Positions 1 through 64,000 of a stretch of DNA of 64,000 nt are shown here, piece after piece. Made by a program: the position numbers and the translations under genes. The stretch is from Halobacteriales archaeon YIM A00013 (GTDB taxonomy: Archaea > Halobacteriota > Halobacteria > Halobacteriales > Haloarculaceae): the NCBI GenBank assembly GCA_025041195.1, contig JAKCFM010000001.1, positions 372,001 to 436,000 on the forward strand, written 5' to 3'. The notes under the pieces are model-generated. The model searched no databases. It was not told the DNA's origin and saw nothing but the letters and a program-made list of their open reading frames with translations. Every line of letters begins with the position of its first letter. Within the stretch, counting starts at the first letter, position 1.

Positions 1-304
1 GAAGATCGTGGATGACAAACAGCGCTAGTGTCTGCCGGAGTTCTGTGTCTGAGAGTTCGAATGCCCCAAAAGTGGGCGCGATCGTGTTGAGTCGGGTAAT
101 AGCGAATGCCCCACTCCGGACATGGTTCGCCATCGATTGATCGGTCAGTTCGTATTCGGCGAAGTCGATGGCACATTTTGCAGGAATGAATCCCCATCCC
201 AAATCGATCAGCTTCGGATCAACCTCAGAAAGGAATTCAGAGAGGACATCAGTTTGAACATCCTCAAAGAGACCGAATAGATCTTCACCATCTGATGCAC
301 TCAT
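1..304 (-). CDS. cas10d: Cas10d/Csc3 N-terminus (type I-D), partial
   Basis: This is the first 101 codons of a leftward gene that runs off the window edge. Translation begins MSASDGEDLFGLFEDV and reaches LALFVIHDL at the edge. The HD pair there fits the N-terminal HD nuclease domain of Cas10d, the large subunit of type I-D Cascade, which supplies the DNA-cutting activity that type I-B keeps in Cas3. Its neighbours are cas6 and csa3, with 37-bp-repeat arrays beyond. The ATG at 304-302 lies inside the upstream small gene, which suggests translational coupling. The subtype rests on the N-terminus and context only, because csc1, csc2 and cas3 would lie off the left edge. Confidence 0.75.
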   Translation of the reverse strand, partial: MSASDGEDLFGLFEDVQTDVLSEFLSEVDPKLIDLGWGFIPAKCAIDFAEYELTDQSMANHVRSGAFAITRLNTIAPTFGAFELSDTELRQTLALFVIHDL

Positions 305-566
305 CTTTTTCCTCCTGTTCTGACATTTCGATTACGATGTACTCGGACGGCCAGATCAGTCTTCCCGAAATTTGAAATCTTTTCCCTCTTTTGGAGATTT
401 TTTTGTTGGAAAGGATGATATGTGACTGTCCATCCTGTGTTTCCAACTGGTGAATATATCTCGGTTCTTTCGGATATCTTGGATTTTTTGACACCCATTC
501 TACTTGTTCGATGTCCACGATCACCTCGACTGGATTCGGTTGCATATTGATGCCAATTATTACCAC
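285..566 (-). CDS. Small protein of unknown function between cas6 and cas10d
   Basis: An ORF of 93 codons starts at GTG 566 (an internal ATG lies at 545) and overlaps the cas10d start by 20 bp. The product is polar, with a lysine/arginine-rich middle (SNKKISKRGKRFQISGR) and an acidic end. I recognise no domain. A TATA-like element (CTACATAGG on the minus strand, 597-589) is centred 27 bp upstream of GTG 566, the spacing expected of a leaderless haloarchaeal transcript. That TATA region is matched by the spacer of the CRISPR-like element at 665-735. By position it could be a CreT-type toxin or a leader gene of the cas10d operon. Coding status is likely but not proven. Confidence 0.5.
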   Translation of the reverse strand: MVIIGINMQPNPVEVIVDIEQVEWVSKNPRYPKEPRYIHQLETQDGQSHIILSNKKISKRGKRFQISGRLIWPSEYIVIEMSEQEEKDECIRW

Positions 567-588
567 TCGAAGTTACTTGGTCTTTGGG

Positions 589-604
589 CCTATGTAGAGA
601 TCGA
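589..604. promoter_or_regulatory. Putative guide-RNA target overlapping the promoter of the 285-566 gene
   Basis: The plus strand at 591-604 reads TATGTAGAGATCGA. The pseudo-spacer at 688-701 reads TATGTCGAGATAGA. They differ only at positions 6 and 12. The site covers the minus-strand TATA-like CTACATAGG (597-589), 27 bp ahead of the GTG start at 566. The three bases before the match, where a PAM would sit, are GCC. I cannot confirm GCC as a functional type I-D PAM in haloarchaea. Confidence 0.55.
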
Positions 605-659
605 CGCAATTCGCGATAAGCAAAATCGCAGTATTGATATGATTTTCCGTCCCATTGGT

Positions 660-735
660 TATTGGGAATCCAATACGGGATTGAAATTATGTCGAGATAG
701 AAATCGTCACTAGGAAACCCATACGGGATTCTCAT
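660..735 (+). ncRNA. CRISPR-resembling guide RNA (CreA/CreR-like) between cas6 and cas10d
   Basis: Two degenerate copies of the local 37-bp repeat lie here in plus orientation. The first (665-687) keeps ACGGGATTGAAAT, so its 8-nt 3' handle differs from ATTGAAAC only in the last base. The second (706-735) keeps CTAGGAAACCCATACGGGATT, runs over the cas6 stop codon and has lost the handle. Only about 18 nt (688-705) separate them, against 33-37 nt in the true arrays. A TATA-like TGATATGA at 635-642 is placed to start a transcript near the first pseudo-repeat. CreA and CreR RNAs known from other type I systems have this layout and guide Cascade to repress a promoter. The transcript itself is inferred. 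Confidence 0.6.
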
Positions 736-1580
736 TTTTCTACCACCACATCAATAGTTCCGCAGCCACGGGCAACGAAGCCACCTACACCAGCATACTC
801 TCCGAACAACGCAAGAGCTGTTACCGCTGTCCGGATTGCCTCGCTTGCACCTTTGAACTTATAGGTGCATTGTCCAGAGAAGCCCTGGCGTTGGATGGGT
901 CTACCATCTTCACCCCGGTTCACGAGCACGCTATCGGAGTCAAGCGTCCGAAAGTCGGGTTTCTCGATGAGGTTCTGCTCGAAGTCCTCTCGAACCAATC
1001 CCAATTCGAGTTCATCGGCCTTCTCTGCTGGAACTGTCTTATTCCATCTGCGCAGTAGAGAACGGAACGTGCTAGCCCTGTGTGGGAACATCGTGGTGAT
1101 CTCAGGTGTTTCTCGGATACACGTTGGCGTCCGGAATTCCATTTCTATCTCGAAGTTCGGCGGGAGATCATCCACGACCTCAGCTGCGTCGGTTAACAGC
1201 TCCTCATGTGTTCTGTTTGTGCTCGCGAAATTGCGCACCTGGAAAACCCCGTTATAGAGTTCCAGCGAATCGCCGCTGAATACGAATGCGTCAGCGAGCG
1301 CTTCAAACACCTCTTGGTCACGAGGATCTGTGACACCCAGGGTGAGTTCGTAGGTTTCGTCATTCACCACCCGCTGGTGGTGATCCCGATCGCTCGAAGC
1401 AAACGTTCCCAGCAAGCCACTATTATGGAGGCTTCCGATTGGTGAATCGTGAATGTGCGAACTCAGCGAATCAGATACGTCACCGAGCTTTGATAGGAGC
1501 GCACCGTACGTCTGGTACCCGTTCCATGTCGGGATGTGAAACGGTCGTTCTGGCTCCAGTTCGAGGGTGATATGTCTCAT
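732..1580 (-). CDS. cas6: CRISPR-associated endoribonuclease Cas6
   Basis: A 282-residue RAMP-fold protein that cuts the pre-crRNA within repeats, leaving the 8-nt 5' handle. The C-terminus has the diagnostic glycine-rich loop (GQCTYKFKG followed by EYAGVGGFVARGCG, about residues 234-272) that Cas6 proteins place next to the repeat RNA. Histidines around residues 43-52 (HDSPIGSLH) are candidates for the catalytic site. An SD-like GGAGGTGAG (complement of 1592-1600) precedes ATG 1580. The gene probably heads the leftward cas operon and is divergent from csa3. Its last codons overlap the second pseudo-repeat of the CRISPR-like RNA. Confidence 0.9.
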   Translation of the reverse strand: MRHITLELEPERPFHIPTWNGYQTYGALLSKLGDVSDSLSSHIHDSPIGSLHNSGLLGTFASSDRDHHQRVVNDETYELTLGVTDPRDQEVFEALADAFVFSGDSLELYNGVFQVRNFASTNRTHEELLTDAAEVVDDLPPNFEIEMEFRTPTCIRETPEITTMFPHRASTFRSLLRRWNKTVPAEKADELELGLVREDFEQNLIEKPDFRTLDSDSVLVNRGEDGRPIQRQGFSGQCTYKFKGASEAIRTAVTALALFGEYAGVGGFVARGCGTIDVVVEK

Positions 1581-1862
1581 CAGTAGTTGGTCTCACCTCC
1601 CTCCGATTCCACTTGCCCTCCCACATCCATCCAGGGCGCAGCAGGTACCACGCACACTGAATGTCGGTGGTTGACGTCAGGGTGGATCGGCCACAATGAT
1701 TTAGTTGGTTTACTTCTCATCTACTACACACTCTCCCAACGACTGTTTGTAACTAAATTGTTCCGGTTCTCTGATATGATTCCAATTGAATGGAATCGTA
1801 CTGTTGCGATTACGGAGATGTGAAACGATATTGCTTTGTTAAATGCGAAAGATCGTCTTGTT
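1581..1862. promoter_or_regulatory. Divergent cas6/csa3 promoter region with inverted repeat
   Basis: This AT-rich gap separates leftward cas6 from rightward csa3. It holds a perfect inverted repeat, GATTCCA (1778-1784) and TGGAATC (1791-1797), separated by 6 bp. Csa3 is a winged-helix regulator, so this is a reasonable candidate operator. AT-rich stretches that could act as TATA boxes occur at 1751-1760 and 1836-1844. No further gene is visible. Confidence 0.45.
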
Positions 1863-2516
1863 GTGAAAACGTTCATTTCGCCGATTGGGTACAATAGTAC
1901 GAGCGTTACGCGGTCGGTGCTCGGTCATGGACTGACGGCAGGCGATACGGTGATTTTGATTCGTCCGCTGGAGGAAACCGACGAAAGTCGATCGGATGAG
2001 GCACTCAATGACGTGAGGCAGGTGTTGCCGGATGTCGTTCCTGGTGTTACGATCGAATTGCGCCGAATTCCACACACAGATCTGGAGGCCGCTCTAGATT
2101 CGTATCAGCAGCTATTGCAGAACGCAGACGGTTCGGTCGTCGTGAACCTCGGCGGTGGAGCTCGGGATCTCCTGTATCCATTCATGGCGGTCGTGTTCAA
2201 AGAACACGAAATGGTCGACACTGTGTTGCAGTTCAGTGATATTGATGGGCAGGTGCGCGAGTTTGCACTCCCACGCATCGATCTCGGCGTTTCAGAGAGT
2301 GTTCTTGAGACGCTCGAAGCGGTTGCTGATCTCGAAGACGAAACCACAATTCCATCGATCACCGACCATACGGGTCGTCCCAAAAGTACCATCACTCGTC
2401 ACATTTCGCGGTTGGATGCCTGTGGTGCGGTCGAGAGCTGGAAAGAAGGAAAGGTCAAGTACGTCTCGCTTACAACAACCGGCAAGCTGGAGGTTCGATC
2501 TTTCACTGGTGGCTGA
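1863..2516 (+). CDS. csa3: Csa3-family CARF/winged-helix CRISPR regulator
   Basis: The N-terminal half has the CARF pattern: KTFISPIGYNSTSVTR opening strand, and a VVNLGGGARDL nucleotide-binding loop near residues 92-103. A C-terminal winged helix follows (IPSITDHTGRPKSTITRHISRL). Csa3 proteins bind cyclic oligonucleotides or related ligands and control cas operons and spacer acquisition. The frame is open from 1824, and TTG 1836 is possible. I chose GTG 1863 because family members usually begin right at the TFISPIG strand and TTTGTTAAAT lies about 25 bp ahead, as for a leaderless transcript. The gene is divergent from cas6. Confidence 0.85.
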   Translation: MKTFISPIGYNSTSVTRSVLGHGLTAGDTVILIRPLEETDESRSDEALNDVRQVLPDVVPGVTIELRRIPHTDLEAALDSYQQLLQNADGSVVVNLGGGARDLLYPFMAVVFKEHEMVDTVLQFSDIDGQVREFALPRIDLGVSESVLETLEAVADLEDETTIPSITDHTGRPKSTITRHISRLDACGAVESWKEGKVKYVSLTTTGKLEVRSFTGG

Positions 2517-2530
2517 GTTGGAGCACGTCG

Positions 2531-2640
2531 GTTTCAATCCTGCATTAGGTTTCTACGGTCCTGCGACATTTGCACGGCTCAACGGCCGGAACACAGATTT
2601 TCAGTTTCAATTCCGCACTGGATTTCTAGGGATTCTGCAA
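2531..2640 (-). CRISPR. Decayed two-repeat CRISPR array, 37-bp repeat family
   Basis: Two degenerate repeats (2531-2567 and 2604-2640) flank one 36-bp spacer (2568-2603). They match the consensus of the large array at most positions, with changes such as TGCATTAGG for CGTGTTGGG and CTGCAA for CTGCGAC at the end. As in the other arrays, ATTGAAAC/AATTGAAAC is at the 3' end on the minus strand, so reading is leftward from a leader at 2641. It lies directly after csa3. It looks like a fossil of an older array. Confidence 0.8.
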
Positions 2641-2710
2641 CCGTGGATATTCACTGGCATATAGGTCCTATAATCCTTCTCTACCGGTGAGAATCGACAC
2701 CGTCCTTCGA
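2641..2710 (-). promoter_or_regulatory. Diverged leader of the decayed array
   Basis: The stretch CATATAGGTCCTATAATCC followed by CTACCGGTGAGAATC parallels the leaders of the two other 37-bp arrays (GTATAGCCCCTATAATCG followed by CACCGGCGAGAATC). This places the leader on the right side and implies minus-strand transcription. The remainder up to 2888 shows no gene. Its end (around 2868-2884) holds an AT-rich promoter-like stretch for the next gene. Confidence 0.6.
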
Positions 2711-2888
2711 ACTTCCAACAGGTTGCGTCTACCAATGCTGATCAACCGGTTCGGTTAGTTCTAATAATTTTCATGGTTAGGATAGTTTGATCATCAAAAG
2801 ACTATGGCCAACTGATGGAGCCCGACGGCTGCTAAAAGGAGGAAGCGACCGATTTTACCCATTCATAAAACAAGTATATTTATGATGA

Positions 2889-3284
2889 ATGAGTTTAACA
2901 ATAAATATCGTGTCCACACCAATCGATTTCAGTTACAGCCGGAAGCAGCGCGAACTCGGCGAGAAACTCACCATTGAGGAGGTCCAGAAGCGGATGGCTC
3001 TCGTGCGATCACTTCTCGAAAGCGGGCGGGCAGACGGTACCATCGAGAAAACGGAGGAAGAGATCCAGCAGGCCATTGGCGACATAGCGGCTGCGACTGG
3101 GTGGATTAGCGCCCGAGGAGCGAGCACAGCTGAACAGCAGTTGGCCAAGAAGCTCGAATGTGATCAGTGCCAGGAGCTAAGCTTCGATTTGAGAATCCAG
3201 TCTGTGGGCGCAGACGACTCGTTAGAATCCGCGCTGTGTGCTGACTGTTGGGAGCAAGAAAATTCAGTAGATAGCCGGTTTTAG
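2889..3284 (+). CDS. Unknown small zinc-binding protein between csa3 and the main array
   Basis: A 131-residue ORF. The N-terminal 65 residues are charged and helical (TIEEVQKRMALVRSLLESGR, then KTEEEIQQAIGDIAAATGW). The C-terminal third has CDQC and CADC pairs 29 residues apart, a likely single zinc site. ATG 2889 follows an AT-rich element (AAGTATATTTATG). I recognise no family. Location inside a CRISPR island suggests, but does not show, a link to defence or its control. Confidence 0.55.
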   Translation: MSLTINIVSTPIDFSYSRKQRELGEKLTIEEVQKRMALVRSLLESGRADGTIEKTEEEIQQAIGDIAAATGWISARGASTAEQQLAKKLECDQCQELSFDLRIQSVGADDSLESALCADCWEQENSVDSRF

Positions 3285-3450
3285 GCCCGATTGTGGTTGT
3301 TTCAACCACCTGCTAAGTGTCGCAACGGTTTTCACCTCTTCTGCAGTGGTTTTCCTTGGCTTCAATCACCGTTTCGAGAAGTCACGGTCGACTGTCGTCA
3401 GCAGTCGCCCACTTTTGATATGGCTACGCCTTCCCAGCTTCAATAATACG

Positions 3451-4790
3451 GTTTCAATCCCACATTGGGTTTCTAGGGTCCTGCGACATCTCGTCCTTCC
3501 AGCCATCACGTTCACGGATATCCGTTTCAATCCCGTGTTGGGTTTCTAGGGTTCTGCGACTCGAAAGGTCACGAAGCGCGTGATGTGATCGTCCAGTTTC
3601 AATCCCGTGTTGGGTTTCTAGGGTTCTGCGACTCGAAAGGTCACGAAGCGCGTGATGTGATCGTCCAGTTTCAATCCCGTGTTGGGTTTCTAGGGTTCTG
3701 CGACACTGCGGCGAACCCGATCATGGAGTCACATGATCCTGTTTCAATCCCGTGTTGGGTTTCTAGGGTTCTGCGACGAGGCAACGCCGCAAGGGTGCGG
3801 TGCGGTGGTGATGTTTCAATCCCGTGTTGGGTTTCTAGGGTTCTGCGACTCAACACAGTACAGCGCCGGTTGTCCTTGATTACGTTTCAATCCCGTGTTG
3901 GGTTTCTAGGGTTCTGCGACAAGCCTAATCACGCTGGGGTTTGTATGGTATGATAGGTTTCAATCCCGTGTTGGGTTTCTAGGGTTCTGCGACGGCCGGT
4001 CACTTGTTGGCGGGTCCGCGCCAGAAACATGTTTCAATCCCGTGTTGGGTTTCTAGGGTTCTGCGACATAGCGCCGAGAATCTCGTTACTCGTGCGCTCC
4101 AAGTTTCAATCCCGTGTTGGGTTTCTAGGGTTCTGCGACCCTACTGGACGATTCTAACGCTCCTCACGTTGAAGTTTCAATCCCGTGTTGGGTTTCTAGG
4201 GTTCTGCGACAGCGCGTACCATGGTTCGGCAACGAGCTGGCTTTGGTTTCAATCCCGTGTTGGGTTTCTAGGGTTCTGCGACTTATCGAGCTGCTCAGCA
4301 AGAGATCCAGTAGTTTCTCGTTTCAATCCCGTGTTGGGTTTCTAGGGTTCTGCGACGTTGTCGTGTTCTGTGTGTCTGTTGCGTCAACAGCGTTTCAATC
4401 CCGTGTTGGGTTTCTAGGGTTCTGCGACCGAAACTCCATCTTCCGGACGAATCGGACGATTCGTTTCAATCCCGTGTTGGGTTTCTAGGGTTCTGCGACT
4501 CGGGGATTGTCCTAGCACGAGGATATCATCGCACGGTTTCAATCCCGTGTTGGGTTTCTAGGGTTCTGCGACGGGTGATACTCGGTTAGACAATAACTAA
4601 CGATTCGGGTTTCAATCCCGTGTTGGGTTTCTAGGGTTCTGCGACATCACCGCGGCGAAGCTCTTGCTGGGTGCCGACGACGTTTCAATCCCGTGTTGGG
4701 TTTCTAGGGTTCTGCGACGGGAAATGGAGAAGATCGCCGACCTGTTGGATGACGTTTCAATCCCGTGTTGGGTTTCTAGGGTTCTGCGAC
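3451..4790 (-). CRISPR. Main type I-D CRISPR array, 19 repeats and 18 spacers
   Basis: Nineteen 37-bp repeats begin at 3451, 3524, 3596, 3668, 3741, 3813, 3884, 3957, 4031, 4103, 4174, 4246, 4320, 4392, 4463, 4536, 4609, 4682 and 4754. Spacers are 34-37 bp. In the sense direction the repeat starts GTCGCAGAACCC, has a CCC/GGG stem and ends GGGATTGAAAC, so crRNAs are read leftward. All repeats are identical except the leftmost (3451), which carries CACATT and a C for T change, as expected of the leader-distal end. Spacers 2 and 3 (3561-3595 and 3633-3667) are identical. The newest spacer should be 4719-4753. I recognised no spacer target within this window. Confidence 0.98.
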
Positions 4791-5010
4791 AGGGGGTGAT
4801 TATTGGAGTATAGCCCCTATAATCGTTTCTGCACCGGCGAGAATCAGGGTCATCTTCATGGACCCCCCCTGTACACAGACTTTATAAAGGTCCACGAAGG
4901 CCATCACTAGTTCACCGAGAATCTACATCCATATCCCGTGTGTAACTCTCTCCTCACTGCCCGACGCCCGTCAATGTTCCGCTGAAACTGGTGAACTCAA
5001 CTGGCCTACA
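4791..5010 (-). promoter_or_regulatory. Leader and promoter of the main CRISPR array
   Basis: The first 58 bp to the right of the last repeat are almost identical to the same region beside the array at 6608-6788, and weaker similarity continues for about 200 bp. On the minus strand a BRE/TATA-like GAAACGATTATAGG sits about 30 bp before the first repeat, so transcription would start at the repeat boundary. Further out is a palindrome around TTTATAAA (GACTTTATAAAGGTC, 4878-4892), also present beside the smaller array. Confidence 0.75.
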
Positions 5011-5125
5011 CTCCAACCTTTTAGATTCGTGTTCGCTCCGCGCACCCTTCCGAAACAAGGCCGATCGCTGCGCTCGTGGTAAGCAATACTGGCCCCTCGC
5101 GGAATCAAAAATTCCGATGTTGCGG

Positions 5126-5395
5126 TTAGTCGTCCTGTTTGATCTCGGCCCAGTCCCATTCGTTCGAAGCGCGATACAATTCGAATTCTGCAATCCGTTT
5201 GTGCAACTCCGCAGTTGTCTCGCACTTCTCGGAATGTACTGCCTCCAGTTTGCCGATTCGCTCGGGTAGCTGCTCGATCGTCTCCAGTAACCCTGCTTGC
5301 TGAACGTGGAGATTAGCAATAATCGCGATGCCATCGCTGGTTTCAGCAGTGTAAACAAGACTCCATCCGTCGATTTCATTGGGTTTGAACTTCAT
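5126..5395 (-). pseudogene. Truncated paralogue of the coiled-coil gene at 7496-8269
   Basis: The reading frame begins MKFKPNEIDGWS and continues through ELHKRIAEFELYRASNEWD, matching MVLKPNEIDGRS and ELHERIVELEDELETYRES of the 257-residue gene at 7496-8269. It stops after EIKQDD, where the longer protein reads DIRQDVAENARQ. The winged-helix C-terminal half is missing. The promoter-side sequence (TCCTCGGACGTGGTG and beyond) is also related to that upstream of 8269, so gene and promoter were duplicated together. It may still make a short protein. Confidence 0.7.
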
Positions 5396-5694
5396 TCTCA
5401 ATCCAATCCATCCTCGGACGTGGTGCTACACGTATGGAGAAACTGGGCAACCGATATTGTCCCTGTCAGATATGTATGCCTCCCCATTCTAATTATTAAT
5501 ATAATATCTCTGGTAAAACCATCGAAGAATCTCACTGTATTCTCTGAATGCACTAAATTTGGATTATTGAGAATTTGATGGCCGTAGCGTTCCGCAAGAG
5601 TAGTCTGTCGTAAGATTTGGCTGTGTTATTACAACTGGATAGATTAGTACGACAGAATCATTTATCCACTATCAACGCATACAGTAATACAGTA
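5396..5694. other. Intergenic promoter region before vapBC
   Basis: The left part is related to the region upstream of the 7496-8269 gene. The rest is AT-rich (around 5490-5530). CATTTATCC at 5660-5668 is about 30 bp before the vapB ATG and is the likely TATA box. A short tandem repeat (ATACAGTAATACAGTAATG) leads into the start codon. No gene is seen. Confidence 0.5.
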
Positions 5695-5985
5695 ATGTCG
5701 AGTAATACCGAAGATGGGGAGATCATCCGCGTGTCCAAGAAAGGACAGGCAACGATCCCAAAGGAGCTCCGTGACCGATTTGGTATCGAAACGCCGGGGA
5801 AGGTCCACATCCACGAGGAGGAGGGAAAAATCGTGGTTGATCCACTCCCCTCAGTCGACGAGATGCGAGGAGTCCACGCTGGCCGTTACGAGAAAGGCAC
5901 GGTCCTTGACCAGTTGCAAGGGATGAAAGCAGCGGACAAGCGACGAGAACGCGAGCACGATGCACAACTCGGTCAGCACGAATGA
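5695..5985 (+). CDS. vapB: AbrB/MazE-type antitoxin (VapB)
   Basis: A 96-residue protein with an N-terminal swapped-hairpin AbrB domain (IIRVSKKGQATIPKELRDRFGIETPGKVHIHEEEGKIVVDPL, given here by its span at residues 9-50). A charged C-terminal tail would wrap the toxin. Antitoxins of this kind bind the operon promoter and neutralise the PIN-domain partner. ATG 5695 was chosen over upstream in-frame codons because the domain begins just after it and a TATA-like element is 30 bp away. Its stop overlaps the vapC ATG by 4 nt. Confidence 0.88.
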   Translation: MSSNTEDGEIIRVSKKGQATIPKELRDRFGIETPGKVHIHEEEGKIVVDPLPSVDEMRGVHAGRYEKGTVLDQLQGMKAADKRREREHDAQLGQHE

Positions 5986-6425
5986 CGGACTACATCTTCG
6001 ATACGGAGCCACTCATTGCGTATTTTTACGATGAACCCGGTGCAGGGACGGTGGCAGAGCAGCTTCAGGAAATCGATAGCGATCAATCAACCGGTACGAT
6101 CTCCCACGCCACCGCAACAGAGCTCGTCTATAAAATTGCGCGGCTTGAAACTGGTTCCCCGAATCAGATCGAACCTGGTGACGACGAGTTCGCTATCGGA
6201 AACCAGGATCTGCGTGTGCTCCGGGGCTTTGGCGTAACGATCGAGACGCCCCCATGGAGTACCGTTGCCCGCATCAAAGGGGCAGGTGGTATCTCTCTTG
6301 GCGATGCATACGCCGCGGCGCTGGCACTTGTAGAGGATGCTCCCCTCGTCGTCGGCGCAGATCCCGAGTTTGACGAGCTGTCAGTCGATATCGACGTCTA
6401 TCGAATTCGTGACGACCCCGCGTGA
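5982..6425 (+). CDS. vapC: PIN-domain toxin (VapC)
   Basis: A 147-residue PIN ribonuclease. Acidic metal-site residues are visible: Asp7 in FDTEPLIAYF, a Glu in ATATELVYKI, Asp in ISLGDAYAAALA and Asp in GADPEFDEL. VapC toxins cleave tRNA or rRNA when not held by VapB. It overlaps vapB by ATGA, so translation is coupled. The pair sits between two CRISPR arrays, where it may stabilise the island. Confidence 0.88.
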   Translation: MTDYIFDTEPLIAYFYDEPGAGTVAEQLQEIDSDQSTGTISHATATELVYKIARLETGSPNQIEPGDDEFAIGNQDLRVLRGFGVTIETPPWSTVARIKGAGGISLGDAYAAALALVEDAPLVVGADPEFDELSVDIDVYRIRDDPA

Positions 6426-6607
6426 TCGCATCCAACCTATTTTCCCTTCGGGTGGGTTTCGCCCGCTCATCAGGGCTTGCGAGACGGTCGCTCTCTACGT
6501 TCGCGCTGGGCGAGACTCGCGGTGCTCGCGAGAATAAAAAACGTTGATGAAAAAGGCTGCGAGCGAAGCTCGCGGTGTGTGCGATGAGGTGGATCGCTTC
6601 GAACAGG
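6426..6607. repeat. Dispersed palindrome-rich element, copy 1
   Basis: The stretch contains CCTTCGGGTGGG, inverted arms around GCGAGCGAAGCTCGC, and the block AAAAAACGTTGATGAAAAA. The same blocks recur near 7010-7165, 9916-10045 and 16560-16697. It follows vapC and may include its terminator. Confidence 0.6.
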
Positions 6608-6788
6608 TTTTCAATCCCGTTCTGGGTTTCTAGGGTACTGTGACAAGAGGTTGAATCGTGGTGTTATCGCCACGGCGGTGAGTATCAATCCCGCTGTGGG
6701 TTTCTAGGGTCCTGCGACCTAACTCTCCTTTCAGCCACGCTATCGTATCGCGTTTCAATCCCGCTGTGGGTTTCTAGGGTCCTGCGAC
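6608..6788 (-). CRISPR. Small CRISPR array, 3 repeats of the 37-bp family
   Basis: Repeats lie at 6608-6644, 6682-6718 and 6752-6788, with spacers of 37 and 33 bp. The repeat variant reads CCCGCTGTGGG where the main array has CCCGTGTTGGG, so the CCC/GGG stem is kept while the loop differs. The leftmost repeat is degenerate (TACTGTGAC), marking the leader-distal end. Reading is leftward from the leader at 6789. Confidence 0.95.
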
Positions 6789-7005
6789 AGCGGGTGATTA
6801 TTGGAGTATAGCCCCTATAATCGTTTCTGCACCGGCGAGAATCGGACCTGTCTTCGTGGACCCCCTGTACACAGACCTTATAAAGGTCCACGAAGGTCAC
6901 GCCATCGATCTACCAAATCGACATCCAGACTCCGAATTCACTTCTCTTCTCACTGCCCGACGCACGTCAATGTTCCGCTGATTCAGGTAACGCAAATGGC
7001 TCCAT
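6789..7005 (-). promoter_or_regulatory. Leader and promoter of the small 37-bp-family array
   Basis: Nearly identical to the main-array leader over the first 58 bp, including the minus-strand BRE/TATA-like GAAACGATTATAGG. It also has the palindrome GACCTTATAAAGGTC at 6874-6888, inside a wider GTGGACC (6856-6862) and GGTCCAC (6885-6891) inverted repeat. The T/C difference between the two leaders in the palindrome completes symmetry here, which suggests a real protein-binding site or TATA element. Confidence 0.75.
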
Positions 7006-7009
7006 TCCA

Positions 7010-7165
7010 TCTTTTTAGACAGGGGTTCGCTTCGCTCACCACTCATCCCTGGCGAGACGGTCGCTCACTCCGTTCGCGCTGGGCGAAACTCTCTGGCTTT
7101 CACTCGCTGCGCTCGCGGTGGGTGATTCTAGCCACATGCGGTTTCAAAAGAATCCGTCATAGAGG
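7010..7165. repeat. Dispersed palindrome-rich element, copy 2
   Basis: It contains GGGGTTCGCTTCGCTCACC, the GCGAGACGGTCGCTC block also seen in copy 1, and ends GCGGTGGGTGATTCTAGCCA like copies 3 and 4. No coding potential is seen. Confidence 0.6.
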
Positions 7166-7240
7166 TTAGCTTTCGTGCGCTGGAGAAACCAACAGTTGGT
7201 GGATCACGGGAAGTTCCTTGATTGATATCCAGAAATCGGA
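7166..7240 (-). pseudogene. Fragment of the 10047-10571 gene family (3' end)
   Basis: CGCTGGAGAAACCAACAGTTG followed by GGATCACGGGAAGTTCCT matches the last codons (minus strand) of the two intact copies near 10050-10110 and 16705-16765. Only the 3' end survives. From 7240 to 7495 no gene is visible apart from a palindrome, GCTCACGA/TCGTGAGC at 7308-7326. Confidence 0.55.
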
Positions 7241-7495
7241 ATGACCACATCGAACAGACAGCTGGTGGAATCTCGTGTTGGGTCGGGTGAGCCCTCACCA
7301 GTAGTTCGCTCACGATCGTCGTGAGCTAGTTTCTAGATAGGCGTTATTCGACCAGGAATGGCTAGCAATATCCAGCGTACGACTACTGAACAAAAGGTCA
7401 TTTCCTCACACCTGCTGCTACTACCGAATCGACCGTCATTCGTGCTGAGATAAATTCCCTGTATAGATTCCTATCGGAGGGCGCTTGCTCACACC

Positions 7496-8269
7496 TTAGC
7501 TGCCCGTTCTGGGAGTAACGCTCACAACGTTCGTGAGGACACGATCAACAGCATCCGCAGTGAACTGTTCAGCGGTTGTGAGGCGTCTAGCAAGCCAGTC
7601 GTCGAAAATGACGGCTTTTCCTTGACCTGTGTGGACGACCTCCGTTCGATTGCCACCGAGGCGATCAAGGAACGACATCACTCGGGCGACCGTTTGGTCG
7701 TGTGCCGATCCGTACTCCCGTTCGAGCTGTTCTTTGATTGTTGTCGAATCCAGTCGCTTTCCTTTCGGCACTGTCGTGGCCAGTCCGCCGATCTCCATGG
7801 CAATCGCTCGGGCTCGTCGCTGATTGGCCGTCAGCTTCGCTTTATGAATAATTTCCTCCGGCAATCGAACGACTTGCTCCAGCGGCGTCCGTTGCTCGCG
7901 TCCATCAAGCGTCTCGACCTTCCGCGCAACGGCCTCGGTGTGTTTCTCCGACGCCTCCGTCTGACGAGCGTTCTCCGCCACGTCCTGTCTGATATCGGCC
8001 TTGTCCAGTTCATTCGATTCGCGATAGGTTTCGAGCTCGTCTTCGAGTTCCACAATCCGTTCGTGCAACTCTGCGTTTGTTGCTTCCTTCTGGGTGCGCT
8101 CTGCTTCCAGCGTGGCGATTCGCTCGTTTTGTGATTCGATCGTCTTGAGCATCGCTGTTTGCTGGTCGCGAAGGCTTGATATCGCGTCGAGGCACGTCTC
8201 GACAACTTCGCTGGTTTCATCAGTGTTATCTATACTCCGTCCGTCGATTTCGTTGGGTTTCAGAACCAT
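7496..8269 (-). CDS. Coiled-coil protein with C-terminal winged-helix region
   Basis: The product has 257 residues. The N-terminal KPNEIDG segment is followed by a long coiled coil (about residues 25-110; DQQTAMLKTIESQNERIATL and so on). The C-terminal part reads LTANQRRARAIAMEIG and TVARVMSFLDRLG, which resembles a winged-helix segment I associate with many haloarchaeal plasmid and accessory proteins. DNA binding is inferred. I placed the start at ATG 8269, where homology to the truncated copy begins, 35 codons inside the longest frame. A paralogue fragment lies next to the main array at 5126-5395, so this gene has moved or duplicated with CRISPR arrays. Confidence 0.65.
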   Translation of the reverse strand: MVLKPNEIDGRSIDNTDETSEVVETCLDAISSLRDQQTAMLKTIESQNERIATLEAERTQKEATNAELHERIVELEDELETYRESNELDKADIRQDVAENARQTEASEKHTEAVARKVETLDGREQRTPLEQVVRLPEEIIHKAKLTANQRRARAIAMEIGGLATTVPKGKRLDSTTIKEQLEREYGSAHDQTVARVMSFLDRLGGNRTEVVHTGQGKAVIFDDWLARRLTTAEQFTADAVDRVLTNVVSVTPRTGS

Positions 8270-8540
8270 TTTGATCCTGACCCATCCTCGGACGTGATGG
8301 AACACGTCTGGGGAAAACCGGGCAACCGGTTTTATCCCAGTCGGATGCGTATACCTACCACATCGAAATACCACTATTAATATGTGATGGAATTCAGATA
8401 GAAGTGTTCGGGGATGTTACAGTCGTATTGGTTGAAAGCTGTGCTAGAACTCGTGCTAAATCTTCTCTGAAGGTATCTAACCTACGCATAGTCGAAGCTC
8501 AAATCTGTTTAGACCTGATCGGTCAGCGGTCGGTTGGATT

Positions 8541-8674
8541 CTGCGGGGGTATCGTATGGTCATCAAACGGATATGTACCACAGACCCCCGGGAGTACAGG
8601 GGTTATTGAGGGTCTGTGGTCAAACCACCTCGGCAGTACTAAGTAGAGGGGCTGTATACCGCTGATTGGCAACG
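8541..8674 (+). promoter_or_regulatory. Leader of the 30-bp-repeat array
   Basis: This sequence precedes the conserved end of the array. CCACAGACCC (8578-8587) and GGGTCTGTGG (8610-8619) form a perfect 10-bp inverted repeat. CTGTATACC at 8652-8660 is about 20 bp before the first repeat and can serve as TATA box for rightward transcription. The stretch 8270-8540 upstream of it shows only the promoter side of the leftward 7496-8269 gene. Confidence 0.55.
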
Positions 8675-8898
8675 GTTACAGCACCACCCTAGTAGGATTG
8701 AAGCCGCGATCGTCGTGCGGGCGAGGTCCATCGATTGAGTTACAGCACCACCCTAGTAGGATTGAAGCTTCTACCCCTTCCCGATACCAGAGAGATACCA
8801 CTGGTTACAGCACCACCCTAGTAGGATTGAAGCACCCAACTGTTCTACTCGCATGAGACTTCCTCCAAGTTACAGCACTACCCTAGTAGGTTTGAAGC
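8675..8898 (+). CRISPR. Type I-B-like CRISPR array, 4 repeats of 30 bp
   Basis: Repeats lie at 8675-8704, 8739-8768, 8804-8833 and 8869-8898, with spacers of 34, 35 and 35 bp. The repeat starts GTTACAGCACCACCC and ends GGATTGAAGC, a 30-bp form typical of haloarchaeal type I-B. The rightmost copy has two changes (CACTACCC, GGTTTGAAGC), marking the distal end, so the leader is on the left. No type I-B effector genes are in the window. This repeat differs from the 37-bp family and needs its own Cas6 or cross-processing. Confidence 0.95.
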
Positions 8899-9066
8899 GG
8901 ACTCCAAGCGACACTATCGCGATGGGCGGAATGCAGATGTTCCATCTGGCCGTTTTCGTCTCATTTCGCGAATCATACACTGCCCTGACCGTTGCAATAG
9001 CCGCGCTGACACCCTTTTCACCCGGGCGAAATGGTTTAGCGTCTCAGGCGCTTACCAATGGTAGTG

Positions 9067-9318
9067 ATGGGCCGCAAACGGAACGACCACGGACAATACG
9101 TTGAGACGGTACCGCTGGACCGTGTGTTAGCCGAATTCGAGACGGCAGCGGAACCACTCACTGCGACGGAGATCAGTGACTCGCTGGGGGTTTCGAACCG
9201 TTCAGTGTTGAACAAGCTCAACACGCTGCATGAGCGTGGCGAGATCGGGCGAAAGGAAGTTGGCGCGAGCGCAGTCGTTTGGTGGGCTGATGGGGAGTCC
9301 GAGGAGGTACCAGCATGA
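9067..9318 (+). CDS. Small winged-helix DNA-binding protein heading the hic operon
   Basis: The 83-residue product has a helix-turn-helix (LTATEISDSLGVSNRSVLNKLNTLHERGEIGRKEVG, residues 30-65) and an AVVWWAD wing. ATG 9067 or ATG 9058 could start it. Its stop overlaps the hicB ATG by 4 nt, so it belongs to a three-gene operon with hicB and hicA. It probably represses the operon, a role HicB carries alone in other systems. Confidence 0.75.
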   Translation: MGRKRNDHGQYVETVPLDRVLAEFETAAEPLTATEISDSLGVSNRSVLNKLNTLHERGEIGRKEVGASAVVWWADGESEEVPA

Positions 9319-9560
9319 GCGTTCAACATCGAATCACACTCGTCGAGGATGCAGATGGTTGGTGGACTGCTCACGAAAAAACACACGGTCTAACGACCCA
9401 GGGAAAAACCCGCGATGAGGCACTTGCTAGCCTTGATGCGGTGATTGATGCGGTGGAAGACGGTGCTGGCACCCCACCGACAGACGAGGAACTCCGTGCG
9501 CTCGGAATTGATCCAGACGACAACACGCCGGGTGGCGAGTTGCCTGAGGTCCTCCGCTAG
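9315..9560 (+). CDS. hicB: HicB-family antitoxin
   Basis: An 81-residue protein with the HicB/DUF1902-like beta fold: HRITLVEDADGWWTAHEKTHGL, then TTQGKTRDEALASLDAVIDA, then an acidic tail. HicB proteins occlude the HicA active site. It is coupled to the preceding winged-helix gene through ATGA and is 10 bp upstream of hicA. Confidence 0.8.
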   Translation: MSVQHRITLVEDADGWWTAHEKTHGLTTQGKTRDEALASLDAVIDAVEDGAGTPPTDEELRALGIDPDDNTPGGELPEVLR

Positions 9561-9570
9561 GTGTTCTCGT

Positions 9571-9819
9571 GTGGTCTCCCGTGATTTCTCCGGCGACGAT
9601 ATTGTGAAGGTACTCTGTAATACGGGCAATTTCTGGGTGGATCGCATCGCTGGCGATCATGCTGTGCTCAAGTACGCGCACCCAGTGACAGACGAGAAGC
9701 GAACGGTGAGCGTTCCACTGCACGATCGCGTAAAAACGGGGACGCTTCGTAGTATTGCCGAGGATGCCGGTGCAAAAGATTTCGAGAAGTTTTGTCAGTG
9801 GATCGACCGCAATCGATAG
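9571..9819 (+). CDS. hicA: HicA-family mRNA interferase toxin
   Basis: From GTG 9571 the product reads MVSRDFSGDDIVKVLCNTG, followed by GDHAVLKYAHPVTDEKRTVSVPLH. The GDHAVL segment carries the catalytic histidine of the dsRBD-like HicA fold, and VPLHD and LRSIAEDAG match family positions. At 82 residues it has the usual length. HicA cleaves mRNA when free of HicB. Upstream in-frame codons overlap hicB and give a basic, non-family N-terminus, so GTG 9571 is preferred. Confidence 0.85.
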   Translation: MVSRDFSGDDIVKVLCNTGNFWVDRIAGDHAVLKYAHPVTDEKRTVSVPLHDRVKTGTLRSIAEDAGAKDFEKFCQWIDRNR

Positions 9820-9825
9820 CGTGGA

Positions 9826-9915
9826 GGGTACTCGTCGTGTGCTGGAGAGACTAACAGCTGGAGAATCACGGGAAGTTCCTCGATCGATCGGGCCTCACAG
9901 AACGGAACTACAGCC
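9826..9915 (-). pseudogene. Fragment of the 10047-10571 gene (3' end)
   Basis: TGCTGGAGAGACTAACAGCTG, GGGAAGTTCCTCGATCGATC and CACAGAACGGAACTACAGCC parallel the 3' end of the intact gene that starts about 130 bp further right. It stops abruptly where the palindromic element begins, as if a tandem copy had been deleted. Confidence 0.6.
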
Positions 9916-10045
9916 CAACCTTTTTTAATCTCGGGTTGCCTTCGGCAACCGCTCGATCAAAAAACGTTGATGAAAAAAGGCCGCGAGCAAAGCTCGCGGT
10001 GGGTAATTCTAGCCACACGTTGTTTCGAAAAATTACTCCGTAGAG
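9916..10045. repeat. Dispersed palindrome-rich element, copy 3
   Basis: It contains CAACCTTTTTTAATC, a GGGTTGCCTTCGGCAACC hairpin, AAAAAACGTTGATGAAAAAA, GCGAGCAAAGCTCGC and GGTGGGTAATTCTAGCCACA. Hairpin plus T-run on the plus side, and A-run on the other, could end transcription from both directions. Confidence 0.6.
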
Positions 10046-10046
10046 G

Positions 10047-10571
10047 TTACTCGCAGTTCGCTGGAGAGATCAACAACTGGAGGATCACGGGGAGTTCCTC
10101 GGTCGATCGAGCTTCACAGAACGGAACTACGGCCTCTAGCAAACAACTCGCGGCAGACACAGCCTCGTCCTGTGTCTGCGCCCGCGCCGGATCCTCCGGA
10201 CGATCGGGAGAAAACGCCAACAAAGTAACGTCACCGCTCCGTTGCTCGTGCGCGCGCAACCGAGCATCATTGTCGAACCAGGCGGTGTAGATCGTTTCCC
10301 CCTGCGAGCGAAACCGAGTAATCCGATCGAGCGACGGAAGCTCATCAATCCCACCACCCGAACGCTCGCTCAGATCAGCAATCGCCAGCACCTCCTCCAC
10401 CTGACGGCTATGCCGACACTCCGTCGATTGGCAGGGCCGACACCAGCAGTTCTCGGCGATATCCACAACGTGGTGCAACTCAGCACTCGACAGTTCTTCA
10501 CGATCGTCGATCCCTTCGAGCGTGCTGACCTGCCCATCTATCGTCCGGAAACTGAACTGTGGGAGACTCAC
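10047..10571 (-). CDS. Unknown cysteine-containing protein, duplicated copy A
   Basis: A 174-residue product from GTG 10571, reading MSLPQFSFRTIDGQVSTLEG, then ELHHVVDIAENCWCRPCQS with TECRHSRQVEEV, and later TLLAFSPDRPEDPARAQTQDEA. The CWCRPC..EC..H group could bind a metal. The GTG start overlaps the stop of the preceding small ORF as GTGA, which is why I prefer it over ATG 10646. Copy B at 16698-17225 is almost identical, and two 3'-end fragments lie nearby. I do not recognise the family. Confidence 0.6.
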   Translation of the reverse strand: MSLPQFSFRTIDGQVSTLEGIDDREELSSAELHHVVDIAENCWCRPCQSTECRHSRQVEEVLAIADLSERSGGGIDELPSLDRITRFRSQGETIYTAWFDNDARLRAHEQRSGDVTLLAFSPDRPEDPARAQTQDEAVSAASCLLEAVVPFCEARSTEELPVILQLLISPANCE

Positions 10572-10705
10572 GAGCCGACCCTCCACGATGGACACCCAGT
10601 CGCGTGTGCGCGTGGTCGAGCAACCGGTTGACCACAGCGAGCGCACTGCGTGCTAGTCATTGACGATACGACAGGATTACAGTACCGCAGCGTTATTCCC
10701 TTCAT
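10568..10705 (-). CDS. Small CxxC zinc-finger-like ORF coupled to copy A
   Basis: A 45-codon ORF from ATG 10705 (or 30 codons from ATG 10660) contains CARCGQPVARPRAHATGC, a possible C2HC zinc site. Its TGA overlaps the GTG of the next gene. The same ORF is kept in copy B with one substitution, but the DNA there is near-identical throughout, so conservation alone does not prove coding. A BRE/TATA-like CGAAATTTTATAAG (minus strand, near 10822-10835) lies upstream. Confidence 0.4.
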   Translation of the reverse strand: MKGITLRYCNPVVSSMTSTQCARCGQPVARPRAHATGCPSWRVGS

Positions 10706-10981
10706 GGGTTTGCTTCCGATAGGGAACCCAGCGTCGGGTGCGTCACCACCCGGCGCGATTTGATACACCGCGCACCCCGCAACGGGGACTGGTGCTCCCT
10801 ACTTTCGTTGGCAACCGCATGGCTTATAAAATTTCGTATGTGTTGGATTTCTACAGCGATGTGTGATCAACCAGAACCGTCTTTATTGATGGTGTGTCCT
10901 GCTATCCAGGGCACTTGATCGAGAAAACAAATAGTAGTTAGTAATTTTTGACATACTGGAATAACTAACTGCCATACGTGA
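10706..10981. other. Upstream region of copy A, with conserved promoter
   Basis: Homologous to 17360-17560. A block around TTATAAAATTTCGTATGTG (10824-10842) is shared by both copies and reads as BRE plus TATA for the leftward pair. Between promoter and first ATG is a conserved hairpin with CGGGTG and CACCCG arms (about 10736-10752) that keeps its stem but changes its loop in copy B. From 10860 on, no feature is seen apart from AT-rich sequence. Confidence 0.45.
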
Positions 10982-11173
10982 GTGACTTCAAAGTCATCAC
11001 TCATTGAACGAGAGTACCACCTCCACGAACGCCCAGCGTGGCCGAGAGGAACTTACGTCACCTCGTCGGAGGGGATTCGACAGTGCTGGATAGACGGTTT
11101 CGCTGCGGAAGAGACAGAGATCCCCGATGCTGACATCATGGATACATTGGAATCGGCTGCTGGATCCGTTTGA
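10982..11173 (+). CDS. Small unknown protein
   Basis: The 63-codon ORF from GTG 10982 reads LIEREYHLHERPAWPRGTYV and ends in an acidic region (EETEIPDADIMDTLESAAG). A decayed relative of its first third lies at 13709-13770, which supports a real, mobile or repeated gene. No known domain is recognised. Confidence 0.4.
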   Translation: MTSKSSLIEREYHLHERPAWPRGTYVTSSEGIRQCWIDGFAAEETEIPDADIMDTLESAAGSV

Positions 11174-11269
11174 TGGGGGATAATCCATCAAACTCAGAAT
11201 CCCATACTAATTGAGCCATCTTAACCAATTTCCAGTATCCATTACTATCTCTACTACTGATACTATCCT

Positions 11270-12553
11270 ATGAAACAGTCTCGTCGGACATTTCTCGCCA
11301 CAGTTGGTGCCACAGCAGCAGTTGCTGGCTGTGTCAATTTTAACGATTCACAGCCACCCCCTGGACAGATCATCGCTGGAGAACAGGTCCGATCTCCAAT
11401 TAGCGATGGGACACTATCCGGGATCAATCAATCGTGGCCGACAGCGCAGTTCAATGCCCAAAACAGTGGCTGTAATCTAGACCTATCGAAGCCCGCAGTT
11501 ACCCATGCACAGGTCAAATGGCACAACCAGGTCGCTGATGAAGAGGACGCCCTCGTTGACTCGCCGAGTCTCTACGATGGATCGGTGTTTGTGACAACCG
11601 ATCGTGCGCTCATCGTTTTGAACGCGTCAACAGGCAAAGAGCAATGGTCAGTATCTCTTGAGCAGGAGGGAGTTACAACACCGACGGTGACTGAACGTCA
11701 CGTTTATCTCGGAACCGTAGATAAACTCGTCGCGGTCAACCGGCACACGCAATCAATCGACTGGGTTAGAGAGATGACCACCAACCAGTCGTACCTGGGG
11801 GCTGCACATCCTCGCATCAATGGTGCGCCAACAGTCGCTGATGGAATTATACTTGTCACGACATATTATGGTGTGTTGTATGCCTTCGAGGCCGATACTG
11901 GTCGCCAACGATGGGCCACAACAGTCACGACACTGCCGGATGACACCGGAACACCAGGCGCGGACAATACTCCGTTCTTTGAGGGGCCGCCTGCCATCGC
12001 ACACGGGCATGTGTATGCTGCAAACGTGAACGGGTATCTGTACGCGTTCGATGCAGTAACTGGTGACCAGCAGTGGCGGGTGAAGAGCACTGGAGGATTT
12101 CAGCCCGGACCAACGGTCATTGACGACACGGTGTACGCCGTGTCCCAGGTTGAACTGCTGGCCATAGATGCAATCAACGGGACGGTCCGGTGGCGATTCA
12201 GGGAGGACTCTGGGTCAATGAAAGAGTCTGCCATCGTGCTTTCCGATACCATTTACGTTGCCTCCGGTGACAGCTACGGCTCGCTTGCGATTACGGCACT
12301 TGACCGCCAGAGTCGATCGGTACACTGGCGCGTTGAAGGACGGCCGCAAGCGAGCTTCAGCGCCGGTCCTCACCGACTATACGTCCCATTGTACGGTAAT
12401 CTCGTTGCGATTGACCGGAACCAGGGGACAGTCGAATGGGAGATGCACACAGAATCGGTCATCGGTGGACCACCGATCGTCACCGACGGAGGGGTTATCA
12501 CTGCTGATGAACGTGGCTCCATCTACGGAATCGGTTCCGCAAACAGGAACTGA
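11270..12553 (+). CDS. PQQ-like beta-propeller lipoprotein
   Basis: The N-terminus is a twin-arginine signal with lipobox (SRRTFLATVGATAAVAGC, Cys21), so the protein is exported folded and anchored outside. The rest is a seven- or eight-bladed propeller built of repeats such as DRALIVLNASTGKEQWSV, YGVLYAFEADTGRQRWATT and NGYLYAFDAVTGDQQWRV, the pattern of BamB/PQQ enzyme repeats. Aromatic and acidic catalytic residues of true quinoprotein dehydrogenases are not evident, so a scaffold or binding role is likelier. It stands alone, convergent with the 12588-13538 gene. Confidence 0.85.
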   Translation: MKQSRRTFLATVGATAAVAGCVNFNDSQPPPGQIIAGEQVRSPISDGTLSGINQSWPTAQFNAQNSGCNLDLSKPAVTHAQVKWHNQVADEEDALVDSPSLYDGSVFVTTDRALIVLNASTGKEQWSVSLEQEGVTTPTVTERHVYLGTVDKLVAVNRHTQSIDWVREMTTNQSYLGAAHPRINGAPTVADGIILVTTYYGVLYAFEADTGRQRWATTVTTLPDDTGTPGADNTPFFEGPPAIAHGHVYAANVNGYLYAFDAVTGDQQWRVKSTGGFQPGPTVIDDTVYAVSQVELLAIDAINGTVRWRFREDSGSMKESAIVLSDTIYVASGDSYGSLAITALDRQSRSVHWRVEGRPQASFSAGPHRLYVPLYGNLVAIDRNQGTVEWEMHTESVIGGPPIVTDGGVITADERGSIYGIGSANRN

Positions 12554-12587
12554 TCACTTCATTCGAAGGGTACGAGTGAGCGTGGTG

Positions 12588-13538
12588 TCACGTTCCCCAG
12601 CGGAGATCACTGCGACCGTATGGCTGTGGATTGGTGAGCCCACGCTCGATGTTCTCTTTCGAAAACGGTTGCGTCGGTCGCACCGCCTCCGGAATCGGAT
12701 CGCACACTCGTTCTGGAGCTGGCGTTGTTCCATCCTCTGCGAGAATTGTCACCTGTGTGGCTGTCGTCAGTGGCGTGTCTAGCACTCGCTCCTGTACCCA
12801 GGCGAATCCATAATGAGCCCGAACAGGAATCGGCACCATCAGTGGCGACCGATCGAGCACATCGCCAACGCGTTGGATGATTTCTCTCAGTGTGAGCTCT
12901 TCTGGTCCCATAATACCAAGCGTTGTCCCAGTGAAACGGGATTCAGAAAGCGCCGCGACCATACATTTGACGAGATCTTCGATCGCGAGTGGTCGCAATC
13001 GCCGTTCAGAACGGCCAAGCAACCCAAACACGGGAACTGTCACGAGCGCACGCGAGATGTGACTCAGCATATGATCTCCACGGCCGTACGTGATCCCTGG
13101 CTTGAGAATAGTGTACTCCAGCTCTGACCGACGGACAATTTCTTCGGCGGCCCATTTCGATTCGTGATACGCTGATCCACACTCCGGACGAGCCCGAAGA
13201 AAGCTACTCAGAACCATTGTTGTCACGCCCGCATCCTTCGCAGCCGCTACAACGTTCTCAGTCCCCTGGACGTGCACGGTGTCGTACGTTTGACTGCCTC
13301 GCTCAATGTTAATGCCTGCAAGATGAGCAACATGGTCACAGTCAGCAAACGCTGTCCGTAATGAATTCTCATCACTGATCGAGGATGTAACAAATTCGGT
13401 CCTATCTAGGGCACGAAGTGTCGACGTTTCGTTGGCGTGGCCACGGGACACAAGGACGACGTGGTGGCCATCTTCGACGAGCCTCCGTGTCAAGTGTGAT
13501 CCGATAAACCCAGTTCCGCCAGTAATACCAACTTTCAT
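12588..13538 (-). CDS. NAD(P)-binding atypical SDR (NDUFA9/NmrA-like)
   Basis: A 316-residue protein with an N-terminal Rossmann motif (VGITGGTGFIGSHL, residues 3-16) and a second strand ending VLVSRG. The usual SDR YxxxK appears as YHESKWAAEE. The arrangement matches the complex I NDUFA9-type subfamily of atypical SDRs, which includes NAD-dependent epimerase-like proteins of uncertain substrate. In the C-terminal domain, TLREIIQRVGDVL is conserved-looking. The substrate cannot be told. Confidence 0.8.
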   Translation of the reverse strand: MKVGITGGTGFIGSHLTRRLVEDGHHVVLVSRGHANETSTLRALDRTEFVTSSISDENSLRTAFADCDHVAHLAGINIERGSQTYDTVHVQGTENVVAAAKDAGVTTMVLSSFLRARPECGSAYHESKWAAEEIVRRSELEYTILKPGITYGRGDHMLSHISRALVTVPVFGLLGRSERRLRPLAIEDLVKCMVAALSESRFTGTTLGIMGPEELTLREIIQRVGDVLDRSPLMVPIPVRAHYGFAWVQERVLDTPLTTATQVTILAEDGTTPAPERVCDPIPEAVRPTQPFSKENIERGLTNPQPYGRSDLRWGT

Positions 13539-13843
13539 TATTAAAACCTATTACATTCCAGTTACTAAGAAGATGCACCCAATAGCCGACCGTTCCGTAT
13601 CCACTGATTGCAATACGAAGGAGATACGTCACAGCATTGGTCGCAACAGGAGAATGAAATTCGACCACGTAGCGTGGGGAGTAAGATAGGATTCGATCGA
13701 CTTGGGATTGCTCATTGAATGGGTCTATCTCAACGAACGCCAAGCGTAGCCGAGAGGAGGTATTGTGATCCAACTTAATTCTATTAGGCTATATCTGCAA
13801 ACTCGATAGTGACACTTAAGAATCAATAGCATATCAATTGTTA
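13539..13843. other. Intergenic region with remnant of the 10982-11173 gene
   Basis: The only recognisable content is 13709-13770, where CTCATTGAATGGGTC, CTCAACGAACGCC and AGCGTAGCCGAGAGGAGG parallel 10999-11058. In frame it reads LIEWVYLNERQA, then a stop where the intact gene has Trp, then PRGG. It is thus a decayed copy. The rest is AT-rich with no gene. Confidence 0.5.
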
Positions 13844-14029
13844 ATGGAAATGGAAGATAAAGAGATATACAAAGTATTATTTGCAATTATTATATTTTCA
13901 ATAGTTATTGGAGATAAATTGGCATCTCTTCAACTAAATGATGGCAACCCAACGAGTGCCAAAATAGTAATTCTCGCGGCGACCGTAGCCGTAATTATTG
14001 TATCACGCCGACTAGTGAAAAATGTGTGA
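13844..14029 (+). CDS. Small two-helix membrane protein
   Basis: The product has 61 residues and starts MEMEDKEIYKVLFAIIIFSIVIG, with a second hydrophobic stretch (KIVILAATVAVIIVSRRL). ATG 13844 is preferred to TTG 13838. Base composition is AT-rich compared with the core genes. No family is recognised. Confidence 0.45.
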   Translation: MEMEDKEIYKVLFAIIIFSIVIGDKLASLQLNDGNPTSAKIVILAATVAVIIVSRRLVKNV

Positions 14030-14277
14030 CGTTCACTACTTCAGGTTACTTTGAGATGTATTCATTCCCCGCAGAGCAGTCCGTACTGGATGGAATCACA
14101 GCTCTCTGTTGATGAAGCGCTCTGTTCGAATATGTTCCTTTCTGACAAAGTCTGCATATGTTATCTTATCTTCTATAAATGGTCTCATTGGTTATGGAAT
14201 TTATCTATACAAGTGTGATGTAGCGGGGTCAACAATCCGAACAGTAGAAATAAGTTGTTTTAGTCAAAATTACATGT

Positions 14278-14637
14278 ATGAATAATACAACGAGTGATAA
14301 TTCTCGCTTGACTAGCACATCAATGTGGTGGATCGGTATTGCCATTCAACCATTCGTAGTCGTTTTCTTTACTATTTTAATGGGTTTGCAAACTTTTGGG
14401 CTCGAACTACCGTTATTCGGAATTATAGCATTCAAATTCCTTCCGTACATCTATCTACTCTGTTCTATATCCTATATATTTGATGCTGGCTCCATTGCAA
14501 AGTATGATGGTTGCGATTGGAATCCAGGTAGAATCAGTTATTTCATCTTTGGATTCTTGTTTGGAATCATCGTTTCACCAATATATCTATACAAACGTAG
14601 AAAGTGCGTACAATTTTCCAAATATAGTTATACTTGA
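14278..14637 (+). CDS. Predicted membrane protein
   Basis: 119 residues with three or four membrane helices (WWIGIAIQPFVVVFFTILMG, GIIAFKFLPYIYLLCSISYIF, ISYFIFGFLFGIIVSPIYLY). The loop DGCDWNPGRISY before the last helix and the basic YKRRK end resemble DAPWSPNQWLWG and RRYRR in the protein at 17740-18144, so the two are probably distant paralogues. The function is unknown. The region is AT-rich. Bases 14030-14277 before it hold no gene. Confidence 0.6.
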   Translation: MNNTTSDNSRLTSTSMWWIGIAIQPFVVVFFTILMGLQTFGLELPLFGIIAFKFLPYIYLLCSISYIFDAGSIAKYDGCDWNPGRISYFIFGFLFGIIVSPIYLYKRRKCVQFSKYSYT

Positions 14638-14763
14638 AGAGGCTTTGTAGGAGTATAATCCTAACCTGGCTCAATCTAAAAATAGGATTCAATCACATGC
14701 ATAAAATTCAATCGAAAATAATATCTGACGCTGCAATTCGACTTTGTAATCAGTCAACCAAAC

Positions 14764-15066
14764 TCACTTCAGCTCGTACGATTTTGATACATAAATCATG
14801 GCTGAGGTGACGATCACCAACACAACTGTGTAGACGATCCAGATGCGGTCGAATCCGAAATAATCGATACCGCCCGTCAAAACCGTCAGGAGCGCAATCA
14901 CATACAGGCCAGTTCCAATGACGGTCGCCAATCCCTCCTCATCATACGTTTTCTCTGCGTCATACCCGGCAATGAGCTCCATCGAATGCTTCTCACGTAT
15001 CAAATATCCAAACACACCGACGACCACTGCGACCATCCAGACAATACCAACTACCAATTCGCTCAT
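14764..15066 (-). CDS. DUF3784-like membrane protein
   Basis: The product has 100 residues from MSELVVGIVW. It has three membrane helices. The segment REKHSMELIAGYDAEKTYDEEGLATVIG between the first two resembles the GY..EK..D...L stretch of DUF3784 proteins. I start it at ATG 15066, because the longer frame adds a basic N-terminus with no family likeness. Confidence 0.65.
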   Translation of the reverse strand: MSELVVGIVWMVAVVVGVFGYLIREKHSMELIAGYDAEKTYDEEGLATVIGTGLYVIALLTVLTGGIDYFGFDRIWIVYTVVLVIVTSAMIYVSKSYELK

Positions 15067-15195
15067 GGAAGCCGTAGTTCCTCTAATATCTTTCTTCCTG
15101 TGGTAGCAGAGGGTAGATTGTCTTGGGGGGATGCGGTGACCTGCCCATATATCTGCAGTCATCTTGTTCTCTCAGGAGAGAAACGAAGACTCACA

Positions 15196-15895
15196 TTACG
15201 AGGGACCGATTTTGTAGGGAAGCGTCGGTAATTCATACTCGGTGGCCGTCTCTGTGGTTCCAATGCGCACAGGATCGGATTTTGCTGTTTTGGAGGTTCC
15301 AATGGGAAACCAACCGCGGCCGTTCTCTACGACGATAATCAATCCGTGATCATCTCCGAGGGCCGCGAATGATGTATCGTCAGTGATCGGCGTGGAATGA
15401 TTCCCTTCGGGGAGTCACGCCGACGGTATTGCTGATCGCCTCGACAGCGCGTCCCACATTCGGAACTGCCAGCCCGATCTCGCTTACTCGCAGGAGGCTG
15501 TCGCTCCCAAACGGACGGTCTGAATCGTTGGAGAGGTCGTGGCGCGCAATGAGTTCGAACAGATTGTTCGCAGGATCGAGCCCGTAGACCGCATGAGCAT
15601 TCCAGTCCTCGAAAAAGATTTCCTGCTCTCCGGTTTCAGGATTTGTGAGCAGTTCAACTCGATCGGAGAGCCATGTAACGGCGTCAGCAAACTGATTCTG
15701 TGGGACGGTAATCGCGAAGTGATAGGATGGATCATTTCCACCATGTGATTCTGAAAATGTCACATCTGTTGCCCCGATGGTGACAGTGAATCTGTTGGCT
15801 GAGCTATTCGCGAGTGAACATTCCATGGTGTCGGTGTAGAATGTCTTGAGTTCGGTGAGATGAGCTGTTTTGAGATGGAGATCGTCAATCTTCAT
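15196..15895 (-). pseudogene. Frameshifted VOC (glyoxalase/bleomycin-resistance) protein
   Basis: The first frame gives MKIDDLHLKTAHLTELKTFY through VSEIGLAVPNVGRAVEAIS, a VOC domain with FELIARHDL, and ends early with PRRESFHADH. Continuing in the next frame gives TSFAALGDDHGLIIVVENG and RGWFP to a stop at 15196, which is the expected C-terminal part of this haloarchaeal family. The switch point is a run of four G at 15409-15412 (plus strand). Removing one base restores a protein of about 232 residues. It is either a real mutation or a sequence error. Confidence 0.7.
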
Positions 15896-15958
15896 AGAAG
15901 CGTTATCGTGTGAGTGCACGGAATATGTTTCGTGAACTACATTTTGGTAGCTTTTTTG

Positions 15959-16501
15959 TCAGCTCACACATTCTGGGTGTCGGGATGGTTCGCTCTGTGC
16001 GATCGATTTTTCATAAAGCAGCTGCGTTCGTTCGACTTCATCGAACCGGATGGAATGTCGTCGAATGACTTCGTAGCCGTTGGACTCGAAACAAGCTCGT
16101 GCTGGCTGTTGGGTCTCCATGGTGTCCAGCACGATCCGATCGAATTCTAGCTCACTGGCTCGACGCTCAAGCGCCTTAAGTATCGCCTGACCGTATCCAG
16201 AGCGCTGGTGATTCGGATCGACGCGCAGTCGTTTTAGCTCTGCTGTCGCACCGGCACAGTCGATCTGTTCCCTGAGCCGCCCCATCGCCGGGCGAATCGC
16301 GCCCATCGCAACGATTCGATTGTCGAGCTCGCCAAGAAGGAACGCTCCATTTGCGCAGTACGTCGTCTCGATCGCGTCGAGATCTGGTTCTGGCACGCCT
16401 TCGATGTATCCCCCTGCAGCATCCAGTGCCGCTCGATGCAGTTCGAGCACCCGATCGTGATCTGTCGGACGGTAGCCACGGATCTGGAGTGTATCTGTCA
16501 T
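15959..16501 (-). CDS. GNAT-family N-acetyltransferase
   Basis: 180 residues. The acetyl-CoA loop is LRVDPNHQRSGYGQAILKALE (motif A, residues 101-121, R-x-x-G-x-G/A form). Further marks are the preceding AELKRL strand and the C-terminal FESNGYEVIRR. The substrate is unknown. I start at MTDTLQIRGYRP because the longer frame reads through repeat-like sequence. Confidence 0.8.
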   Translation of the reverse strand: MTDTLQIRGYRPTDHDRVLELHRAALDAAGGYIEGVPEPDLDAIETTYCANGAFLLGELDNRIVAMGAIRPAMGRLREQIDCAGATAELKRLRVDPNHQRSGYGQAILKALERRASELEFDRIVLDTMETQQPARACFESNGYEVIRRHSIRFDEVERTQLLYEKSIAQSEPSRHPECVS

Positions 16502-16559
16502 AGGCGACCATAGCTCTCTCAGTACAAAGTGGTGGGAGATACCGGAACGCTGTGAAAGA

Positions 16560-16697
16560 TGCAACCCAACCTTTTTTCCCTTCGGGTGGGCTTCGCCCAC
16601 CCATCAGGCAAAAAACGTTGATGAAAAAAGGCCGCTCGCTCCGCTCGCGGTGGGTGATTCTAGCCACATGCGGTTTCAAAAGAACCCGCCGCGGGGG
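16560..16697. repeat. Dispersed palindrome-rich element, copy 4
   Basis: It holds CAACCTTTTTTCCCTTCGGG, GGGCTTCGCCCACCC, AAAAAACGTTGATGAAAAAA, CGCTCGCTCCGCTCGCGG and GGTGGGTGATTCTAGCCACA. It stands between the GNAT gene and the 3' end of copy B, as copy 3 stands beside copy A, so element and gene pair were probably duplicated as one unit. Confidence 0.65.
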
Positions 16698-17225
16698 TTA
16701 GTTGCAGTTCGCTGGAGAGACTAACAGCTGGAGGATCACGGGGAGTTCCTCGGTTGAACGAGCTTCACAGAACGGGACAACAGCTTCGAGCAAACAGCTC
16801 GCAGCAGAGTCAGCCTCGTCCTGGGTCTGCGCTCGCGCCGGATCCTCCGGACGATCGGGAGAAAACGCCAACAGCGTCACGTCACCGCTCCGTTGTTCGT
16901 GCGCCCGCAACCGAGCATCATTATCGAACCAGGCGGTGTAGATCGTCTCACCCTGCGATCGAAATCGTGTGATCCGATCGAGCGACGGAAGCGCATCCGG
17001 ACCACCGCCAGACGGACGCTCGCTAAGATCAGCGATCGCCAGAACCTCCTCAACCTGGCGGCTGTGTCTGCACTCCGTTGACTGACAGGGTCGACACCAG
17101 CAGTTCTCGGCGATATCCACGACGTGGTGCAGCTCAGCAGAGGAAAGCTCCTCACGATCCTCGATCCCTTCAAGCGTGCTGATCTGTCCGTCCGTCGTTC
17201 GGAAGCTGAACTGGGGGAGACTCAC
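16698..17225 (-). CDS. Unknown cysteine-containing protein, duplicated copy B
   Basis: A 175-residue near-duplicate of the 10047-10571 product. It keeps the NCWCRPCQS/TECRH cluster and differs mainly by a short insertion (SERPSGGG for SERSGGG) and scattered changes. GTG 17225 overlaps the small upstream ORF in GTGA fashion, as in copy A. Both copies intact and both overlaps kept argue that the pair is functional or recently duplicated. Confidence 0.6.
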   Translation of the reverse strand: MSLPQFSFRTTDGQISTLEGIEDREELSSAELHHVVDIAENCWCRPCQSTECRHSRQVEEVLAIADLSERPSGGGPDALPSLDRITRFRSQGETIYTAWFDNDARLRAHEQRSGDVTLLAFSPDRPEDPARAQTQDEADSAASCLLEAVVPFCEARSTEELPVILQLLVSPANCN

Positions 17226-17359
17226 GAGCCAACCCTCCACGACGGACACCCGGTCGCGTGTGCGCGTGGTCGAGCCACCGGCTGTCCACAGCGAGCACAC
17301 TGCGTGGCAGTCATTGACGATACGACAGGATTACAGTACCGCAGCGTTATTCCCTTCAT
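17222..17359 (-). CDS. Small CxxC zinc-finger-like ORF coupled to copy B
   Basis: A 45-codon ORF from ATG 17359 (or 30 codons from ATG 17314) equal to the ORF at 10568-10705 except Ser to Ala in MTATQCARCG. Coding status is uncertain, but the GTGA coupling with the following gene is kept. Confidence 0.4.
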   Translation of the reverse strand: MKGITLRYCNPVVSSMTATQCARCGQPVARPRAHATGCPSWRVGS

Positions 17360-17739
17360 GGGTTTTCCATTCCAGGGAACCCCAGCGTCGGGTGTTTTGG
17401 CCACCCGGCGCGCCTTTCGATGACGCACACCTTACACGGGGCTGGCGTCCCCTACTCTCTGTGCCTTCCGCTTTCGTTATAAACTTTCGTATGTGTTGGA
17501 TTTCCATAGAATTATGTGATTGCTCAGAACCGTCACTGTCGTTGCTGCGTTGAACCGGGATATATCACCCTGTAGCACCGTATGACTGCTGAAACTCGGT
17601 GGCGGCTTCGACCCGATCTTTACCATTATCTGCTGTTCGATTCAGAAAAATGACTGGTCTTCTACCATCCACTCGGCGGCCGTAAATGAGTCAGAACAGT
17701 ACCAACATGTTCATCGTATATCCATTCAAATAGACTGCT
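17360..17739. other. Upstream region of copy B
   Basis: Up to about 17560 it is homologous to the region before copy A, including CGTTATAAACTTTCGTATGTG (17475-17495) as leftward promoter and the CGGGTG/CACCCG hairpin. Similarity then fades. No gene is seen in 17560-17739. Confidence 0.45.
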
Positions 17740-18144
17740 GTGGATACACGTGAATATTCGATCTGGTGGTATGGTATCACCATCCCGGTTTTCCAAGCAA
17801 TAGGCTGGTTGGTTGCAATTCCATTTTTGCAACAGCAGAGCCTTGCACTTTCCGTGATTGCCATTCTCTTAGTTGGAGTTCTGAGTATCACGGCTTTCTT
17901 TCTTATACCAGTGTTCGTCTGCTGTTTGTGGCTTGACGCCCGGGAACTCAGTCGCAGTGATGCTCCCTGGTCGCCGAATCAGTGGCTGTGGGGTTCGTTG
18001 GGTGGAATAGCAATCCTTGTTGGTTTTCTCTTCCCGTATCAAGGCCCGGAGGTTATAATTTCCCTCAGCTATCTCATTCGACGATATCGCCGTATCGGTT
18101 TCTTAGGAGACACCGATGTTACACCAGAGCAACAAGTGGGGTAG
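17740..18144 (+). CDS. Predicted four-helix membrane protein
   Basis: 134 residues from GTG 17740, with four hydrophobic helices (ITIPVFQAIGWLVAIPFL, LALSVIAILLVGVLSITAFF, a short one, and LWGSLGGIAILVGFLFPY). The SDAPWSPNQWLWG loop and basic RRYRR near the end resemble the protein at 14278-14637. The function is unknown. It converges on the 18156-18686 gene. Confidence 0.55.
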   Translation: MDTREYSIWWYGITIPVFQAIGWLVAIPFLQQQSLALSVIAILLVGVLSITAFFLIPVFVCCLWLDARELSRSDAPWSPNQWLWGSLGGIAILVGFLFPYQGPEVIISLSYLIRRYRRIGFLGDTDVTPEQQVG

Positions 18145-18155
18145 CTTTGTAGTTC

Positions 18156-18686
18156 CTACCCCTCGGTAATTGGCGTTTCTCCAGCAGGGACGATCGTAAT
18201 ATCACCGTCCTCGAAGACATTGATTGCGTTCTCTAACTGTTTATCGCCACCGAGCTTCTGATGCGATAGGTGTACTGGTCGCGATCTCATCTTTTTTGGA
18301 CCTGTTACCATTATAGTGACCTTGGGGGGCGATAGCTGCGATCCGGTTGTATATTCAACACGATCGACTTTTTCCAATTGAATTTCTGGAGATATATTAA
18401 GATATTTCTCCTGAAGTATCTTATGTGCATATGAAATCGCAAATGCTAGTAAAGCGAATGAAAAGACAAACTTTGCCAAGGTTCGGCGGTATTGATCTTG
18501 AGAAATTACCAATACTGTCGCCATAAATAATAGCGAAATCATGATAATATAAAATAATATTTTACTTTGTTTATATATTATTTTAACAGCCCCAATTACG
18601 CTAGTATCTATCTCAATATAACTATCTGTAATACTCACAGTACCCTTACGACATTCAAATGAACCCCTTGATGTACTATTGCTCAT
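18156..18686 (-). CDS. Membrane protein, paralogue of 19663-20169
   Basis: The product has 176 residues. A short beta segment (GTVSITDSYIEIDTSVIGAV) is followed by two helices (ILFYIIMISLLFMATVLVIS, AKFVFSFALLAFAISYAH). The C-terminal part reads VEYTTGSQLSPPKVTIMV and KLGGDKQLENAINVFED, then ITIVPAGETP. The layout suggests a split PH-like fold around two membrane helices. A second copy with the same layout is 1 kb away. AT-rich composition suggests recent acquisition. Confidence 0.6.
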   Translation of the reverse strand: MSNSTSRGSFECRKGTVSITDSYIEIDTSVIGAVKIIYKQSKILFYIIMISLLFMATVLVISQDQYRRTLAKFVFSFALLAFAISYAHKILQEKYLNISPEIQLEKVDRVEYTTGSQLSPPKVTIMVTGPKKMRSRPVHLSHQKLGGDKQLENAINVFEDGDITIVPAGETPITEG

Positions 18687-18896
18687 AGTTTCCTCTATTC
18701 ATATGTGCTTGCAGTGGTTAACCAACAATATAGTTCTATATTAATTAGTTTTTATCAACCGATTGAATATCTCACTCCTGAGAGATCACTCAGCGGAGCC
18801 ACTTAGGTCCTGTACTCCCGAATCAGAAAGCGACACGATAGATGGAAAAGAGTTCCAAAGGCTAATATATGAAGTGTGTGGACCAAATTCGGAAAA

Positions 18897-19307
18897 TCAA
18901 TAGAAATATTGTAGATATGCATATCTCGACATTTCGAATAATATCATAGAACACATAAAGCCCAGTGCAGAAATGAATAAATAATCTGGGGAAAATACAA
19001 AAATATAGGATGCAATAAAGAGGCATGTCATAAGCATAATAATCAGCGTTTCATACAGTTGCGTCATAGTAGACCACCAATCTACAATAATTGCAGGCAG
19101 AGCAATGGAGCTAAATTTAGTATATATCAATAACGGGCTCGTAGTAGTGTATATAAGAACACCACCTATGAAATGTGTCCATATAATGTCTGCCCCATCA
19201 ATAACTTGGCCATACAATATGAATACATAGAGAATCCCAGATCCAATATAATAAAGAGGAGCTCTCCGTGACGCAGGATCAAGTGACAGTAGTGAATCTT
19301 CCCCCAT
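18897..19307 (-). CDS. Predicted membrane protein, AT-rich
   Basis: 136 residues with four helices (LYYIGSGILYVFILYGQVI, FIGGVLIYTTTSPLLIY, TLIIMLMTCLFIASYIFVFS, LFISALGFMCSMILFEM). No motif is recognised. It lies between the paralogous pair and shares their AT-rich composition. Confidence 0.45.
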   Translation of the reverse strand: MGEDSLLSLDPASRRAPLYYIGSGILYVFILYGQVIDGADIIWTHFIGGVLIYTTTSPLLIYTKFSSIALPAIIVDWWSTMTQLYETLIIMLMTCLFIASYIFVFSPDYLFISALGFMCSMILFEMSRYAYLQYFY

Positions 19308-19662
19308 ACCTACCCATCTAAGTTGAACTACATATTGTCTGTAGTGCTTTCACCCACTTTTTAATTCATGGGTGAATTTTCCACTATAGGTCTATTCGAA
19401 TGTTCTCCACGACGGTCAAGCAGAACGCAACGTGAGCAGATTGGCTCCCAATCCGTTACTGTGAGGCGGAGTTGGACTTATCGGAACTGGAATAAAAGCA
19501 CTCACAATTACAATATTTCTAGTCTCGATAGCAAGTCTCCATTTGGTGCGTTGATGCACACAAGTTAGGCTGATTGAAAGTTACCGGCACCTGGTGTCTA
19601 CCGGCGGTACCTGGTATTCACGATCGCCAGAAACGTTGGCCACCGCAAAAGCAGTCGAGTAG
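19308..19662. other. Intergenic region with one copy of a short repeat
   Basis: 19385-19455 is about 75 percent identical to 20369-20437. The best block is ACGACGGTCAAG followed by AGAACGCAACGTGAGCAGAT. Further on, TACCGGC..CCTGGT occurs twice in tandem (19582-19616). I see no gene. Confidence 0.45.
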
Positions 19663-20169
19663 TTAGCTGTTCTCATCCGGTGTTTCATCAGCTGGAACAA
19701 CCGTAATTCCGGCTTCTTCAAACGCTTCGATTGCGTTCTTTAGCTCTTGGTCTCCCCCGAGGCTTTGTAGGGATAAAAAGACTGGTCGCTTCTTCGTCTT
19801 CTTTTCCTTTTCAACGACTATGTACAACTTTGGGGCGAGCAGCTTCGACCCTGTCGTATATTCTATATGATTAATGGAACTACGGGAGATTTCTGATGTA
19901 TTTTTTATACTGTTGCTAACATGTTTGTATATGTATTCGAAAGTTATTGCTGAAATAGCGAAGATAACTACAAACTTACCCAAATATTGAATTGGTGAAG
20001 AATCCGACATCGAAGTGTCTATAGCTAATAGCATTCCGATACTCAGGAACGGAATAATGAGTCTATTTTGCTCATGGAGCCGTTTTAGGGCACCAAGTGG
20101 ACTTGTATTTAACTGAATAGTCCCATCAGAGATTGTTACTGTTCCAGATCTGATTTTAGTGACAATCAT
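19663..20169 (-). CDS. Membrane protein, paralogue of 18156-18686
   Basis: 168 residues with the same plan as its neighbour: GTVTISDGTIQLNTSPLGAL, two helices, then IEYTTGSKLLAPKLYIVV, SLGGDQELKNAIEAFEE and ITVVPADETPD. Both probably sense or bind something at the membrane through a PH-like domain, but no function is known. It is AT-rich. Confidence 0.6.
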   Translation of the reverse strand: MIVTKIRSGTVTISDGTIQLNTSPLGALKRLHEQNRLIIPFLSIGMLLAIDTSMSDSSPIQYLGKFVVIFAISAITFEYIYKHVSNSIKNTSEISRSSINHIEYTTGSKLLAPKLYIVVEKEKKTKKRPVFLSLQSLGGDQELKNAIEAFEEAGITVVPADETPDENS

Positions 20170-20558
20170 ATTGTGGTGAATTAGTTTGTCTTCTTAGGCC
20201 ATCAAATACAGCCAAATTAAAAGTTGCTTATACAAGGGTGGTATTAACCTAACCCAGCAATACCTGATCCTACTACACCTCTAATCATGGCAATATCTGA
20301 AGCATTAACTGTTATTATTTGAGGGCAGAATATGCAAGAAGTGGTACTTCGAGCGATGTATTTGGATTATGGGTCTGTTTGAAATCTATTAACGACGGTC
20401 AAGTAGAACGCAACGTGAGCAGATTGGCTCCAAATCCCCAACAGTGGATAGCGTTGATATCGGAGTCTCACTGCAGTATAGCGAATAATGGCAACACAAT
20501 CGACTTCGGTCGTCCCTCCGTGAGTTCTCACTGACGGCGTCCACGAACCACTCCCCGT
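20170..20558. other. Intergenic region with second copy of a short repeat
   Basis: 20369-20437 repeats the block at 19385-19455. The frame that would read DGQVERNVSRLAPNPQQW is open here but not in the other copy, so I do not call a gene. Nothing else is seen. Confidence 0.4.
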
Positions 20559-21874
20559 TCAGTCCGTGTGGAGAATCCGCTCACCGTCCGCTGCAGTGAT
20601 CTCCATCGAATCGAGTTGAACGTCGCCACTCGCATCGACGACGGCGTTGGAATCGGTCCCGTTCGCATGAATTCCGTCGTCCACGTGCAGTGACCCGATC
20701 TCGCCGTCCACATGGAGCGTATTGACGCCATCACCCGTGGTTAGCAGCTGCCCACCGATCGATAGCTCATCCACATGGCCCTCTCTTTGATACTCATGGC
20801 GACCGCCTTCAGCGGCTGGACGACACCCTTCACGAGACTGTTTGCTTCGCCACCCTCGGTCATCACGTCACCGTCGACGCTGAGTTTCGGGAACTGCCGA
20901 CTCACCTGAATCCCAATAGCGCCGTCTGCATGCGTTTCAATGCTATCGAATGCCGCCTCGTCCAGCGACCCATCGTAGAGGTTGAACCCACGGGCACCGT
21001 TTCCATACGTCTTGATAGGTGCGTTCACGCGGAGCGTTCCTAACTCACCGAACTGCACGAACCCGATCGCGCTCGGGCCGTGCGTCGTAACAGCTTGCTC
21101 AGCAACCCATTCATCGACGTGCCCCCAGTTGTCGAGCGCCATATCATTCGGTCCATACGTCGTGACTGGCCCTTCATTCGTGACGCGCTTTACATAGCCG
21201 CCGTAGCTGACGAACACACCCCCACCAATGAGATCAGGCGTATCCGTCACGATGCCACCATCAGTATGGATCGCACCGGTGCTAAGCTGTGATACGTCGA
21301 CCCGACCGCCCGTTGATTTTCCGTCTGGCGTCCCCTGTCCACCGACGAACACACCCCACCCTCGAATGGGATGGCCCTGACTGCCGGCGCTGATATCCAA
21401 CAGCTCGGCCGTCAGTGTCGTGTCGGCCGTTTGCATATTCCACAACGTGAACGCGCCCTGCATCGCGTCAACGCCATAGGCGTGGGGTCGCCTCGTCCGG
21501 CCACGGAGATCGGCGCGCTCAATGTGAAGATCGGTGACTGTCACCGTCCCGCTGGTGATGGCGTCGTGAGCGAGAATCTGCACCTGCCCCACCGTCTGAA
21601 CTCCGGAGAGTTCGAGCGTTCCCAGGCTATCGACGGTTGGATCGTTGAGAATTGCGCGTTCAGTCTCAGCTGTCTCAATGCGAATGTCGGTGAGCGTGTT
21701 GTCTCGTGAGAGTCTGACACCGTTGGCACCGAACTTCACCGTGCCGCCACTCAGTGTCTGTCCCGGCTGGAGTGAAAGCATACCCAACGCCGTTACCTCA
21801 CCCTGAACGGAGATCTGATCGGCTCCAGTGTCTACAGCATCCGCAAGTTCTTGTCCATTACTAACAGTAGTCAT
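20559..21874 (-). pseudogene. Frameshifted parallel beta-helix protein
   Basis: From ATG 21874 (MTTVSNGQELADAVDTGAD) the product is a long beta-helix-like protein with LDNWGHVDEWV, GPSAIGFVQFGELGTLRV, GARGFNLYDGSL and GAIGIQVSRQF, a family seen in haloarchaea and bacteria. Near 20790 the frame turns into RAMWMSYRSVG and stops. In the alternate frame GHVDELSIGGQLLTTGDG and GVNTLHVDGEIGSLHVDDG continue to 20559 and match the family C-terminus. A 2-bp repeat (GAGAGG where GAGG is expected) explains the shift. The restored protein would have about 438 residues. Confidence 0.7.
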
Positions 21875-21978
21875 TATACGATGGATATCTCCTGAACCGT
21901 CCATAAAGACTCGTTCTGTCGGTCGAAACGAACCTGCGACACCGAATCGGTGGGGGCCAACCGAGACTGGAACCACAG

Positions 21979-22911
21979 CTACGCCAATCGTCGCAGCCAG
22001 TACCGAATCCTCGAACTAAGACGCGTACTCCGCCGTGCAATGATCACGGTGCTGTCTGCGTTCTGCGTTACCTGTTCAGGCGTTGGCCCGACAACGAGCC
22101 GCTGTGTCCAAGTCCGATCAGTCGCACCGAGGACTGTCACATCGTGCTCATTGGATTGCTGGCGCAGCAGATCGGTGACGGAATCAGTCGTTTCAACCCG
22201 CTCAGTAACGGGAACCGACGCGCCGATCGTCTCGACGACTGCACGAACACGCTCGTGGGCCTGCTCTCGATCGTGATCGGTGGCGTCCGAATCGATGAGT
22301 CGGCAAACATCGACGACGCCGTCGTTGGCACGGGCGATCGCCCGGGAAACCTCCGCAGCGAGCGTCGTGTTAGGACCCTTCCCCGCCGGTAGGAGCACCC
22401 GATCGACACCATCAGCCTCGTGACCGATGTTTTCGACGAGCACGTCACAGGGCGCATGCGTGACGACCCGATCGACGTTGCGTCCCAACACTGACTCTGT
22501 CCGCTTGCGATCGCGCCACCCGAGCAACACGGCGTCGCAATCGAACTCCAGGACGGCACCGTCAATTGCCCGTGAGACGTCCGGAGCAACCAGCAATCGA
22601 CCACGAATCGGAACTGAAGAATCCTCCCCAAGTTCGAGCGCTCGATCGAGGATCTCCCGACGATCACCACAGAACTCACGCTTGATAAATTCATCTGCAA
22701 AAATTGAAAAGGGCGAGCTCCGCTCTTTGGTGATGACACTGAGGATTAACACCTCACCGTCGTGGTCCGCTGCCACATCGAGTGCCGTCCGAAGGAGCTG
22801 CTCGGTGTTGCGGGGCGCATCAAGTGCGACGGCGATGCGATAATTGGCCGACGGGAGCGGCCCAGCCTCCTCGGGCGTCGCCTCAAATGCGGCGCTCGCA
22901 TCGTCACCCAT
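21979..22911 (-). CDS. Tandem universal stress protein (two UspA domains)
   Basis: The product has 310 residues. The first UspA domain (about 22-160) opens [20 protein letters not shown] and ends [13 protein letters not shown]. The second (165-295) reads [20 protein letters not shown] and ends with [16 protein letters not shown]. The G-x-x-G-x-N/S ATP-loop appears as GRNVDRVV and GPTPEQVTQ, so nucleotide binding is plausible for at least the first. UspA tandems respond to stress or regulate transporters. It is divergent from hisI. Confidence 0.85.
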
Positions 22912-23000
22912 TAGTGATAAACGTTATCACCAGACAGTCAAAAGCCTTCCCACCCATCGGTGTCACAAGGCATATCCACCGACACCACCTTCGAGAACAC

Positions 23001-23390
23001 ATGACAGTCGATCTCACGTTTGCGGATGGGCTCATGCCGGCTGTCGCACAGGACGCCGAGTCGGGGACGGTGTTGATGTTGGCGTACGTCTCACCGGAAG
23101 CGCTCGAACGAACCGAAGAGACCGGACTGGCACATTACTACTCGCGGAGTCGCGATGAACTCTGGCAGAAAGGAAAAACGAGCGGCAACGTCCAGCACGT
23201 CGAGGAAATTCGTGTGGACTGTGACGCCGATGCGCTCGTATATGTCGTTCGTCAGGAGGGTGGTGCCTGCCACACTGGCCACGAATCATGTTTCTATCGA
23301 ACGATCGATGCGGTGAGCGATGGGGGAGAACGCGTCACAACGACGACGACTGGCGAGCGGGTGTTCGATCCGGAGGCCGTCTACGACTGA
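23001..23390 (+). CDS. hisI: Phosphoribosyl-AMP cyclohydrolase
   Basis: 129 residues, the usual archaeal length. It opens the purine ring of PR-AMP in histidine synthesis. The catalytic and metal region is intact: [21 protein letters not shown] at 73-77 for magnesium, and Cys90 and Cys97 ([14 protein letters not shown]) for zinc. ATG 23001 fits the family N-terminus ([16 protein letters not shown]). hisH is 30 kb away, so the pathway genes are scattered. Confidence 0.95.
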
Positions 23391-23397
23391 CCGATCG

Positions 23398-24510
23398 ATG
23401 AGCGACTCGATCGATCAGCTCCAGACGGTTGGAACAGAGTACAAATCCATCAGCTCGCAGCTCGACGCCGAGGGCGAGGCGTCGGTTATGGCAGTTCGGT
23501 CGGCCTATGAATCGATACTCGATCTATTCGATCGCTACGAGGAGCGCGCAACCGACTGGGACGACTTCGAGGGCTACGTGGAGTTTCAGAATCAACTCGT
23601 CGAGTTCATCGATGGCCTCCCAGCGGAGCTTCCCGAGCGAGACGCGTTTATCGCCGCTGACGACCGATTAGACCAGCGCAATCTCTCCGAACGAGATTTC
23701 GAGCGAGCCCGCTCTGCGCTGGGGCCAGCACGGGAGCTGGCCGAACTCGCCGATCGCCACGACGAACTCGAACGTGCGTACCGTGAGGCCTATCACGCGG
23801 TTGAGCGCGAACTGTCGACTCTCGACGATCGGATCGATGAGCTTCGACGGCTCCAGTCCTACGCCGATCTCGATCTTGAGCGATCGCTCGACCCGCTCCA
23901 GTCGCCAATACAAGCGTACAACGAGGCGATCCGAGACGCATTCCGGACGTTTCGTGCGACTGCTCCCGCAACCGAGCTGCTAGACTGGGTCACCACGACG
24001 ACAGCGTATCCCTTCGTCTCTGTCACCCAGCCACCGGATCGACTCACGACGTATCTTGAAACCCATCCGGTTGGAGCAGAGCCGATACCCACGCTGCTCG
24101 AATACGCAGACTACTCTCGCTCGAAGCTAGCCCACTACGTCGACGATCCACGGGCGTTGCTCGGTGCGATCGGTTCGAGCCGAACGTATCTTGAGCGCCT
24201 CGATCCGTCGCCACTGACGATCGACTGGCCCCCACCGCAGGCCGGCTACCTCCGCTATCGGATCGACGAGTTGATTCGCGTGATCGATGCGATGGCGGAC
24301 GCAGAGACGATCGCCCAGCTCAGGGAAATTGCGCAGCTGACGCGAACGCCAACGTACGAAGGGCTGCGAGCAATTGCGGTGGCGAACGGCCGCCTCGATC
24401 CGGAGTCGCGTCGTCGTCTCCAGGACGGCTCCATCGACCGCGAACTCGACACCACAACCGATCGGCGTGACCAGCTTGCGGCCGCGCTTTCTGCGCACAA
24501 TCCGCCGTAG
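23398..24510 (+). CDS. Conserved haloarchaeal coiled-coil protein
   Basis: A 370-residue acidic protein, mostly alpha-helical with coiled-coil segments (residues 1-60 and 120-165, e.g. HDELERAYREAYHAVERELS). It starts 7 bp after hisI, so they are probably co-transcribed. The family is of unknown function and I believe it is restricted to haloarchaea. The start at MSDSIDQLQTVG was chosen over an upstream frame that overlaps hisI. Confidence 0.7.
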   Translation: MSDSIDQLQTVGTEYKSISSQLDAEGEASVMAVRSAYESILDLFDRYEERATDWDDFEGYVEFQNQLVEFIDGLPAELPERDAFIAADDRLDQRNLSERDFERARSALGPARELAELADRHDELERAYREAYHAVERELSTLDDRIDELRRLQSYADLDLERSLDPLQSPIQAYNEAIRDAFRTFRATAPATELLDWVTTTTAYPFVSVTQPPDRLTTYLETHPVGAEPIPTLLEYADYSRSKLAHYVDDPRALLGAIGSSRTYLERLDPSPLTIDWPPPQAGYLRYRIDELIRVIDAMADAETIAQLREIAQLTRTPTYEGLRAIAVANGRLDPESRRRLQDGSIDRELDTTTDRRDQLAAALSAHNPP

Positions 24511-24547
24511 GCCCAGATTTTTTGTAGTGCTCACACAACAGCACGCC

Positions 24548-25339
24548 ATGCAATCGATCCGACAGGGGTTCATGCTCGGTCTCGGTCTCTCGTTCGAATC
24601 GAGTGTTGAGTGGGCAACCGACGTTGGCTACGAGTTCGTGGAGGTGCTATTGGACGGTCCATACGCGCGCGAGCGCGTGAAAAACGTCAAAAAGAAACGC
24701 GACATTCTGGACGAAACGGGCGTTGGTGTTGTGATCCATCTCCCCTTTGCAGCCGACATTGGCTCGCCGTTCACGCCCGTTCGGCAGGGCGCAATCGAGG
24801 AGTGTCGTCGAGGGATGGATCTCGCCGCGACGCTTGGTGCCGACCGCGTCGTGTTTCATCCATCGTCTGACGCCTGGTCAACCGGCTGGGATGTTTCCGA
24901 GTGTCTCCCATTCATCCACGAAAGCGTTCGCGAACTCATCGACGCGGCCCACGAACGCGATCTCACCCCCTGTCTCGAAAACATCATCACAGGCTACTAC
25001 GACGTGCATGCGTTTCCCGAACTGCTCGATCGGTTTCCGGGTGCTCAGATGACGTTCGACACGAGCCATGCGCTGCTGGCGGGAATGGACGAATCTGCGA
25101 TGGCAGCGTTCATCGAGCGTCACGCAGACCGAATTGGCCACTTCCATCTGGTTGACACCCGGGGCGAGGATGACGAACATCTCCCGATTGGAATGGGCTC
25201 GATAGCGTTCGAAACGATTCTCAACGGCATTCGCCGAGCGGACTGGCACGGAACCGCGACCCACGAGGTCGGAACCGAGAACAAAGCGACGATCGCGCTC
25301 TCGAAACAAAATCTCGATAGCCTCCAGGAGGTGCGCTGA
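24548..25339 (+). CDS. Xylose isomerase-like TIM-barrel protein
   Basis: 263 residues. TIM-barrel marks of the AP endonuclease 2/sugar epimerase superfamily are visible: GYEFVEVLLDGP, GVVIHLPF, DRVVFHPSS, CLENIITGYYD, MTFDTSHAL and IGHFHLVDTRGEDDEHLPIG. The E, D, H and E residues that bind the divalent metal are in place. It likely isomerises a sugar or sugar phosphate. The substrate is unknown. Confidence 0.8.
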   Translation: MQSIRQGFMLGLGLSFESSVEWATDVGYEFVEVLLDGPYARERVKNVKKKRDILDETGVGVVIHLPFAADIGSPFTPVRQGAIEECRRGMDLAATLGADRVVFHPSSDAWSTGWDVSECLPFIHESVRELIDAAHERDLTPCLENIITGYYDVHAFPELLDRFPGAQMTFDTSHALLAGMDESAMAAFIERHADRIGHFHLVDTRGEDDEHLPIGMGSIAFETILNGIRRADWHGTATHEVGTENKATIALSKQNLDSLQEVR

Positions 25340-25344
25340 ACCGG

Positions 25345-26124
25345 TCACCCGAGCTGCCAACCGCCATCAACCCAGAGCAGCTCGCCCGTGATGTAGCCCG
25401 CCGCTTCGCTGGCCAGAAAGAGATACGCACCGGCAACGTCTTCGGGAGTGCCCGCTCGGCCGAGTGGAACTGGCTTCTGAAACGCCTCGGTCTCGGTTGC
25501 GTCCTCAGTCCAGCCCTCGATGAACTCCGTGGCGATCTGTCCCGGCGCAACGCCAGCAACGCGAATGCCGTGCGCTGCTAGCTCTAGTGCCATCCCGCGC
25601 GTAATCATCTTCACTGCGCCCTTCGAGGCGTCGTACTGAACCTGGCCGAACTGTGCAAGTTCTGAGCTGATCGAGGCCGTGTTCAAAATCACGCCTGGAT
25701 CATCTCGATCGAGCATATCCAGTGCTGCGAGCTGACAGCCGAAGAACACGCCCCGAACGTTCACCGCGTGAATCCGATCCAGTTCGGTTGGTGTGAGATC
25801 CTCCCACGATGACTCAACGAACAGTCCGGCGTTGTTGACCATCACGTCGACGCCACCGGCCGCCCGCGCCACTCCGATGAGCGCCTCGACCTCGTCGGGA
25901 TCGGTCACGTCCGTCCGTTCGAACGTCGCCACGCCGCCATCATTTTCAATTAGCTCGTGCGTTGGCGTCGTGGCGTCCGTGTCTTTCGGATCGACGCGCA
26001 CGTCACCGATGACCACCGTGGCACCGGCCGCGCCGAACTGCGTTGCAATAGCCCGTCCAATCCCCGAACTGCCACCCGTGACGACGACCGTTTCGTTCGA
26101 GAAATCGTACGACACTGTTCCCAT
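25345..26124 (-). CDS. SDR-family oxidoreductase
   Basis: 259 residues with the classical SDR set: TGGSSGIGRAIA cofactor loop, NNAG, Ser in NTASISSE, YxxxK in YDASKGAVK, and an IATEFIEGW loop. Gly-Gly-Ser-Ser and an Asp after beta-2 (VIGDVR) suggest NAD(H) preference. The C-terminal ITGELLWVDGGW resembles FabG-like reductases and glucose dehydrogenases. It converges on the isomerase-like gene. ATG 26124 gives the family N-terminus. Confidence 0.9.
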   Translation of the reverse strand: MGTVSYDFSNETVVVTGGSSGIGRAIATQFGAAGATVVIGDVRVDPKDTDATTPTHELIENDGGVATFERTDVTDPDEVEALIGVARAAGGVDVMVNNAGLFVESSWEDLTPTELDRIHAVNVRGVFFGCQLAALDMLDRDDPGVILNTASISSELAQFGQVQYDASKGAVKMITRGMALELAAHGIRVAGVAPGQIATEFIEGWTEDATETEAFQKPVPLGRAGTPEDVAGAYLFLASEAAGYITGELLWVDGGWQLG

Positions 26125-26203
26125 AGGAACTACCTGAGTGCGCATGATGGTAACTGTTGACGGTGGGTCGCACAAACACGCTCTCCCCCCGCTCGAAATG
26201 ACC

Positions 26204-26851
26204 TCAGAACAGCTGTGAGAACACGGTTCGTTCTGCCCGCCGGAGTCGTTCAAGAAACGCAGACTTCGAAATGTTGAGCGCGTCAGCAACGTCGCTGGCG
26301 TCCGCATGACGGGGCTGTTCGAAATAGCCATGTCGCCGTGCCGTGCGAATTGCATCGAGCTGCTTCGGTGTTAATCCCCATCGCGTTGTCACCGACGTGG
26401 TGGAGCTGCCGCCGGCTTTCAGCGGAGAAATGCGCTGGATGGAGATCCCCACCGTCTCCTCGGCGCGGCGACGAACGCCGGTGAGAACCGTATACCCGAT
26501 GACTGCACCCCGAACCGTTGCAGTCCCCCCGTCATAGTCCAGCGACTCAACCAACAGCCCTTCACGGACGAGTTCGTGGACGACACAGGGCTGCTTCGAA
26601 AGACAGCGAAACGTTGCCCGGTCGTCGTGGTCGACCCGGTGGAGATACCGGAGCCGGTCATCAGCGTCCAGCGGGCTGGTGAGCGCGTCGGCGGCCGACG
26701 TCGTCGCAGAAAATCGAACCAGTGAGTTCCCGTCAGGGCGCAACTGCGGCGGCTGTGCCGATATCACACCGCTGGTCGCTACGGTAGCGTCCGCGAGCGG
26801 ACAGCTGTCGTCGGTGATCGCGAACTCGACGATGAGACACTCCTCGATCAT
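26204..26851 (-). CDS. Bacterio-opsin-activator-type regulator (HTH_10), next to paa operon
   Basis: A 215-residue regulator of a family common in haloarchaea. The C-terminal HTH_10 region reads GLTPKQLDAIRTARRHGYFEQPR, then ADALNISKSAFLERLRRAE. The N-terminal 150 residues form the variable sensor domain (FRCLSKQPCVVHELVREGLLV). It is divergent from paaA. An inverted repeat CCCGTA (26882-26887) and TACGGG (26900-26905) in the gap may be its operator. Control of phenylacetate genes is inferred from position. Confidence 0.85.
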   Translation of the reverse strand: MIEECLIVEFAITDDSCPLADATVATSGVISAQPPQLRPDGNSLVRFSATTSAADALTSPLDADDRLRYLHRVDHDDRATFRCLSKQPCVVHELVREGLLVESLDYDGGTATVRGAVIGYTVLTGVRRRAEETVGISIQRISPLKAGGSSTTSVTTRWGLTPKQLDAIRTARRHGYFEQPRHADASDVADALNISKSAFLERLRRAERTVFSQLF

Positions 26852-26881
26852 GGGGGCTGGTCACAGCCACCACTTGTAAAC

Positions 26882-26905
26882 CCCGTACATGTGGTGGGCT
26901 ACGGG
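26882..26905. promoter_or_regulatory. Inverted repeat in the regulator-paaA gap
   Basis: CCCGTA and TACGGG arms lie 12 bp apart, 33 bp before the paaA start and 31 bp before the regulator start. The position fits a shared operator; no binding data are available. Confidence 0.35.
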
Positions 26906-26937
26906 TATGCGGACTGCTCACGTAGCACGAGAGCACA

Positions 26938-27843
26938 ATGGAGCTCCATGAGTGTAAAACGCGGGCTGGTCCTCGCGAGTTCGGGCCCCACGACGACCTT
27001 CCCAGGGAGTATCGCGAGGCTGCCACACGGATGATTCAGTTCCACGCCAACTCAGAGATCATGGGCGCGTATCTCGAACGGCCGTTTATCCGGCAGTCGC
27101 CGAGTCTGGATCGGAAGCTGGCCTTTTCTGCTAAGGTGCAGGATGAGATCGGTCACGGACAGCTCCTCTATCGAGCGGCCGAATCGCTGGGGATCAAAAC
27201 CCGCGAAGAGATGCTCGATGAACTCGCCAACGGCGAGGGGAAATTTCTCAACTGCTTTCACTACCCGATGACGGAGTGGTGGGAGACGCCGATGATCGCG
27301 TTTTTCGTCGACGGTGCGGCGATGCGCCGCCAAGCCACGATCAAGCGAACGAGCTGGGAGCCGTATGCCCACGCCATGGACAAAATCTGTTTCGAGGAGG
27401 GCTTTCACATCAAACACGGCGAACACATCATGCGCGAGCTGGCCACTGGCTCGCGTCGAGAACAGCAGCTGCTCCAGGACGCATTCGAGGAGTGGTGGCC
27501 ACGCATTTTGCAGTTTTTCGGACCAACTGACGACGAATCGACCCATCACGATTTCGCAGCCGAGGTTGGGCTAAAAACGATGAGCAACGACGAGCTCCGC
27601 CAGGCGTTTCTCAACGCGTATCTCCCCAAAGCCACCGAATACGGCCTTGAAATCCCCGATGAACCACGGATTCGCGAGGAAGACGGCCGCTACGTCGTCG
27701 AGGAAGACGACCTCAACTGGGAGGAGTTCTGGGCGGTCGCGAACAACGAGTACGCCGGCAGCCACGAACAGATTGGCTCTCGTGCGCGCGCCCACGACGC
27801 AGTCGCATGGGTCAGAGGGACAATTGCGGGTGAGTCAGCATGA
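26938..27843 (+). CDS. paaA: Phenylacetyl-CoA epoxidase catalytic subunit PaaA
   Basis: The product has 301 residues. The ferritin-like diiron enzyme adds one oxygen atom to phenylacetyl-CoA with PaaB, C, D and E. Metal motifs are DEIGHGQ (69-75) and CFEEGFHIKHGE (151-162), with an earlier glutamate at NSEIMGAY. The start MELHECKTRAGPREFGPHD and length agree with PaaA, and DLPREYREAATRMI is typical. paaB starts 4 nt before its stop (ATGA). Confidence 0.95.
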   Translation: MELHECKTRAGPREFGPHDDLPREYREAATRMIQFHANSEIMGAYLERPFIRQSPSLDRKLAFSAKVQDEIGHGQLLYRAAESLGIKTREEMLDELANGEGKFLNCFHYPMTEWWETPMIAFFVDGAAMRRQATIKRTSWEPYAHAMDKICFEEGFHIKHGEHIMRELATGSRREQQLLQDAFEEWWPRILQFFGPTDDESTHHDFAAEVGLKTMSNDELRQAFLNAYLPKATEYGLEIPDEPRIREEDGRYVVEEDDLNWEEFWAVANNEYAGSHEQIGSRARAHDAVAWVRGTIAGESA

Positions 27844-28151
27844 TCTGGGAGGTGTTCAGACAGGACGAACCTGGTGGCTATCACACCCACTGTGGCAATG
27901 TCCACGCGCCGGACCAGGAGCTAGCGCTGTTGTTCGCCGAGATCCAGCACGCCCGGCGCAAGCCAACCAACAGTCTCTGGGTCGTTCCACAGGAAGAAAT
28001 CGCGAGCCAGACGGATGAGGACGACAGATTCGGCGGGACGACCGATAAGACCTACCGCTGGGTGTCGGCGTACAACGTTGATGTGGAGTTCGCACAGGAG
28101 ATCGAAGACTCCGATCGCGAACAACGATCCGCGGCGGGTGATTCCGCATGA
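27840..28151 (+). CDS. paaB: Phenylacetyl-CoA epoxidase subunit PaaB
   Basis: 103 residues. PaaB is a small non-catalytic subunit bridging the PaaAC dimers. MIWEVFRQDEPGGYHTHCGNVHAPDQELAL fits the family start (given as residues 1-30), with NSLWVVPQEEI and KTYRWVSAYN after it. Overlaps both neighbours by 4 nt, so translation is coupled along the operon. Confidence 0.92.
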   Translation: MIWEVFRQDEPGGYHTHCGNVHAPDQELALLFAEIQHARRKPTNSLWVVPQEEIASQTDEDDRFGGTTDKTYRWVSAYNVDVEFAQEIEDSDREQRSAAGDSA

Positions 28152-28975
28152 GTGCGTTGACTGGCCCAGACGTGCTGTCGGCGGCCGAACGCTCGGCCGT
28201 CGAAGCGCTCGTGTTCCCGCTGGCTGACGACGAGTTCGTCATCGCAGAGCGCTACACCGAATGGCAGGTCCGTGCACCAACGCTGGAATCCGATCTCGCC
28301 CTGGCGAACGTCGCACAGGACGAGTTCGGCCACGCCCGACTCTGGTACGACGTGGTGGCCGATCTTGGCTACGATGAGCCCGAACTGCTGTTTGAGCGCG
28401 AGCCCGACGAGTTCTACCACGCATCCCTCTGTGCGCTGCCGTTTGATGCGGGCGACTGGGCGGATGCGGTCGTTCGAAGCTATTTGTACGACACCGCCGA
28501 AGCGCTCCGCCTCGGCTCGCTGGCTGGCTCTGCGTACGCGCCAATCGCCAACCGGATCGAGCGGATCACCACCGAAGAGGAGTATCATCGCGAGCACGCA
28601 ACCACCTGGATCGAGCGGCTCTGTGTGGATGCAGAGGGTCGACAGACGGTCCAGAACGCGGTCGATCGGCTCTATCCCTACGCGCTCGCGCTGTTCGAAC
28701 CCGGCACACCCGAACAGACTGATGCGATCGAGTCGCTCAACCTCAGAACGGAGTCGCTGCCCTCGCTCCGAGAGCAGTGGATAGAGACCACGAGCACGTT
28801 CTTCGAGTCGATCGACGTCTCCGTCCCCGTGGTCGAACCGCTCCCCGAGGATCCCGGTCGCCACGACTCACATGTTGAGGCCTGGCTCTCGCTGTACGAG
28901 GAGTTTACTCGCACGTATCGCGAGCTCGATCGCGCACACACCCCAACCATCACGAGTGAGCACAATGACGGCTGA
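28148..28975 (+). CDS. paaC: Phenylacetyl-CoA epoxidase structural subunit PaaC
   Basis: 275 residues, ferritin-like fold but catalytically degenerate in the family. AQDEFGHARLWYDVV (56-70) and TTEEEYHREHATTWIERL (about 139-156) match PaaC. It pairs with PaaA. Its 3' end overlaps paaD by 11 nt. Confidence 0.92.
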   Translation: MSALTGPDVLSAAERSAVEALVFPLADDEFVIAERYTEWQVRAPTLESDLALANVAQDEFGHARLWYDVVADLGYDEPELLFEREPDEFYHASLCALPFDAGDWADAVVRSYLYDTAEALRLGSLAGSAYAPIANRIERITTEEEYHREHATTWIERLCVDAEGRQTVQNAVDRLYPYALALFEPGTPEQTDAIESLNLRTESLPSLREQWIETTSTFFESIDVSVPVVEPLPEDPGRHDSHVEAWLSLYEEFTRTYRELDRAHTPTITSEHNDG

Positions 28976-29366
28976 GGATCCCTGTCCGTATCCATCGTAC
29001 GAGGAGACGGCCGACGGCGAGATGCCAGTGCCAGCCCGTGGCGACAGCGCGACCGGCATCGAACGGCGTGTCTTCGAGGCGCTCGAAACCGTCGAGGATC
29101 CGGAGATGCCGATCAGCATTGTCGATCTGGGGCTGATCTATGGCGTCTCAGTAACCGACGCGGTGGCGACAGTGGATCTCACGCTCACCTACAGCGGCTG
29201 TCCGGCCCGCGATCTGCTGTGTGAGACGATCGAAGCGCGCGTTGAACGACTCGATTCGATCGAAACCTGCTCGATTCAGCTGGTGTGGAATCCGCCGTGG
29301 TCGATCGACATGGTCTCTGAAAACGGAAAATCCGAACTCGAATCGTTCGGAGTGTCGGTACAGTGA
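28965..29366 (+). CDS. paaD: PaaD, DUF59 domain only (C-terminal ribbon split off)
   Basis: The product has 133 residues. It contains the MIP18/DUF59 domain (VEDPEMPISIVDLGLIYGV, TYSGCPARDLLCETIEARV, then VWNPPWSIDMVSENGKSEL). PaaD supports iron insertion into the epoxidase. Bacterial PaaD carries a C-terminal CxxC zinc ribbon. Here that part is a separate gene overlapping by 4 nt (29363-29527). ATG 28965 is inside the paaC end. Confidence 0.88.
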   Translation: MTAEDPCPYPSYEETADGEMPVPARGDSATGIERRVFEALETVEDPEMPISIVDLGLIYGVSVTDAVATVDLTLTYSGCPARDLLCETIEARVERLDSIETCSIQLVWNPPWSIDMVSENGKSELESFGVSVQ

Positions 29367-29527
29367 CTCCGGATCCGAGCGTCGAGGCAGGTGACAGTTC
29401 GGCGGCCGCACGCTGTCCGTACTGCGGTTCGTCCAACACCGAGCTCGAACATCCCAAAGGGCCATCGCTCTGTCGATCCATTTACTTTTGCAACGACTGT
29501 GTGGAACCGTTCGAAACGATCCGATGA
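29363..29527 (+). CDS. Stand-alone PaaD-type zinc ribbon
   Basis: A 54-codon gene from GTG 29363, whose GTG overlaps the paaD stop. It has CPYCGSSNTELEHPKGPSLC (18-37) and YFCNDCVEPFE, so four cysteines in CxxC pairs plus the CRSIY and CVEPFE signatures that end full-length PaaD. It must act with the DUF59 gene. No paaE reductase follows in the window. Confidence 0.8.
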   Translation: MTPDPSVEAGDSSAAARCPYCGSSNTELEHPKGPSLCRSIYFCNDCVEPFETIR

Positions 29528-29609
29528 CGACTGTGAACGACTATTCCTCGCACACACGGATGTAGAAATCAATAACGTAATACAGCCCGATCGCAAACGG
29601 TTTGTAACG

Positions 29610-30482
29610 ATGAACGGGCGAACGCTTTCCCGTCGCCGTCTGCTCGCGGCGACTGGCACGTCGGTGGTCGTCGGACTCGCCGGTTGTTTGAAACCGAACA
29701 ACTCGGATGGTGGAACCGACGGTGGTGGTGGCGACGGCTATGCACCAGATTCCGTGACCGACGGCGAGACAAACAGTTCCATGAACGCCAGCACGGAGGA
29801 GACCACGGCCAGTGATGAGCCGGCAGAACCAACCGCAGCGGTCGTCAATGGCTATCAGACGAAACTCGAAAGCGGTGTGGAAGTCCCGCTCGCACCGATC
29901 GATGACGTGTACGCGTGGTATCAAAACAAAGCAGTTCGAGTGGTTGACGCACGTGGCGCCAAGCAGTACGGGAAATCCCACATAGCGGGGGCGGTTCACA
30001 GCCCAGCAGAAGACGGAAAATCGAACAACGATCCCGCAGAACAGTGGCCCAAAGACGCCTGGATCGTCACCTACTGTGCCTGTCCACACCATCTCTCGTC
30101 GATGCGAGCGGCAAATCTCATCAATCAGGGCTACGACCACGTGATGGCACTTGATGAGGGCTATCTCGAATGGCAAGATCGAAACTATCCGCTCGAAGGA
30201 AACGACGTTGACCAGCAAGCGAACGTCAGAACGATTATCGGCGAAACAGCCACAAAGTTCGCCGGCGAGAACGCCTGGGCGTTCCATCGCGACAGCGGAC
30301 AGAAAGAAGTCACCGACATCGGTGAAGATGGCAGTTACCAGCTTGATCTCCCGTTCTACGACGTCACCGATGATTCACTCATCGAGATCGAAACCCCGGC
30401 GTACACCGTCGAAAAGCCGCTTGGTGAACTCACGACGGGCACGCTCACTACCAGCGGTACGCTCCGCGTCAACAGCCAATAA
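29610..30482 (+). CDS. Tat-exported lipoprotein with rhodanese domain
   Basis: The product has 290 residues. A twin-arginine signal (SRRRLLAATGTSVVV) and lipobox LAGC (Cys26) are followed by a Thr/Ser/Gly/Asp-rich linker, then a rhodanese domain. The active loop has YCACPHHLSS with Cys156, and the CH2-like HIAGAVHSP occurs earlier. A beta domain follows. The protein is anchored outside the membrane. It may transfer sulfur or bind a metal; the exact role is unknown. Confidence 0.85.
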   Translation: MNGRTLSRRRLLAATGTSVVVGLAGCLKPNNSDGGTDGGGGDGYAPDSVTDGETNSSMNASTEETTASDEPAEPTAAVVNGYQTKLESGVEVPLAPIDDVYAWYQNKAVRVVDARGAKQYGKSHIAGAVHSPAEDGKSNNDPAEQWPKDAWIVTYCACPHHLSSMRAANLINQGYDHVMALDEGYLEWQDRNYPLEGNDVDQQANVRTIIGETATKFAGENAWAFHRDSGQKEVTDIGEDGSYQLDLPFYDVTDDSLIEIETPAYTVEKPLGELTTGTLTTSGTLRVNSQ

Positions 30483-30608
30483 CGCGAATGGGTAGTTAAA
30501 GTTCGTCCTGGGAACCATTACCATTCGGGACGAATCGGTGCCGTGACGGGTTTGGGCTCTCCTGTTTCGGTGCATTTATGTAGAAGCACAATCAATCATT
30601 GACCGATT

Positions 30609-32300
30609 ATGGCACAACAGATGGGTAATCAGCCCCTCATCGTTCTGTCCGAGGAGAGCCAGCGAACCTCGGGTCGCGACGCACAGTCGATGAACGTCAC
30701 CGCCGGGAAGGCAGTAGCCGAGTCTGTACGAACCACGCTTGGTCCGAAAGGGATGGACAAAATGCTCGTCGATTCGACGGGCAACGTCGTCGTGACGAAC
30801 GACGGCGTCACCATTCTCGACGAGATGGATATCGAGCACCCAGCAGCCAACATGATCGTCGAGGTCGCACAGACCCAGGAAGACGAGGTTGGCGACGGAA
30901 CGACGACAGCAGTCGTCCAGGCCGGTGAACTGCTCGCGAAAGCAGAGGACCTCCTTGAGCAGGACATTCACGCCACAATCCTCGCACAGGGATACCGACA
31001 GGCCGCATCGAAGGCCAAAGAGCTCCTCGAAGAGATGGCGATCGACGTCTCCGAGGACGACACGGAGATCCTCGAACAGATCGCCGCTACAGCGATGACG
31101 GGCAAAGGTGCCGAGTCCGCCCGTGATCTCCTCGCTGAGCTCGTCGTCGAGTCCGTCCGCTCGGTCAGCGACGACGACGGCATCGACACGGACAACGTCA
31201 AGCTCGAAAAGGTCGTTGGCAGCGCTATCGATGAGTCCGAGCTCGTCGAAGGCGTCATCATCGACAAAGAGCGCGTCCACGACAACATGCCGTACTTCGC
31301 CGAGGACGCCGACGTTGCGCTCATCGACACGGCGATCGAGGTGCAGGAAACCGAGATCGACGCCGAGGTCAACGTCACCGACCCAGACCAGCTCCAGCAG
31401 TTCCTCGATCAGGAAGAGGCACAGCTCCAGGAGATGGTTGAGCAGCTCGCTGACGCCGGTGCCGACGTTGTCTTCTGTCAGAAAGGCATCGACGACATGG
31501 CACAGCATTACCTCGCCCAGGAAGGCATCATCGCCGTCCGCCGTGCGAAAAAGTCCGACATGAAGCGTCTCGCCCGCGCAACGGGCGGTCGCATCGTCTC
31601 GAACATCGAGGACCTCACCAATGACGATCTCGGTTTCGCTGGCTCGGTCGCCGAGAAGGACATTGGCGGTGACAACCGCATCTTCGTCGAGGATGTTGAA
31701 CAAGCACGCTCGGTCACGCTCATCCTCCGCGGTGGCACCGAACACGTCGTTGACGAAGTCGAGCGCGCAATCGAGGACTCGCTCGGCGTCGTTCGCGTCA
31801 CGCTCGAAGATGGGAAGGTGCTCCCAGGCGGTGGCGCCCCCGAGACTGAGCTCGCGCTCGAACTTCGCGACTACGCTGACAGCGTCGGCGGCCGCGAGCA
31901 GCTGGCCGTCGAGGCGTTCGCTGATGCGATCGACGTCATCCCACGAACGCTCGCCGAGAACGCTGGTCTCGATCCGATCGACTCGCTCGTCGATCTCCGC
32001 AGCCGCCACGACGGCGGCGAAGAGAGTGCCGGCCTCGACGCCTACACCGGCGATGTCGTCGACATGGAAGACGACGGCGTCGTTGAGCCGCTGCGCGTGA
32101 AAACCCAGGCTGTCGAGAGCGCCACCGAGGCGACCGTCATGATCCTCCGGATCGACGACGTCATCGCTGCTGGCGACCTCAAGGGTGGCCAGGGCGACGA
32201 CGACGAAGACGACGCACCCGGCGGCCCAGGCGGCGCTCCAGGCGGTATGGGCGGTATGGGTGGCATGGGCGGTATGGGCGGCATGGGCGGCGCGATGTAA
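30609..32300 (+). CDS. ths: Thermosome subunit (group II chaperonin)
   Basis: The product has 563 residues. ATP-dependent folding chamber subunit. Marks are [23 protein letters not shown] (residues 42-64), [15 protein letters not shown] (97-111), [14 protein letters not shown], and a C-terminal glycine-methionine tail (GGMGGMGG). A TATA-like CATTTATGTAG (30574-30584) lies about 28 bp upstream of ATG 30609, as for heat-inducible haloarchaeal cct genes. A long antisense frame inside it is a codon-bias shadow. Confidence 0.97.
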
Positions 32301-32378
32301 GTTCGGCCACCGCCATAACCATCACAGAGCAGACCGATCGCTTGCGGATTTTTGTTTTTTGAATCGAATGCGGAGCCG

Positions 32379-33356
32379 TTAGTCGTCAGCTGTCACTGGC
32401 GAGGGTGAGCTCTGGTGGCTGCTGGAGAAATACGATGCCAGCGCGGGGCCCGTAACGTTGTGCCAGACGCTAAACAGCGCAGCGGGCAGTGCGACTGCTG
32501 GTGAAAAGTGTGCCGTCGCGAGTGCGACAGCCAGGCCGCTGTTCTGGAGTCCGACTTCGAACGCACAGGTACGTGACCGGGCTTCGGACATTCCTGTGAG
32601 CCGTCCCACGCCGTAGCCAGTCCCGAGCCCGATCGCATTGTGTACGACGACGGCCAGTAGCACGACGGCTCCGACGGTGAGGATCGTCGATTTGCTCATC
32701 GCAACAACCGCGGCCACAATGGCCACAATCGCAGCCACGCTCAGCAGTGGGAAGATATCGACGCTTTTGGTTGCCACCCCTGGCGCGCGTCGATCGAGGA
32801 CGTATCGGAGCGTAGCGCCGGCAATGACGGGAACGAGTACCACCTGCACGATCGACCCGAACAGCGCCGCGAACGTAACGGACAGTTGTTCGCCAACCAG
32901 GAAGATGACCCAGGCCGGCATCACCAGCGGTGCTGCAATCGTCGTGACGGTCGTGATGGCGACAGACAGCGCCACGTCGCCATCTCCAAGATACGCCATC
33001 ACGTTCGAGGCGGTCCCGCCCGGGGCCGCGCCAACGAGAACGATCCCCAGCGCCAGCGAGGGGGGTACCGAGAGCACAACTGTGAGTCCGTAGGCGGCGA
33101 CCGGCATCACTAGCCACTGCGTGAGCGCACCGATGGCAACGTCGCGCGGCCGTTCAAGCAGCCGCTGTAGATCCGCAGGCTGCAGCGTCATTCCCATTCC
33201 GAGCATGATGACCCCGAGCAGCGGGGTGATGTACGGGTCGATCCAGGTGAACGCCGGCGGATAGAGCAGTGCAATCCCCGAAAAAAGGAGCACCCAGACG
33301 ACGAACAGCCGATTCGCTATCGCACTCGCTCGTCGCACGGTGGCGAATGCGCTCAT
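32379..33356 (-). CDS. Bile acid:sodium symporter-family transporter
   Basis: A 325-residue membrane protein with about nine helices. It has the SBF signatures GVIMLGMGMTLQPADLQRLL, VGAAPGGTASNVMAYLGDGD and CAFEVGLQNSGLAVALA. It is close to the YocS/PanS branch of sodium-coupled organic anion transporters; the substrate cannot be inferred. It follows the thermosome gene tail to tail. Confidence 0.88.
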   Translation of the reverse strand: MSAFATVRRASAIANRLFVVWVLLFSGIALLYPPAFTWIDPYITPLLGVIMLGMGMTLQPADLQRLLERPRDVAIGALTQWLVMPVAAYGLTVVLSVPPSLALGIVLVGAAPGGTASNVMAYLGDGDVALSVAITTVTTIAAPLVMPAWVIFLVGEQLSVTFAALFGSIVQVVLVPVIAGATLRYVLDRRAPGVATKSVDIFPLLSVAAIVAIVAAVVAMSKSTILTVGAVVLLAVVVHNAIGLGTGYGVGRLTGMSEARSRTCAFEVGLQNSGLAVALATAHFSPAVALPAALFSVWHNVTGPALASYFSSSHQSSPSPVTADD

Positions 33357-33470
33357 CGGTGGCCTCCAGACAGCCTGTGGACAGTGTGATAGTCCATGCC
33401 GTGGGATTTGCCAGCCTGAACGTATCTCTGTCGGAACAGGAAGGATAGGCGACGATCGATGTGTGGGCGG

Positions 33471-34679
33471 TTACTGCTGTTCTCCTGTGATTTTCGTCGG
33501 CTCGTGGTGGTCTCGGGCGCTGGCAAATGGAGAGATGCGCCACTGAATCACGCCACCGACGACGAGTACGGCGACACCGAATCCAGAGAGTGCGATAAGC
33601 GGCGAAGTGTGAGAAGCAAGCAGTCCGCCTGTCGAGCGGGCACCGAAGAAAACGAACGCATACACCATCGAAACGCCACTGAGAGCCGTTGCACGGCCGT
33701 GCGCAACCAGCTGGTCGTTGCAGAACGTGGTTGCGAGCGTTTCTGTGGCGGTGTTGTATCCACGGGAAAGGACGAAGACGGGAATGGCAACCACCGGAAG
33801 GACGACCGCAATCGCGAGCGCTCCCGCCATCATCACCGGACCGATCGAAAACCACCGTCCGGTTCCGATCGTTTCTCGGAGCCGACTGGCCTGTGACGAT
33901 CCGAGTGCGGCTGCACCCATCAACACGGCGTAGGTTGGGCCGAACAGCCCAGGCTGAATGCCCATTGATTGCATCATCGGCTGCACGAAGATCTCGACGG
34001 TTTCGGGAACCGCGAGAACGAGCGCCGACAGCACAACGAACGTCCCGAGCCGTCGGTTCGAGACGATCGTTGAGAGCGCTCCAATGGCCTGTGTGATCGA
34101 AAACTGATCGTTTCGTTCGGTGATTGGTGGCTTTGGAAGCGTTGCGACGACAATGGCTCCCAGTGCCGTCCAGACGGCCGCCGCCAGAAACGGCAGCGAT
34201 GGTGCGATCTCGTACAACAGCCCGCCCACCAGCGCGGTCGTCGCGGCAGAAGCGTAGAATATGCTGCTCGCTCGGCCGCGATAGGCTGTAAACTGCTCCG
34301 TTGCGTCCGTGGTAGCGAGTGTATCGTATAACCAGGCGTCAGCACTCCCCGAGCGAAACGTGGCCGCCACACCCCAGAACGCATAGAGTCCGACGTACGC
34401 CGTCGCCGTCTCCGTGAACGCAAAGCCAATGTGTGTTACAGAGAGCAGCGCGGCCCCAACGAATAGGCTGTTGCGCCGGCCGATGCGATCGCCGAGATAG
34501 CCGGTCGGCAGCTCCCCGAGCAGCGTCCCCAGAAAAAACGAGCCCGTTGCAAGCCCGATCATCGAGAGCGAAATTCCATTCGCGAGCGCGTAAATGGTGA
34601 TGATTGGATAGACGAACCCCTCGGCGACGAGCGCGCGATACAGATAGAATCGACTGATCGGAGAAAAATATCGGGTCAT
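33471..34679 (-). CDS. MFS transporter
   Basis: 402 residues, 12 predicted helices in two halves. GELPTGYLGDRIGRRNSLFVG is the MFS loop 2-3 motif (DRxGRR). No substrate-specific mark is seen. It lies in a leftward run with the methyltransferase gene. Confidence 0.88.
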   Translation of the reverse strand: MTRYFSPISRFYLYRALVAEGFVYPIITIYALANGISLSMIGLATGSFFLGTLLGELPTGYLGDRIGRRNSLFVGAALLSVTHIGFAFTETATAYVGLYAFWGVAATFRSGSADAWLYDTLATTDATEQFTAYRGRASSIFYASAATTALVGGLLYEIAPSLPFLAAAVWTALGAIVVATLPKPPITERNDQFSITQAIGALSTIVSNRRLGTFVVLSALVLAVPETVEIFVQPMMQSMGIQPGLFGPTYAVLMGAAALGSSQASRLRETIGTGRWFSIGPVMMAGALAIAVVLPVVAIPVFVLSRGYNTATETLATTFCNDQLVAHGRATALSGVSMVYAFVFFGARSTGGLLASHTSPLIALSGFGVAVLVVGGVIQWRISPFASARDHHEPTKITGEQQ

Positions 34680-34736
34680 AGTACCACCACTGCAGGCGGA
34701 TTCATGTCACTGTTGGATCCGGATCACTGCTCACGC

Positions 34737-35561
34737 TCAGTGTGTGGCTTTGATTGAAACCGTGAACGGGAGCTCATACTCCAGCTCCGGGAGCCACCAT
34801 CGGTCATTCTCGTCGGCTTCCATCGCCTCGAATCGCTGGAAAAACGACCACGGATGCTCGTGCACGAACGAAATCTGCAAGCCAGCATCGACGAGTGCCG
34901 TGATGATTGCCCCCAACGAATGGGAAAATCCATGGGAGCGTTGATTCTCCAAGCCGAAATCGGTGCCGGCGTAGCTCCCGTCGAACTCCAGCGTCGTCAC
35001 ATCGGTGTTGAAATACGGGTTGTGCACCCGGAGATCCGTCGCCGTGCTCTCGTGGTGAAACGGCTCGGCAAGCGGATGTCCATCAGCGATGTAGAACGTC
35101 CCACCAGGGTCGAGGTGTGTTGCGATTACCTCGGCCCAGCGGTCGAGATCCGGGAGCCAGTGGATCGTTCCGTAGGTGGTCACCACGATCTCGAACGTCT
35201 CGTCGAGAACAGACGGGAGATCGTAGATATCACTCTCGATGAATCTGGCCGCAGCTGGAGTGAGCCCGATTTGCTCGCGAAGTTCGCGTGCCGTCTCGAT
35301 GGCTGTGGGGGCGAAATCGACACCCGTAGCGTGGGCTGCCCCCTCGTTTCGGACCCACGAGAGCGTGTCCATCCCGAAATGACACTGCAAATGCAACAGT
35401 TCAGCATCCACAACGGCCAACTCCTCGCGTTCGAGGCGTCTGATGGTGGATTCACCCTGAAGAAATGACTCAACGTCATAGCTGTCGGTGTCGGGATGGT
35501 GTATTGCGAGCTCGTCCCAGTACGCGCGATTTTCTTCGATATACTGCTGATATGAATCCAT
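34737..35561 (-). CDS. Class I SAM-dependent methyltransferase
   Basis: 274 residues. VVDAELLHLQCHFGMDTLSW is the SAM-binding motif I and ATGVDFAPTAIETAR motif II. EIVVTTYGTIHWLPDLDRWAEV is the post-II region. Function in small-molecule or other methylation is unknown. Confidence 0.85.
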   Translation of the reverse strand: MDSYQQYIEENRAYWDELAIHHPDTDSYDVESFLQGESTIRRLEREELAVVDAELLHLQCHFGMDTLSWVRNEGAAHATGVDFAPTAIETARELREQIGLTPAAARFIESDIYDLPSVLDETFEIVVTTYGTIHWLPDLDRWAEVIATHLDPGGTFYIADGHPLAEPFHHESTATDLRVHNPYFNTDVTTLEFDGSYAGTDFGLENQRSHGFSHSLGAIITALVDAGLQISFVHEHPWSFFQRFEAMEADENDRWWLPELEYELPFTVSIKATH

Positions 35562-35660
35562 ATCACGATTTCAGCAAACTGATGTTTATACGTTGGCCTC
35601 ACCAATAATCACAGCAAAAACCGCGAATTCCTCGTTCGTCGATGCGTCTTTCGCGAGCGC

Positions 35661-36119
35661 TTACTCCGAAACGTCGAGCGGGAACTGCTCGTTTTCACAG
35701 ACCGTGTTCAACACCACGCTGGTGTTGGTTTCTTTGACGTTCGCGTCGTTGAGCAGCTGTTTGATCTGCTCGTTCATTCCGTCCGTGTCTCTGAACTTCG
35801 CAATCGCGATCACGTCGTGGTCGCCCGTCACCTCATACACCGACACCATTTGTCGTGCCTCCCGGAGCGTCTCTGCCACGCTGGAGATCGCGCTTCCCTC
35901 GATCTTCAGCTGGATCACGGCGGTAACATCGTATCCGAGCGCGCTGTAGTCGACCTTGGGCGTGTATCCCTTTATTACGCCGGCTTCGTCAAGATCGCTA
36001 AGGTGGTTCGAAACGGTGGTCACCGAAACGTCGAGCTTTTCCGCAAGGTTGCGTAGACTCGATCGACCGTCGTCGAGGAGGGCGTTCACCAACTTCTCGT
36101 CCAGGTTTTCATACGTCAT
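35661..36119 (-). CDS. lrp: Lrp/AsnC-family regulator next to glnA
   Basis: The product has 152 residues from [19 protein letters not shown]. It has an N-terminal AsnC HTH ([24 protein letters not shown]) and a RAM effector domain ([18 protein letters not shown]). It is divergent from glnA, an arrangement common in haloarchaea, where Lrp proteins respond to amino acids. ATG 36119 suits the family start; ATG 36143 would add eight residues. Confidence 0.88.
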
Positions 36120-36203
36120 TACATCACTACACTCGATGGACACACTATAATTTTACGAATATCCAGTTATCGGCTGAGAGACGGCCTGCTTGCGGGAACC
36201 AGT

Positions 36204-36217
36204 ATGGTTTTAACCAT
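36204..36217. promoter_or_regulatory. Palindrome in the lrp-glnA promoter
   Basis: ATGGTTTTAACCAT is a perfect 14-bp palindrome 31-44 bp before the glnA ATG. The inner TTTTAA can act as a TATA box, so a protein bound here would compete with TBP. The adjacent Lrp is the obvious candidate. Confidence 0.5.
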
Positions 36218-36247
36218 GTGGATGATTGAGTAGTACGTCAAAGAACA

Positions 36248-37621
36248 ATGGGAAATGAAAGTATTGCCACGGATGGTGGCCTGAGCGTAGAAGCACAAAA
36301 CGTGCTCGATGCGATCGAGGAAAACAACGTCGATTTCCTTCGCATTCAGTTCACGGATATCCTTGGCACGGTGAAGAACGTCTCCGTTCCGGCCAGTCAG
36401 GCGGAGAAAGCGTTCACCGAGGGGATCTACTTCGATGGCTCCTCGATCGAGGGATTCGTTCGGATTCAGGAGTCGGACATGCGGCTCATGCCGGACCCGA
36501 GCACGTTCGCAATCTTGCCATGGCGGTCGCGTGAGGACGGCACCGCAAGCGCTCGGTTGATCGCAGACGTTCACGAGGCGGCTGACGGTGGTCCGTTTGC
36601 CGGCGATCCACGGCAGGTGCTCAAGCGTGCACTCAAAAAGGCTGGCGACATGGGGTATACGCTCAACGCAGGCCCCGAACCGGAGTTTTTCCTCTTTGAG
36701 GAAGAGGACGGACGGGCAACGACGAAGACCCACGACGCCGGGGGCTACTTCGATCTCGCGCCGAAGGACCTTGCCAGCGACGTGCGCCGAGACATCATCT
36801 ACGGCCTCGAACAGATGGACTTTGAGGTCGAAGCCAGCCACCACGAAGTCGCTGAAGGCCAGCACGAGATCAACTTCAAATACGGCGACGGCCTGACCAT
36901 GGCGGACAACATCGCCACGTTCCGGGCCGTCGTGCGTGCCATTGCCGCCGAACACGACGTTCACGGCACGTTCATGCCCAAACCGATTTCGGGTATCAAC
37001 GGCAGCGGCATGCACACGCACCTGTCGCTGTTCACCGAGGACGGCGAGAACGTCTTCCACGACGAAGACGACGAGTTCAACCTCTCGACCGAGGCAAAGC
37101 AGTTCCTCGCCGGCGTTCTCGAACACGCCCCGGCGATCACGGCGGTCTGCAACCCAACGGTCAACTCCTATAAGCGACTCGTCCCAGGGTACGAGGCTCC
37201 CGTCTACATTGCCTGGAGCGACGTCAACCGTTCGGCACTCATTCGCAAGCCAGCCGCACGGACGCCGGCAGCGTCCCGTGTCGAGCTTCGCTCACCGGAT
37301 CCATCATGCAATCCGTATCTCGCACTGGCTGTTATGCTGCAGGCCGGGCTTGACGGGATCGAGCGCGGGCTCGAAGCACCCGACCCGGTTCGTGAGAACA
37401 TCTACGAGTTCGACGAAGCAAAGCGTGAAGAGTACGGCATCGATACGCTTCCGCCACACCTCGGCGCGGCGATCGACGCGCTCGAAGCAGACGATCTCGT
37501 CATGGACGCGCTGGGCGAACACGTTGCTTCGAAGTTCATCGAAGCGAAACGTGCCGAGTACGGCGACTACCGCGCGGCAGTTTCGGACTGGGAGATCGAC
37601 CGCTATCTCGAAACGTTCTAA
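36248..37621 (+). CDS. glnA: Type I glutamine synthetase
   Basis: A 457-residue enzyme joining ammonia and glutamate with ATP. Marks are [17 protein letters not shown] (residues 64-80), [36 protein letters not shown], the [17 protein letters not shown]/metal loop and [11 protein letters not shown]. The adenylylation-type tyrosine motif of bacterial beta forms is not evident, so control is probably by nitrogen signals or feedback. It is divergent from lrp and followed by a hairpin terminator. Confidence 0.97.
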
Positions 37622-37652
37622 AAAAACCGATTTCATCCGGTTTTTTTTGAGT
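37620..37652. terminator. Bidirectional hairpin terminator after glnA
   Basis: AAAAAACCG, a short loop, then CCGGTTTTTTTT forms a hairpin flanked by A- and T-runs, able to stop glnA on the plus strand and the 37663-38037 gene on the minus strand. Confidence 0.7.
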
Positions 37653-37662
37653 GGAATTAGCT

Positions 37663-38037
37663 TTACGAGAGGAATCTGTCTCTGAGACGGCCCGGAATTC
37701 CAGCGAGCCCGAGTCCGAAGCCGACGATAAGCATGAAGACGTACAGCCCGAGCGTTGAGAGCCAGATGACGAGCATCGACAGCACCGCCCAGGGTCCTTC
37801 GAGATAGTAGAACGCCCCGATCGTCATCGCGGTCCCGTACAGCAAGACGAGATACGGACCCCAGCCCCGTGCTTTCGACCGCCGAGCGCGCCGTCGAACG
37901 TAGCGTCGAAGCTCTCGTTCGAGTTCATCGCGGTGCACTGTCCGGTCGTCGATATCGGCTTCGAACTCGTCCTGTCGGTCACGGAGAGACTGCAACTCGG
38001 CTCGCAACTCCTCCTCGGAGGCTCGCTCGTCGCTCAT
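37663..38037 (-). CDS. Small membrane protein with N-terminal coiled coil
   Basis: 124 residues. A charged coiled coil (EEELRAELQSLRDRQDEFEADIDDR, about 8-32) and an arginine-rich stretch (RRYVRRRARRSKAR) precede two membrane helices (YLVLLYGTAMTIGAFYYL, LVIWLSTLGLYVFMLIVGF). It is probably co-transcribed with the BrkB-like gene upstream. The function is unknown. Confidence 0.65.
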   Translation of the reverse strand: MSDERASEEELRAELQSLRDRQDEFEADIDDRTVHRDELERELRRYVRRRARRSKARGWGPYLVLLYGTAMTIGAFYYLEGPWAVLSMLVIWLSTLGLYVFMLIVGFGLGLAGIPGRLRDRFLS

Positions 38038-38057
38038 ACACCCACAAATGGGTGGCC

Positions 38058-38900
38058 CTACATTGGAGCTTCCGTCTCCGTATCGTCGAGTCCATCAGAT
38101 GAAAGCTCGCCGGCGAGCGCCGCATTGATCACAACGCCAATCAACAACACGAGCGCGCCAAAGTATAGAAACGTAACGAGCAGCAAGACACCGCCAAGAA
38201 CGCCGTACGCCGCGTATTTTGAGGTGTGTGTGGCATAGATTCGAAAGACGGTCTGCAACAGCGTCCAGCCCAGTGCCCCCCAGATCGCTCCTGGGAGCGC
38301 TTCGGTGATGGAGATTTCAGTCGCTGGCAGGAAATAATAGAGCGGCAACAACACGAGCGTCAGTCCGAGCAGATTGACGATCCCGCCGGCCGTCCCGAGA
38401 AAGTCGATGCCAAACAGCGTGATCGAAGCGTTCGCGGTTGCGATTACAGTTCCAAGCGCAACGGTGAGCGCGATCCCAACCGCGACGAGCACGAGGGTGA
38501 CGAGACCGTTGAACACTTGTGAACCCAGCCCTGGATTGCTATCATCGTCGTACACGGTTGCGAACGCAACGGAGAGCCCACGGAACAGTTTCAGCGAACT
38601 CCACAGCAACACGATCAGTCCCACGAATGTCGCACTGGCGTGGCCGGACTGGGTGAGCGCAGACGAAATCAGCGTCCCAGCCCCTGGCCCAACCGCGTCG
38701 GTGACCGGTGTAGCGATTGCGGATCTGAATCGGTTTCCACCGAGTGCAGTCCCAATCGCGATTGCGAGCATCAACAGGGGGATTAGTGAGATAAAGGCGT
38801 AGTAAGCGAGACTCGCGGCGATGAACGTCACTTGCGCGTCGCTGACGCCACGAACGATCGTTGTAACCGTCCCAACCAGCCGACGGTTCTCTAGAGACAC
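38058..38900 (-). CDS. YihY/BrkB-family membrane protein
   Basis: 280 residues, six helices. The start has ASLAYYAFISLIPLLMLAIAIG, the hallmark of the family, and IWGALGWTLLQTVFRIYATH occurs later. The members are inner membrane proteins of uncertain function, once thought to be RNase BN. Confidence 0.85.
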   Translation of the reverse strand: MSLENRRLVGTVTTIVRGVSDAQVTFIAASLAYYAFISLIPLLMLAIAIGTALGGNRFRSAIATPVTDAVGPGAGTLISSALTQSGHASATFVGLIVLLWSSLKLFRGLSVAFATVYDDDSNPGLGSQVFNGLVTLVLVAVGIALTVALGTVIATANASITLFGIDFLGTAGGIVNLLGLTLVLLPLYYFLPATEISITEALPGAIWGALGWTLLQTVFRIYATHTSKYAAYGVLGGVLLLVTFLYFGALVLLIGVVINAALAGELSSDGLDDTETEAPM

Positions 38901-38955
38901 GTACCATTCGTTCGTGAGCGACCGTCAAATAACTGCGCTCGGCTACTGCTCGTTA

Positions 38956-40059
38956 CTAGTAATTCGTCGCGTCCTCGATCTCGGCGACGGTGGCGTCGGT
39001 TTTGAACGTTGTCCCACCGAAATGAGCGCGCGATGCCTCGTAGCCGGCGTCTCTGAGTCGATCCAGAAACTCGTCCATCCCGATGGCTGAAATCCCCCAC
39101 TGCTTCGAAAGCTTGTGCTGGTCGTAGTGCGTCGGCCGGTGGAGTTCGCCAGCAAGCGTCTCAAGCAGTCGATCTGCACGCGAGTGCGTTCCGAGCTCTG
39201 GAGTGAGCTGCGCTCGAACGCCCGCGACGGTCTCTGCGTCGTGTGCCGGACCGAGCCAGAGTGGCCCGGCTGTCAGCAGCCGTTCGCCACCGCAGTTCGG
39301 ACAGCTATCGAGCGGATCGGCAATCAGTCCCGAGGAACTCGTCCGGTAGAGACAGTCTTCGCAGTGATAGACGTAGCCCAACTCGTCGATCGCCGCATTG
39401 GCATCGGTGGCCCGGTGGTCGAGCGCGAGATACGTTCGGACGTAGTGGCGAGTGACGTGACTGAGCACTGGCCGGACACCAACGTCAAAACGAGCTGCCG
39501 TCCGTGCGAGCGCCGACAGCAGGATACGGAGGCCCATCTCGGGATGATACTCAGTGTTGCGCGGAATGGCGCTGTACGATCGAACACCGCTTTCGAAATG
39601 CGCGCCACAGAGCGGTGCGGTGTCGGTTGCGGTCACACAGAGTAGCGATCGCGTTGCCCTGACAGCACTGTCAGCAAACGGCATCGGCGTCCCAAACGGA
39701 TCCAGGTCCACGACATCGAAGCGGTGCGCGGACATGAACGCGTTTCCGTCCCGGTGGTGAACGTCGCCTGTGAGCTTGTTCCGATCGAAATTGTCGCGAC
39801 AGCGCTCGACGGCGCGTTCGTCGTGATCACAACAGGCTGCCGTCCAGCCGTGGGCACTCGCACGCACGCCACGAATTCCAGACGCTGCAGTTGCGTCCAG
39901 ATAGGACTGCTCCTGGGTGCGATCCGCCCAGTAATCGAGCATGGCAACCGTCAGATCCCTGTTGAGCTCCTGTTTCGGGTTGAAAAACACCGCATCACCA
40001 ACACCGTCCTCGGGCTGTTCGGGAACCGATACGGTGACCCGACCCTCCGTAACGTCCAT
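38956..40059 (-). CDS. trm1: tRNA (guanine(26)-N2)-dimethyltransferase Trm1
   Basis: The product has 367 residues. It methylates G26 of tRNA twice with SAM. Visible marks are [17 protein letters not shown] (SAM motif I), [15 protein letters not shown] (catalytic DPFG), [20 protein letters not shown], and a zinc site CEDC/CPNCGG in the C-terminal half. ATG 40059 gives the family start with [14 protein letters not shown]. Confidence 0.95.
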
Positions 40060-40151
40060 ACCAACTACCGGAGACGCGCCCGAAAAACGACACCGATCGA
40101 CGGCGTCGGTCCTTCGAACGTATTTTGGTTCTAGCAGGCAAACCAACAGGT

Positions 40152-40499
40152 GTGATAGCCGTCGAGGAGTACGAGCAGGCGCTCGAAGCTGCCGGTGAGC
40201 TCTCCCCCGATATCGTCGATAGCATCGTGGATATCCACGGCTCACGAGGGATTCGCGCGATCGAAGCCGTCGGCGAACGCCGCGTCAAGGATTATCGGGA
40301 TTTCACCGTCGTTGTCGGCCACACTGACGAGTACGTCATCGAAAACGGCGCGTGCACCTGTGAGGACAGCCGTTACAACCTTGAACACGATGACCCTACA
40401 GAGCGGTGCTGGCACGAACTGGCCGTCGAGATCGCCACCCGAATCGACGCCGTGGATCACCACGACATGTACTACTCCGAAGTCCGGGAGTTTCTCTGA
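40152..40499 (+). CDS. SWIM-type zinc-finger protein
   Basis: 115 residues from GTG 40152. The C-terminal CTC..RCWH ([14 protein letters not shown], then [10 protein letters not shown]) is the CxCxnCxH SWIM zinc site. SWIM domains bind DNA or protein. It is divergent from trm1 and convergent with the DICT gene. Confidence 0.7.
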
Positions 40500-40500
40500 T

Positions 40501-41211
40501 TCACGGTACGTCGGTGATCGTGTAGTTGGTGAGAAGATGGTCAACGATCCAGTCGACCGTGCCCGGATCGTACGTCCAGAACCCGTAGAAACTCCCTGGC
40601 TCGCGCTCATGGGCCATCAGTGCGCATTTTTTCTCATCCATCCCGTTACCGTCGAACACGACAAACCACGTCGATTCGATCTCCTGTGAGCGCTCTAGCT
40701 GTATGACGACATCGTCGTGGTCGGGGAGCTCCTGGTCCGGAACAGCGTAGAGCTGCACCGACAGCGACGCGCGACTGGCGAGTCGTTCGTACCGGTCGAG
40801 CTGGAAACAAAGATCACTGACCGTTCCGAAACCGGCAAACACCGTGCCAGCACCAACCCGCCAGGCACGGTCCTCGATTTCGTTGGATGCAGCCGCCATC
40901 TGTTCGGTGTCGTACGAGGTGAACGTCGTTTCATCGAGATGGTCCAGTATCGGTCGAGTCTGTCCTCCGTCGGGTGTGTCGATGCCCTCCCCACTGAGCA
41001 CGGTTTCGACGCTTGCGGCCGTGAGAAACGTTGCCCCGTCACGCAACACCACGAATCGCTCGGGACCGTCTGTCGCCTCTCCTGCAACCACGTCGATGTT
41101 CCGGTCGGCAAAGTGGTCCCGTAGTGCAATCGTCTCAGCCGACGTCGCGTTGAACACCGTGAGCGTCTTTCGCTGGGCTTCAACACCGGCTATCAACTCA
41201 GTCAACGTCAT
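40501..41211 (-). CDS. DICT sensory domain protein
   Basis: 236 residues. LTVFNATSAETIALRDHF, YDTEQMAAASNEIEDRAWRV, FQLDRYERLASRASLSVQLY and FVVFDGNGMDEKKCALMAHE fit the DICT domain, a sensory module in haloarchaea and cyanobacteria. No output domain is attached. Confidence 0.75.
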   Translation of the reverse strand: MTLTELIAGVEAQRKTLTVFNATSAETIALRDHFADRNIDVVAGEATDGPERFVVLRDGATFLTAASVETVLSGEGIDTPDGGQTRPILDHLDETTFTSYDTEQMAAASNEIEDRAWRVGAGTVFAGFGTVSDLCFQLDRYERLASRASLSVQLYAVPDQELPDHDDVVIQLERSQEIESTWFVVFDGNGMDEKKCALMAHEREPGSFYGFWTYDPGTVDWIVDHLLTNYTITDVP

Positions 41212-41369
41212 CCACAGCTATCTCCCGTGGCGATGGCTAAATAGCCGTGGGCCAGTCGTGCTCGTTGCGCAATTCGTTCGAAATACAATCATGAATCTGA
41301 TACGTATGATCCACCAATCGGTGTTTGACCGTCCTTATGGTCATGATAGACCCTTATTCATCATAATCG

Positions 41370-41385
41370 ATGTGTGCTAACACAT
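41370..41385. promoter_or_regulatory. Inverted repeat before korA
   Basis: ATGTGT and ACACAT arms (41370-41375, 41380-41385) around GCTA lie 65 bp before the korA start. AT-rich ATGATAAACATTTTAG (41384-41399) next to it may hold the TATA box. It is a candidate operator for a regulator of the korAB operon. Confidence 0.4.
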
Positions 41386-41449
41386 GATAAACATTTTAGT
41401 CAGCAGACCCTGTTGAAGAAGATACAGGCCTGATGGGCCGTGATTACGC

Positions 41450-43360
41450 ATGACAAATGATGAGCTACTCTGGCGAATTGCTGGTGGGTCCGGCGACGGG
41501 ATCGACTCAACCAGTAAGAACTTCGCCAAGGCACTGATGCGGTCCGGTTTGAATATTTTCACCCACCGACACTATCCGTCTCGAATTCGTGGTGGTCACA
41601 CGTACGTCGAAGTTCGTGCGGCACAACACGAAGTCAAATCCCGGGGTGACGGCTACAACTTCCTGCTTGCACTCGGCGACAGCTTTGCCCGCAATCCACA
41701 GGAAGACGCCTACTACGGCAATGAGGAGGTAAAGCCGCTAACCGAGAATCTCGACGAACTTCGCGAGGGGGGTGTCATCGTCTACGACGAGGGGCTGCTC
41801 GGCGATGACGATCTCGCAGACCTTCAGGAACGGGCGGAGGAGAACAACTGGCACGTCTACCCGCTCGATCTCCGTGGCCTTGCCCGCGAGCATGGTCGTG
41901 AAGTGATGCGCAACACGGCCGGCGTTGGTGCAACGGCCGCACTGCTGGGGATGGATCTCGCTCCGATCGAAGAGCTGATGGAAGAGCGAATGAGCGGCGA
42001 GATTTTGGAGCAGAATCTGGAAATCCTCGAAATCGCCAAATCGGAGGTCGAATCCCGAGAGTTCACACACGACCTTCGCATGCCGGACGCAGGCGCCGGT
42101 CACGACGAACAGCAAGTGCTGGTCTCTGGAAGCACGGCAATCGCCTACGGCTCGATCGATGAGGGCTGTCGGTTCATCTCTGGCTATCCGATGACGCCAT
42201 GGACCGACGTGTTCACGATCATGTCACAAAACCTCCCCGAGTTCGGCGGCATCGCCGAACAGGTCGAGGACGAGATCGCCGCCGCTGCGCTGGCAATTGG
42301 GGCCTCTCACGCCGGCGCGAAGGCGATGTCAGGTTCATCCGGTGGTGGCTTTGCGCTCATGTCCGAGCCGCTTGGCCTGGCCGAGATCGCAGAGACGCCA
42401 CTCGTACTCGTCGAGGCGATGCGTGCCGGTCCATCGACCGGAATGCCAACTAAACCCGAGCAAGGCGACCTTGAGCACGTGTTGTACACGAGCCAGGGCG
42501 ATTCGAACCGCGTCGTCTTCGCGCCAGGGACGGCCGAAGAGGCGTACGAACAGACGCGGTGGGCGTTCCAGCTCGCGTACGACTACCACATTCCGGCGAT
42601 CGTGCTGTACGATCAGAAGCTGGGTGGCGAGCTGAAAAACGTCGACGAGTCGGTGTTCGACCGCGAGCCGAACCCGTCACTCGGCTCGGTGCTAACCGAA
42701 GCCGAACTCGCAGATGCGCCACACCACGCCTCCGGAAAGTTTGAACGCTACCGTCACGACGGTGATGGTGGTGTGAGCCCACGGTCGATCCCGGGCCAGG
42801 AGAACGGTCGATTCCTCGTCACCGGTAACGAGCACAACCCATCCGGACACATCAGTGAGGATCCGGACAACCGGATCGCCCAGATGGACCGCCGGATGGA
42901 GAAGCTCACCTCGATTCGAGCGACGCTTGATGGGGCCGAAACGTCGAATCAGACCATCTATCCACCCGAAGCGGAAGGTGAGGACCGGACGTACGGCCTC
43001 ATGACGTTTGGCAGCCAGCAGGGAACTGTCGAGGAGGCTGTCGAGAAGCTTGCCGAGTCGGGCTATTCGGTCAAGGCACTCGGAGTGAGCGATCTGCTTC
43101 CGTACCCCGAAGCAGACGTTCGGTCGTTCCTCGATTCCGTCGATCACTGTCTCGTCGTCGAGATGAACGCAAGCGCACAGCTCCGCGGACTGACGCAAAA
43201 AGAGCTCGGCGACGTTGGGTCGAAGCTCTCGAGTCTGTTGAAATACAACGGCAACCCATTCGAACCGGAAGAAATCGCAGCCGAGTTCGAAACGCACGTT
43301 GAAGGTGTTGGGGACGAACCTTCGAAAAACACCAAATTCGTTCCCGCAGCAGGTGACTGA
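41450..43360 (+). CDS. korA: 2-oxoacid:ferredoxin oxidoreductase alpha (gamma-alpha fused)
   Basis: 636 residues. The N-terminal gamma domain (residues 1-180, RIAGGSGDGIDSTSKNFAKAL) precedes the alpha region with SGYPMTPWTDVFTIMSQ, IGASHAGAKAMSGSSGGGF and AGPSTGMPTKPEQGDL. With korB it makes CoA thioesters from 2-oxoacids and reduces ferredoxin. It could serve 2-oxoglutarate or pyruvate. It starts a two-gene operon, with korB 2 bp after its stop. Confidence 0.92.
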   Translation: MTNDELLWRIAGGSGDGIDSTSKNFAKALMRSGLNIFTHRHYPSRIRGGHTYVEVRAAQHEVKSRGDGYNFLLALGDSFARNPQEDAYYGNEEVKPLTENLDELREGGVIVYDEGLLGDDDLADLQERAEENNWHVYPLDLRGLAREHGREVMRNTAGVGATAALLGMDLAPIEELMEERMSGEILEQNLEILEIAKSEVESREFTHDLRMPDAGAGHDEQQVLVSGSTAIAYGSIDEGCRFISGYPMTPWTDVFTIMSQNLPEFGGIAEQVEDEIAAAALAIGASHAGAKAMSGSSGGGFALMSEPLGLAEIAETPLVLVEAMRAGPSTGMPTKPEQGDLEHVLYTSQGDSNRVVFAPGTAEEAYEQTRWAFQLAYDYHIPAIVLYDQKLGGELKNVDESVFDREPNPSLGSVLTEAELADAPHHASGKFERYRHDGDGGVSPRSIPGQENGRFLVTGNEHNPSGHISEDPDNRIAQMDRRMEKLTSIRATLDGAETSNQTIYPPEAEGEDRTYGLMTFGSQQGTVEEAVEKLAESGYSVKALGVSDLLPYPEADVRSFLDSVDHCLVVEMNASAQLRGLTQKELGDVGSKLSSLLKYNGNPFEPEEIAAEFETHVEGVGDEPSKNTKFVPAAGD

Positions 43361-43362
43361 TC

Positions 43363-44295
43363 ATGAGTGCATTCAGCGCGATCGGCGATGAGCGTGACGT
43401 CGATCAGAACGAGTTTACCCCCGGTATCGAACCCCAGGCCACGTGGTGTCCCGGCTGTGGCGACTTTGGCGTGTTGAAAGCGCTGAAGGGTGCAATGACG
43501 GAGCTCGGCAAGAACCCAGACGAAGTCTTGCTCGTCACTGGCATTGGCTGTTCAGGGAAGCTCTCGTCGTATTTCGACAGCTACGGCTACCACTCGATTC
43601 ACGGCCGTTCGCTCCCGATCTCACGGGCCGCAAAGCTGGCCAATCCAGAGCTTGAAGTCGTCGCCGCTGGCGGAGATGGTGATGGCTATGGCATTGGTGG
43701 CAACCACTTCATGCATTCGGCCCGAGAGAACCACGACATGGTGTACATCGTCTTCAACAACGAGATCTTCGGGCTCACGAAGGGACAGACCTCTCCGACG
43801 AGTCCGAAAGGTCACAAGTCGAAGACCCAGCCACACGGCAGTGCCAAAGATCCAATTCGTCCGCTGTCGATGTCGCTCTCGGCTGGTTCGTCGTACATTG
43901 CGCGCACGGCGGCCGTCAACCCCCGCCAGGCAAAGGAAATCCTCGTGGAGGCGTTCGAACACGACGGCTTTGCACACATCGATTTCCTCACGCAGTGTCC
44001 AACCTGGAACAAGGACGCAAAGCAGTACGTCCCCTACACGGACGTGCAGGATGCTGACGAGTTCGACTTCGATCTCGGCGACCGGCGTGGTGCCGGCGAC
44101 GTGATGTACGAGGCCGAAACGCGACTCGCTGACGGTGAGGTCCTCACCGGGCGGTTCTACCAGGATGACCGCCCATCGTACGGCCAGGAGAAACGACGAA
44201 CTGGTGAGATGCCAGAGCAGCCGCTGGCCGAACGCTACTTCGACGATGACTACGACTGGGAGCGCTCGGCTGATCTCATGCACCGACACCGATAG
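43363..44295 (+). CDS. korB: 2-oxoacid:ferredoxin oxidoreductase beta
   Basis: 310 residues. The TWCPGCGDFGVLKALKGAM start and the thiamine diphosphate motif GGDGDGYGIGGNHFMHSARE with VYIVFNNEIFGLTKGQTSP are present. The 4Fe-4S cysteines include CPGC, CSGKL and the later CPTW. It closely follows korA. Confidence 0.93.
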   Translation: MSAFSAIGDERDVDQNEFTPGIEPQATWCPGCGDFGVLKALKGAMTELGKNPDEVLLVTGIGCSGKLSSYFDSYGYHSIHGRSLPISRAAKLANPELEVVAAGGDGDGYGIGGNHFMHSARENHDMVYIVFNNEIFGLTKGQTSPTSPKGHKSKTQPHGSAKDPIRPLSMSLSAGSSYIARTAAVNPRQAKEILVEAFEHDGFAHIDFLTQCPTWNKDAKQYVPYTDVQDADEFDFDLGDRRGAGDVMYEAETRLADGEVLTGRFYQDDRPSYGQEKRRTGEMPEQPLAERYFDDDYDWERSADLMHRHR

Positions 44296-44317
44296 CGGTC
44301 CACTGTCGTCTCTTTTG

Positions 44318-44488
44318 CTAGTTGTCGCTTTCCGTGCCGCCGAAGACGTTGTACGCCCAGAGTCCCACGCCGAGAACCAACAGGATGACGCCAATCACAG
44401 GAAATGAAAACTCGTTTCCGGTCTGTGCTTCCCACTCGGCAGCCCGTCGGTTGAATCCGAGCATTGCAAGTCCCAGCACAATGAACAT
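44318..44488 (-). CDS. Small one-helix membrane protein
   Basis: A 56-residue product from MFIVLGLAMLGFNRRAAEWE to NVFGGTESDN. One certain helix (PVIGVILLVLGVGLWAYNVF) and a weaker N-terminal one. The frame is complete and the codon use resembles core genes. No family is recognised. Confidence 0.5.
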   Translation of the reverse strand: MFIVLGLAMLGFNRRAAEWEAQTGNEFSFPVIGVILLVLGVGLWAYNVFGGTESDN

Positions 44489-44675
44489 CGTTGGCAACCG
44501 ATTTCAAAACTGTTGTACAAATCCATCTGCCATTTCGTCTCTGCGTCTTCACAGAAGTTAGTAAGTCGTTTCCATTTTCATATCGAAAACGTATGGAACT
44601 GATCACCACTGTGGGGACGCTCGGGCGGTTTACTGATTCGGAAGGTATTTTTTCTCCGATACAAAATATAGATCT

Positions 44676-45104
44676 ATGAGCACGGACACGACTGAGGACC
44701 GTATTCTCTCGGTGTTAGAGGAGGATGCACAGGCCTCCTACGCCGAGATTGCAACACGGGCAAACGTTTCGAAGCCAACGGTTCGTAAATACATCGACAA
44801 ACTCGAATCGGAGGGGGTGATCATTGGGTACTCCGCAGATATCGACCCGAAAAAGCTCTCTGGCCGCTCGATCGCGCTCGTTGGTGTTGACGTCGAGAGC
44901 GAACAGTACGTTGAGGTAACCCGAACGCTCCAGGAGCGAGACGGGATCGAGGCGCTGTACACCTCTTCGGGCGATCACATGCTGATGGCCGAGGTCCACG
45001 CTGCTGACGGTCACGCCGTCGGTGACATCATCAGCGAACAGATCGAATCGGTTGCTGGCGTCACCGCCGCCCATCCAACGTTTTTACAAGAGCGACTCAA
45101 GTGA
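44676..45104 (+). CDS. Lrp/AsnC-family regulator
   Basis: The product has 142 residues. The HTH is ASYAEIATRANVSKPTVRKYIDKL; the RAM domain has YTSSGDHMLMAEVHAADG. The AAAATATAGATC just before ATG 44676 is AT-rich and may be the TATA box of a short leader. Its target is unknown. Confidence 0.88.
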   Translation: MSTDTTEDRILSVLEEDAQASYAEIATRANVSKPTVRKYIDKLESEGVIIGYSADIDPKKLSGRSIALVGVDVESEQYVEVTRTLQERDGIEALYTSSGDHMLMAEVHAADGHAVGDIISEQIESVAGVTAAHPTFLQERLK

Positions 45105-45122
45105 GTCTCACCAGACAGTGTA

Positions 45123-45596
45123 ATGTCCACTATCGACCGACAGTGTCGTGTCCGTGCCCCGATCGAAGTGGTGTGGACGTTGTACGCCAGCACTGATGGC
45201 CTCCGTGCTCTGACGCCATCGGTGTTCGGCCTCCGGGTTGAATCCGTTCGCTCTCCGACGGGATCGTCCCCTGACGATCTCCCAGTTGGGTCGGAGCTCA
45301 CGCTTTCCGTTCGACCGTTGCTCGTTGGCCCACGAATACGAGTAGTAACGACGATCACCGAACGCGAGCACAGAGGGTCGGCCGCGTGGTTCGTTGATTC
45401 GATCTCCAGTTGGCCGTTCGAGCAATGGGAGCACCACCATCTCTGCTACGGAGATGGTGCGTCGACGATCGTCCGAGATCGTATCGACTATCGCCTCACT
45501 GAGACCATGGCCTGGCTCGACCCGTTTGTCCGGGTGATGCTCGCCGTGGGGCTTCGCTATCGACACTGGCGCACGCGACGGGAGTGTTCACTGTGA
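45123..45596 (+). CDS. SRPBCC/START-like lipid-binding-fold protein
   Basis: 157 residues. CRVRAPIEVVWTLYASTDGLRALTPSVFGL is the typical polyketide cyclase-like start (given by residues 8-37). It is followed by PVGSELTLSVRP and DRIDYRLTETMAWLDPFV. It binds a hydrophobic ligand; the substrate is unknown. Its end overlaps the next gene by 4 nt. Confidence 0.75.
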   Translation: MSTIDRQCRVRAPIEVVWTLYASTDGLRALTPSVFGLRVESVRSPTGSSPDDLPVGSELTLSVRPLLVGPRIRVVTTITEREHRGSAAWFVDSISSWPFEQWEHHHLCYGDGASTIVRDRIDYRLTETMAWLDPFVRVMLAVGLRYRHWRTRRECSL

Positions 45597-46456
45597 ACGA
45601 GGTGCGCTCCCGGGTTGCGCCCGTCGGGCTTGCGGTTGCCATCCTTGCCGTGAGCACGAGCACGGTGCTCGTTCGTGCGACGACCGCACCAAGTATCATC
45701 GCGGCGCTGTATCGTGTCACGTTCACCGTGCTGTTGCTCGTTCCGTTCGCGATCGCGCGTCCTGGGACACCGATTGAAGGAATCGATCGCCGGGCGGCTG
45801 GTGGTGGCATACTCGCCGGCGTGGCGCTGGCGTTGCATTTTGCAACGTGGTTCGAGAGTCTCGAATGGACATCGATCGCGGCGAGCGTAACGCTCGTCCA
45901 GTGTCAACCTGTGTTTGTCGTGATCGGCGCTGTCGTGGTACTCAACGAGCGCGTCACTCGCCGGGCGGTCGTGGGCATCGCGGTGGCGCTCTGTGGGATG
46001 GTGATCCTCTCAGGAGTGCCCACAACTCAGGGCTCACTGTTCGGCAACGGACTGGCGATCACTGGTGCAGCGCTCGCTGGTGGATACGTGTTGGCCGGCC
46101 GATCACTCAGGCAACGCGTCAATCTGATCGGCTACGTGCTCGTTGTTTACTCGGCGTGTGCCGTGGTGCTCTGTCTGTTGGCGATCGCGAGTGGCTACCC
46201 GCTGGTCGGCTACTCCGCTACGGACTGGCTGCTGTTTCTCGCGATGGCGGTTGGGCCCGGTCTACTCGGGCACACGGTGATCAACTGGGTGCTCGCCCAC
46301 GTTCGATCCACCGTGGTGAGCGTCGCACTGCTTGGCGAGTCGGTGGGGGCGACGCTGCTCGGACTGCTGGTGTTCGGTGAAATACCCACGGCGATAACGA
46401 TTGGTGGCGGTGTGGTCGTGCTCTGTGGAATCGCAATTACGGCACTCAGTGCGTAA
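45593..46456 (+). CDS. EamA/DMT-family permease
   Basis: 287 residues from GTG 45593, with ten helices in two EamA repeats (ALALHFATWFESLEWTSIAA, VGPGLLGHTVINWVLAHV, GEIPTAITIGGGVVVLCG). It overlaps the preceding gene by GTGA, which fixes the start. The substrate is unknown. Ends convergent with the epimerase gene, overlapping by 11 bp. Confidence 0.85.
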   Translation: MNEVRSRVAPVGLAVAILAVSTSTVLVRATTAPSIIAALYRVTFTVLLLVPFAIARPGTPIEGIDRRAAGGGILAGVALALHFATWFESLEWTSIAASVTLVQCQPVFVVIGAVVVLNERVTRRAVVGIAVALCGMVILSGVPTTQGSLFGNGLAITGAALAGGYVLAGRSLRQRVNLIGYVLVVYSACAVVLCLLAIASGYPLVGYSATDWLLFLAMAVGPGLLGHTVINWVLAHVRSTVVSVALLGESVGATLLGLLVFGEIPTAITIGGGVVVLCGIAITALSA

Positions 46457-47447
46457 CAGACAGCCGTCGGTCGCTGAGCAGATCGAACACCGCTTCGATC
46501 GATTCGGTGAGTTCTCGCTCTGGCTCCCAATCGAGGAGCGATCGTGCGGTCGTCGTGTCGACCGAAAAATCGGAGACCAGCGTTTCAGTGCGCGGATTTT
46601 CAACCCGCTCGATGCCCACAGTGTGGCCGCGTTCTGCAGCAATTTCCTGAACGAGTCCCGCAATGTCAAGCACGCTCGGCGCGTTGTCGGCCGCGATCTC
46701 GAATTTTTCAACGCCAGTGGTGCCGTCCGATCGGCGCTCTAGCACGGTCTCGATGCTCCGAACGTAGGCCCGCGCCGCGTCCGCAACGTGGAGATAGTTG
46801 CGCGCCTGCGTTCCCGGTTCGTAGACGGTCAGATCGTCGCCTCCGAGCGCCCGCTCTGAAAACAGCTGGACGACGTTGTTCCTGGAGACGACCTGATCGT
46901 TGATCTCGTGGGCGCCAAAGAGATTCGCTTTGATAAAACAGTGTGCCGGAAACGCCCCTGGTGCCATCGAATCGACGAGCTGCTCGCCAATAACCTTCGT
47001 TCGTCCGTACCAGTTTACCGGCTGGCGTGGATGATCAACCGTGATTGGGAACGACTGTGGATCTCCCACGATTGCCATACTCAGGGGAAACACCAGCCCA
47101 GCTCCCGTTTTCTGACACCAGTTGACGACGTTCCCCGTCCCGACAACGTTGACCTCGTAGGCCATATCTGGGTCCGATTGACAGTCATCCACGCCGCTGA
47201 GCGCTGCCAGATGGACGACGACGTCAGCACCGTCCAGGACGGACTCGAGTCGCGTTCGGTCGCGAACGTCGACATGCTGTACAGGAACGTCACCGATTGA
47301 ACGAACGCTCCCTCGATAGAAATTATCAATGGCGACGATCGACCACTCGGGGTGGCTCGCAGTCAGCTCACGAACGAGTCGACTGCCGGTAAAGCCGGCC
47401 GCTCCAGTGATGGCCACGGTTGGCCGAGCGCTTTCTGCAGCTGTCAT
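46446..47447 (-). CDS. NAD-dependent nucleotide-sugar epimerase/dehydratase
   Basis: 333 residues, extended SDR. GAAGFTGSRLVREL is the NAD loop, VHLAALSGVDDCQ and FPLSMAIVG lead to the YGRTK motif (catalytic Tyr and Lys). The rest resembles UDP-glucose 4-epimerases and related enzymes. It likely supplies a sugar to the polysaccharide genes that follow. Confidence 0.82.
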   Translation of the reverse strand: MTAAESARPTVAITGAAGFTGSRLVRELTASHPEWSIVAIDNFYRGSVRSIGDVPVQHVDVRDRTRLESVLDGADVVVHLAALSGVDDCQSDPDMAYEVNVVGTGNVVNWCQKTGAGLVFPLSMAIVGDPQSFPITVDHPRQPVNWYGRTKVIGEQLVDSMAPGAFPAHCFIKANLFGAHEINDQVVSRNNVVQLFSERALGGDDLTVYEPGTQARNYLHVADAARAYVRSIETVLERRSDGTTGVEKFEIAADNAPSVLDIAGLVQEIAAERGHTVGIERVENPRTETLVSDFSVDTTTARSLLDWEPERELTESIEAVFDLLSDRRLSVTH

Positions 47448-47474
47448 ATATCTGATCGTCTCCGAAGGATTTGT

Positions 47475-48950
47475 TCACTCACCATGCTCAAATGTGTCAT
47501 TCATAACTTTGTACACTTGGATGATAACGATTCGGATATCCAGCCAGATCGATTGCGACCGGATGTACTCCGTGTCAAACCGGAGTTTCTGATCCGGATC
47601 GTGGCCCGTAACGTCTTCGATCTGTGCGAGTCCCGTCAGTCCGGGTTTCACGAACCATCGCTGTTTCCATTCGGTGACATCAGCGGTGATTTCACGGTCG
47701 ATCTCGGGGCGTTCTGGCCGTGGACCAACAACGCTCATATGGCCCGTGAAAATCGACCAGAGCTGTGGGAGTTCATCAAGATGTGTTCGGCGAAGGAACT
47801 GCCCGATGCGCGTCACCCGGGGATCGACGCCCCCAGCGTCCTCTTCGCTGATGACGGCGCCGGTATCGGCCTCTGCGTTCTCGATCATGCTCCGGAACTT
47901 ATACACCGTGAACGTCCCGCCGAAGGTGGCCGTCCGCTCCTGTGCGTAAATGGTTGAGCCGGGACTGTCGAGCTTGATCGCAATGGCGATGGCGATCATT
48001 ACGGGCGCAGCGACAGCGAGTCCGATCGTGGCGAACAAAATGTCGAAGCCACGCTTTAGCAACCGATCCTGCAGATCCCATGGCTCAAGGTCGATATCCT
48101 CTAAGATGCCCGTTGTCGGCGTCTGTCGAGTGAGCACGTCGTTGCCGAGCTCAGGGTGGACCTTCGCGGTCACGCCATGCCGGTAACAGGTGTTGAGCAC
48201 GCCGAAAAACTCCTCCCTGTCCGCGTGAGAGAACGCAAGCACGATCGTATCCGGATTGTGTTCCAAGATGATGTCGCTCAGCCGAGAAATCCCACCAAGA
48301 TACTCGAGCTGGTCGTCTGTGTCAGTCGCTTTGAGCTGTACGCCGCCGTCGGTGTACGGCACTGTCGTATCCGTGCCGAATTCGACCGTCTCAGACGACG
48401 TTGAGTATGGCTGATTCAACGAGACGAAGCCAACGAACCGGATCGTCGCCTGCTCAACAATGGCAGCGATCGTCTCCTGGTCGTTGCCAACGATGATAGC
48501 ACGATCGCCTGCCTTTCGCTTTTGGTTCCGAATGAGAATGAACCAGGACGGAAGGACGATGAGCAACCCGATCATCGACAGGACGAGCGTCATCCGCGAC
48601 ATACGGAACGAATAATCGAAATACCCGATTGTCGCGAGCCCGAACCCGGCGAGCAGCACGCGACGCTGTGTCTCGGCGACGACATCGATGATTCGCAACG
48701 GCTGTGGTTTAAATAACGGACCAAGCGCCAACAGAATCAATCCAACGGCAGTGCCAACAATGAGCAGTTCATTATGAAACTCGGGAGGATGGGGGAGTCG
48801 AGCGAGCACCGGTATCGTGTCTGCAACAGCTACAATAGCTGGATGACCCATAACAGTCACCGTGAGCGCACTCAACACTGCCGTTCCGCCGATGCTCAAA
48901 AGTCGGTAATGCCATCCAGCCACGACGGCATCTAGTCTATTATCTGACAT
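47475..48950 (-). CDS. Polyprenyl glycosylphosphotransferase (exopolysaccharide initiation)
   Basis: 491 residues. Four N-terminal helices and a CoA-binding-like middle domain precede a C-terminal sugar transferase domain. The latter begins [19 protein letters not shown] and has [30 protein letters not shown] and [13 protein letters not shown]. It transfers a sugar phosphate to a lipid phosphate carrier. MSDNRL (48950) is the likely start. Bases 48951-49233 contain no supportable gene. Confidence 0.88.
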
Positions 48951-49233
48951 TAGGTGTATCGTCACCTTCGTTCATCCTGCTAGAGAGCCAACCGATCTTC
49001 GCCAGACGATGGAATGCGTTCGACAGTTCATGAGATATTCGCCCGGTCGATGGTTGTGAACGTATTCTCGAATCGGCAGGGACCATATTAAATTCCTGGG
49101 ATATCAAATTCAACACGTTTTTTATAGAATCATAGATATTGTTAGTTTCCCAATGCATGAATATTGATATCTTTTTCGCGTTCACGTGCGAGTTGGTTGT
49201 CGATTTATAGTGGAATGGTTTGATGGTGTCGAT

Positions 49234-50058
49234 TCACAGCGTGAGAAACAGTCCACCGCCACCGATGATGGCGAGCAGACCAAGCCCATAGCAGATTTTT
49301 TCAAATGAAACTCTCTCGACGATTCGCATCAGTGCATCGATCGTGAGATAGCCAACGATGGCGCTGACGGCCACCGCAAGCAGCGCCTGTGTGATGGAGA
49401 TGTCGGCGAATCCCTCTTCGACTGCGGCGACTACGCCGGCACCGAGTGCCGCCGGAATCGATAGCAAAAACGAGAGCCTGAACGCGGATGGGCCGTCGTG
49501 GCTCCGGAATAAGAGTGCGCTCGCCGTGACGCCAGAGCGTGAGATTCCCGGCAGGATAGCAACTCCCTGGAGGCTCCCAACGAGGATTGCGTCGGTGAGA
49601 TCCGGGGCGTCACGATCGCCCATGGACAGATCTCCGGAGATTCGTTGTAACAACCCAGTGATAAGCAAGAGAACGCCGATGAGAACGACGAAGAGGCCGC
49701 CATCTAGCTCTCCGACTGCATCCTCGAACAGCAGCTTTGCCGGAATGCCGACGACGCCGGTCATGATCGTAGCAATGACGAGATAGGAAAGCTCTGCGGA
49801 GGAGCTATCGAATGCAGAGCTGAGCCGCCAGGCTGTGGCCGAGGACAACACCGTTCGGAGCTCCGATCGATAGTACGCCATCGCCGAGATGGCTGTCCCA
49901 GTGTGCAAAAACAGTGCGTAGGCAATCGCCGTCTCCGGCGAATTTCCGAGTGCGGTGAGGGCAATCGTGATATTCCCCTCACTCGAAATCGGTAACCACT
50001 CGAATATACCCTGCAAGATTCCGAGTAGTACGGCGATTACCGCCGACTGATCACTCAT
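49234..50058 (-). CDS. uppP: UppP/BacA-like undecaprenyl-pyrophosphate phosphatase
   Basis: 274 residues, eight helices. GIFEWLPISSEGN (residues 16-28) and LPGISRSGVT are the BacA-family catalytic segments. The family recycles lipid pyrophosphate carrier after polymer transfer. In haloarchaea the lipid is probably dolichol-type. Confidence 0.88.
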   Translation of the reverse strand: MSDQSAVIAVLLGILQGIFEWLPISSEGNITIALTALGNSPETAIAYALFLHTGTAISAMAYYRSELRTVLSSATAWRLSSAFDSSSAELSYLVIATIMTGVVGIPAKLLFEDAVGELDGGLFVVLIGVLLLITGLLQRISGDLSMGDRDAPDLTDAILVGSLQGVAILPGISRSGVTASALLFRSHDGPSAFRLSFLLSIPAALGAGVVAAVEEGFADISITQALLAVAVSAIVGYLTIDALMRIVERVSFEKICYGLGLLAIIGGGGLFLTL

Positions 50059-50207
50059 TGCCGGTCGTACTGGACTGGGGACCTAAACGATTTGGTTATT
50101 CTTTTGGGGAGTCCCTTCGGCCCCACAGTAACATATCTAGATTTAATGCAAAATAATGGATTGTTGTATGATCAGATTTTTACCCGCCTGCGTCAACTGG
50201 ATGACTG

Positions 50208-51800
50208 ATGAGTCGACTCATACGCAGCATTTTGAGCATCCTTCTTGGATTAATCCTTTTCGGGTTCGTCCTGACCAAAGGGGGCCTGATAAATCGGGTT
50301 CCGCTACTCATCGGCCTCGTGGCCATCGGCCTCGTAGGATTTTTGACCTACGGCTACCAGGTGTATGGTCTGACCGGGCAGTTCGGGACGCTGGCCGTTG
50401 TCTACGGATTTTCGGGACTGGTTCTCATCGGTGTTATTCTCCGGATTAACACCGGTGGATTTTCTGATCCCGGCCGGGGTGCCAAACTCCTGTTGATCGG
50501 CCTATTATTGTTGTTCTTCATCGCGGTTGCGCCTCGGCAGCGGCGATATCTCAAACGAACAGGAATCTTTCTGTGTGCCTATCTTCTCGTCTGGTTCGTC
50601 TATTTCAGATACGGGTCGAATCTGTCCGTAGCAGGTTCTCCGGCCAACGCTGCCTATTTCATGGCAGCCACGTTCATGTTTGCGCTGTTTCTTTTCATTA
50701 TCCCCCGGTACGTCTCTCGGAACGCGTTTCTGTGGTGTGTATCGCTTCTTTCGGCCGTGCTCGTCGTGCTGGGATTACAGGCGTATACAAATCCATTTAC
50801 GATCTTTGGGCTTTCCGTCCAGAACACGGAATTCGTCTTCACGCCGATGTTTTCGGATGAATCCGTGCACGCACTCACGTCAGTGTTCGGGAATCCAAAC
50901 AGTATGGGGGTCGTTGGGTTCGCCGGTACCATTGCCGGAGCACTGTTGGCGGGTGAGTATTTCCCGCGGAGTCGGTCGGAATCCCAGGAGTCGGACTCTC
51001 TGGCGACCGACGGTGGGACCGACGCGACGACCACACTGCCGACGTGGCTCGGCGTCGTTCTCTCGTTCGTCGCGGGCGTGTTGTTCGTGCTCAACGGCTT
51101 CGGGACGTTTCTCACGAACAGTCGGGCGAGCTTTCTCGCTGTTGGCGTTTCGCTTGCCCTCTACCTGGCGTATCTCCTCTTCGGACGGCGAGTGCTCCCG
51201 TTCGCCGTTGTCGGCTTACTCGGAACGATTCTCGCGTCGGTGTTCGTCCTCCCGATGATTGGAATCACCCTTTCGGGACGGCTTGCGCTCTGGGAAGCCG
51301 GGCTGAAGGCGTTTGGCGACGGCAACACGCTGTTTGGCCGTCCGTGGTACTGGGGTGAATCACAGGGCGTTTCGGCGATGATTGAGCCGTATTTGAGCTC
51401 TCATGCCGGAAAAAGCATTCACAACTCCTATCTCGAGATCTTACTTGAGACCGGCGTCGTTGGCCTGGGTGGCTATCTCGTCCTGGTAATCGGCCCGCTG
51501 TTCCGTGGCGTCGTCCAGCGTGCGACCGTTGACGTTCCGTCGCTTGTCCTCGCGCTTGGCTTTGGCGCCAACCAGCTGTTCGAATCGTACACCCTCTTTC
51601 ACAACAACATCCTCTCGGCGCTTGCAGCGTTGTCGGTGGGTTACATCATCATGAATGGCGCCTGGATGGACACCGCAGAAGCCCCGACCGAGGGCAGGAG
51701 TCGATCGCGTTCGAAATCCCGGCGCGATCGTAGCTCACCGCGGCTCGGTTCCGCCTCGGATTCATCAGATTCCTGGTCCCGCCCGGAGTGGGGCGAGTAA
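50208..51800 (+). CDS. O-antigen ligase/polymerase-family membrane protein
   Basis: 530 residues with about 12 helices. The Wzy/WaaL signature reads GTFLTNSRASFLAVGVSLAL then GRLALWEAGLKAF, and HNSYLEILLETGVVGLGGYL. The C-terminal tail is polar and Ser/Arg-rich. It polymerises or attaches glycans on the outside. It ends exactly where the mscS gene ends (adjacent stop codons). Confidence 0.82.
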   Translation: MSRLIRSILSILLGLILFGFVLTKGGLINRVPLLIGLVAIGLVGFLTYGYQVYGLTGQFGTLAVVYGFSGLVLIGVILRINTGGFSDPGRGAKLLLIGLLLLFFIAVAPRQRRYLKRTGIFLCAYLLVWFVYFRYGSNLSVAGSPANAAYFMAATFMFALFLFIIPRYVSRNAFLWCVSLLSAVLVVLGLQAYTNPFTIFGLSVQNTEFVFTPMFSDESVHALTSVFGNPNSMGVVGFAGTIAGALLAGEYFPRSRSESQESDSLATDGGTDATTTLPTWLGVVLSFVAGVLFVLNGFGTFLTNSRASFLAVGVSLALYLAYLLFGRRVLPFAVVGLLGTILASVFVLPMIGITLSGRLALWEAGLKAFGDGNTLFGRPWYWGESQGVSAMIEPYLSSHAGKSIHNSYLEILLETGVVGLGGYLVLVIGPLFRGVVQRATVDVPSLVLALGFGANQLFESYTLFHNNILSALAALSVGYIIMNGAWMDTAEAPTEGRSRSRSKSRRDRSSPRLGSASDSSDSWSRPEWGE

Positions 51801-52880
51801 CTACAGTCGGAACTTTTCCTTTGATTGACGGTGCTGTTGGTCGTCGTGTGCGATGGACATTGTCCCGCTCGTATCATCGAAGACGAGATGCGTGTGCGGG
51901 TAGGCAAACGTCACATCATCGTGTTCGGAAACGGCCTGGAAGATCTGCTGTATGACACTCGATCGAACCTGTTTGTGTCGCTCGGGCTCGTCGGTCCAGT
52001 AATGGAGCTCCAGATCGACGCTGTTTGCGCCGAATCCTTCGAACAGACAGTTTGGCCGGGCGGGAAAGCGCGTCGTTCCCACGCGTATCGGTGGGCCCCC
52101 GCTTATCACGCCGTCGCAGTCCGCAGCGACCCGTTCTATCACCGACTGTGCAGTCTCAAGATCGCTTTCGTAGGTTACTCCAATCGGTAGCTCCAGCCGT
52201 GTTCGACGGTCTTCGGCAGTGTAGTTGCGCACGTCGCGCTCTCGCATTTCGCCGTTGGGGATGATCAGAAACGTGTTGTCAACCGCTTTGATCTTCGTGT
52301 ATCGAATCGTGATATCCTGGACGTAGCCACGTTGATCGGTATCAACGAGTTCGATCATGTCGCCAACCTCGTACGGTTGATCGGCAAGGACGAACAGCCC
52401 GGAGACGACGCTCCCCACGATCGGGGCCAGTACCACACCAGCCATCGCGGAGAACGCAGCCACGGAGATCGTCAGATCCGGCCCGGAGACCTTGAACACG
52501 CTGATCATCACGAGCAAGGCGCCGAGTCCGAGAATCCCCATTCGAATCGACCGAAGCACGGTCCGTGCGACGCTCGGTCGATCGAATCGCTGGTGGACTC
52601 GGTCTTCGAGCACCCGGATAACGGCGTTCGAAATGTACCACGCCACGCTCATGATGATCAGCACCATCAAAAGCCCGGCAATATCGTTGGGAAGCCAGTC
52701 CGTCAGGGTGGCCAACAGCCAGTTGGTCGCCGAGGTGGCCTCGTGAAACAGCCGCTCGTACACTGGGCCCTCCGTGATTGGCCCCTCGGGTGTCCCATTT
52801 GGGGCCGCCAGCGCACCGCCAGACGACGACTCGTTCGTCGCAACTGGCGTTGACTGTAGTAACCACTCCCCCGTTCTCAT
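51801..52880 (-). CDS. mscS: MscS-family mechanosensitive channel
   Basis: 359 residues. An N-terminal helix region precedes the pore and beta domain. VAAFSAMAGVVLAPIVGSVVSG and DQPYEVGDMIELVDTDQRG are typical, as is IPNGEMRERDVRNYT. It opens under hypo-osmotic stress. It follows an extra N-terminal helix pair not found in small MscS. Confidence 0.9.
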   Translation of the reverse strand: MRTGEWLLQSTPVATNESSSGGALAAPNGTPEGPITEGPVYERLFHEATSATNWLLATLTDWLPNDIAGLLMVLIIMSVAWYISNAVIRVLEDRVHQRFDRPSVARTVLRSIRMGILGLGALLVMISVFKVSGPDLTISVAAFSAMAGVVLAPIVGSVVSGLFVLADQPYEVGDMIELVDTDQRGYVQDITIRYTKIKAVDNTFLIIPNGEMRERDVRNYTAEDRRTRLELPIGVTYESDLETAQSVIERVAADCDGVISGGPPIRVGTTRFPARPNCLFEGFGANSVDLELHYWTDEPERHKQVRSSVIQQIFQAVSEHDDVTFAYPHTHLVFDDTSGTMSIAHDDQQHRQSKEKFRL

Positions 52881-52937
52881 GTGCTATCGCAGACGACCCC
52901 GTTGTAAAAGTATGCCGATAGTTACACTGCCTTGATA

Positions 52938-53360
52938 CTAGTTCCCATTCCGCCCACTCTGTGGTTCGACTTCTGGGTCACCGGAGTAAAACGAATACTC
53001 ATTGAGGAGCCGTTCGACGCGAGCCGCGCCTTCGGTTCCTTTCTGCTCGGTGTCGTAGCGAACCCACTGTGTGGTGCCGTCGTGGCGGCTGTAGCTGTAC
53101 AACTGGTAGTTGCTTGGTGTTTCGATCACGAGATCGACGACTGCGCTCGCCGCAACATCACCAGCTGCGATCGATGGCCGCTGGACGTCTGCAAACGTTG
53201 ATCCCCAGATCGCCCGAACGGGTCGGTCGATCGGAAGTGTGTCGATCGCTTCGGGTGGATGCTGTTCGTCGAGGAGGCGTGCTTTTTCGACCGGGTGGTC
53301 GGGCCACTCAGAAGCTGGCCGGGGTGGCATGTCTGATCGTACCGCATACTGTCTCTTCAT
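52938..53360 (-). CDS. Unknown protein
   Basis: 140 residues. NYQLYSYSRHDGTTQWVRYDTE and DTLPIDRPVRAIWG are visible, but no motif is recognised. MPPRPASEWPD at 53330 is an alternative start. It lies just after hisH on the same strand. Confidence 0.55.
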   Translation of the reverse strand: MKRQYAVRSDMPPRPASEWPDHPVEKARLLDEQHPPEAIDTLPIDRPVRAIWGSTFADVQRPSIAAGDVAASAVVDLVIETPSNYQLYSYSRHDGTTQWVRYDTEQKGTEGAARVERLLNEYSFYSGDPEVEPQSGRNGN

Positions 53361-53399
53361 TGTTCGCGTTGCAGTCGCTGTCGTGACACACCAGCGTGC

Positions 53400-54029
53400 T
53401 CACGAACAGAGCGAGACGAAGTTTTCGAGGATCGTCAGTCCGGTCTCACCGCTTTTTTCGGGATGGAACTGCGTCCCGAACACGGTGCCGTCCGCGGAGG
53501 CCACGATCGACGGGAACGGCGCACCGTACTCTGTGCTGCCAACGATTGCGTTCTCCGCAGACGGAACGGCGTAGTATGAGTGAACGAAGTAGGCGTACTC
53601 GCCGTCAACACCATCAACGAGCGGATGATCACGTTCGATTGTGAGTTCGTTCCAGCCCATGTGTGGGACGGTGAGTCCTGCATCGAATCGGACGTTATCA
53701 CCGGGAATGAGATCGAGGCCGGTAACGTCGCCCTGACCGACGCGTTCGCTTTCTTCACTGCTCGTGAGCAGCATCTGCATCCCCAGACAGATACCAAACA
53801 GCGGCGTTTCGCTCTCGGCAATCGACTGCAGCGTTTCGCGAAACGGGCCGGCGTTTTCCATCCCTTCGCTGAACGCCCCGACACCGGGGAGGATGACGCC
53901 GTCAGCTTCTTTTAATGTGGCCGGATCGTCGGTGATCACCACCGTTGCACCGACGCGCTCTAACCCGCGGGTTACGCTTTTTAGATTCCCCACACCGTAG
54001 TCCACGACGGCGATCTCTGGCGTAGCCAT
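53400..54029 (-). CDS. hisH: Imidazole glycerol phosphate synthase subunit HisH
   Basis: 209 residues. Glutamine amidotransferase with catalytic Cys81 in GICLGMQM and His-Glu in FHPEKSGETG near the end. It feeds ammonia to HisF in histidine synthesis. VDYGVGNLKSVTRGLERVG is the usual N-terminus. Confidence 0.95.
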   Translation of the reverse strand: MATPEIAVVDYGVGNLKSVTRGLERVGATVVITDDPATLKEADGVILPGVGAFSEGMENAGPFRETLQSIAESETPLFGICLGMQMLLTSSEESERVGQGDVTGLDLIPGDNVRFDAGLTVPHMGWNELTIERDHPLVDGVDGEYAYFVHSYYAVPSAENAIVGSTEYGAPFPSIVASADGTVFGTQFHPEKSGETGLTILENFVSLCS

Positions 54030-54073
54030 GGTTGGGCGTAGGAGTGGCCCGACTTTATCCCTTGCCGTAGCCG

Positions 54074-54667
54074 CTAGAAATCGCCCAACCGTGCCTGTCC
54101 ACCGACATCACCACCGACGAGCGAAACGGCGGTGTCGATGGCGCTCGCAAACGTCTCCTCCTGGCTCCGATCGTACAGCGTGGCCGCTGGATGCACGCAG
54201 ATGACGATCCGTCGTGGCTCGCCCCCAATCCGTCGTTCGATGACATCACCGGCTTCGTTCGTGACGGTCACATCGCGTTCGAGGAGATGCTCGCTTGGGA
54301 CACGGCCAAGCGTCACGATCACGGTGGGATCGACGCCGTCGATCTCGCGTTCGAGATGTTCTCTGCAGTTGGCGAGCTCGTCGGTGTGTGGATCACGGTT
54401 CTCCGGTGGTCGGCATCTGACGCAGTTGGTGATGCGAACGTCACGTCGAGCGAGGCCACGGTTACGGAGCGCCTCGTTCAACACCGTGCCGGACCGCCCG
54501 ACGAACGGTTCGCCCTCGCGGTCTTCAGTCGCACCGGGAGCTTCACCGACAAACAGGATTGGCGGTGTCGTCGTCCCCACACCGTTGACGATCTGCGATC
54601 GAGCGTCACAGAGTGCCGGACAACGGGTGCACTCAACCACCTCGACGCCGTCGATTCGTTCGCTCAT
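54074..54667 (-). CDS. udg: Family 4 uracil-DNA glycosylase
   Basis: 197 residues. Iron-sulfur cysteines C13 and C16 (VECTRCPALC) pair with TNCVRCRPPENRDPH. Motif A is GEAPGATEDREGEPFVGRSG and motif B HPAA. It removes uracil arising from cytosine deamination in DNA. MSERIDGVEV was chosen, as the longer frame adds a basic, non-family stretch. Confidence 0.92.
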   Translation of the reverse strand: MSERIDGVEVVECTRCPALCDARSQIVNGVGTTTPPILFVGEAPGATEDREGEPFVGRSGTVLNEALRNRGLARRDVRITNCVRCRPPENRDPHTDELANCREHLEREIDGVDPTVIVTLGRVPSEHLLERDVTVTNEAGDVIERRIGGEPRRIVICVHPAATLYDRSQEETFASAIDTAVSLVGGDVGGQARLGDF

Positions 54668-54690
54668 ATCCTCTGGGCGAGCGATGGGAA

Positions 54691-55260
54691 CTACAATGTT
54701 TTGTTCCGGGGCTGCGCATTCACCGCGCGAGCAGCCTGTCTGGCGACGCGGAGTGGCTCCGGACGAGTTCCTGTTGGTGTGAATTCTCGGACGATTCGCG
54801 TTGCCTCGTCCCTGTCGACCCCAACCGCACGGATGAACAGGTGGCCATCGTTCACTTCCAGTGGCCACCGCTCTGGAAGCGAGCGGTATCGTTCAAGCGC
54901 CATCGTTCGCTGGTGGCCATCACGCGCCGACCTGATCGCGGATTCGAGGCCGTTGGACTCCTCGAAGGCGATAGCCAGTGTTGGCCGACCTACGTGCTCG
55001 GCAAACGCACTGAGAGCAAGGATGTTGTACTGGGCGGGCGCAATACCGGCGATAAAAACGTACTGAACGTCAGGGCGCTCTAGCCGGTCGACCAGAGTGG
55101 TCAACGTTGCGGTGCTGTCCGATCCACCAACGGTGAGCTCGCCGAAGACGAAGCCGTCCACGACGCGGTCGGCGCGCACCACCACACCGGCCACCGTGGC
55201 CAACGCAGCACCTGGAGCGTACGATGTTGCAAGCCCAAGCGCCCGTGCTCCTGATTTCAC
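54691..55260 (-). CDS. DUF99-family protein
   Basis: The product has 189 residues. VVRADRVVDGFVFGELTVGG (N-terminal part), VQYVFIAGIAPAQYNILAL and GRPTLAIAFEESNGLESAI match DUF99, an archaeal family related to endonuclease V-type folds. The GTG start overlaps the DUF5786 stop. Position next to udg fits a DNA repair theme. Confidence 0.82.
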   Translation of the reverse strand: MKSGARALGLATSYAPGAALATVAGVVVRADRVVDGFVFGELTVGGSDSTATLTTLVDRLERPDVQYVFIAGIAPAQYNILALSAFAEHVGRPTLAIAFEESNGLESAIRSARDGHQRTMALERYRSLPERWPLEVNDGHLFIRAVGVDRDEATRIVREFTPTGTRPEPLRVARQAARAVNAQPRNKTL

Positions 55261-55427
55261 TCTTTCATATCTTCAAGTCGGTCCAACAGCTCCTCGTTCG
55301 ACGTGTCGAATTCGAAGGAGACGCTCCCGTCGTGTGCAATCTGCGATTCGATCGCGTCGTCGTCCTCGTAGTCGGTGTCAATCTCCCTGTTCTCCTGTTC
55401 GGATTCATCGTAGCTCCCAAAGCCCAT
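55257..55427 (-). CDS. DUF5786-like small acidic protein
   Basis: 56 residues, very acidic, with MGFGSYDESEQENREIDTD at the start and FEFDTSNEELLDRLEDMK at the end, as in the haloarchaeal DUF5786 family. It is coupled to the DUF99 gene by overlap. The function is unknown. Confidence 0.78.
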   Translation of the reverse strand: MGFGSYDESEQENREIDTDYEDDDAIESQIAHDGSVSFEFDTSNEELLDRLEDMKE

Positions 55428-55534
55428 ACAGTAAAACGTAGGGAACAATCATTGAAAAACGTTGGCTGCAGAGCCGTCTGGCGGTCGATACAAAAAACAG
55501 GTAGGATAAAGTGGCTGAGAAGAGCGTATACCGC

Positions 55535-56146
55535 ATGGAGGTTCGAAACGTCACCGACACGGCCGAGACGTTCACCAGCAACGTGTATCTTGTTCCCGAG
55601 CCAGTGCCCACTCTGATCGATGCTGGCGCAATGTCCGGGGTTGTCGATGCAATCACCGATTCCGTCTCCACCATCGATCGTGTGTTGCTCACCCATCAGC
55701 ACGGCGACCACATTGGAGAGCTCGATGCGATCGTGTCGGCGTTCGATCCAGAGATTTACGCGTACGATGCGTTCGACGCTCGGACCAACGAAATCAAGGA
55801 CGGCGATTTGGTTTCAATCGGCGGGGAGCCGTTCGAAGTGGTGTACACCCCCGGTCACGCTGGCGATCACGTCTGTTATCTGGGTGCAGACGTGCTGTTT
55901 TCGGGCGACGTTGTGGTCCACGATGATGGCGCGTTTGAGGGGGGTAGCTTCGGTCGCACGGATTTGGCCGGGCAGTCTCGCGAGCGGTTGATCGAGAGCA
56001 TCGAGACGCTGCTCGATCGGATGGGTTCGGATGTGTCTGAACTTTACGCCGGACACGGCTCGACCTTCACGGGTGAGGTTCGCCAGATCGTCGAGACGGC
56101 ACTCGAACGCGCCAAACGCAGGGAGCCGAAATATCCAGAGCAGTGA
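55535..56146 (+). CDS. Metallo-beta-lactamase-fold hydrolase
   Basis: 203 residues. LLTHQHGDHIGE (H54, H56, D58, H59) is the zinc motif, with TPGHAGDHVCYL and GDVVVHDDG after it and AGHGSTF near the end. It resembles glyoxalase II and related thiolesterases. ATG 55535 is preferred. The next gene overlaps by GTGA. Confidence 0.88.
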   Translation: MEVRNVTDTAETFTSNVYLVPEPVPTLIDAGAMSGVVDAITDSVSTIDRVLLTHQHGDHIGELDAIVSAFDPEIYAYDAFDARTNEIKDGDLVSIGGEPFEVVYTPGHAGDHVCYLGADVLFSGDVVVHDDGAFEGGSFGRTDLAGQSRERLIESIETLLDRMGSDVSELYAGHGSTFTGEVRQIVETALERAKRREPKYPEQ

Positions 56147-56940
56147 GCGCTACCGAGACGATCGAGCTTGCGGACGGCCGACAGTTGGAGTTCAGCTCGA
56201 TCGGGCCGGAATCGGGCGAGACCGTAGTGTTCTGTCACGGCACGCCGGGGAGCTGTCTGCTCGGCAGGCTGTTCGAGGAGTCCGCAACCGCGGCGGGCGT
56301 TCGGGTTCTCACGCCGTCGCGTCCGGGCTACGGTAGATCGACGCCTCCAACGTCGGGATTCGAATCGTGGGCGGCCGACTGCGTGCAGCTGCTCGATGCG
56401 CTCTCAATTGATCGAACGACTGTCTGGGGTTTCTCTGGCGGCGGTCCGTTTGCGCTTGCGCTGGCTGCGACCGTTCCCGAACGAATCCAGCGCGTCGAGC
56501 TGATTGCTCCGGTTGTCCCCGAAACGAGTGGCGGTCCGTTCGAGTCGCTTTCGCGAGTTCCCCTATTGCTCGGCGCTGTTCTGCGGCTCGTCGACTGGAG
56601 TACCAGGATTCGTGGCCCAGAGATGATCACTGGGCAGCTCACCAACACGTCGGTGAGCCCCGCGCTCGCGGAGAGTGTCGCGGCTGATTTTTACCATGCA
56701 ATTTCGGAGACCACGGCCGGTGCTATCGGCGAGAGCCAACTGTTCGGGGACGAATGGGCGCTTCCGACCGTCCCAGAATCCGTTCCCCTGGAACTCACCC
56801 ACGGACGGGCGGATTCAAACGTCAGAATCGAACCCGTGCTGGAAACGCTCAGCGACCGCTGTGACAGAATCACCACGCCGAAAAATGATCATCTCGGGAC
56901 GCTGCTCACTCGTCGGAACTCTCTCGTGAGTGGGTTATAA
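56143..56940 (+). CDS. Alpha/beta hydrolase
   Basis: 265 residues. CHGTPGSCLLGRL is the oxyanion loop and GFSGGGPFAL carries nucleophile Ser98. RPGYGRSTPP and the late DHLG supply the expected Asp/His pair. It is translationally coupled to the metallo-hydrolase. The substrate is unknown. Confidence 0.85.
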   Translation: MSATETIELADGRQLEFSSIGPESGETVVFCHGTPGSCLLGRLFEESATAAGVRVLTPSRPGYGRSTPPTSGFESWAADCVQLLDALSIDRTTVWGFSGGGPFALALAATVPERIQRVELIAPVVPETSGGPFESLSRVPLLLGAVLRLVDWSTRIRGPEMITGQLTNTSVSPALAESVAADFYHAISETTAGAIGESQLFGDEWALPTVPESVPLELTHGRADSNVRIEPVLETLSDRCDRITTPKNDHLGTLLTRRNSLVSGL

Positions 56941-57304
56941 TAATAATCAAGCCCGACAGCGATCTGGACTCGGACAGGAACTGTTTTCGACAGCCCATGC
57001 GACCCGTCTGGACACCCAGTTTCTCGAACGCCAGTTGCCTGACGTCCGGTAGTTGGTCTTCACACACCTCCGCTTGCACGGAGACGTTTCGGGCTGTGGC
57101 GGTTTTCCATCGAGGCGTTCACCTCGGTCCCTTCTTACGGAGGCTTTGGTTTTTACCTCGCATCTACACCGATCGATCCCGATGACCGATCCGTCATAGA
57201 TTGTCCGATTGGCCCTCGCTGTCGTGCTGTATCTCTCTGTATGGGGGCTGTCTGAATAAACATTGTTACGAGTTAACTAGTAACGCATCCTTCGTTCCGT
57301 CGGA
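56941..57304. other. Intergenic region between the hydrolase and polC
   Basis: Both neighbours end or face into this gap, and no start or gene can be supported. A minus-strand frame reading VCEDQLPDVRQLAFEKLG is open for about 50 codons. It may be a fragment of something older, but I do not recognise it. Confidence 0.35.
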
Positions 57305-60300
57305 TCACATGAAATCGCCGAGCGTCGACGGTTTGTTGTGATCGTTTTCGAAGACACTCTCAAGCTGTCGATCCAGGATTTCGAGACGTTGTTTCGTGTA
57401 CTCCCGACAGCCAAACTCGTCTGCAACACGAATGGCGGTGTCGAGATACTTGTTCACTGAGCCTTCATGCACCGTGAGCGCAACGCGTCCGCCACAGTCG
57501 AGACACTCGCCCGCCAATGGGACGCGCCGATATTTGGTGTTGCAATCCAGACAGCGCGTCTCCTGGCTGGCAAACGCCCGCAGATTGCCGATCAGATCCG
57601 GCAGGAAATGATACTCGATGATACGCTCTGCCACGTCGGTTTCGTCGACTGCACGGAGCCGTCTGGCGAGCGCCAGCTGTGCGTCCATCTTTTCGAGCAT
57701 CGAACCCAGGGTTTTGTAGGCCGAAAGGTCCGGTCCGGCGGCGATATTTGTGGTGTCGTGCGTGTGATCGAACCCTTCGTACTGGTGGTCGGTGCCGAGC
57801 GTGTCTTCGGCGATCGTGATGTCAACATCGCCTGGATCGGCCATCTCACGAGTGGCCTCGTAGAACGCCAGGGGATACGGGCCATGAATGTCCACGTTGT
57901 GCGCTTCGTCATCGATCTCTGTTGGATCGATTCGTGAGGACATCACCAGCGGCGCGTCCATGGAGTTGTGCGCGTACAGCCAGTTGGCGGTGAAGATTGG
58001 CTCCCCACCAACCTGGAGGTCGTACAGATAGCCATCGTACTCGACACGCTCAATGTCGGTGATTTCGAGATAGACGAGATCTCCCTCGGTTAGCACTCGA
58101 AGCTCTTCGAGGAGCGTCTGGGTTGCTGGCTCAAGCGAGCGTTGATCGAGCGTTCGAACGAGCTCGGCCAGCGTCGACAGCGCCACTGTCTCACCACGAA
58201 TTGCGGCGCGATCAATGAGCTGTGGCCCGTCATCCAACGTTTCACGAAGCGTCGTGAGTGCGTCGGGAATCGTCACCACGAGCTGTCTGGGATCGTCACC
58301 AGATCGTGGCTGCGACGGACGTGTCGCAGTGAGTTTGAACCCCATGTCCGTCCGTTCAATCGAGGGGACGAGCCCCAGACGCAGACAGAGAAACACGAGC
58401 CCGTTTGTGACGGCATCGGTGGGCGCTATGAGCGAAAGTGCCTGATCGGCAGTCTGTCCACCGCCGTTTTCGGCACTCATGTAGCCGCGCAAAAAGGACT
58501 GAATGACGGGCTCGGGCGCAGTTCGAATGACGGCTGGAATCTCTGTGTGCGCACCCAGCGACTGGAGCAGTTCGCCCACCACCGGTGGTAACCGTGCGCT
58601 GGAGCCGTCCATTTCGAGCGCACAGTCGAGCGTTTGGTCAACGACGGTTTCGAGTCGCTCACGGACGGGTTGTCTGTCGACCGAGACGGTGCGTGCGTCC
58701 TCGTGGGTGTCGTCTGCGATAAGGAGCCCACACAACCAGCCAAACGATTCATCGACGTCGAACTCGCGTGCGATCCCGCGGTCCTCGCCACGTCGTGCAA
58801 TCTCCATCGAGCCTTGCTTGCCACCGTTACTGGGTCCTCCGTCGTCGACCATCGACAGCGGGAGCGTTGAACTCCCGCTCGGGTCGTCGACGACAACGTG
58901 GGGCACATCGAGTCGGTCAGCCAGATCAATCGTCGTCTGCTCGCCATCGATATCGAAGGCTCCTGGCGCGACGAGCAGCTCACCAACAGAGAGCTCATCG
59001 CCGGCAACTGCCTCGATAGCGCCATCGTATCGAAAGAGGCTGTGATTTTCCGTGATCGTCAGCGTCCGACCACACTGAGTGGTGATTGTGAGCAGCGGTT
59101 CGTCGCTCACGCGATATCTGATGGCCTTCTCAATCGGCCTCGGACTGGCGCTGTGATCGTCTGCGAACGCGAACGTCGTCCAGCCTTCATCAACACACGT
59201 TTTCTTCTGGAACTTCCCATCGTACTCGATCGGACAGTCCAGTTCGTTCCAGAACGAGTCGAACGAGAGCGTCTTTGGCGTCCCATCGGCGTCGATCGCA
59301 CAGAGCTCTGCGTCGGCGACGACGCTGCCCCCACGCTTATCAGGCAAATACAGCTTGCTGAAATTCAACAGCCCGTCCATTAACAACATCACACAGTCTT
59401 CGTCACCATCACACTGTCCAACGTACACGTCATTTGCCAGCAGGGTGTGCGTCTGCTCGACCGTACAGCAGTAGGTGTGTGAAACGTCAGCCTCGACGAA
59501 TTGAACGGCAGTTACCGTCTCGAAGCTCGGCGCACTCGCCTGCTCGCTGTCGGTCGTTGACGGCGCACCCGGCAGTCGATCGCCGACAGCAATCTCGCTG
59601 GCTTGCACCTCCGCAAGTGATTCGCCGCGATAGAGCGTGTGATCGGGCGTCAGTCTGAGCGTCGACCCGGCTGCCGTCTCGATGGCGATGAGATGCTCCG
59701 GTGCGGGGTGTTTCGAGACCGTTGTAATCGCACTCGTCGTGGGCGTTCCATCTGCCGCAAGCGATGGAACCCTGATTGGCGCATCGAGCTCGACGGTTTC
59801 CGTCCCGAGGGCGTCGCGTTCCGGTGACTCCAGGCGCGATTCTACCAGCTCATCGATTCGCTCTCGCTGCCGGTCGCCCGAGCCATCGATGTAGGGAACC
59901 GTTGTCGAGGGATGGAAACAGTTCCGACGCTTCGCGGCGTGGAAGTACGGATGGGCGTAGCCAACGGCGGCCGTGGTGAATCCGACGATCCGGCCAACAA
60001 CCGCCGCTGACGTGTGGGGTGCCATTCCGAACACCAGCTCGCCAACGAGATCGTCGCGGCCTTCAAGCTCGTAGAACGGCTCCATATCGTAGTAGCGAAC
60101 CAGAAGATCGTCGACGAAATCGGCCGTCTTGAGCAGGTGTTCAGCTGCCCCCATCGACAACACCACGTCCTGTACGCGCAGCTCTACGAGCTGGTCGGCG
60201 TGTTCGAGTGGCTCGCCGTCGATATCCTCCTCATAGCCAAGCGAGCGGAATTGATCAACGGTGACTGACAGCTCCGATGGCCGCACTGCCGTCACCGGGA

Positions 60301-62719
60301 GATCCGTCATGTCGTACCGGATGGTCCCGTCTTTGAACGCCGACACGCCGTGCTTTGCCCGGAGAATTCCCTTCTCCATCGGCTCGGGCACCTTCTGCTC
60401 GGAAGTGAGCCCCTTGACGCCCTTGAGGATGTCAAAGCCGTGCGCACGCTCGGAAAGCGACGCAAGGGCGTCGTGATATGCTTCGTCGATATCGATCGAC
60501 TGATAGGTGACTGGCGAGGCGAGCGCCTCACAGCGTGGACACTCCGCCCGGCCGGATTCATCCGGCTCAACGCGGATTTCACAGTCTCGACACTCATACA
60601 CCGGCACCGTCACCGTTTCGCAGTCCGGACAGGTGGCCTCGTACGTCCGAGTCGTGCAGTCCGGACACTCACGGCGGGCGATCTGTACGTCAACAGTGCC
60701 GACAGACGACTGGAGTGAGTCAGCGTGCGAGGCGGCGGCGCTCACGTCGCGCTGGCTCCCACCAGCCTCGCCGATCGGAAAGAGCGTGTGGACTGCCGGA
60801 CTCAGCTCACGACTTTCGGACTTTTCCGGCCGGCCCATTCGATTCCCGATCCTGGTCGGTGCGCGCTCGCGAACGGTGAACGGTGCGACCTCGTTGACAG
60901 CCTTGATGGCGTTCGTCCCCGGTGGATCGTGGACGGCGTCGTCTTCTGACTCGCTCCCCCAGGTGAGGGCCTGCTCGGACAGCTCCTCGATCGACCAGGA
61001 TTTCTCAAGCGACGCTCCCAGCCCGAGCGTTCTGACGAACGGCTGCGCATCCGGAATTTCGATCGTTTCATCGTGTTGAATGTGTTCGACCAACAGCGTT
61101 TCGAGCGCCGTTGTAACCGGTTCACTCCGATCGAGGCGAACGGTGTCACCGTCGAGCTCGCCATCGGCAACGCTGCTTGCGAGATGGTCGAACTGACCGA
61201 CGGTGAGATCGTGCCAGAGATAGGTGAACGCGGGATGAAGCGGCGTGTCGTACGTGTTGACCCACGAAAGCGCCTGCTCTGCGGTTGGCTCCTCGATCGA
61301 AACGTGTGGGTCATCGCGCAGCGCCTGGAGGTCACCCCCATCGCGCTCAAACGCCTGTGCCCACCACTCGACGGTGAACGAAGCCGGGACGAGCGGGTGA
61401 TTGTTCTCAACGAACTCGCCGTAGTTGACGAGATACTCGCCGAGATCCAGAACGGCCTCGACGCCGTTTCTGATCTCGATCGCCTCCTCTGGATCATCGA
61501 TCCGTCTAACCTCGCCGTTGGCGAGCCGTACCGTCGGTCCTTCGATCGTGTCGACAGGAACGACGCCGGCGGCCTTTCCGGGCCGTTCCGTTTTGATCTG
61601 TGTTCCTGTTGCCAGAAAGTCGTCGACCAGATGCATCGTTGCCGGATGGACGCCAGCGGTGGCAAAGCCGTGATTTCTGGCGCGTCCATACCGCAGTCGA
61701 AAGCCGCCATGGCGTGAGGGGTGTGAGAACACCGGCCGCCCGGCGATGAGATCGCGCAAAAACTTTTCTTTCGGATCCGCACGTGGCGGTCCCAGTGACT
61801 CCTCGCTGGCGGTGTCTGTATCGTCACTCTCTGTGGCGTGCTCGCCGTTGTCGTCAGCATCGTCGCTCGAATCGCCGATCGTCCCGTCAATCAGATCGTC
61901 GAGCCATGGCCAGGACAGCTCGTCGAGCTGCGTGGTGTAGCGCTTGATCTTCGGGGCTTTCTGGGCAATTCCTTCACCGAGAACGAGACACATCCCGCCA
62001 CGTGGGCTGTTGGTGTCGACGCGCTCTAGATCACGTGTTGCAGACACCTCTGCGTCGCCGGTTGCCTCCCCGTCGAGCATGATCGGGGAATGCTCGGCGA
62101 TGAACTTCGTCTCCTTATCTTTGGGCGAGTACTGCAGCCCGGTTTCGTTGTCGTAGATCCCCAACTCCTCTGCGTATCGCTCAATCTCTGCATCACGGGG
62201 CTTGTATCGATCCAGCCCCAGCAGCGTGCGTGCGTAATCAGCAACAAGCACAGAGAGTGCCTGTGCCGTTCCGCCGGCAGAGCGGATCGGGCCCGCGTAA
62301 AACACCCGGACGAACTGCGAGCCATCGTCATTATCGAGCACCTCCACCCGATCGATCCCTTCGATCGGCGCGGCGACAACGCCCTCGGTCAACAGCGCAA
62401 CGGCAGTCCGAACCGCCCCCTCGATCTTACCGGCCGTGGTTTCGTAGCTGCCGACAGTTCCGTCGGCAAAATCCTCTGCCAGCGCAAGCGCGGCCTCCTC
62501 ACGGCTCATCGTTGCTTCGAGCTCGCGAACCCGATCCGCAACGCCCGGAATTCCAAGGATGTTCTCGACTCGGTCGGCCATGTCCTTTGCAACCGGAATC
62601 TCGACCGATGTGGTCGGGTCACCACCTCGCTCGCGGGCGGCCTCAGCGGTCTCGAACGCGTCGTCGAGCTGCGATTCGATCTCCGCAAAGTACTGGTCGA
62701 TGCCGGTCACAGCTCCCAC
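57305..62719 (-). CDS. polC: DNA polymerase D large subunit (DP2) with two inteins
   Basis: The precursor has 1804 codons, of which 1181 remain after removal of two inteins (residues 934-1102 and 1132-1585). DP2 is the catalytic subunit of the archaeal replicative family D polymerase. Visible are VEIPVAKDMADRVENIL near the start, FYAGPIRSAGGTAQALSVLV, zinc cysteines in CPDCTTRTYEATCPDCE and CRDC/CPRC (about 700-760), and the catalytic CDGDEDCVMLLMDGLLNFSK. The exteins continue MDAPLVMSSRIDPTEIDDEAHN. A C-terminal zinc site CLDCNTKYRR/CLDCGG is also present. ATG 62719 begins the family N-terminus. The small subunit is not in the window. Confidence 0.97.
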   Translation of the reverse strand: MGAVTGIDQYFAEIESQLDDAFETAEAARERGGDPTTSVEIPVAKDMADRVENILGIPGVADRVRELEATMSREEAALALAEDFADGTVGSYETTAGKIEGAVRTAVALLTEGVVAAPIEGIDRVEVLDNDDGSQFVRVFYAGPIRSAGGTAQALSVLVADYARTLLGLDRYKPRDAEIERYAEELGIYDNETGLQYSPKDKETKFIAEHSPIMLDGEATGDAEVSATRDLERVDTNSPRGGMCLVLGEGIAQKAPKIKRYTTQLDELSWPWLDDLIDGTIGDSSDDADDNGEHATESDDTDTASEESLGPPRADPKEKFLRDLIAGRPVFSHPSRHGGFRLRYGRARNHGFATAGVHPATMHLVDDFLATGTQIKTERPGKAAGVVPVDTIEGPTVRLANGEVRRIDDPEEAIEIRNGVEAVLDLGEYLVNYGEFVENNHPLVPASFTVEWWAQAFERDGGDLQALRDDPHVSIEEPTAEQALSWVNTYDTPLHPAFTYLWHDLTVGQFDHLASSVADGELDGDTVRLDRSEPVTTALETLLVEHIQHDETIEIPDAQPFVRTLGLGASLEKSWSIEELSEQALTWGSESEDDAVHDPPGTNAIKAVNEVAPFTVRERAPTRIGNRMGRPEKSESRELSPAVHTLFPIGEAGGSQRDVSAAASHADSLQSSVGTVDVQIARRECPDCTTRTYEATCPDCETVTVPVYECRDCEIRVEPDESGRAECPRCEALASPVTYQSIDIDEAYHDALASLSERAHGFDILKGVKGLTSEQKVPEPMEKGILRAKHGVSAFKDGTIRYDMTDLPVTAVRPSELSVTVDQFRSLGYEEDIDGEPLEHADQLVELRVQDVVLSMGAAEHLLKTADFVDDLLVRYYDMEPFYELEGRDDLVGELVFGMAPHTSAAVVGRIVGFTTAAVGYAHPYFHAAKRRNCFHPSTTVPYIDGSGDRQRERIDELVESRLESPERDALGTETVELDAPIRVPSLAADGTPTTSAITTVSKHPAPEHLIAIETAAGSTLRLTPDHTLYRGESLAEVQASEIAVGDRLPGAPSTTDSEQASAPSFETVTAVQFVEADVSHTYCCTVEQTHTLLANDVYVGQCDGDEDCVMLLMDGLLNFSKLYLPDKRGGSVVADAELCAIDADGTPKTLSFDSFWNELDCPIEYDGKFQKKTCVDEGWTTFAFADDHSASPRPIEKAIRYRVSDEPLLTITTQCGRTLTITENHSLFRYDGAIEAVAGDELSVGELLVAPGAFDIDGEQTTIDLADRLDVPHVVVDDPSGSSTLPLSMVDDGGPSNGGKQGSMEIARRGEDRGIAREFDVDESFGWLCGLLIADDTHEDARTVSVDRQPVRERLETVVDQTLDCALEMDGSSARLPPVVGELLQSLGAHTEIPAVIRTAPEPVIQSFLRGYMSAENGGGQTADQALSLIAPTDAVTNGLVFLCLRLGLVPSIERTDMGFKLTATRPSQPRSGDDPRQLVVTIPDALTTLRETLDDGPQLIDRAAIRGETVALSTLAELVRTLDQRSLEPATQTLLEELRVLTEGDLVYLEITDIERVEYDGYLYDLQVGGEPIFTANWLYAHNSMDAPLVMSSRIDPTEIDDEAHNVDIHGPYPLAFYEATREMADPGDVDITIAEDTLGTDHQYEGFDHTHDTTNIAAGPDLSAYKTLGSMLEKMDAQLALARRLRAVDETDVAERIIEYHFLPDLIGNLRAFASQETRCLDCNTKYRRVPLAGECLDCGGRVALTVHEGSVNKYLDTAIRVADEFGCREYTKQRLEILDRQLESVFENDHNKPSTLGDFM
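57965..59326 (-). other. Intein 2 in polC (LAGLIDADG-type endonuclease)
   Basis: 454 residues from Ser1132 (SVVADAELCAIDADG) to Asn1585 (IFTANWLYAHN), between PDKRGG and SMDAPLV. Block B TITENHSLF and final HN are intact. The endonuclease region has FGWLCGLLIADDT and IQSFLRGYMSAEN, degenerate forms of the LAGLIDADG motif, so homing activity may be weak. Ser1586 is the +1 nucleophile. Confidence 0.9.
59414..59920 (-). other. Mini-intein 1 in polC (no endonuclease, C-terminal Gln)
   Basis: 169 residues from Cys934 (CFHPSTTVPYIDG) to Gln1102 (LLANDVYVGQ), inserted between AKRRN and CDGDEDC, at the catalytic aspartate motif. Splicing motifs: TPDHTLYRG (block B) and HTYCCTVEQTHTLLAND (block F). 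Gln replaces the usual C-terminal Asn, and Gly replaces the penultimate His. Inteins ending in Gln are known from other PolD proteins and splice more slowly or by a modified path. No LAGLIDADG endonuclease is present. Extein Cys1103 is the +1 nucleophile. Confidence 0.9.
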
Positions 62720-62888
62720 AGCCCGCTCGGGGTATTCGACTCGCTGTCAGCTCCACGGCGGGGACGCCGGGAAACTCGCCACTGCTGGTCGGACTCGACG
62801 CTCCAGTGATGCATGACTCTGACTCTGAGCGAGCACTGCAAAAAAGTTCCCGAACGGTCCAATTGAGTGAGCAGTCCGCACGCGTGTG

Positions 62889-63098
62889 TTATTGCCAGTC
62901 AGCAAGCGCAAGCGCGTCACCAACTGGCATCGAAAGCCAGGCCCCATCGCGGCAGATGTCGGCAATGATGACATCGCCCGAGTCTTCTGCCATCATTACC
63001 TCGTGGTCGACGCACGACTTCGACGCCGGGGCCGTATTAGGCACCATAATCCCAGTTGGATCCTCATAAATATAAACGTAACGAAGACGTCGATCCAT
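62889..63098 (-). CDS. Small unknown protein
   Basis: A 69-codon ORF with YVYIYEDPTGIMVPNTAPASKS and ending DGAWLSMPVGDALALADWQ. I recognise no domain. It lies upstream of polC on the same strand. A shorter start within it is possible. The stretch 62720-62888 has nothing further. Confidence 0.4.
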   Translation of the reverse strand: MDRRLRYVYIYEDPTGIMVPNTAPASKSCVDHEVMMAEDSGDVIIADICRDGAWLSMPVGDALALADWQ

Positions 63099-63415
63099 GG
63101 TACATGTGTGGTACGTATATCAGCACTGAGATCCGTTGGGGATCCTCACGTGAGTGGATAGCAACGAACGCACAGTCGTCTCCTCCTGTGATATTGACGC
63201 CCTACTACCACCCAATTTCTGCATTTTAAATTGGACACATATGGTTTGTAATCTGAGTGATGATATTTGTATACAGTACACATGGACTGGCGTAAAATCG
63301 CAATACAGGGCTGGATTCGGCCGAACCTGTCGATTCGAATATTATCGAAAACAATATAGCATACCCCAATTACAACGGCAAATTTATCACCAAGGATCAT
63401 TGAGGTGGTGATGGA
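63099..63415. other. Intergenic region before the binding-protein gene
   Basis: AT-rich, with CAATATAGCATACC (63351-63364) as possible TATA region and GAGGTGGTG (63402-63410) as Shine-Dalgarno for the next gene. No gene is seen. Confidence 0.45.
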
Positions 63416-64000
63416 ATGACAGACAATACCGGACTCTCGCGTCGGGGGTTCCTGAAGGCGACAGGTGGTGCGGCGGCGGCGGTGTCGGTCGCAGGCTGTA
63501 TCGGTAGCGACGACGGCGGTGACAGCGGTGATTCACAGACGCCACAGAAGGGTGGAACGCTGCAGCTGATCAACTCAACGATGAGCACGTTCGATCCGGT
63601 GGCGGCTGACGACACCGCATCTGGTCGGGTTATCCAGCAGCTTCACGACCCACTCGTGAACTACCCACACGGTGAGGTTGAAGTGCAGAACCTGCTGGCA
63701 AACTCGGTTGAGACCAACGAGGACAAGACGGTCTACACGTTCACGCTCAAAGAAGCAACGTTCCACAACGGCGATCCAGTGACCGCGAGCGACGTGGTCT
63801 ACTCGTTCGAGCGCGTTGCGGGCTCGCCGCACTCGGTCCGGAGCGATTTCATCCTCAGCTCGATCGGTGTCACCCACGACACTGACAGCGACGGCAACTA
63901 CCAGTCGGGCTCGCTCGGCGTCACTGCTGTCGATGAGAAAACCGTCGAGATGGAGATCGAGCAGCCGTTCCACGCGGTGCTCGAAGTGCTTGCATACAGC
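63416..64000 (+). CDS. ABC transporter substrate-binding lipoprotein (family 5), partial
   Basis: The first 195 codons of a gene running off the right edge. A Tat signal with lipobox (LSRRGFLKATGG then VSVAGC, Cys28) and Gly/Asp/Ser linker precede GGTLQLINSTMSTFDPVAADD. Later are YTFTLKEATFHNGDPVTASDVVYSFERV, the SBP family 5 signature (given as residues 106-133). It probably binds oligopeptides or nickel-type ligands at the outer face. It is preceded by a strong SD, GAGGTGGTG. Confidence 0.9.
   Translation, partial: MTDNTGLSRRGFLKATGGAAAAVSVAGCIGSDDGGDSGDSQTPQKGGTLQLINSTMSTFDPVAADDTASGRVIQQLHDPLVNYPHGEVEVQNLLANSVETNEDKTVYTFTLKEATFHNGDPVTASDVVYSFERVAGSPHSVRSDFILSSIGVTHDTDSDGNYQSGSLGVTAVDEKTVEMEIEQPFHAVLEVLAYS

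Follow-up and report, generated by a model that had tools for sequence, protein, structure and literature searches.

A structured leader RNA with a variable hairpin loop precedes zinc-finger-type genes in Halobacteria and heads dispersed gene cassettes in Halocatena

The window, i.e., the whole 64,000-nucleotide stretch of DNA analysed here, is part of a Halocatena genome and carries two minus-strand copies of a two-gene unit. The main finding of the analysis is that the region upstream of the genes contains a structured leader RNA. This region was described in the initial annotation as a conserved promoter with hairpin; the hairpin is present, but that description missed that it belongs to a structured RNA occurring across Halobacteria (the covariance model of the leader gave matches in 71 of 391 genomes and 29 of 86 genera) and that its loop is variable. 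We propose that the units are dispersed RNA-led zinc-finger cassettes, whose leader acts in cis and whose copies are kept alike via recombination or gene conversion; a probability of roughly 0.4 is given to this reading.

Organization of the two copies

In copy 1, ORF2 (10,047–10,571; 174 aa) is preceded on the minus strand by a micro-ORF (10,568–10,705; 45 aa), the leader RNA (10,720–10,800; 64.1 bits) and a TATA box recognized by eye (10,824–10,831). Copy 2, on the same strand, contains ORF2 with a GTG start (16,698–17,225; 175 aa), a micro-ORF (17,222–17,359; 45 aa), the leader RNA comprising stems P1, P2 and P3 (17,374–17,453; 71.1 bits) and a TATA box located by eye about 25 nt upstream of P1 (17,477–17,483). 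The bit scores were obtained with the covariance model and are not independent of its training set, since both leaders are part of the underlying alignment. The variable P3 loop, also on the minus strand, is GTGACG in copy 1 (10,741–10,746) and GCCAAAA in copy 2 (17,395–17,401). A 3' palindromic element lies at 9915–9999 and 16,566–16,650, with no strand assigned to it. In both copies the micro-ORF and ORF2 overlap at GTGA, which suggests that they are probably translated together.

The coordinates of the two copies, the lengths of their ORFs and the GTGA overlap agree with those given earlier, and three further features described there were found in the unit: the hairpin-bearing promoter, the CWCRPC cluster and the palindromic element on the 3' side. 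The copies had been called almost identical, but their DNA is only 83–86% identical and their ORF2 proteins 95%. The extent attributed to the unit was too short, as the repeated DNA covers about 970 bp: it begins some 50 nt before the TATA box and includes the whole palindrome, where it ends. The 3'-end fragments reported at 7166–7240 and 9826–9915 are genuine; the corresponding 5'-truncated matches on the minus strand lie at 7103–7225 (85% identity to the 3' end of the unit) and at 9841–9914 (88% identity, adjoining the palindrome of copy 1). A gene for a 258-aa coiled-coil protein (7496–8272, minus strand) is a recurrent neighbour of A-type units and is co-oriented with the unit at all 7 of 7 loci in the window genome.

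Structure and distribution of the leader RNA

Among 69 aligned instances, in an alignment fitted to the model, 12 of 20 base pairs of the leader were changed on both sides, and the double-changed cells numbered 222, against 79 on average after shuffling and no more than 43 when the controls were slid. Changes on both sides were found in nine of nine pairs of P1, in three of five pairs of P2 and in none of P3, the stem of which is nearly invariant between copies. A second leader pattern was found in 49 of 382 genomes and the P3 hairpin pattern gave 21 matches in the window genome, with no match for the reversed control in either case. The pattern of P3 alone matched 34 of 391 genomes; among the 25 such loci shown outside Halocatena (L167–L191), a full leader context was recognized by eye only in L168 and L173, and the remaining loci, in which it was absent, look like chance matches.

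The Rfam 15 scan of four loci (L001, L025, L026 and L021) gave no matches at E ≤ 1, and that of six other loci gave three matches, all below the gathering score. A search of open-licence papers did not reveal any paper on this RNA. The leader thus adds to the Halobacteria a structured RNA that shows covariation, has no match in Rfam and is tied to small zinc-finger genes. Short leader patterns were detected in 2 and 3 contigs of IMG/VR; none of these contigs scored against the model R1 at E ≤ 0.01, and viral carriage of the leader was rejected on this basis.

A zinc-finger-type ORF was located within 260 nt of the leader in 28 of 42 instances, compared with 3 of 168 control windows; the other 14 leaders did not have such an ORF by the criterion used. 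In many instances from Natrialbaceae, the leader is followed by a small CxxC-type (C(P)XCG-like) ORF. In f7, the zinc-finger ORF often starts 120–190 nt past P3, with a TATA-like palindrome seen by eye in between, so in that group the RNA may be transcribed on its own and not as a leader. In Halocatena, the promoter, RNA and ORFs are all co-oriented, and TATA-like elements were seen by eye upstream of P1.

According to the proposed reading, each cassette would have its own promoter, and transcription would most likely begin at P1 of the leader, an RNA of about 80 nt with the three stems described above. The Halocatena leader would then run into the zinc-finger-like micro-ORF, whose ATG sits within a small hairpin (in copy 2 it is embedded in CCC-ATGAA-GGG). 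The leader most probably serves to control the expression of the zinc-finger genes in cis, and the near-invariant P3 stem with its exposed 6–7-nt loop may be the part read by a trans factor. The Rfam-type cis-regulatory leader motifs are similar in having covarying stems 5' of a recurring gene type, whereas the RNA described here is present in multiple copies per genome and combines a near-fixed stem with a changing loop.

Proteins encoded by the unit

The micro-ORFs of the window contain a single CxxCG followed by H and C. The earlier description of them as C2HC-like fits the Cx2C...HxxxC pattern, present in copy 2, but in the Pfam search no family reached its cut-off. The C(P)XCG one-domain zinc-finger micro-proteins of haloarchaea (PMC6562870 and PMC11241148) are likewise small and have CxxC-type clusters. 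Compared with these proteins, the Halocatena micro-ORF differs in having one CxxCG with H and C, in its coupling to ORF2 and in the structured RNA in front of it.

A search of 59 relatives detected the ORF2 protein in 7, each of them a Halocatena. ORF2 contains the motif W-C-x2-C-x4-C-x-H, the five residues of which are invariant in 71 aligned members and occur in copy 2 of the window. The dN/dS values for unit copies were 0.04–0.14; purifying selection acts on the copies and is strong for ORF2. No recognized domain was found in ORF2 using Pfam (window protein), NCBIfam or PHROGs, no PDB sequence matched at E ≤ 1, and one weak PADLOC match to CARF3 (E 0.024) was treated as chance. Modeling using AlphaFold2 led to a mean pLDDT of 67.4 and a pTM of 0.52; the top VIA-align row for this model was KhtT (Z 6.1; 3.2 Å over 65 residues), mainly covering residues 76–172, and no viral match was obtained at E ≤ 0.001. 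ORF2 of subfamily A resembles SWIM (PF04434) in having CxCx7CxH; however, none of the 71 members matches SWIM at E ≤ 1, and the first cysteine is missing in the aligned ORF2 of subfamilies B, C and D. At two other loci (L197 and L211), the leader RNA lies upstream of ORFs that match SWIM with E 0.0038 and 0.0069, each narrowly missing the curated threshold.

Variability of the P3 loop

The P3 loop is 6 or 7 nt long in 247 of 248 cases, and its first and last nucleotides could form a Watson–Crick pair in only 1 of 247. Between orthologues, 43 of 98 loop positions differed, compared with 69 of 849 and 35 of 565 adjoining positions. This corresponds to a divergence of 0.44 in the loop against 0.30 at fourfold sites of ORF2 (about 1.5 times), i.e., the loop is replaced as fast as synonymous sites or somewhat faster. 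Active hypermutation is weakened as an explanation for the loop by the latter comparison and by three orthologous pairs in Natrialbaceae (89.7, 92.9 and 97.7% identity) that share the same loop. At about 77–90% identity the loops of Natrialbaceae pairs were mostly different. Where orthologous loops differed, they were no closer to each other than random loops (direct distance 63 vs. 64.6, p 0.40).

One alternative is that the units are simply a duplicated gene family whose members have a structured leader, and that the P3 loop is a weakly constrained hairpin tip that carries no information. The modest excess over fourfold sites and the three unchanged pairs argue for it, as do the identical loops within genomes (2 of 1491 pairs, with 5.2 expected; not significant), which makes the loops no more distinct than chance and led us to reject their uniqueness within genomes. 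A complement of the loop in cis was not found above the permutation level in its own unit or flank (–400 to +1400), which also agrees with a free tip. On the other hand, the fixed length and the near absence of a closing pair point to constraint, and if the loop were a free tip, such constraint would not be expected together with a turnover that equals or exceeds that of synonymous sites. In addition, identical loops were shared across genera 168 times (shuffled mean 51, maximum 96), and in one Natrialbaceae pair with 96.3% identity the two loops differ entirely. We consider this alternative unlikely.

A more far-reaching suggestion is that the loop is a codeword, with the fixed stem displaying one of a few hundred allowed words of 6–7 nt. 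Co-resident copies would then carry different words that change even as homogenisation acts on the remainder of each copy, and a trans-acting RNA or protein would read them and address the cassettes separately. We regard this as rather improbable; if true, the loops would be an RNA identity system across dispersed gene copies. In ColE1- and R1-type plasmids, antisense RNAs exert control by kissing loops. The P3 hairpin resembles these in its GC-rich stem and in a 6–7-nt loop that is unlike between co-resident copies, but here loop uniqueness per genome is not significant and an antisense partner would be a putative one. With a stem that is fixed and a loop that changes, it can be tested directly whether an archaeal RNA loop carries copy-specific information.

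Copy number, genomic positions and mobility

The window genome contains about 23 scattered units of two subfamilies and about 20 5'-truncated fragments, nearly all of which retain the 3' end. Unit DNA matched at least 34 places, including 11 full-length or nearly full-length matches, with 40 of 56 first-look candidates scored. The unit is thus dispersed and multi-copy, and a simple tandem duplication limited to the two window copies, with edges of the tandem type, is ruled out. Different Halocatena species have their own subfamilies, and the gene families headed by the leader in this genus are lineage-specific, with about 12–31 copies; the copies appear to have multiplied separately in its lineages. 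The Halocatena type-related strain YIM 93972 is described as having hyphae and spores (PMC10067837); in the part of this source that was available, the unit family does not occur by name, and the word "zinc" is missing from the main text.

All nine A-type loci fetched from the genome G001 were syntenic with an A locus of the window genome. A comparison of the genomes G003 and G005 revealed seven locus pairs with common flanking genes, and the identity was 68.3% in five shared-site pairs and 68.4% in the other 211 pairs; copies from one and the same genome were 84.5% and 80.5% alike. Shared-site copies that are no more alike than others indicate either old positions with homogenisation or re-use of the same sites; the pattern fits concerted evolution. 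In G000 and G001, orthologues were closer than non-orthologues (0.89 vs. 0.839 and 0.886 vs. 0.819), which indicates that homogenisation is incomplete. Under the proposed reading, the similarity of the copies would chiefly be maintained through gene conversion or homologous recombination and not by a transposase of their own.

The initial annotation considered the unit to be spreading without a transposase. Its dispersed multi-copy nature, the truncated remnants and the absence of a transposase gene inside it were confirmed, but recent active spread finds no support in the synteny of the G001 loci or in the G003/G005 shared-site copies. An unlikely alternative is a non-autonomous mobile element whose movement depends on a trans-acting enzyme encoded outside the unit, with the 5'-truncated copies as incomplete insertions. 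The number of units and of fragments with a 3' end and the lineage-specific subfamilies agree with it. RNA-led units on Halomontanus plasmids have unrelated 5' flanks, which shows that dispersal happened, and the inversion of the unit at three of the seven G003/G005 sites could also mean re-insertion. However, the G001 synteny and the strong purifying selection on ORF2 argue against it; no inverted repeats of ≥30 nt (12-nt seed) were found in positions 5000–20,000 of the window; no target duplications were noticed in an unsystematic inspection; and 6 of 15 listed fragments begin directly past the palindrome of another copy, which recombination would give as well. A clean empty site for the locus L011 was not found in a search of its flanks in G002, G003 and G005. 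MITE-like and REP-like repeats are dispersed and short and have no internal transposase. The unit resembles them in these features and in its palindromic 3' element, but it differs from both in carrying two genes under purifying selection, and from MITEs in lacking terminal inverted repeats of the above length in the region searched.

It is very improbable that P3 is a DNA site, with inverted arms around a 6–7-bp spacer that is recombined or inverted as DNA: its geometry, which we take to resemble the core sites of tyrosine recombinases, and some orthologous loops that become more similar when one is reverse-complemented (edit distance falling from 6 to 2, from 5 to 2 and from 7 to 3) would agree with this, as would a G003 locus fused at a unit from flanks that belong to two G005 loci, but the inversion test was not significant (p 0.07 for 9 diverged pairs, 0.35 for all 17), reverse-complement sharing across genera (42) was within the null (mean 20, maximum 52), the covariation of P1 and P2 lies outside the putative core, and the promoter, RNA and ORFs of Halocatena are on one strand. 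For dispersed cassettes as proposed here, the similar copies are likely substrates for rearrangement, as the fused G003 locus illustrates.

Organization and copy number of the unit

The two-gene unit proposed in the initial annotation was borne out at positions 10047–10705 (copy 1) and 16698–17359 (copy 2), both on the minus strand, where a 45 aa zinc-finger-like ORF (micro-ORF) overlaps a 174 or 175 aa ORF (ORF2) via GTGA. The unit is genuine and larger than was then described: the repeated DNA of ~970 bp begins ~50 nt before a TATA box, takes in a leader RNA and both ORFs, and ends with a 3' palindrome. The copies, called almost identical, turned out to be 83–86% identical in DNA and 95% identical in the ORF2 protein. 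The best reading of the unit is an RNA-led zinc-finger cassette that was multiplied in Halocatena lineages.

At least 34 places in the 3.73 Mb genome of the window (G000, where the window is C1:372001-436000; nearest named relative Halocatena halophila YIM 93972) match unit DNA. Of these, 11 are at or near full length (subfamily A) and ~20 are fragments, almost all with the 3' end retained. Subfamily B, with a protein ~40% identical to that of A, has 12 copies. Twenty-two G000 copies with open frames entered the ORF2 alignment. The ORF2 protein was found in 7 of the 59 genomes searched (G000 counted), all Halocatena, and as far as these genomes go it is peculiar to this genus.

Exact leader matches numbered 21 in G000, 18, 15 and 31 in genomes G001, G003 and G005, and 12 in the draft genome G004; G002 and G006 had one, on a contig common to both. 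The C1 contigs of these last two genomes are equally long, with identical match positions, and are probably the same replicon in one cleaner and one mixed assembly. Contig C1 holds every exact match of G001, G003 and G005 and 20 of the 21 in G000; in G005 it makes up 2.86 Mb of ~6.0 Mb, yet has all the matches.

The ORF2 motif W-C-x2-C-x4-C-x-H was kept in all 71 aligned members. No significant match to ORF2 was found among protein family libraries or in the PDB, and its structure model was of low confidence. The micro-ORF carries Cx2C...HxxxC and had no significant family match.

Leader RNA and the genes downstream

A structure with stems P1, P2 and P3 was derived from 35 leaders and used to build a covariance model, which matched 71 of 391 Halobacteria genomes in 29 of 86 genera (E ≤ 0.001, with up to 11 candidates scored in each genome). 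The version of one haloarchaeal family, f7, was described by a DNA pattern that occurred in 49 of 382 genomes, all of this family and with up to 15 occurrences per genome; the reversed control gave none in these genomes. We take f7 to be Natrialbaceae, since the leader region of one of its genomes matches plasmids of Natrinema, Natribaculum, Natronococcus and Halomontanus. In 69 leader instances, standard pairs made up 96.9% of pair cells and both sides changed in 12 of the 20 pairs, with 222 double-changed cells; shuffling gave 79 and slid controls no more than 43. The P3 stem is nearly invariant and itself gives no evidence of covariation. Four leader loci were without an Rfam 15 match at E ≤ 1, and six others had three matches, all under the gathering score. 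A TATA element was seen by eye ~25 nt upstream of P1 in Halocatena and several f7 loci. The leader is best read as a member of a structured RNA family of Halobacteria, no description of which was found in the open-licence papers searched.

All 21 exact leader matches in G000 lie directly upstream of ORF2 units. Elsewhere, 28 of 42 instances have a zinc-finger-type ORF, called by regular expression, that starts no more than 260 nt further on along the same strand, versus 3 of 168 control windows. Many of these are small CPxCG...PCGC proteins; at loci L197 and L211 the ORF encodes a SWIM-like protein slightly below the Pfam cut-off. The single leader RNAs of genomes G002, G263 and G275, located at L163 (1456–1534), L168 (1456–1533) and L173 (1457–1533), precede small proteins other than ORF2, which shows that the RNA accompanies more than one kind of gene. 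On plasmids of Halomontanus rarus, the RNA stands at the head of ~785 bp units at six loci, with a 50 aa zinc finger and, in five of them, an 86 or 87 aa ORF; the cassette plan thus extends beyond Halocatena. Some of these units, compared in pairs, have unrelated 5' flanks, and their loops are TTGGAG, TTCCAG (twice), CTAGAA, CTTGAA and CGGGAA. At three of the six loci (L258, L260 and L262, all strain KZCA124), a gene for transcription factor IIB lies upstream of the RNA unit in divergent orientation, at equal distance in each. The leader would control the zinc-finger genes in cis.

Variable loop of P3

The 248 P3 loops listed from 35 genomes were of 7 nt (144), 6 nt (103) or 5 nt (1). First and last bases of the 6 nt loops were most often C and A (42) or T and G (35) and never a Watson–Crick pair; such a pair closed one of the 144 loops of 7 nt. 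Among 14 orthologous pairs of G000 and G001, 43 of 98 aligned loop positions differed, compared with 367 of 1224 fourfold sites in ORF2 and, in the loop flanks, 69 of 849 positions (60 nt before) and 35 of 565 (40 nt after); two pairs had identical loops. The clearest change is that of copy 2 and its G001 partner, whose flanks are identical (0/60 and 0/40 differing) and whose loops are GCCAAAA and CTAGGA. By contrast, Natrialbaceae pairs of 89.7, 92.9 and 97.7% identity had unchanged loops; the loops of one pair of 96.3% identity differed. Loops identical across genera formed 168 ordered pairs (shuffled mean 51, maximum 96), and those shared by Halocatena and f7 formed 30 of 14,700 (mean 4.8, maximum 13). 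This recurrence, together with the narrow size range, the near absence of a closing Watson–Crick pair and the differences between orthologues, indicates from sequence comparison that the loop is constrained, yet turns over as fast as synonymous sites or somewhat faster; both rates may be inflated by gene conversion. The loop would be recognised by a partner. No cis partner was found, loop uniqueness inside genomes was not significant, and loop inversion between orthologues was suggestive at most.

History of the copies

All nine A-type loci fetched from G001 were syntenic with a G000 A locus on at least one side. The window copy at 9911–10886 had no syntenic partner among them, and G001 has an additional copy at 909938. 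Comparison of the 13 loci of G003 with the 20 of G005 gave seven pairs with flanking genes in common, and in three of these the unit is inverted relative to its flanks. The left flank of L124 (G003:C1:1428000-1438000) corresponds to the G005 locus L108 and the right flank to L109, which places the unit at a rearrangement breakpoint. G000 had common flanking genes with G003 in three pairs and with G005 in five, some resting on one gene.

ORF2 DNA identity between G003 and G005 was 68.3% for five shared-site pairs versus 68.4% for 211 other pairs, and between copies inside one genome it reached 84.5% (G003) and 80.5% (G005). As judged from these identities, this is a pattern of concerted evolution, and the copies would probably be homogenised by recombination; recurrent insertion at shared places would give a similar picture. 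In the comparison of G000 with G001, ORF2 identity was higher for orthologues than for non-orthologues in both subfamilies (A, 0.89 versus 0.839; B, 0.886 versus 0.819). The dN/dS values between copies in four sets (0.081, 0.044, 0.144 and 0.125) indicate that the unit genes are in use.

Fragments, palindrome and neighbouring genes

Six of the 15 fragments listed begin immediately after another piece, at its palindrome end AAAAAAGGTTG(G), and inspection by eye puts these junctions at a short match of GGC/GGCTG. Searches for the palindrome core gave 16 hits in G000, 14 in G001 and none in the remaining 18 genomes; four G003 copies have a similar palindrome inside the micro-ORF region. A coiled-coil gene recurs next to A units of G000 and G001; at 7/7 G000 loci it shares the strand of the unit and lies upstream or downstream of it. 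In the window it is located at 7496–8272 (minus strand), with a remnant at 5126–5401; the family also occurs at L012, L014, L015, L016, L017, where it is fused to a unit 3' end, and L018. G000 and G001 each had ~9 matches to it, G003, G004 and G005 had one or two, and G002 had none. The junctions, the palindrome and this neighbour are signs of recombination and no proof of transposition. Autonomous spread of the unit is unsupported; an agent other than the unit itself may once have spread the cassettes.

CRISPR-like arrays with differing repeats lie near some units, at ~3524–4721, 6608–6788 and 8674–8898 in the window, 10403–12108 in L018 and 8857–9187 in L056. The window and L018 have in common a segment with the coiled-coil gene, a unit fragment and an array, as if duplicated in one block. 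On the plus strand, a gene for a DUF7387 protein (9315–9560) and, after it, a HicA-like toxin gene (9445–9819) separate the coiled-coil gene from copy 1.
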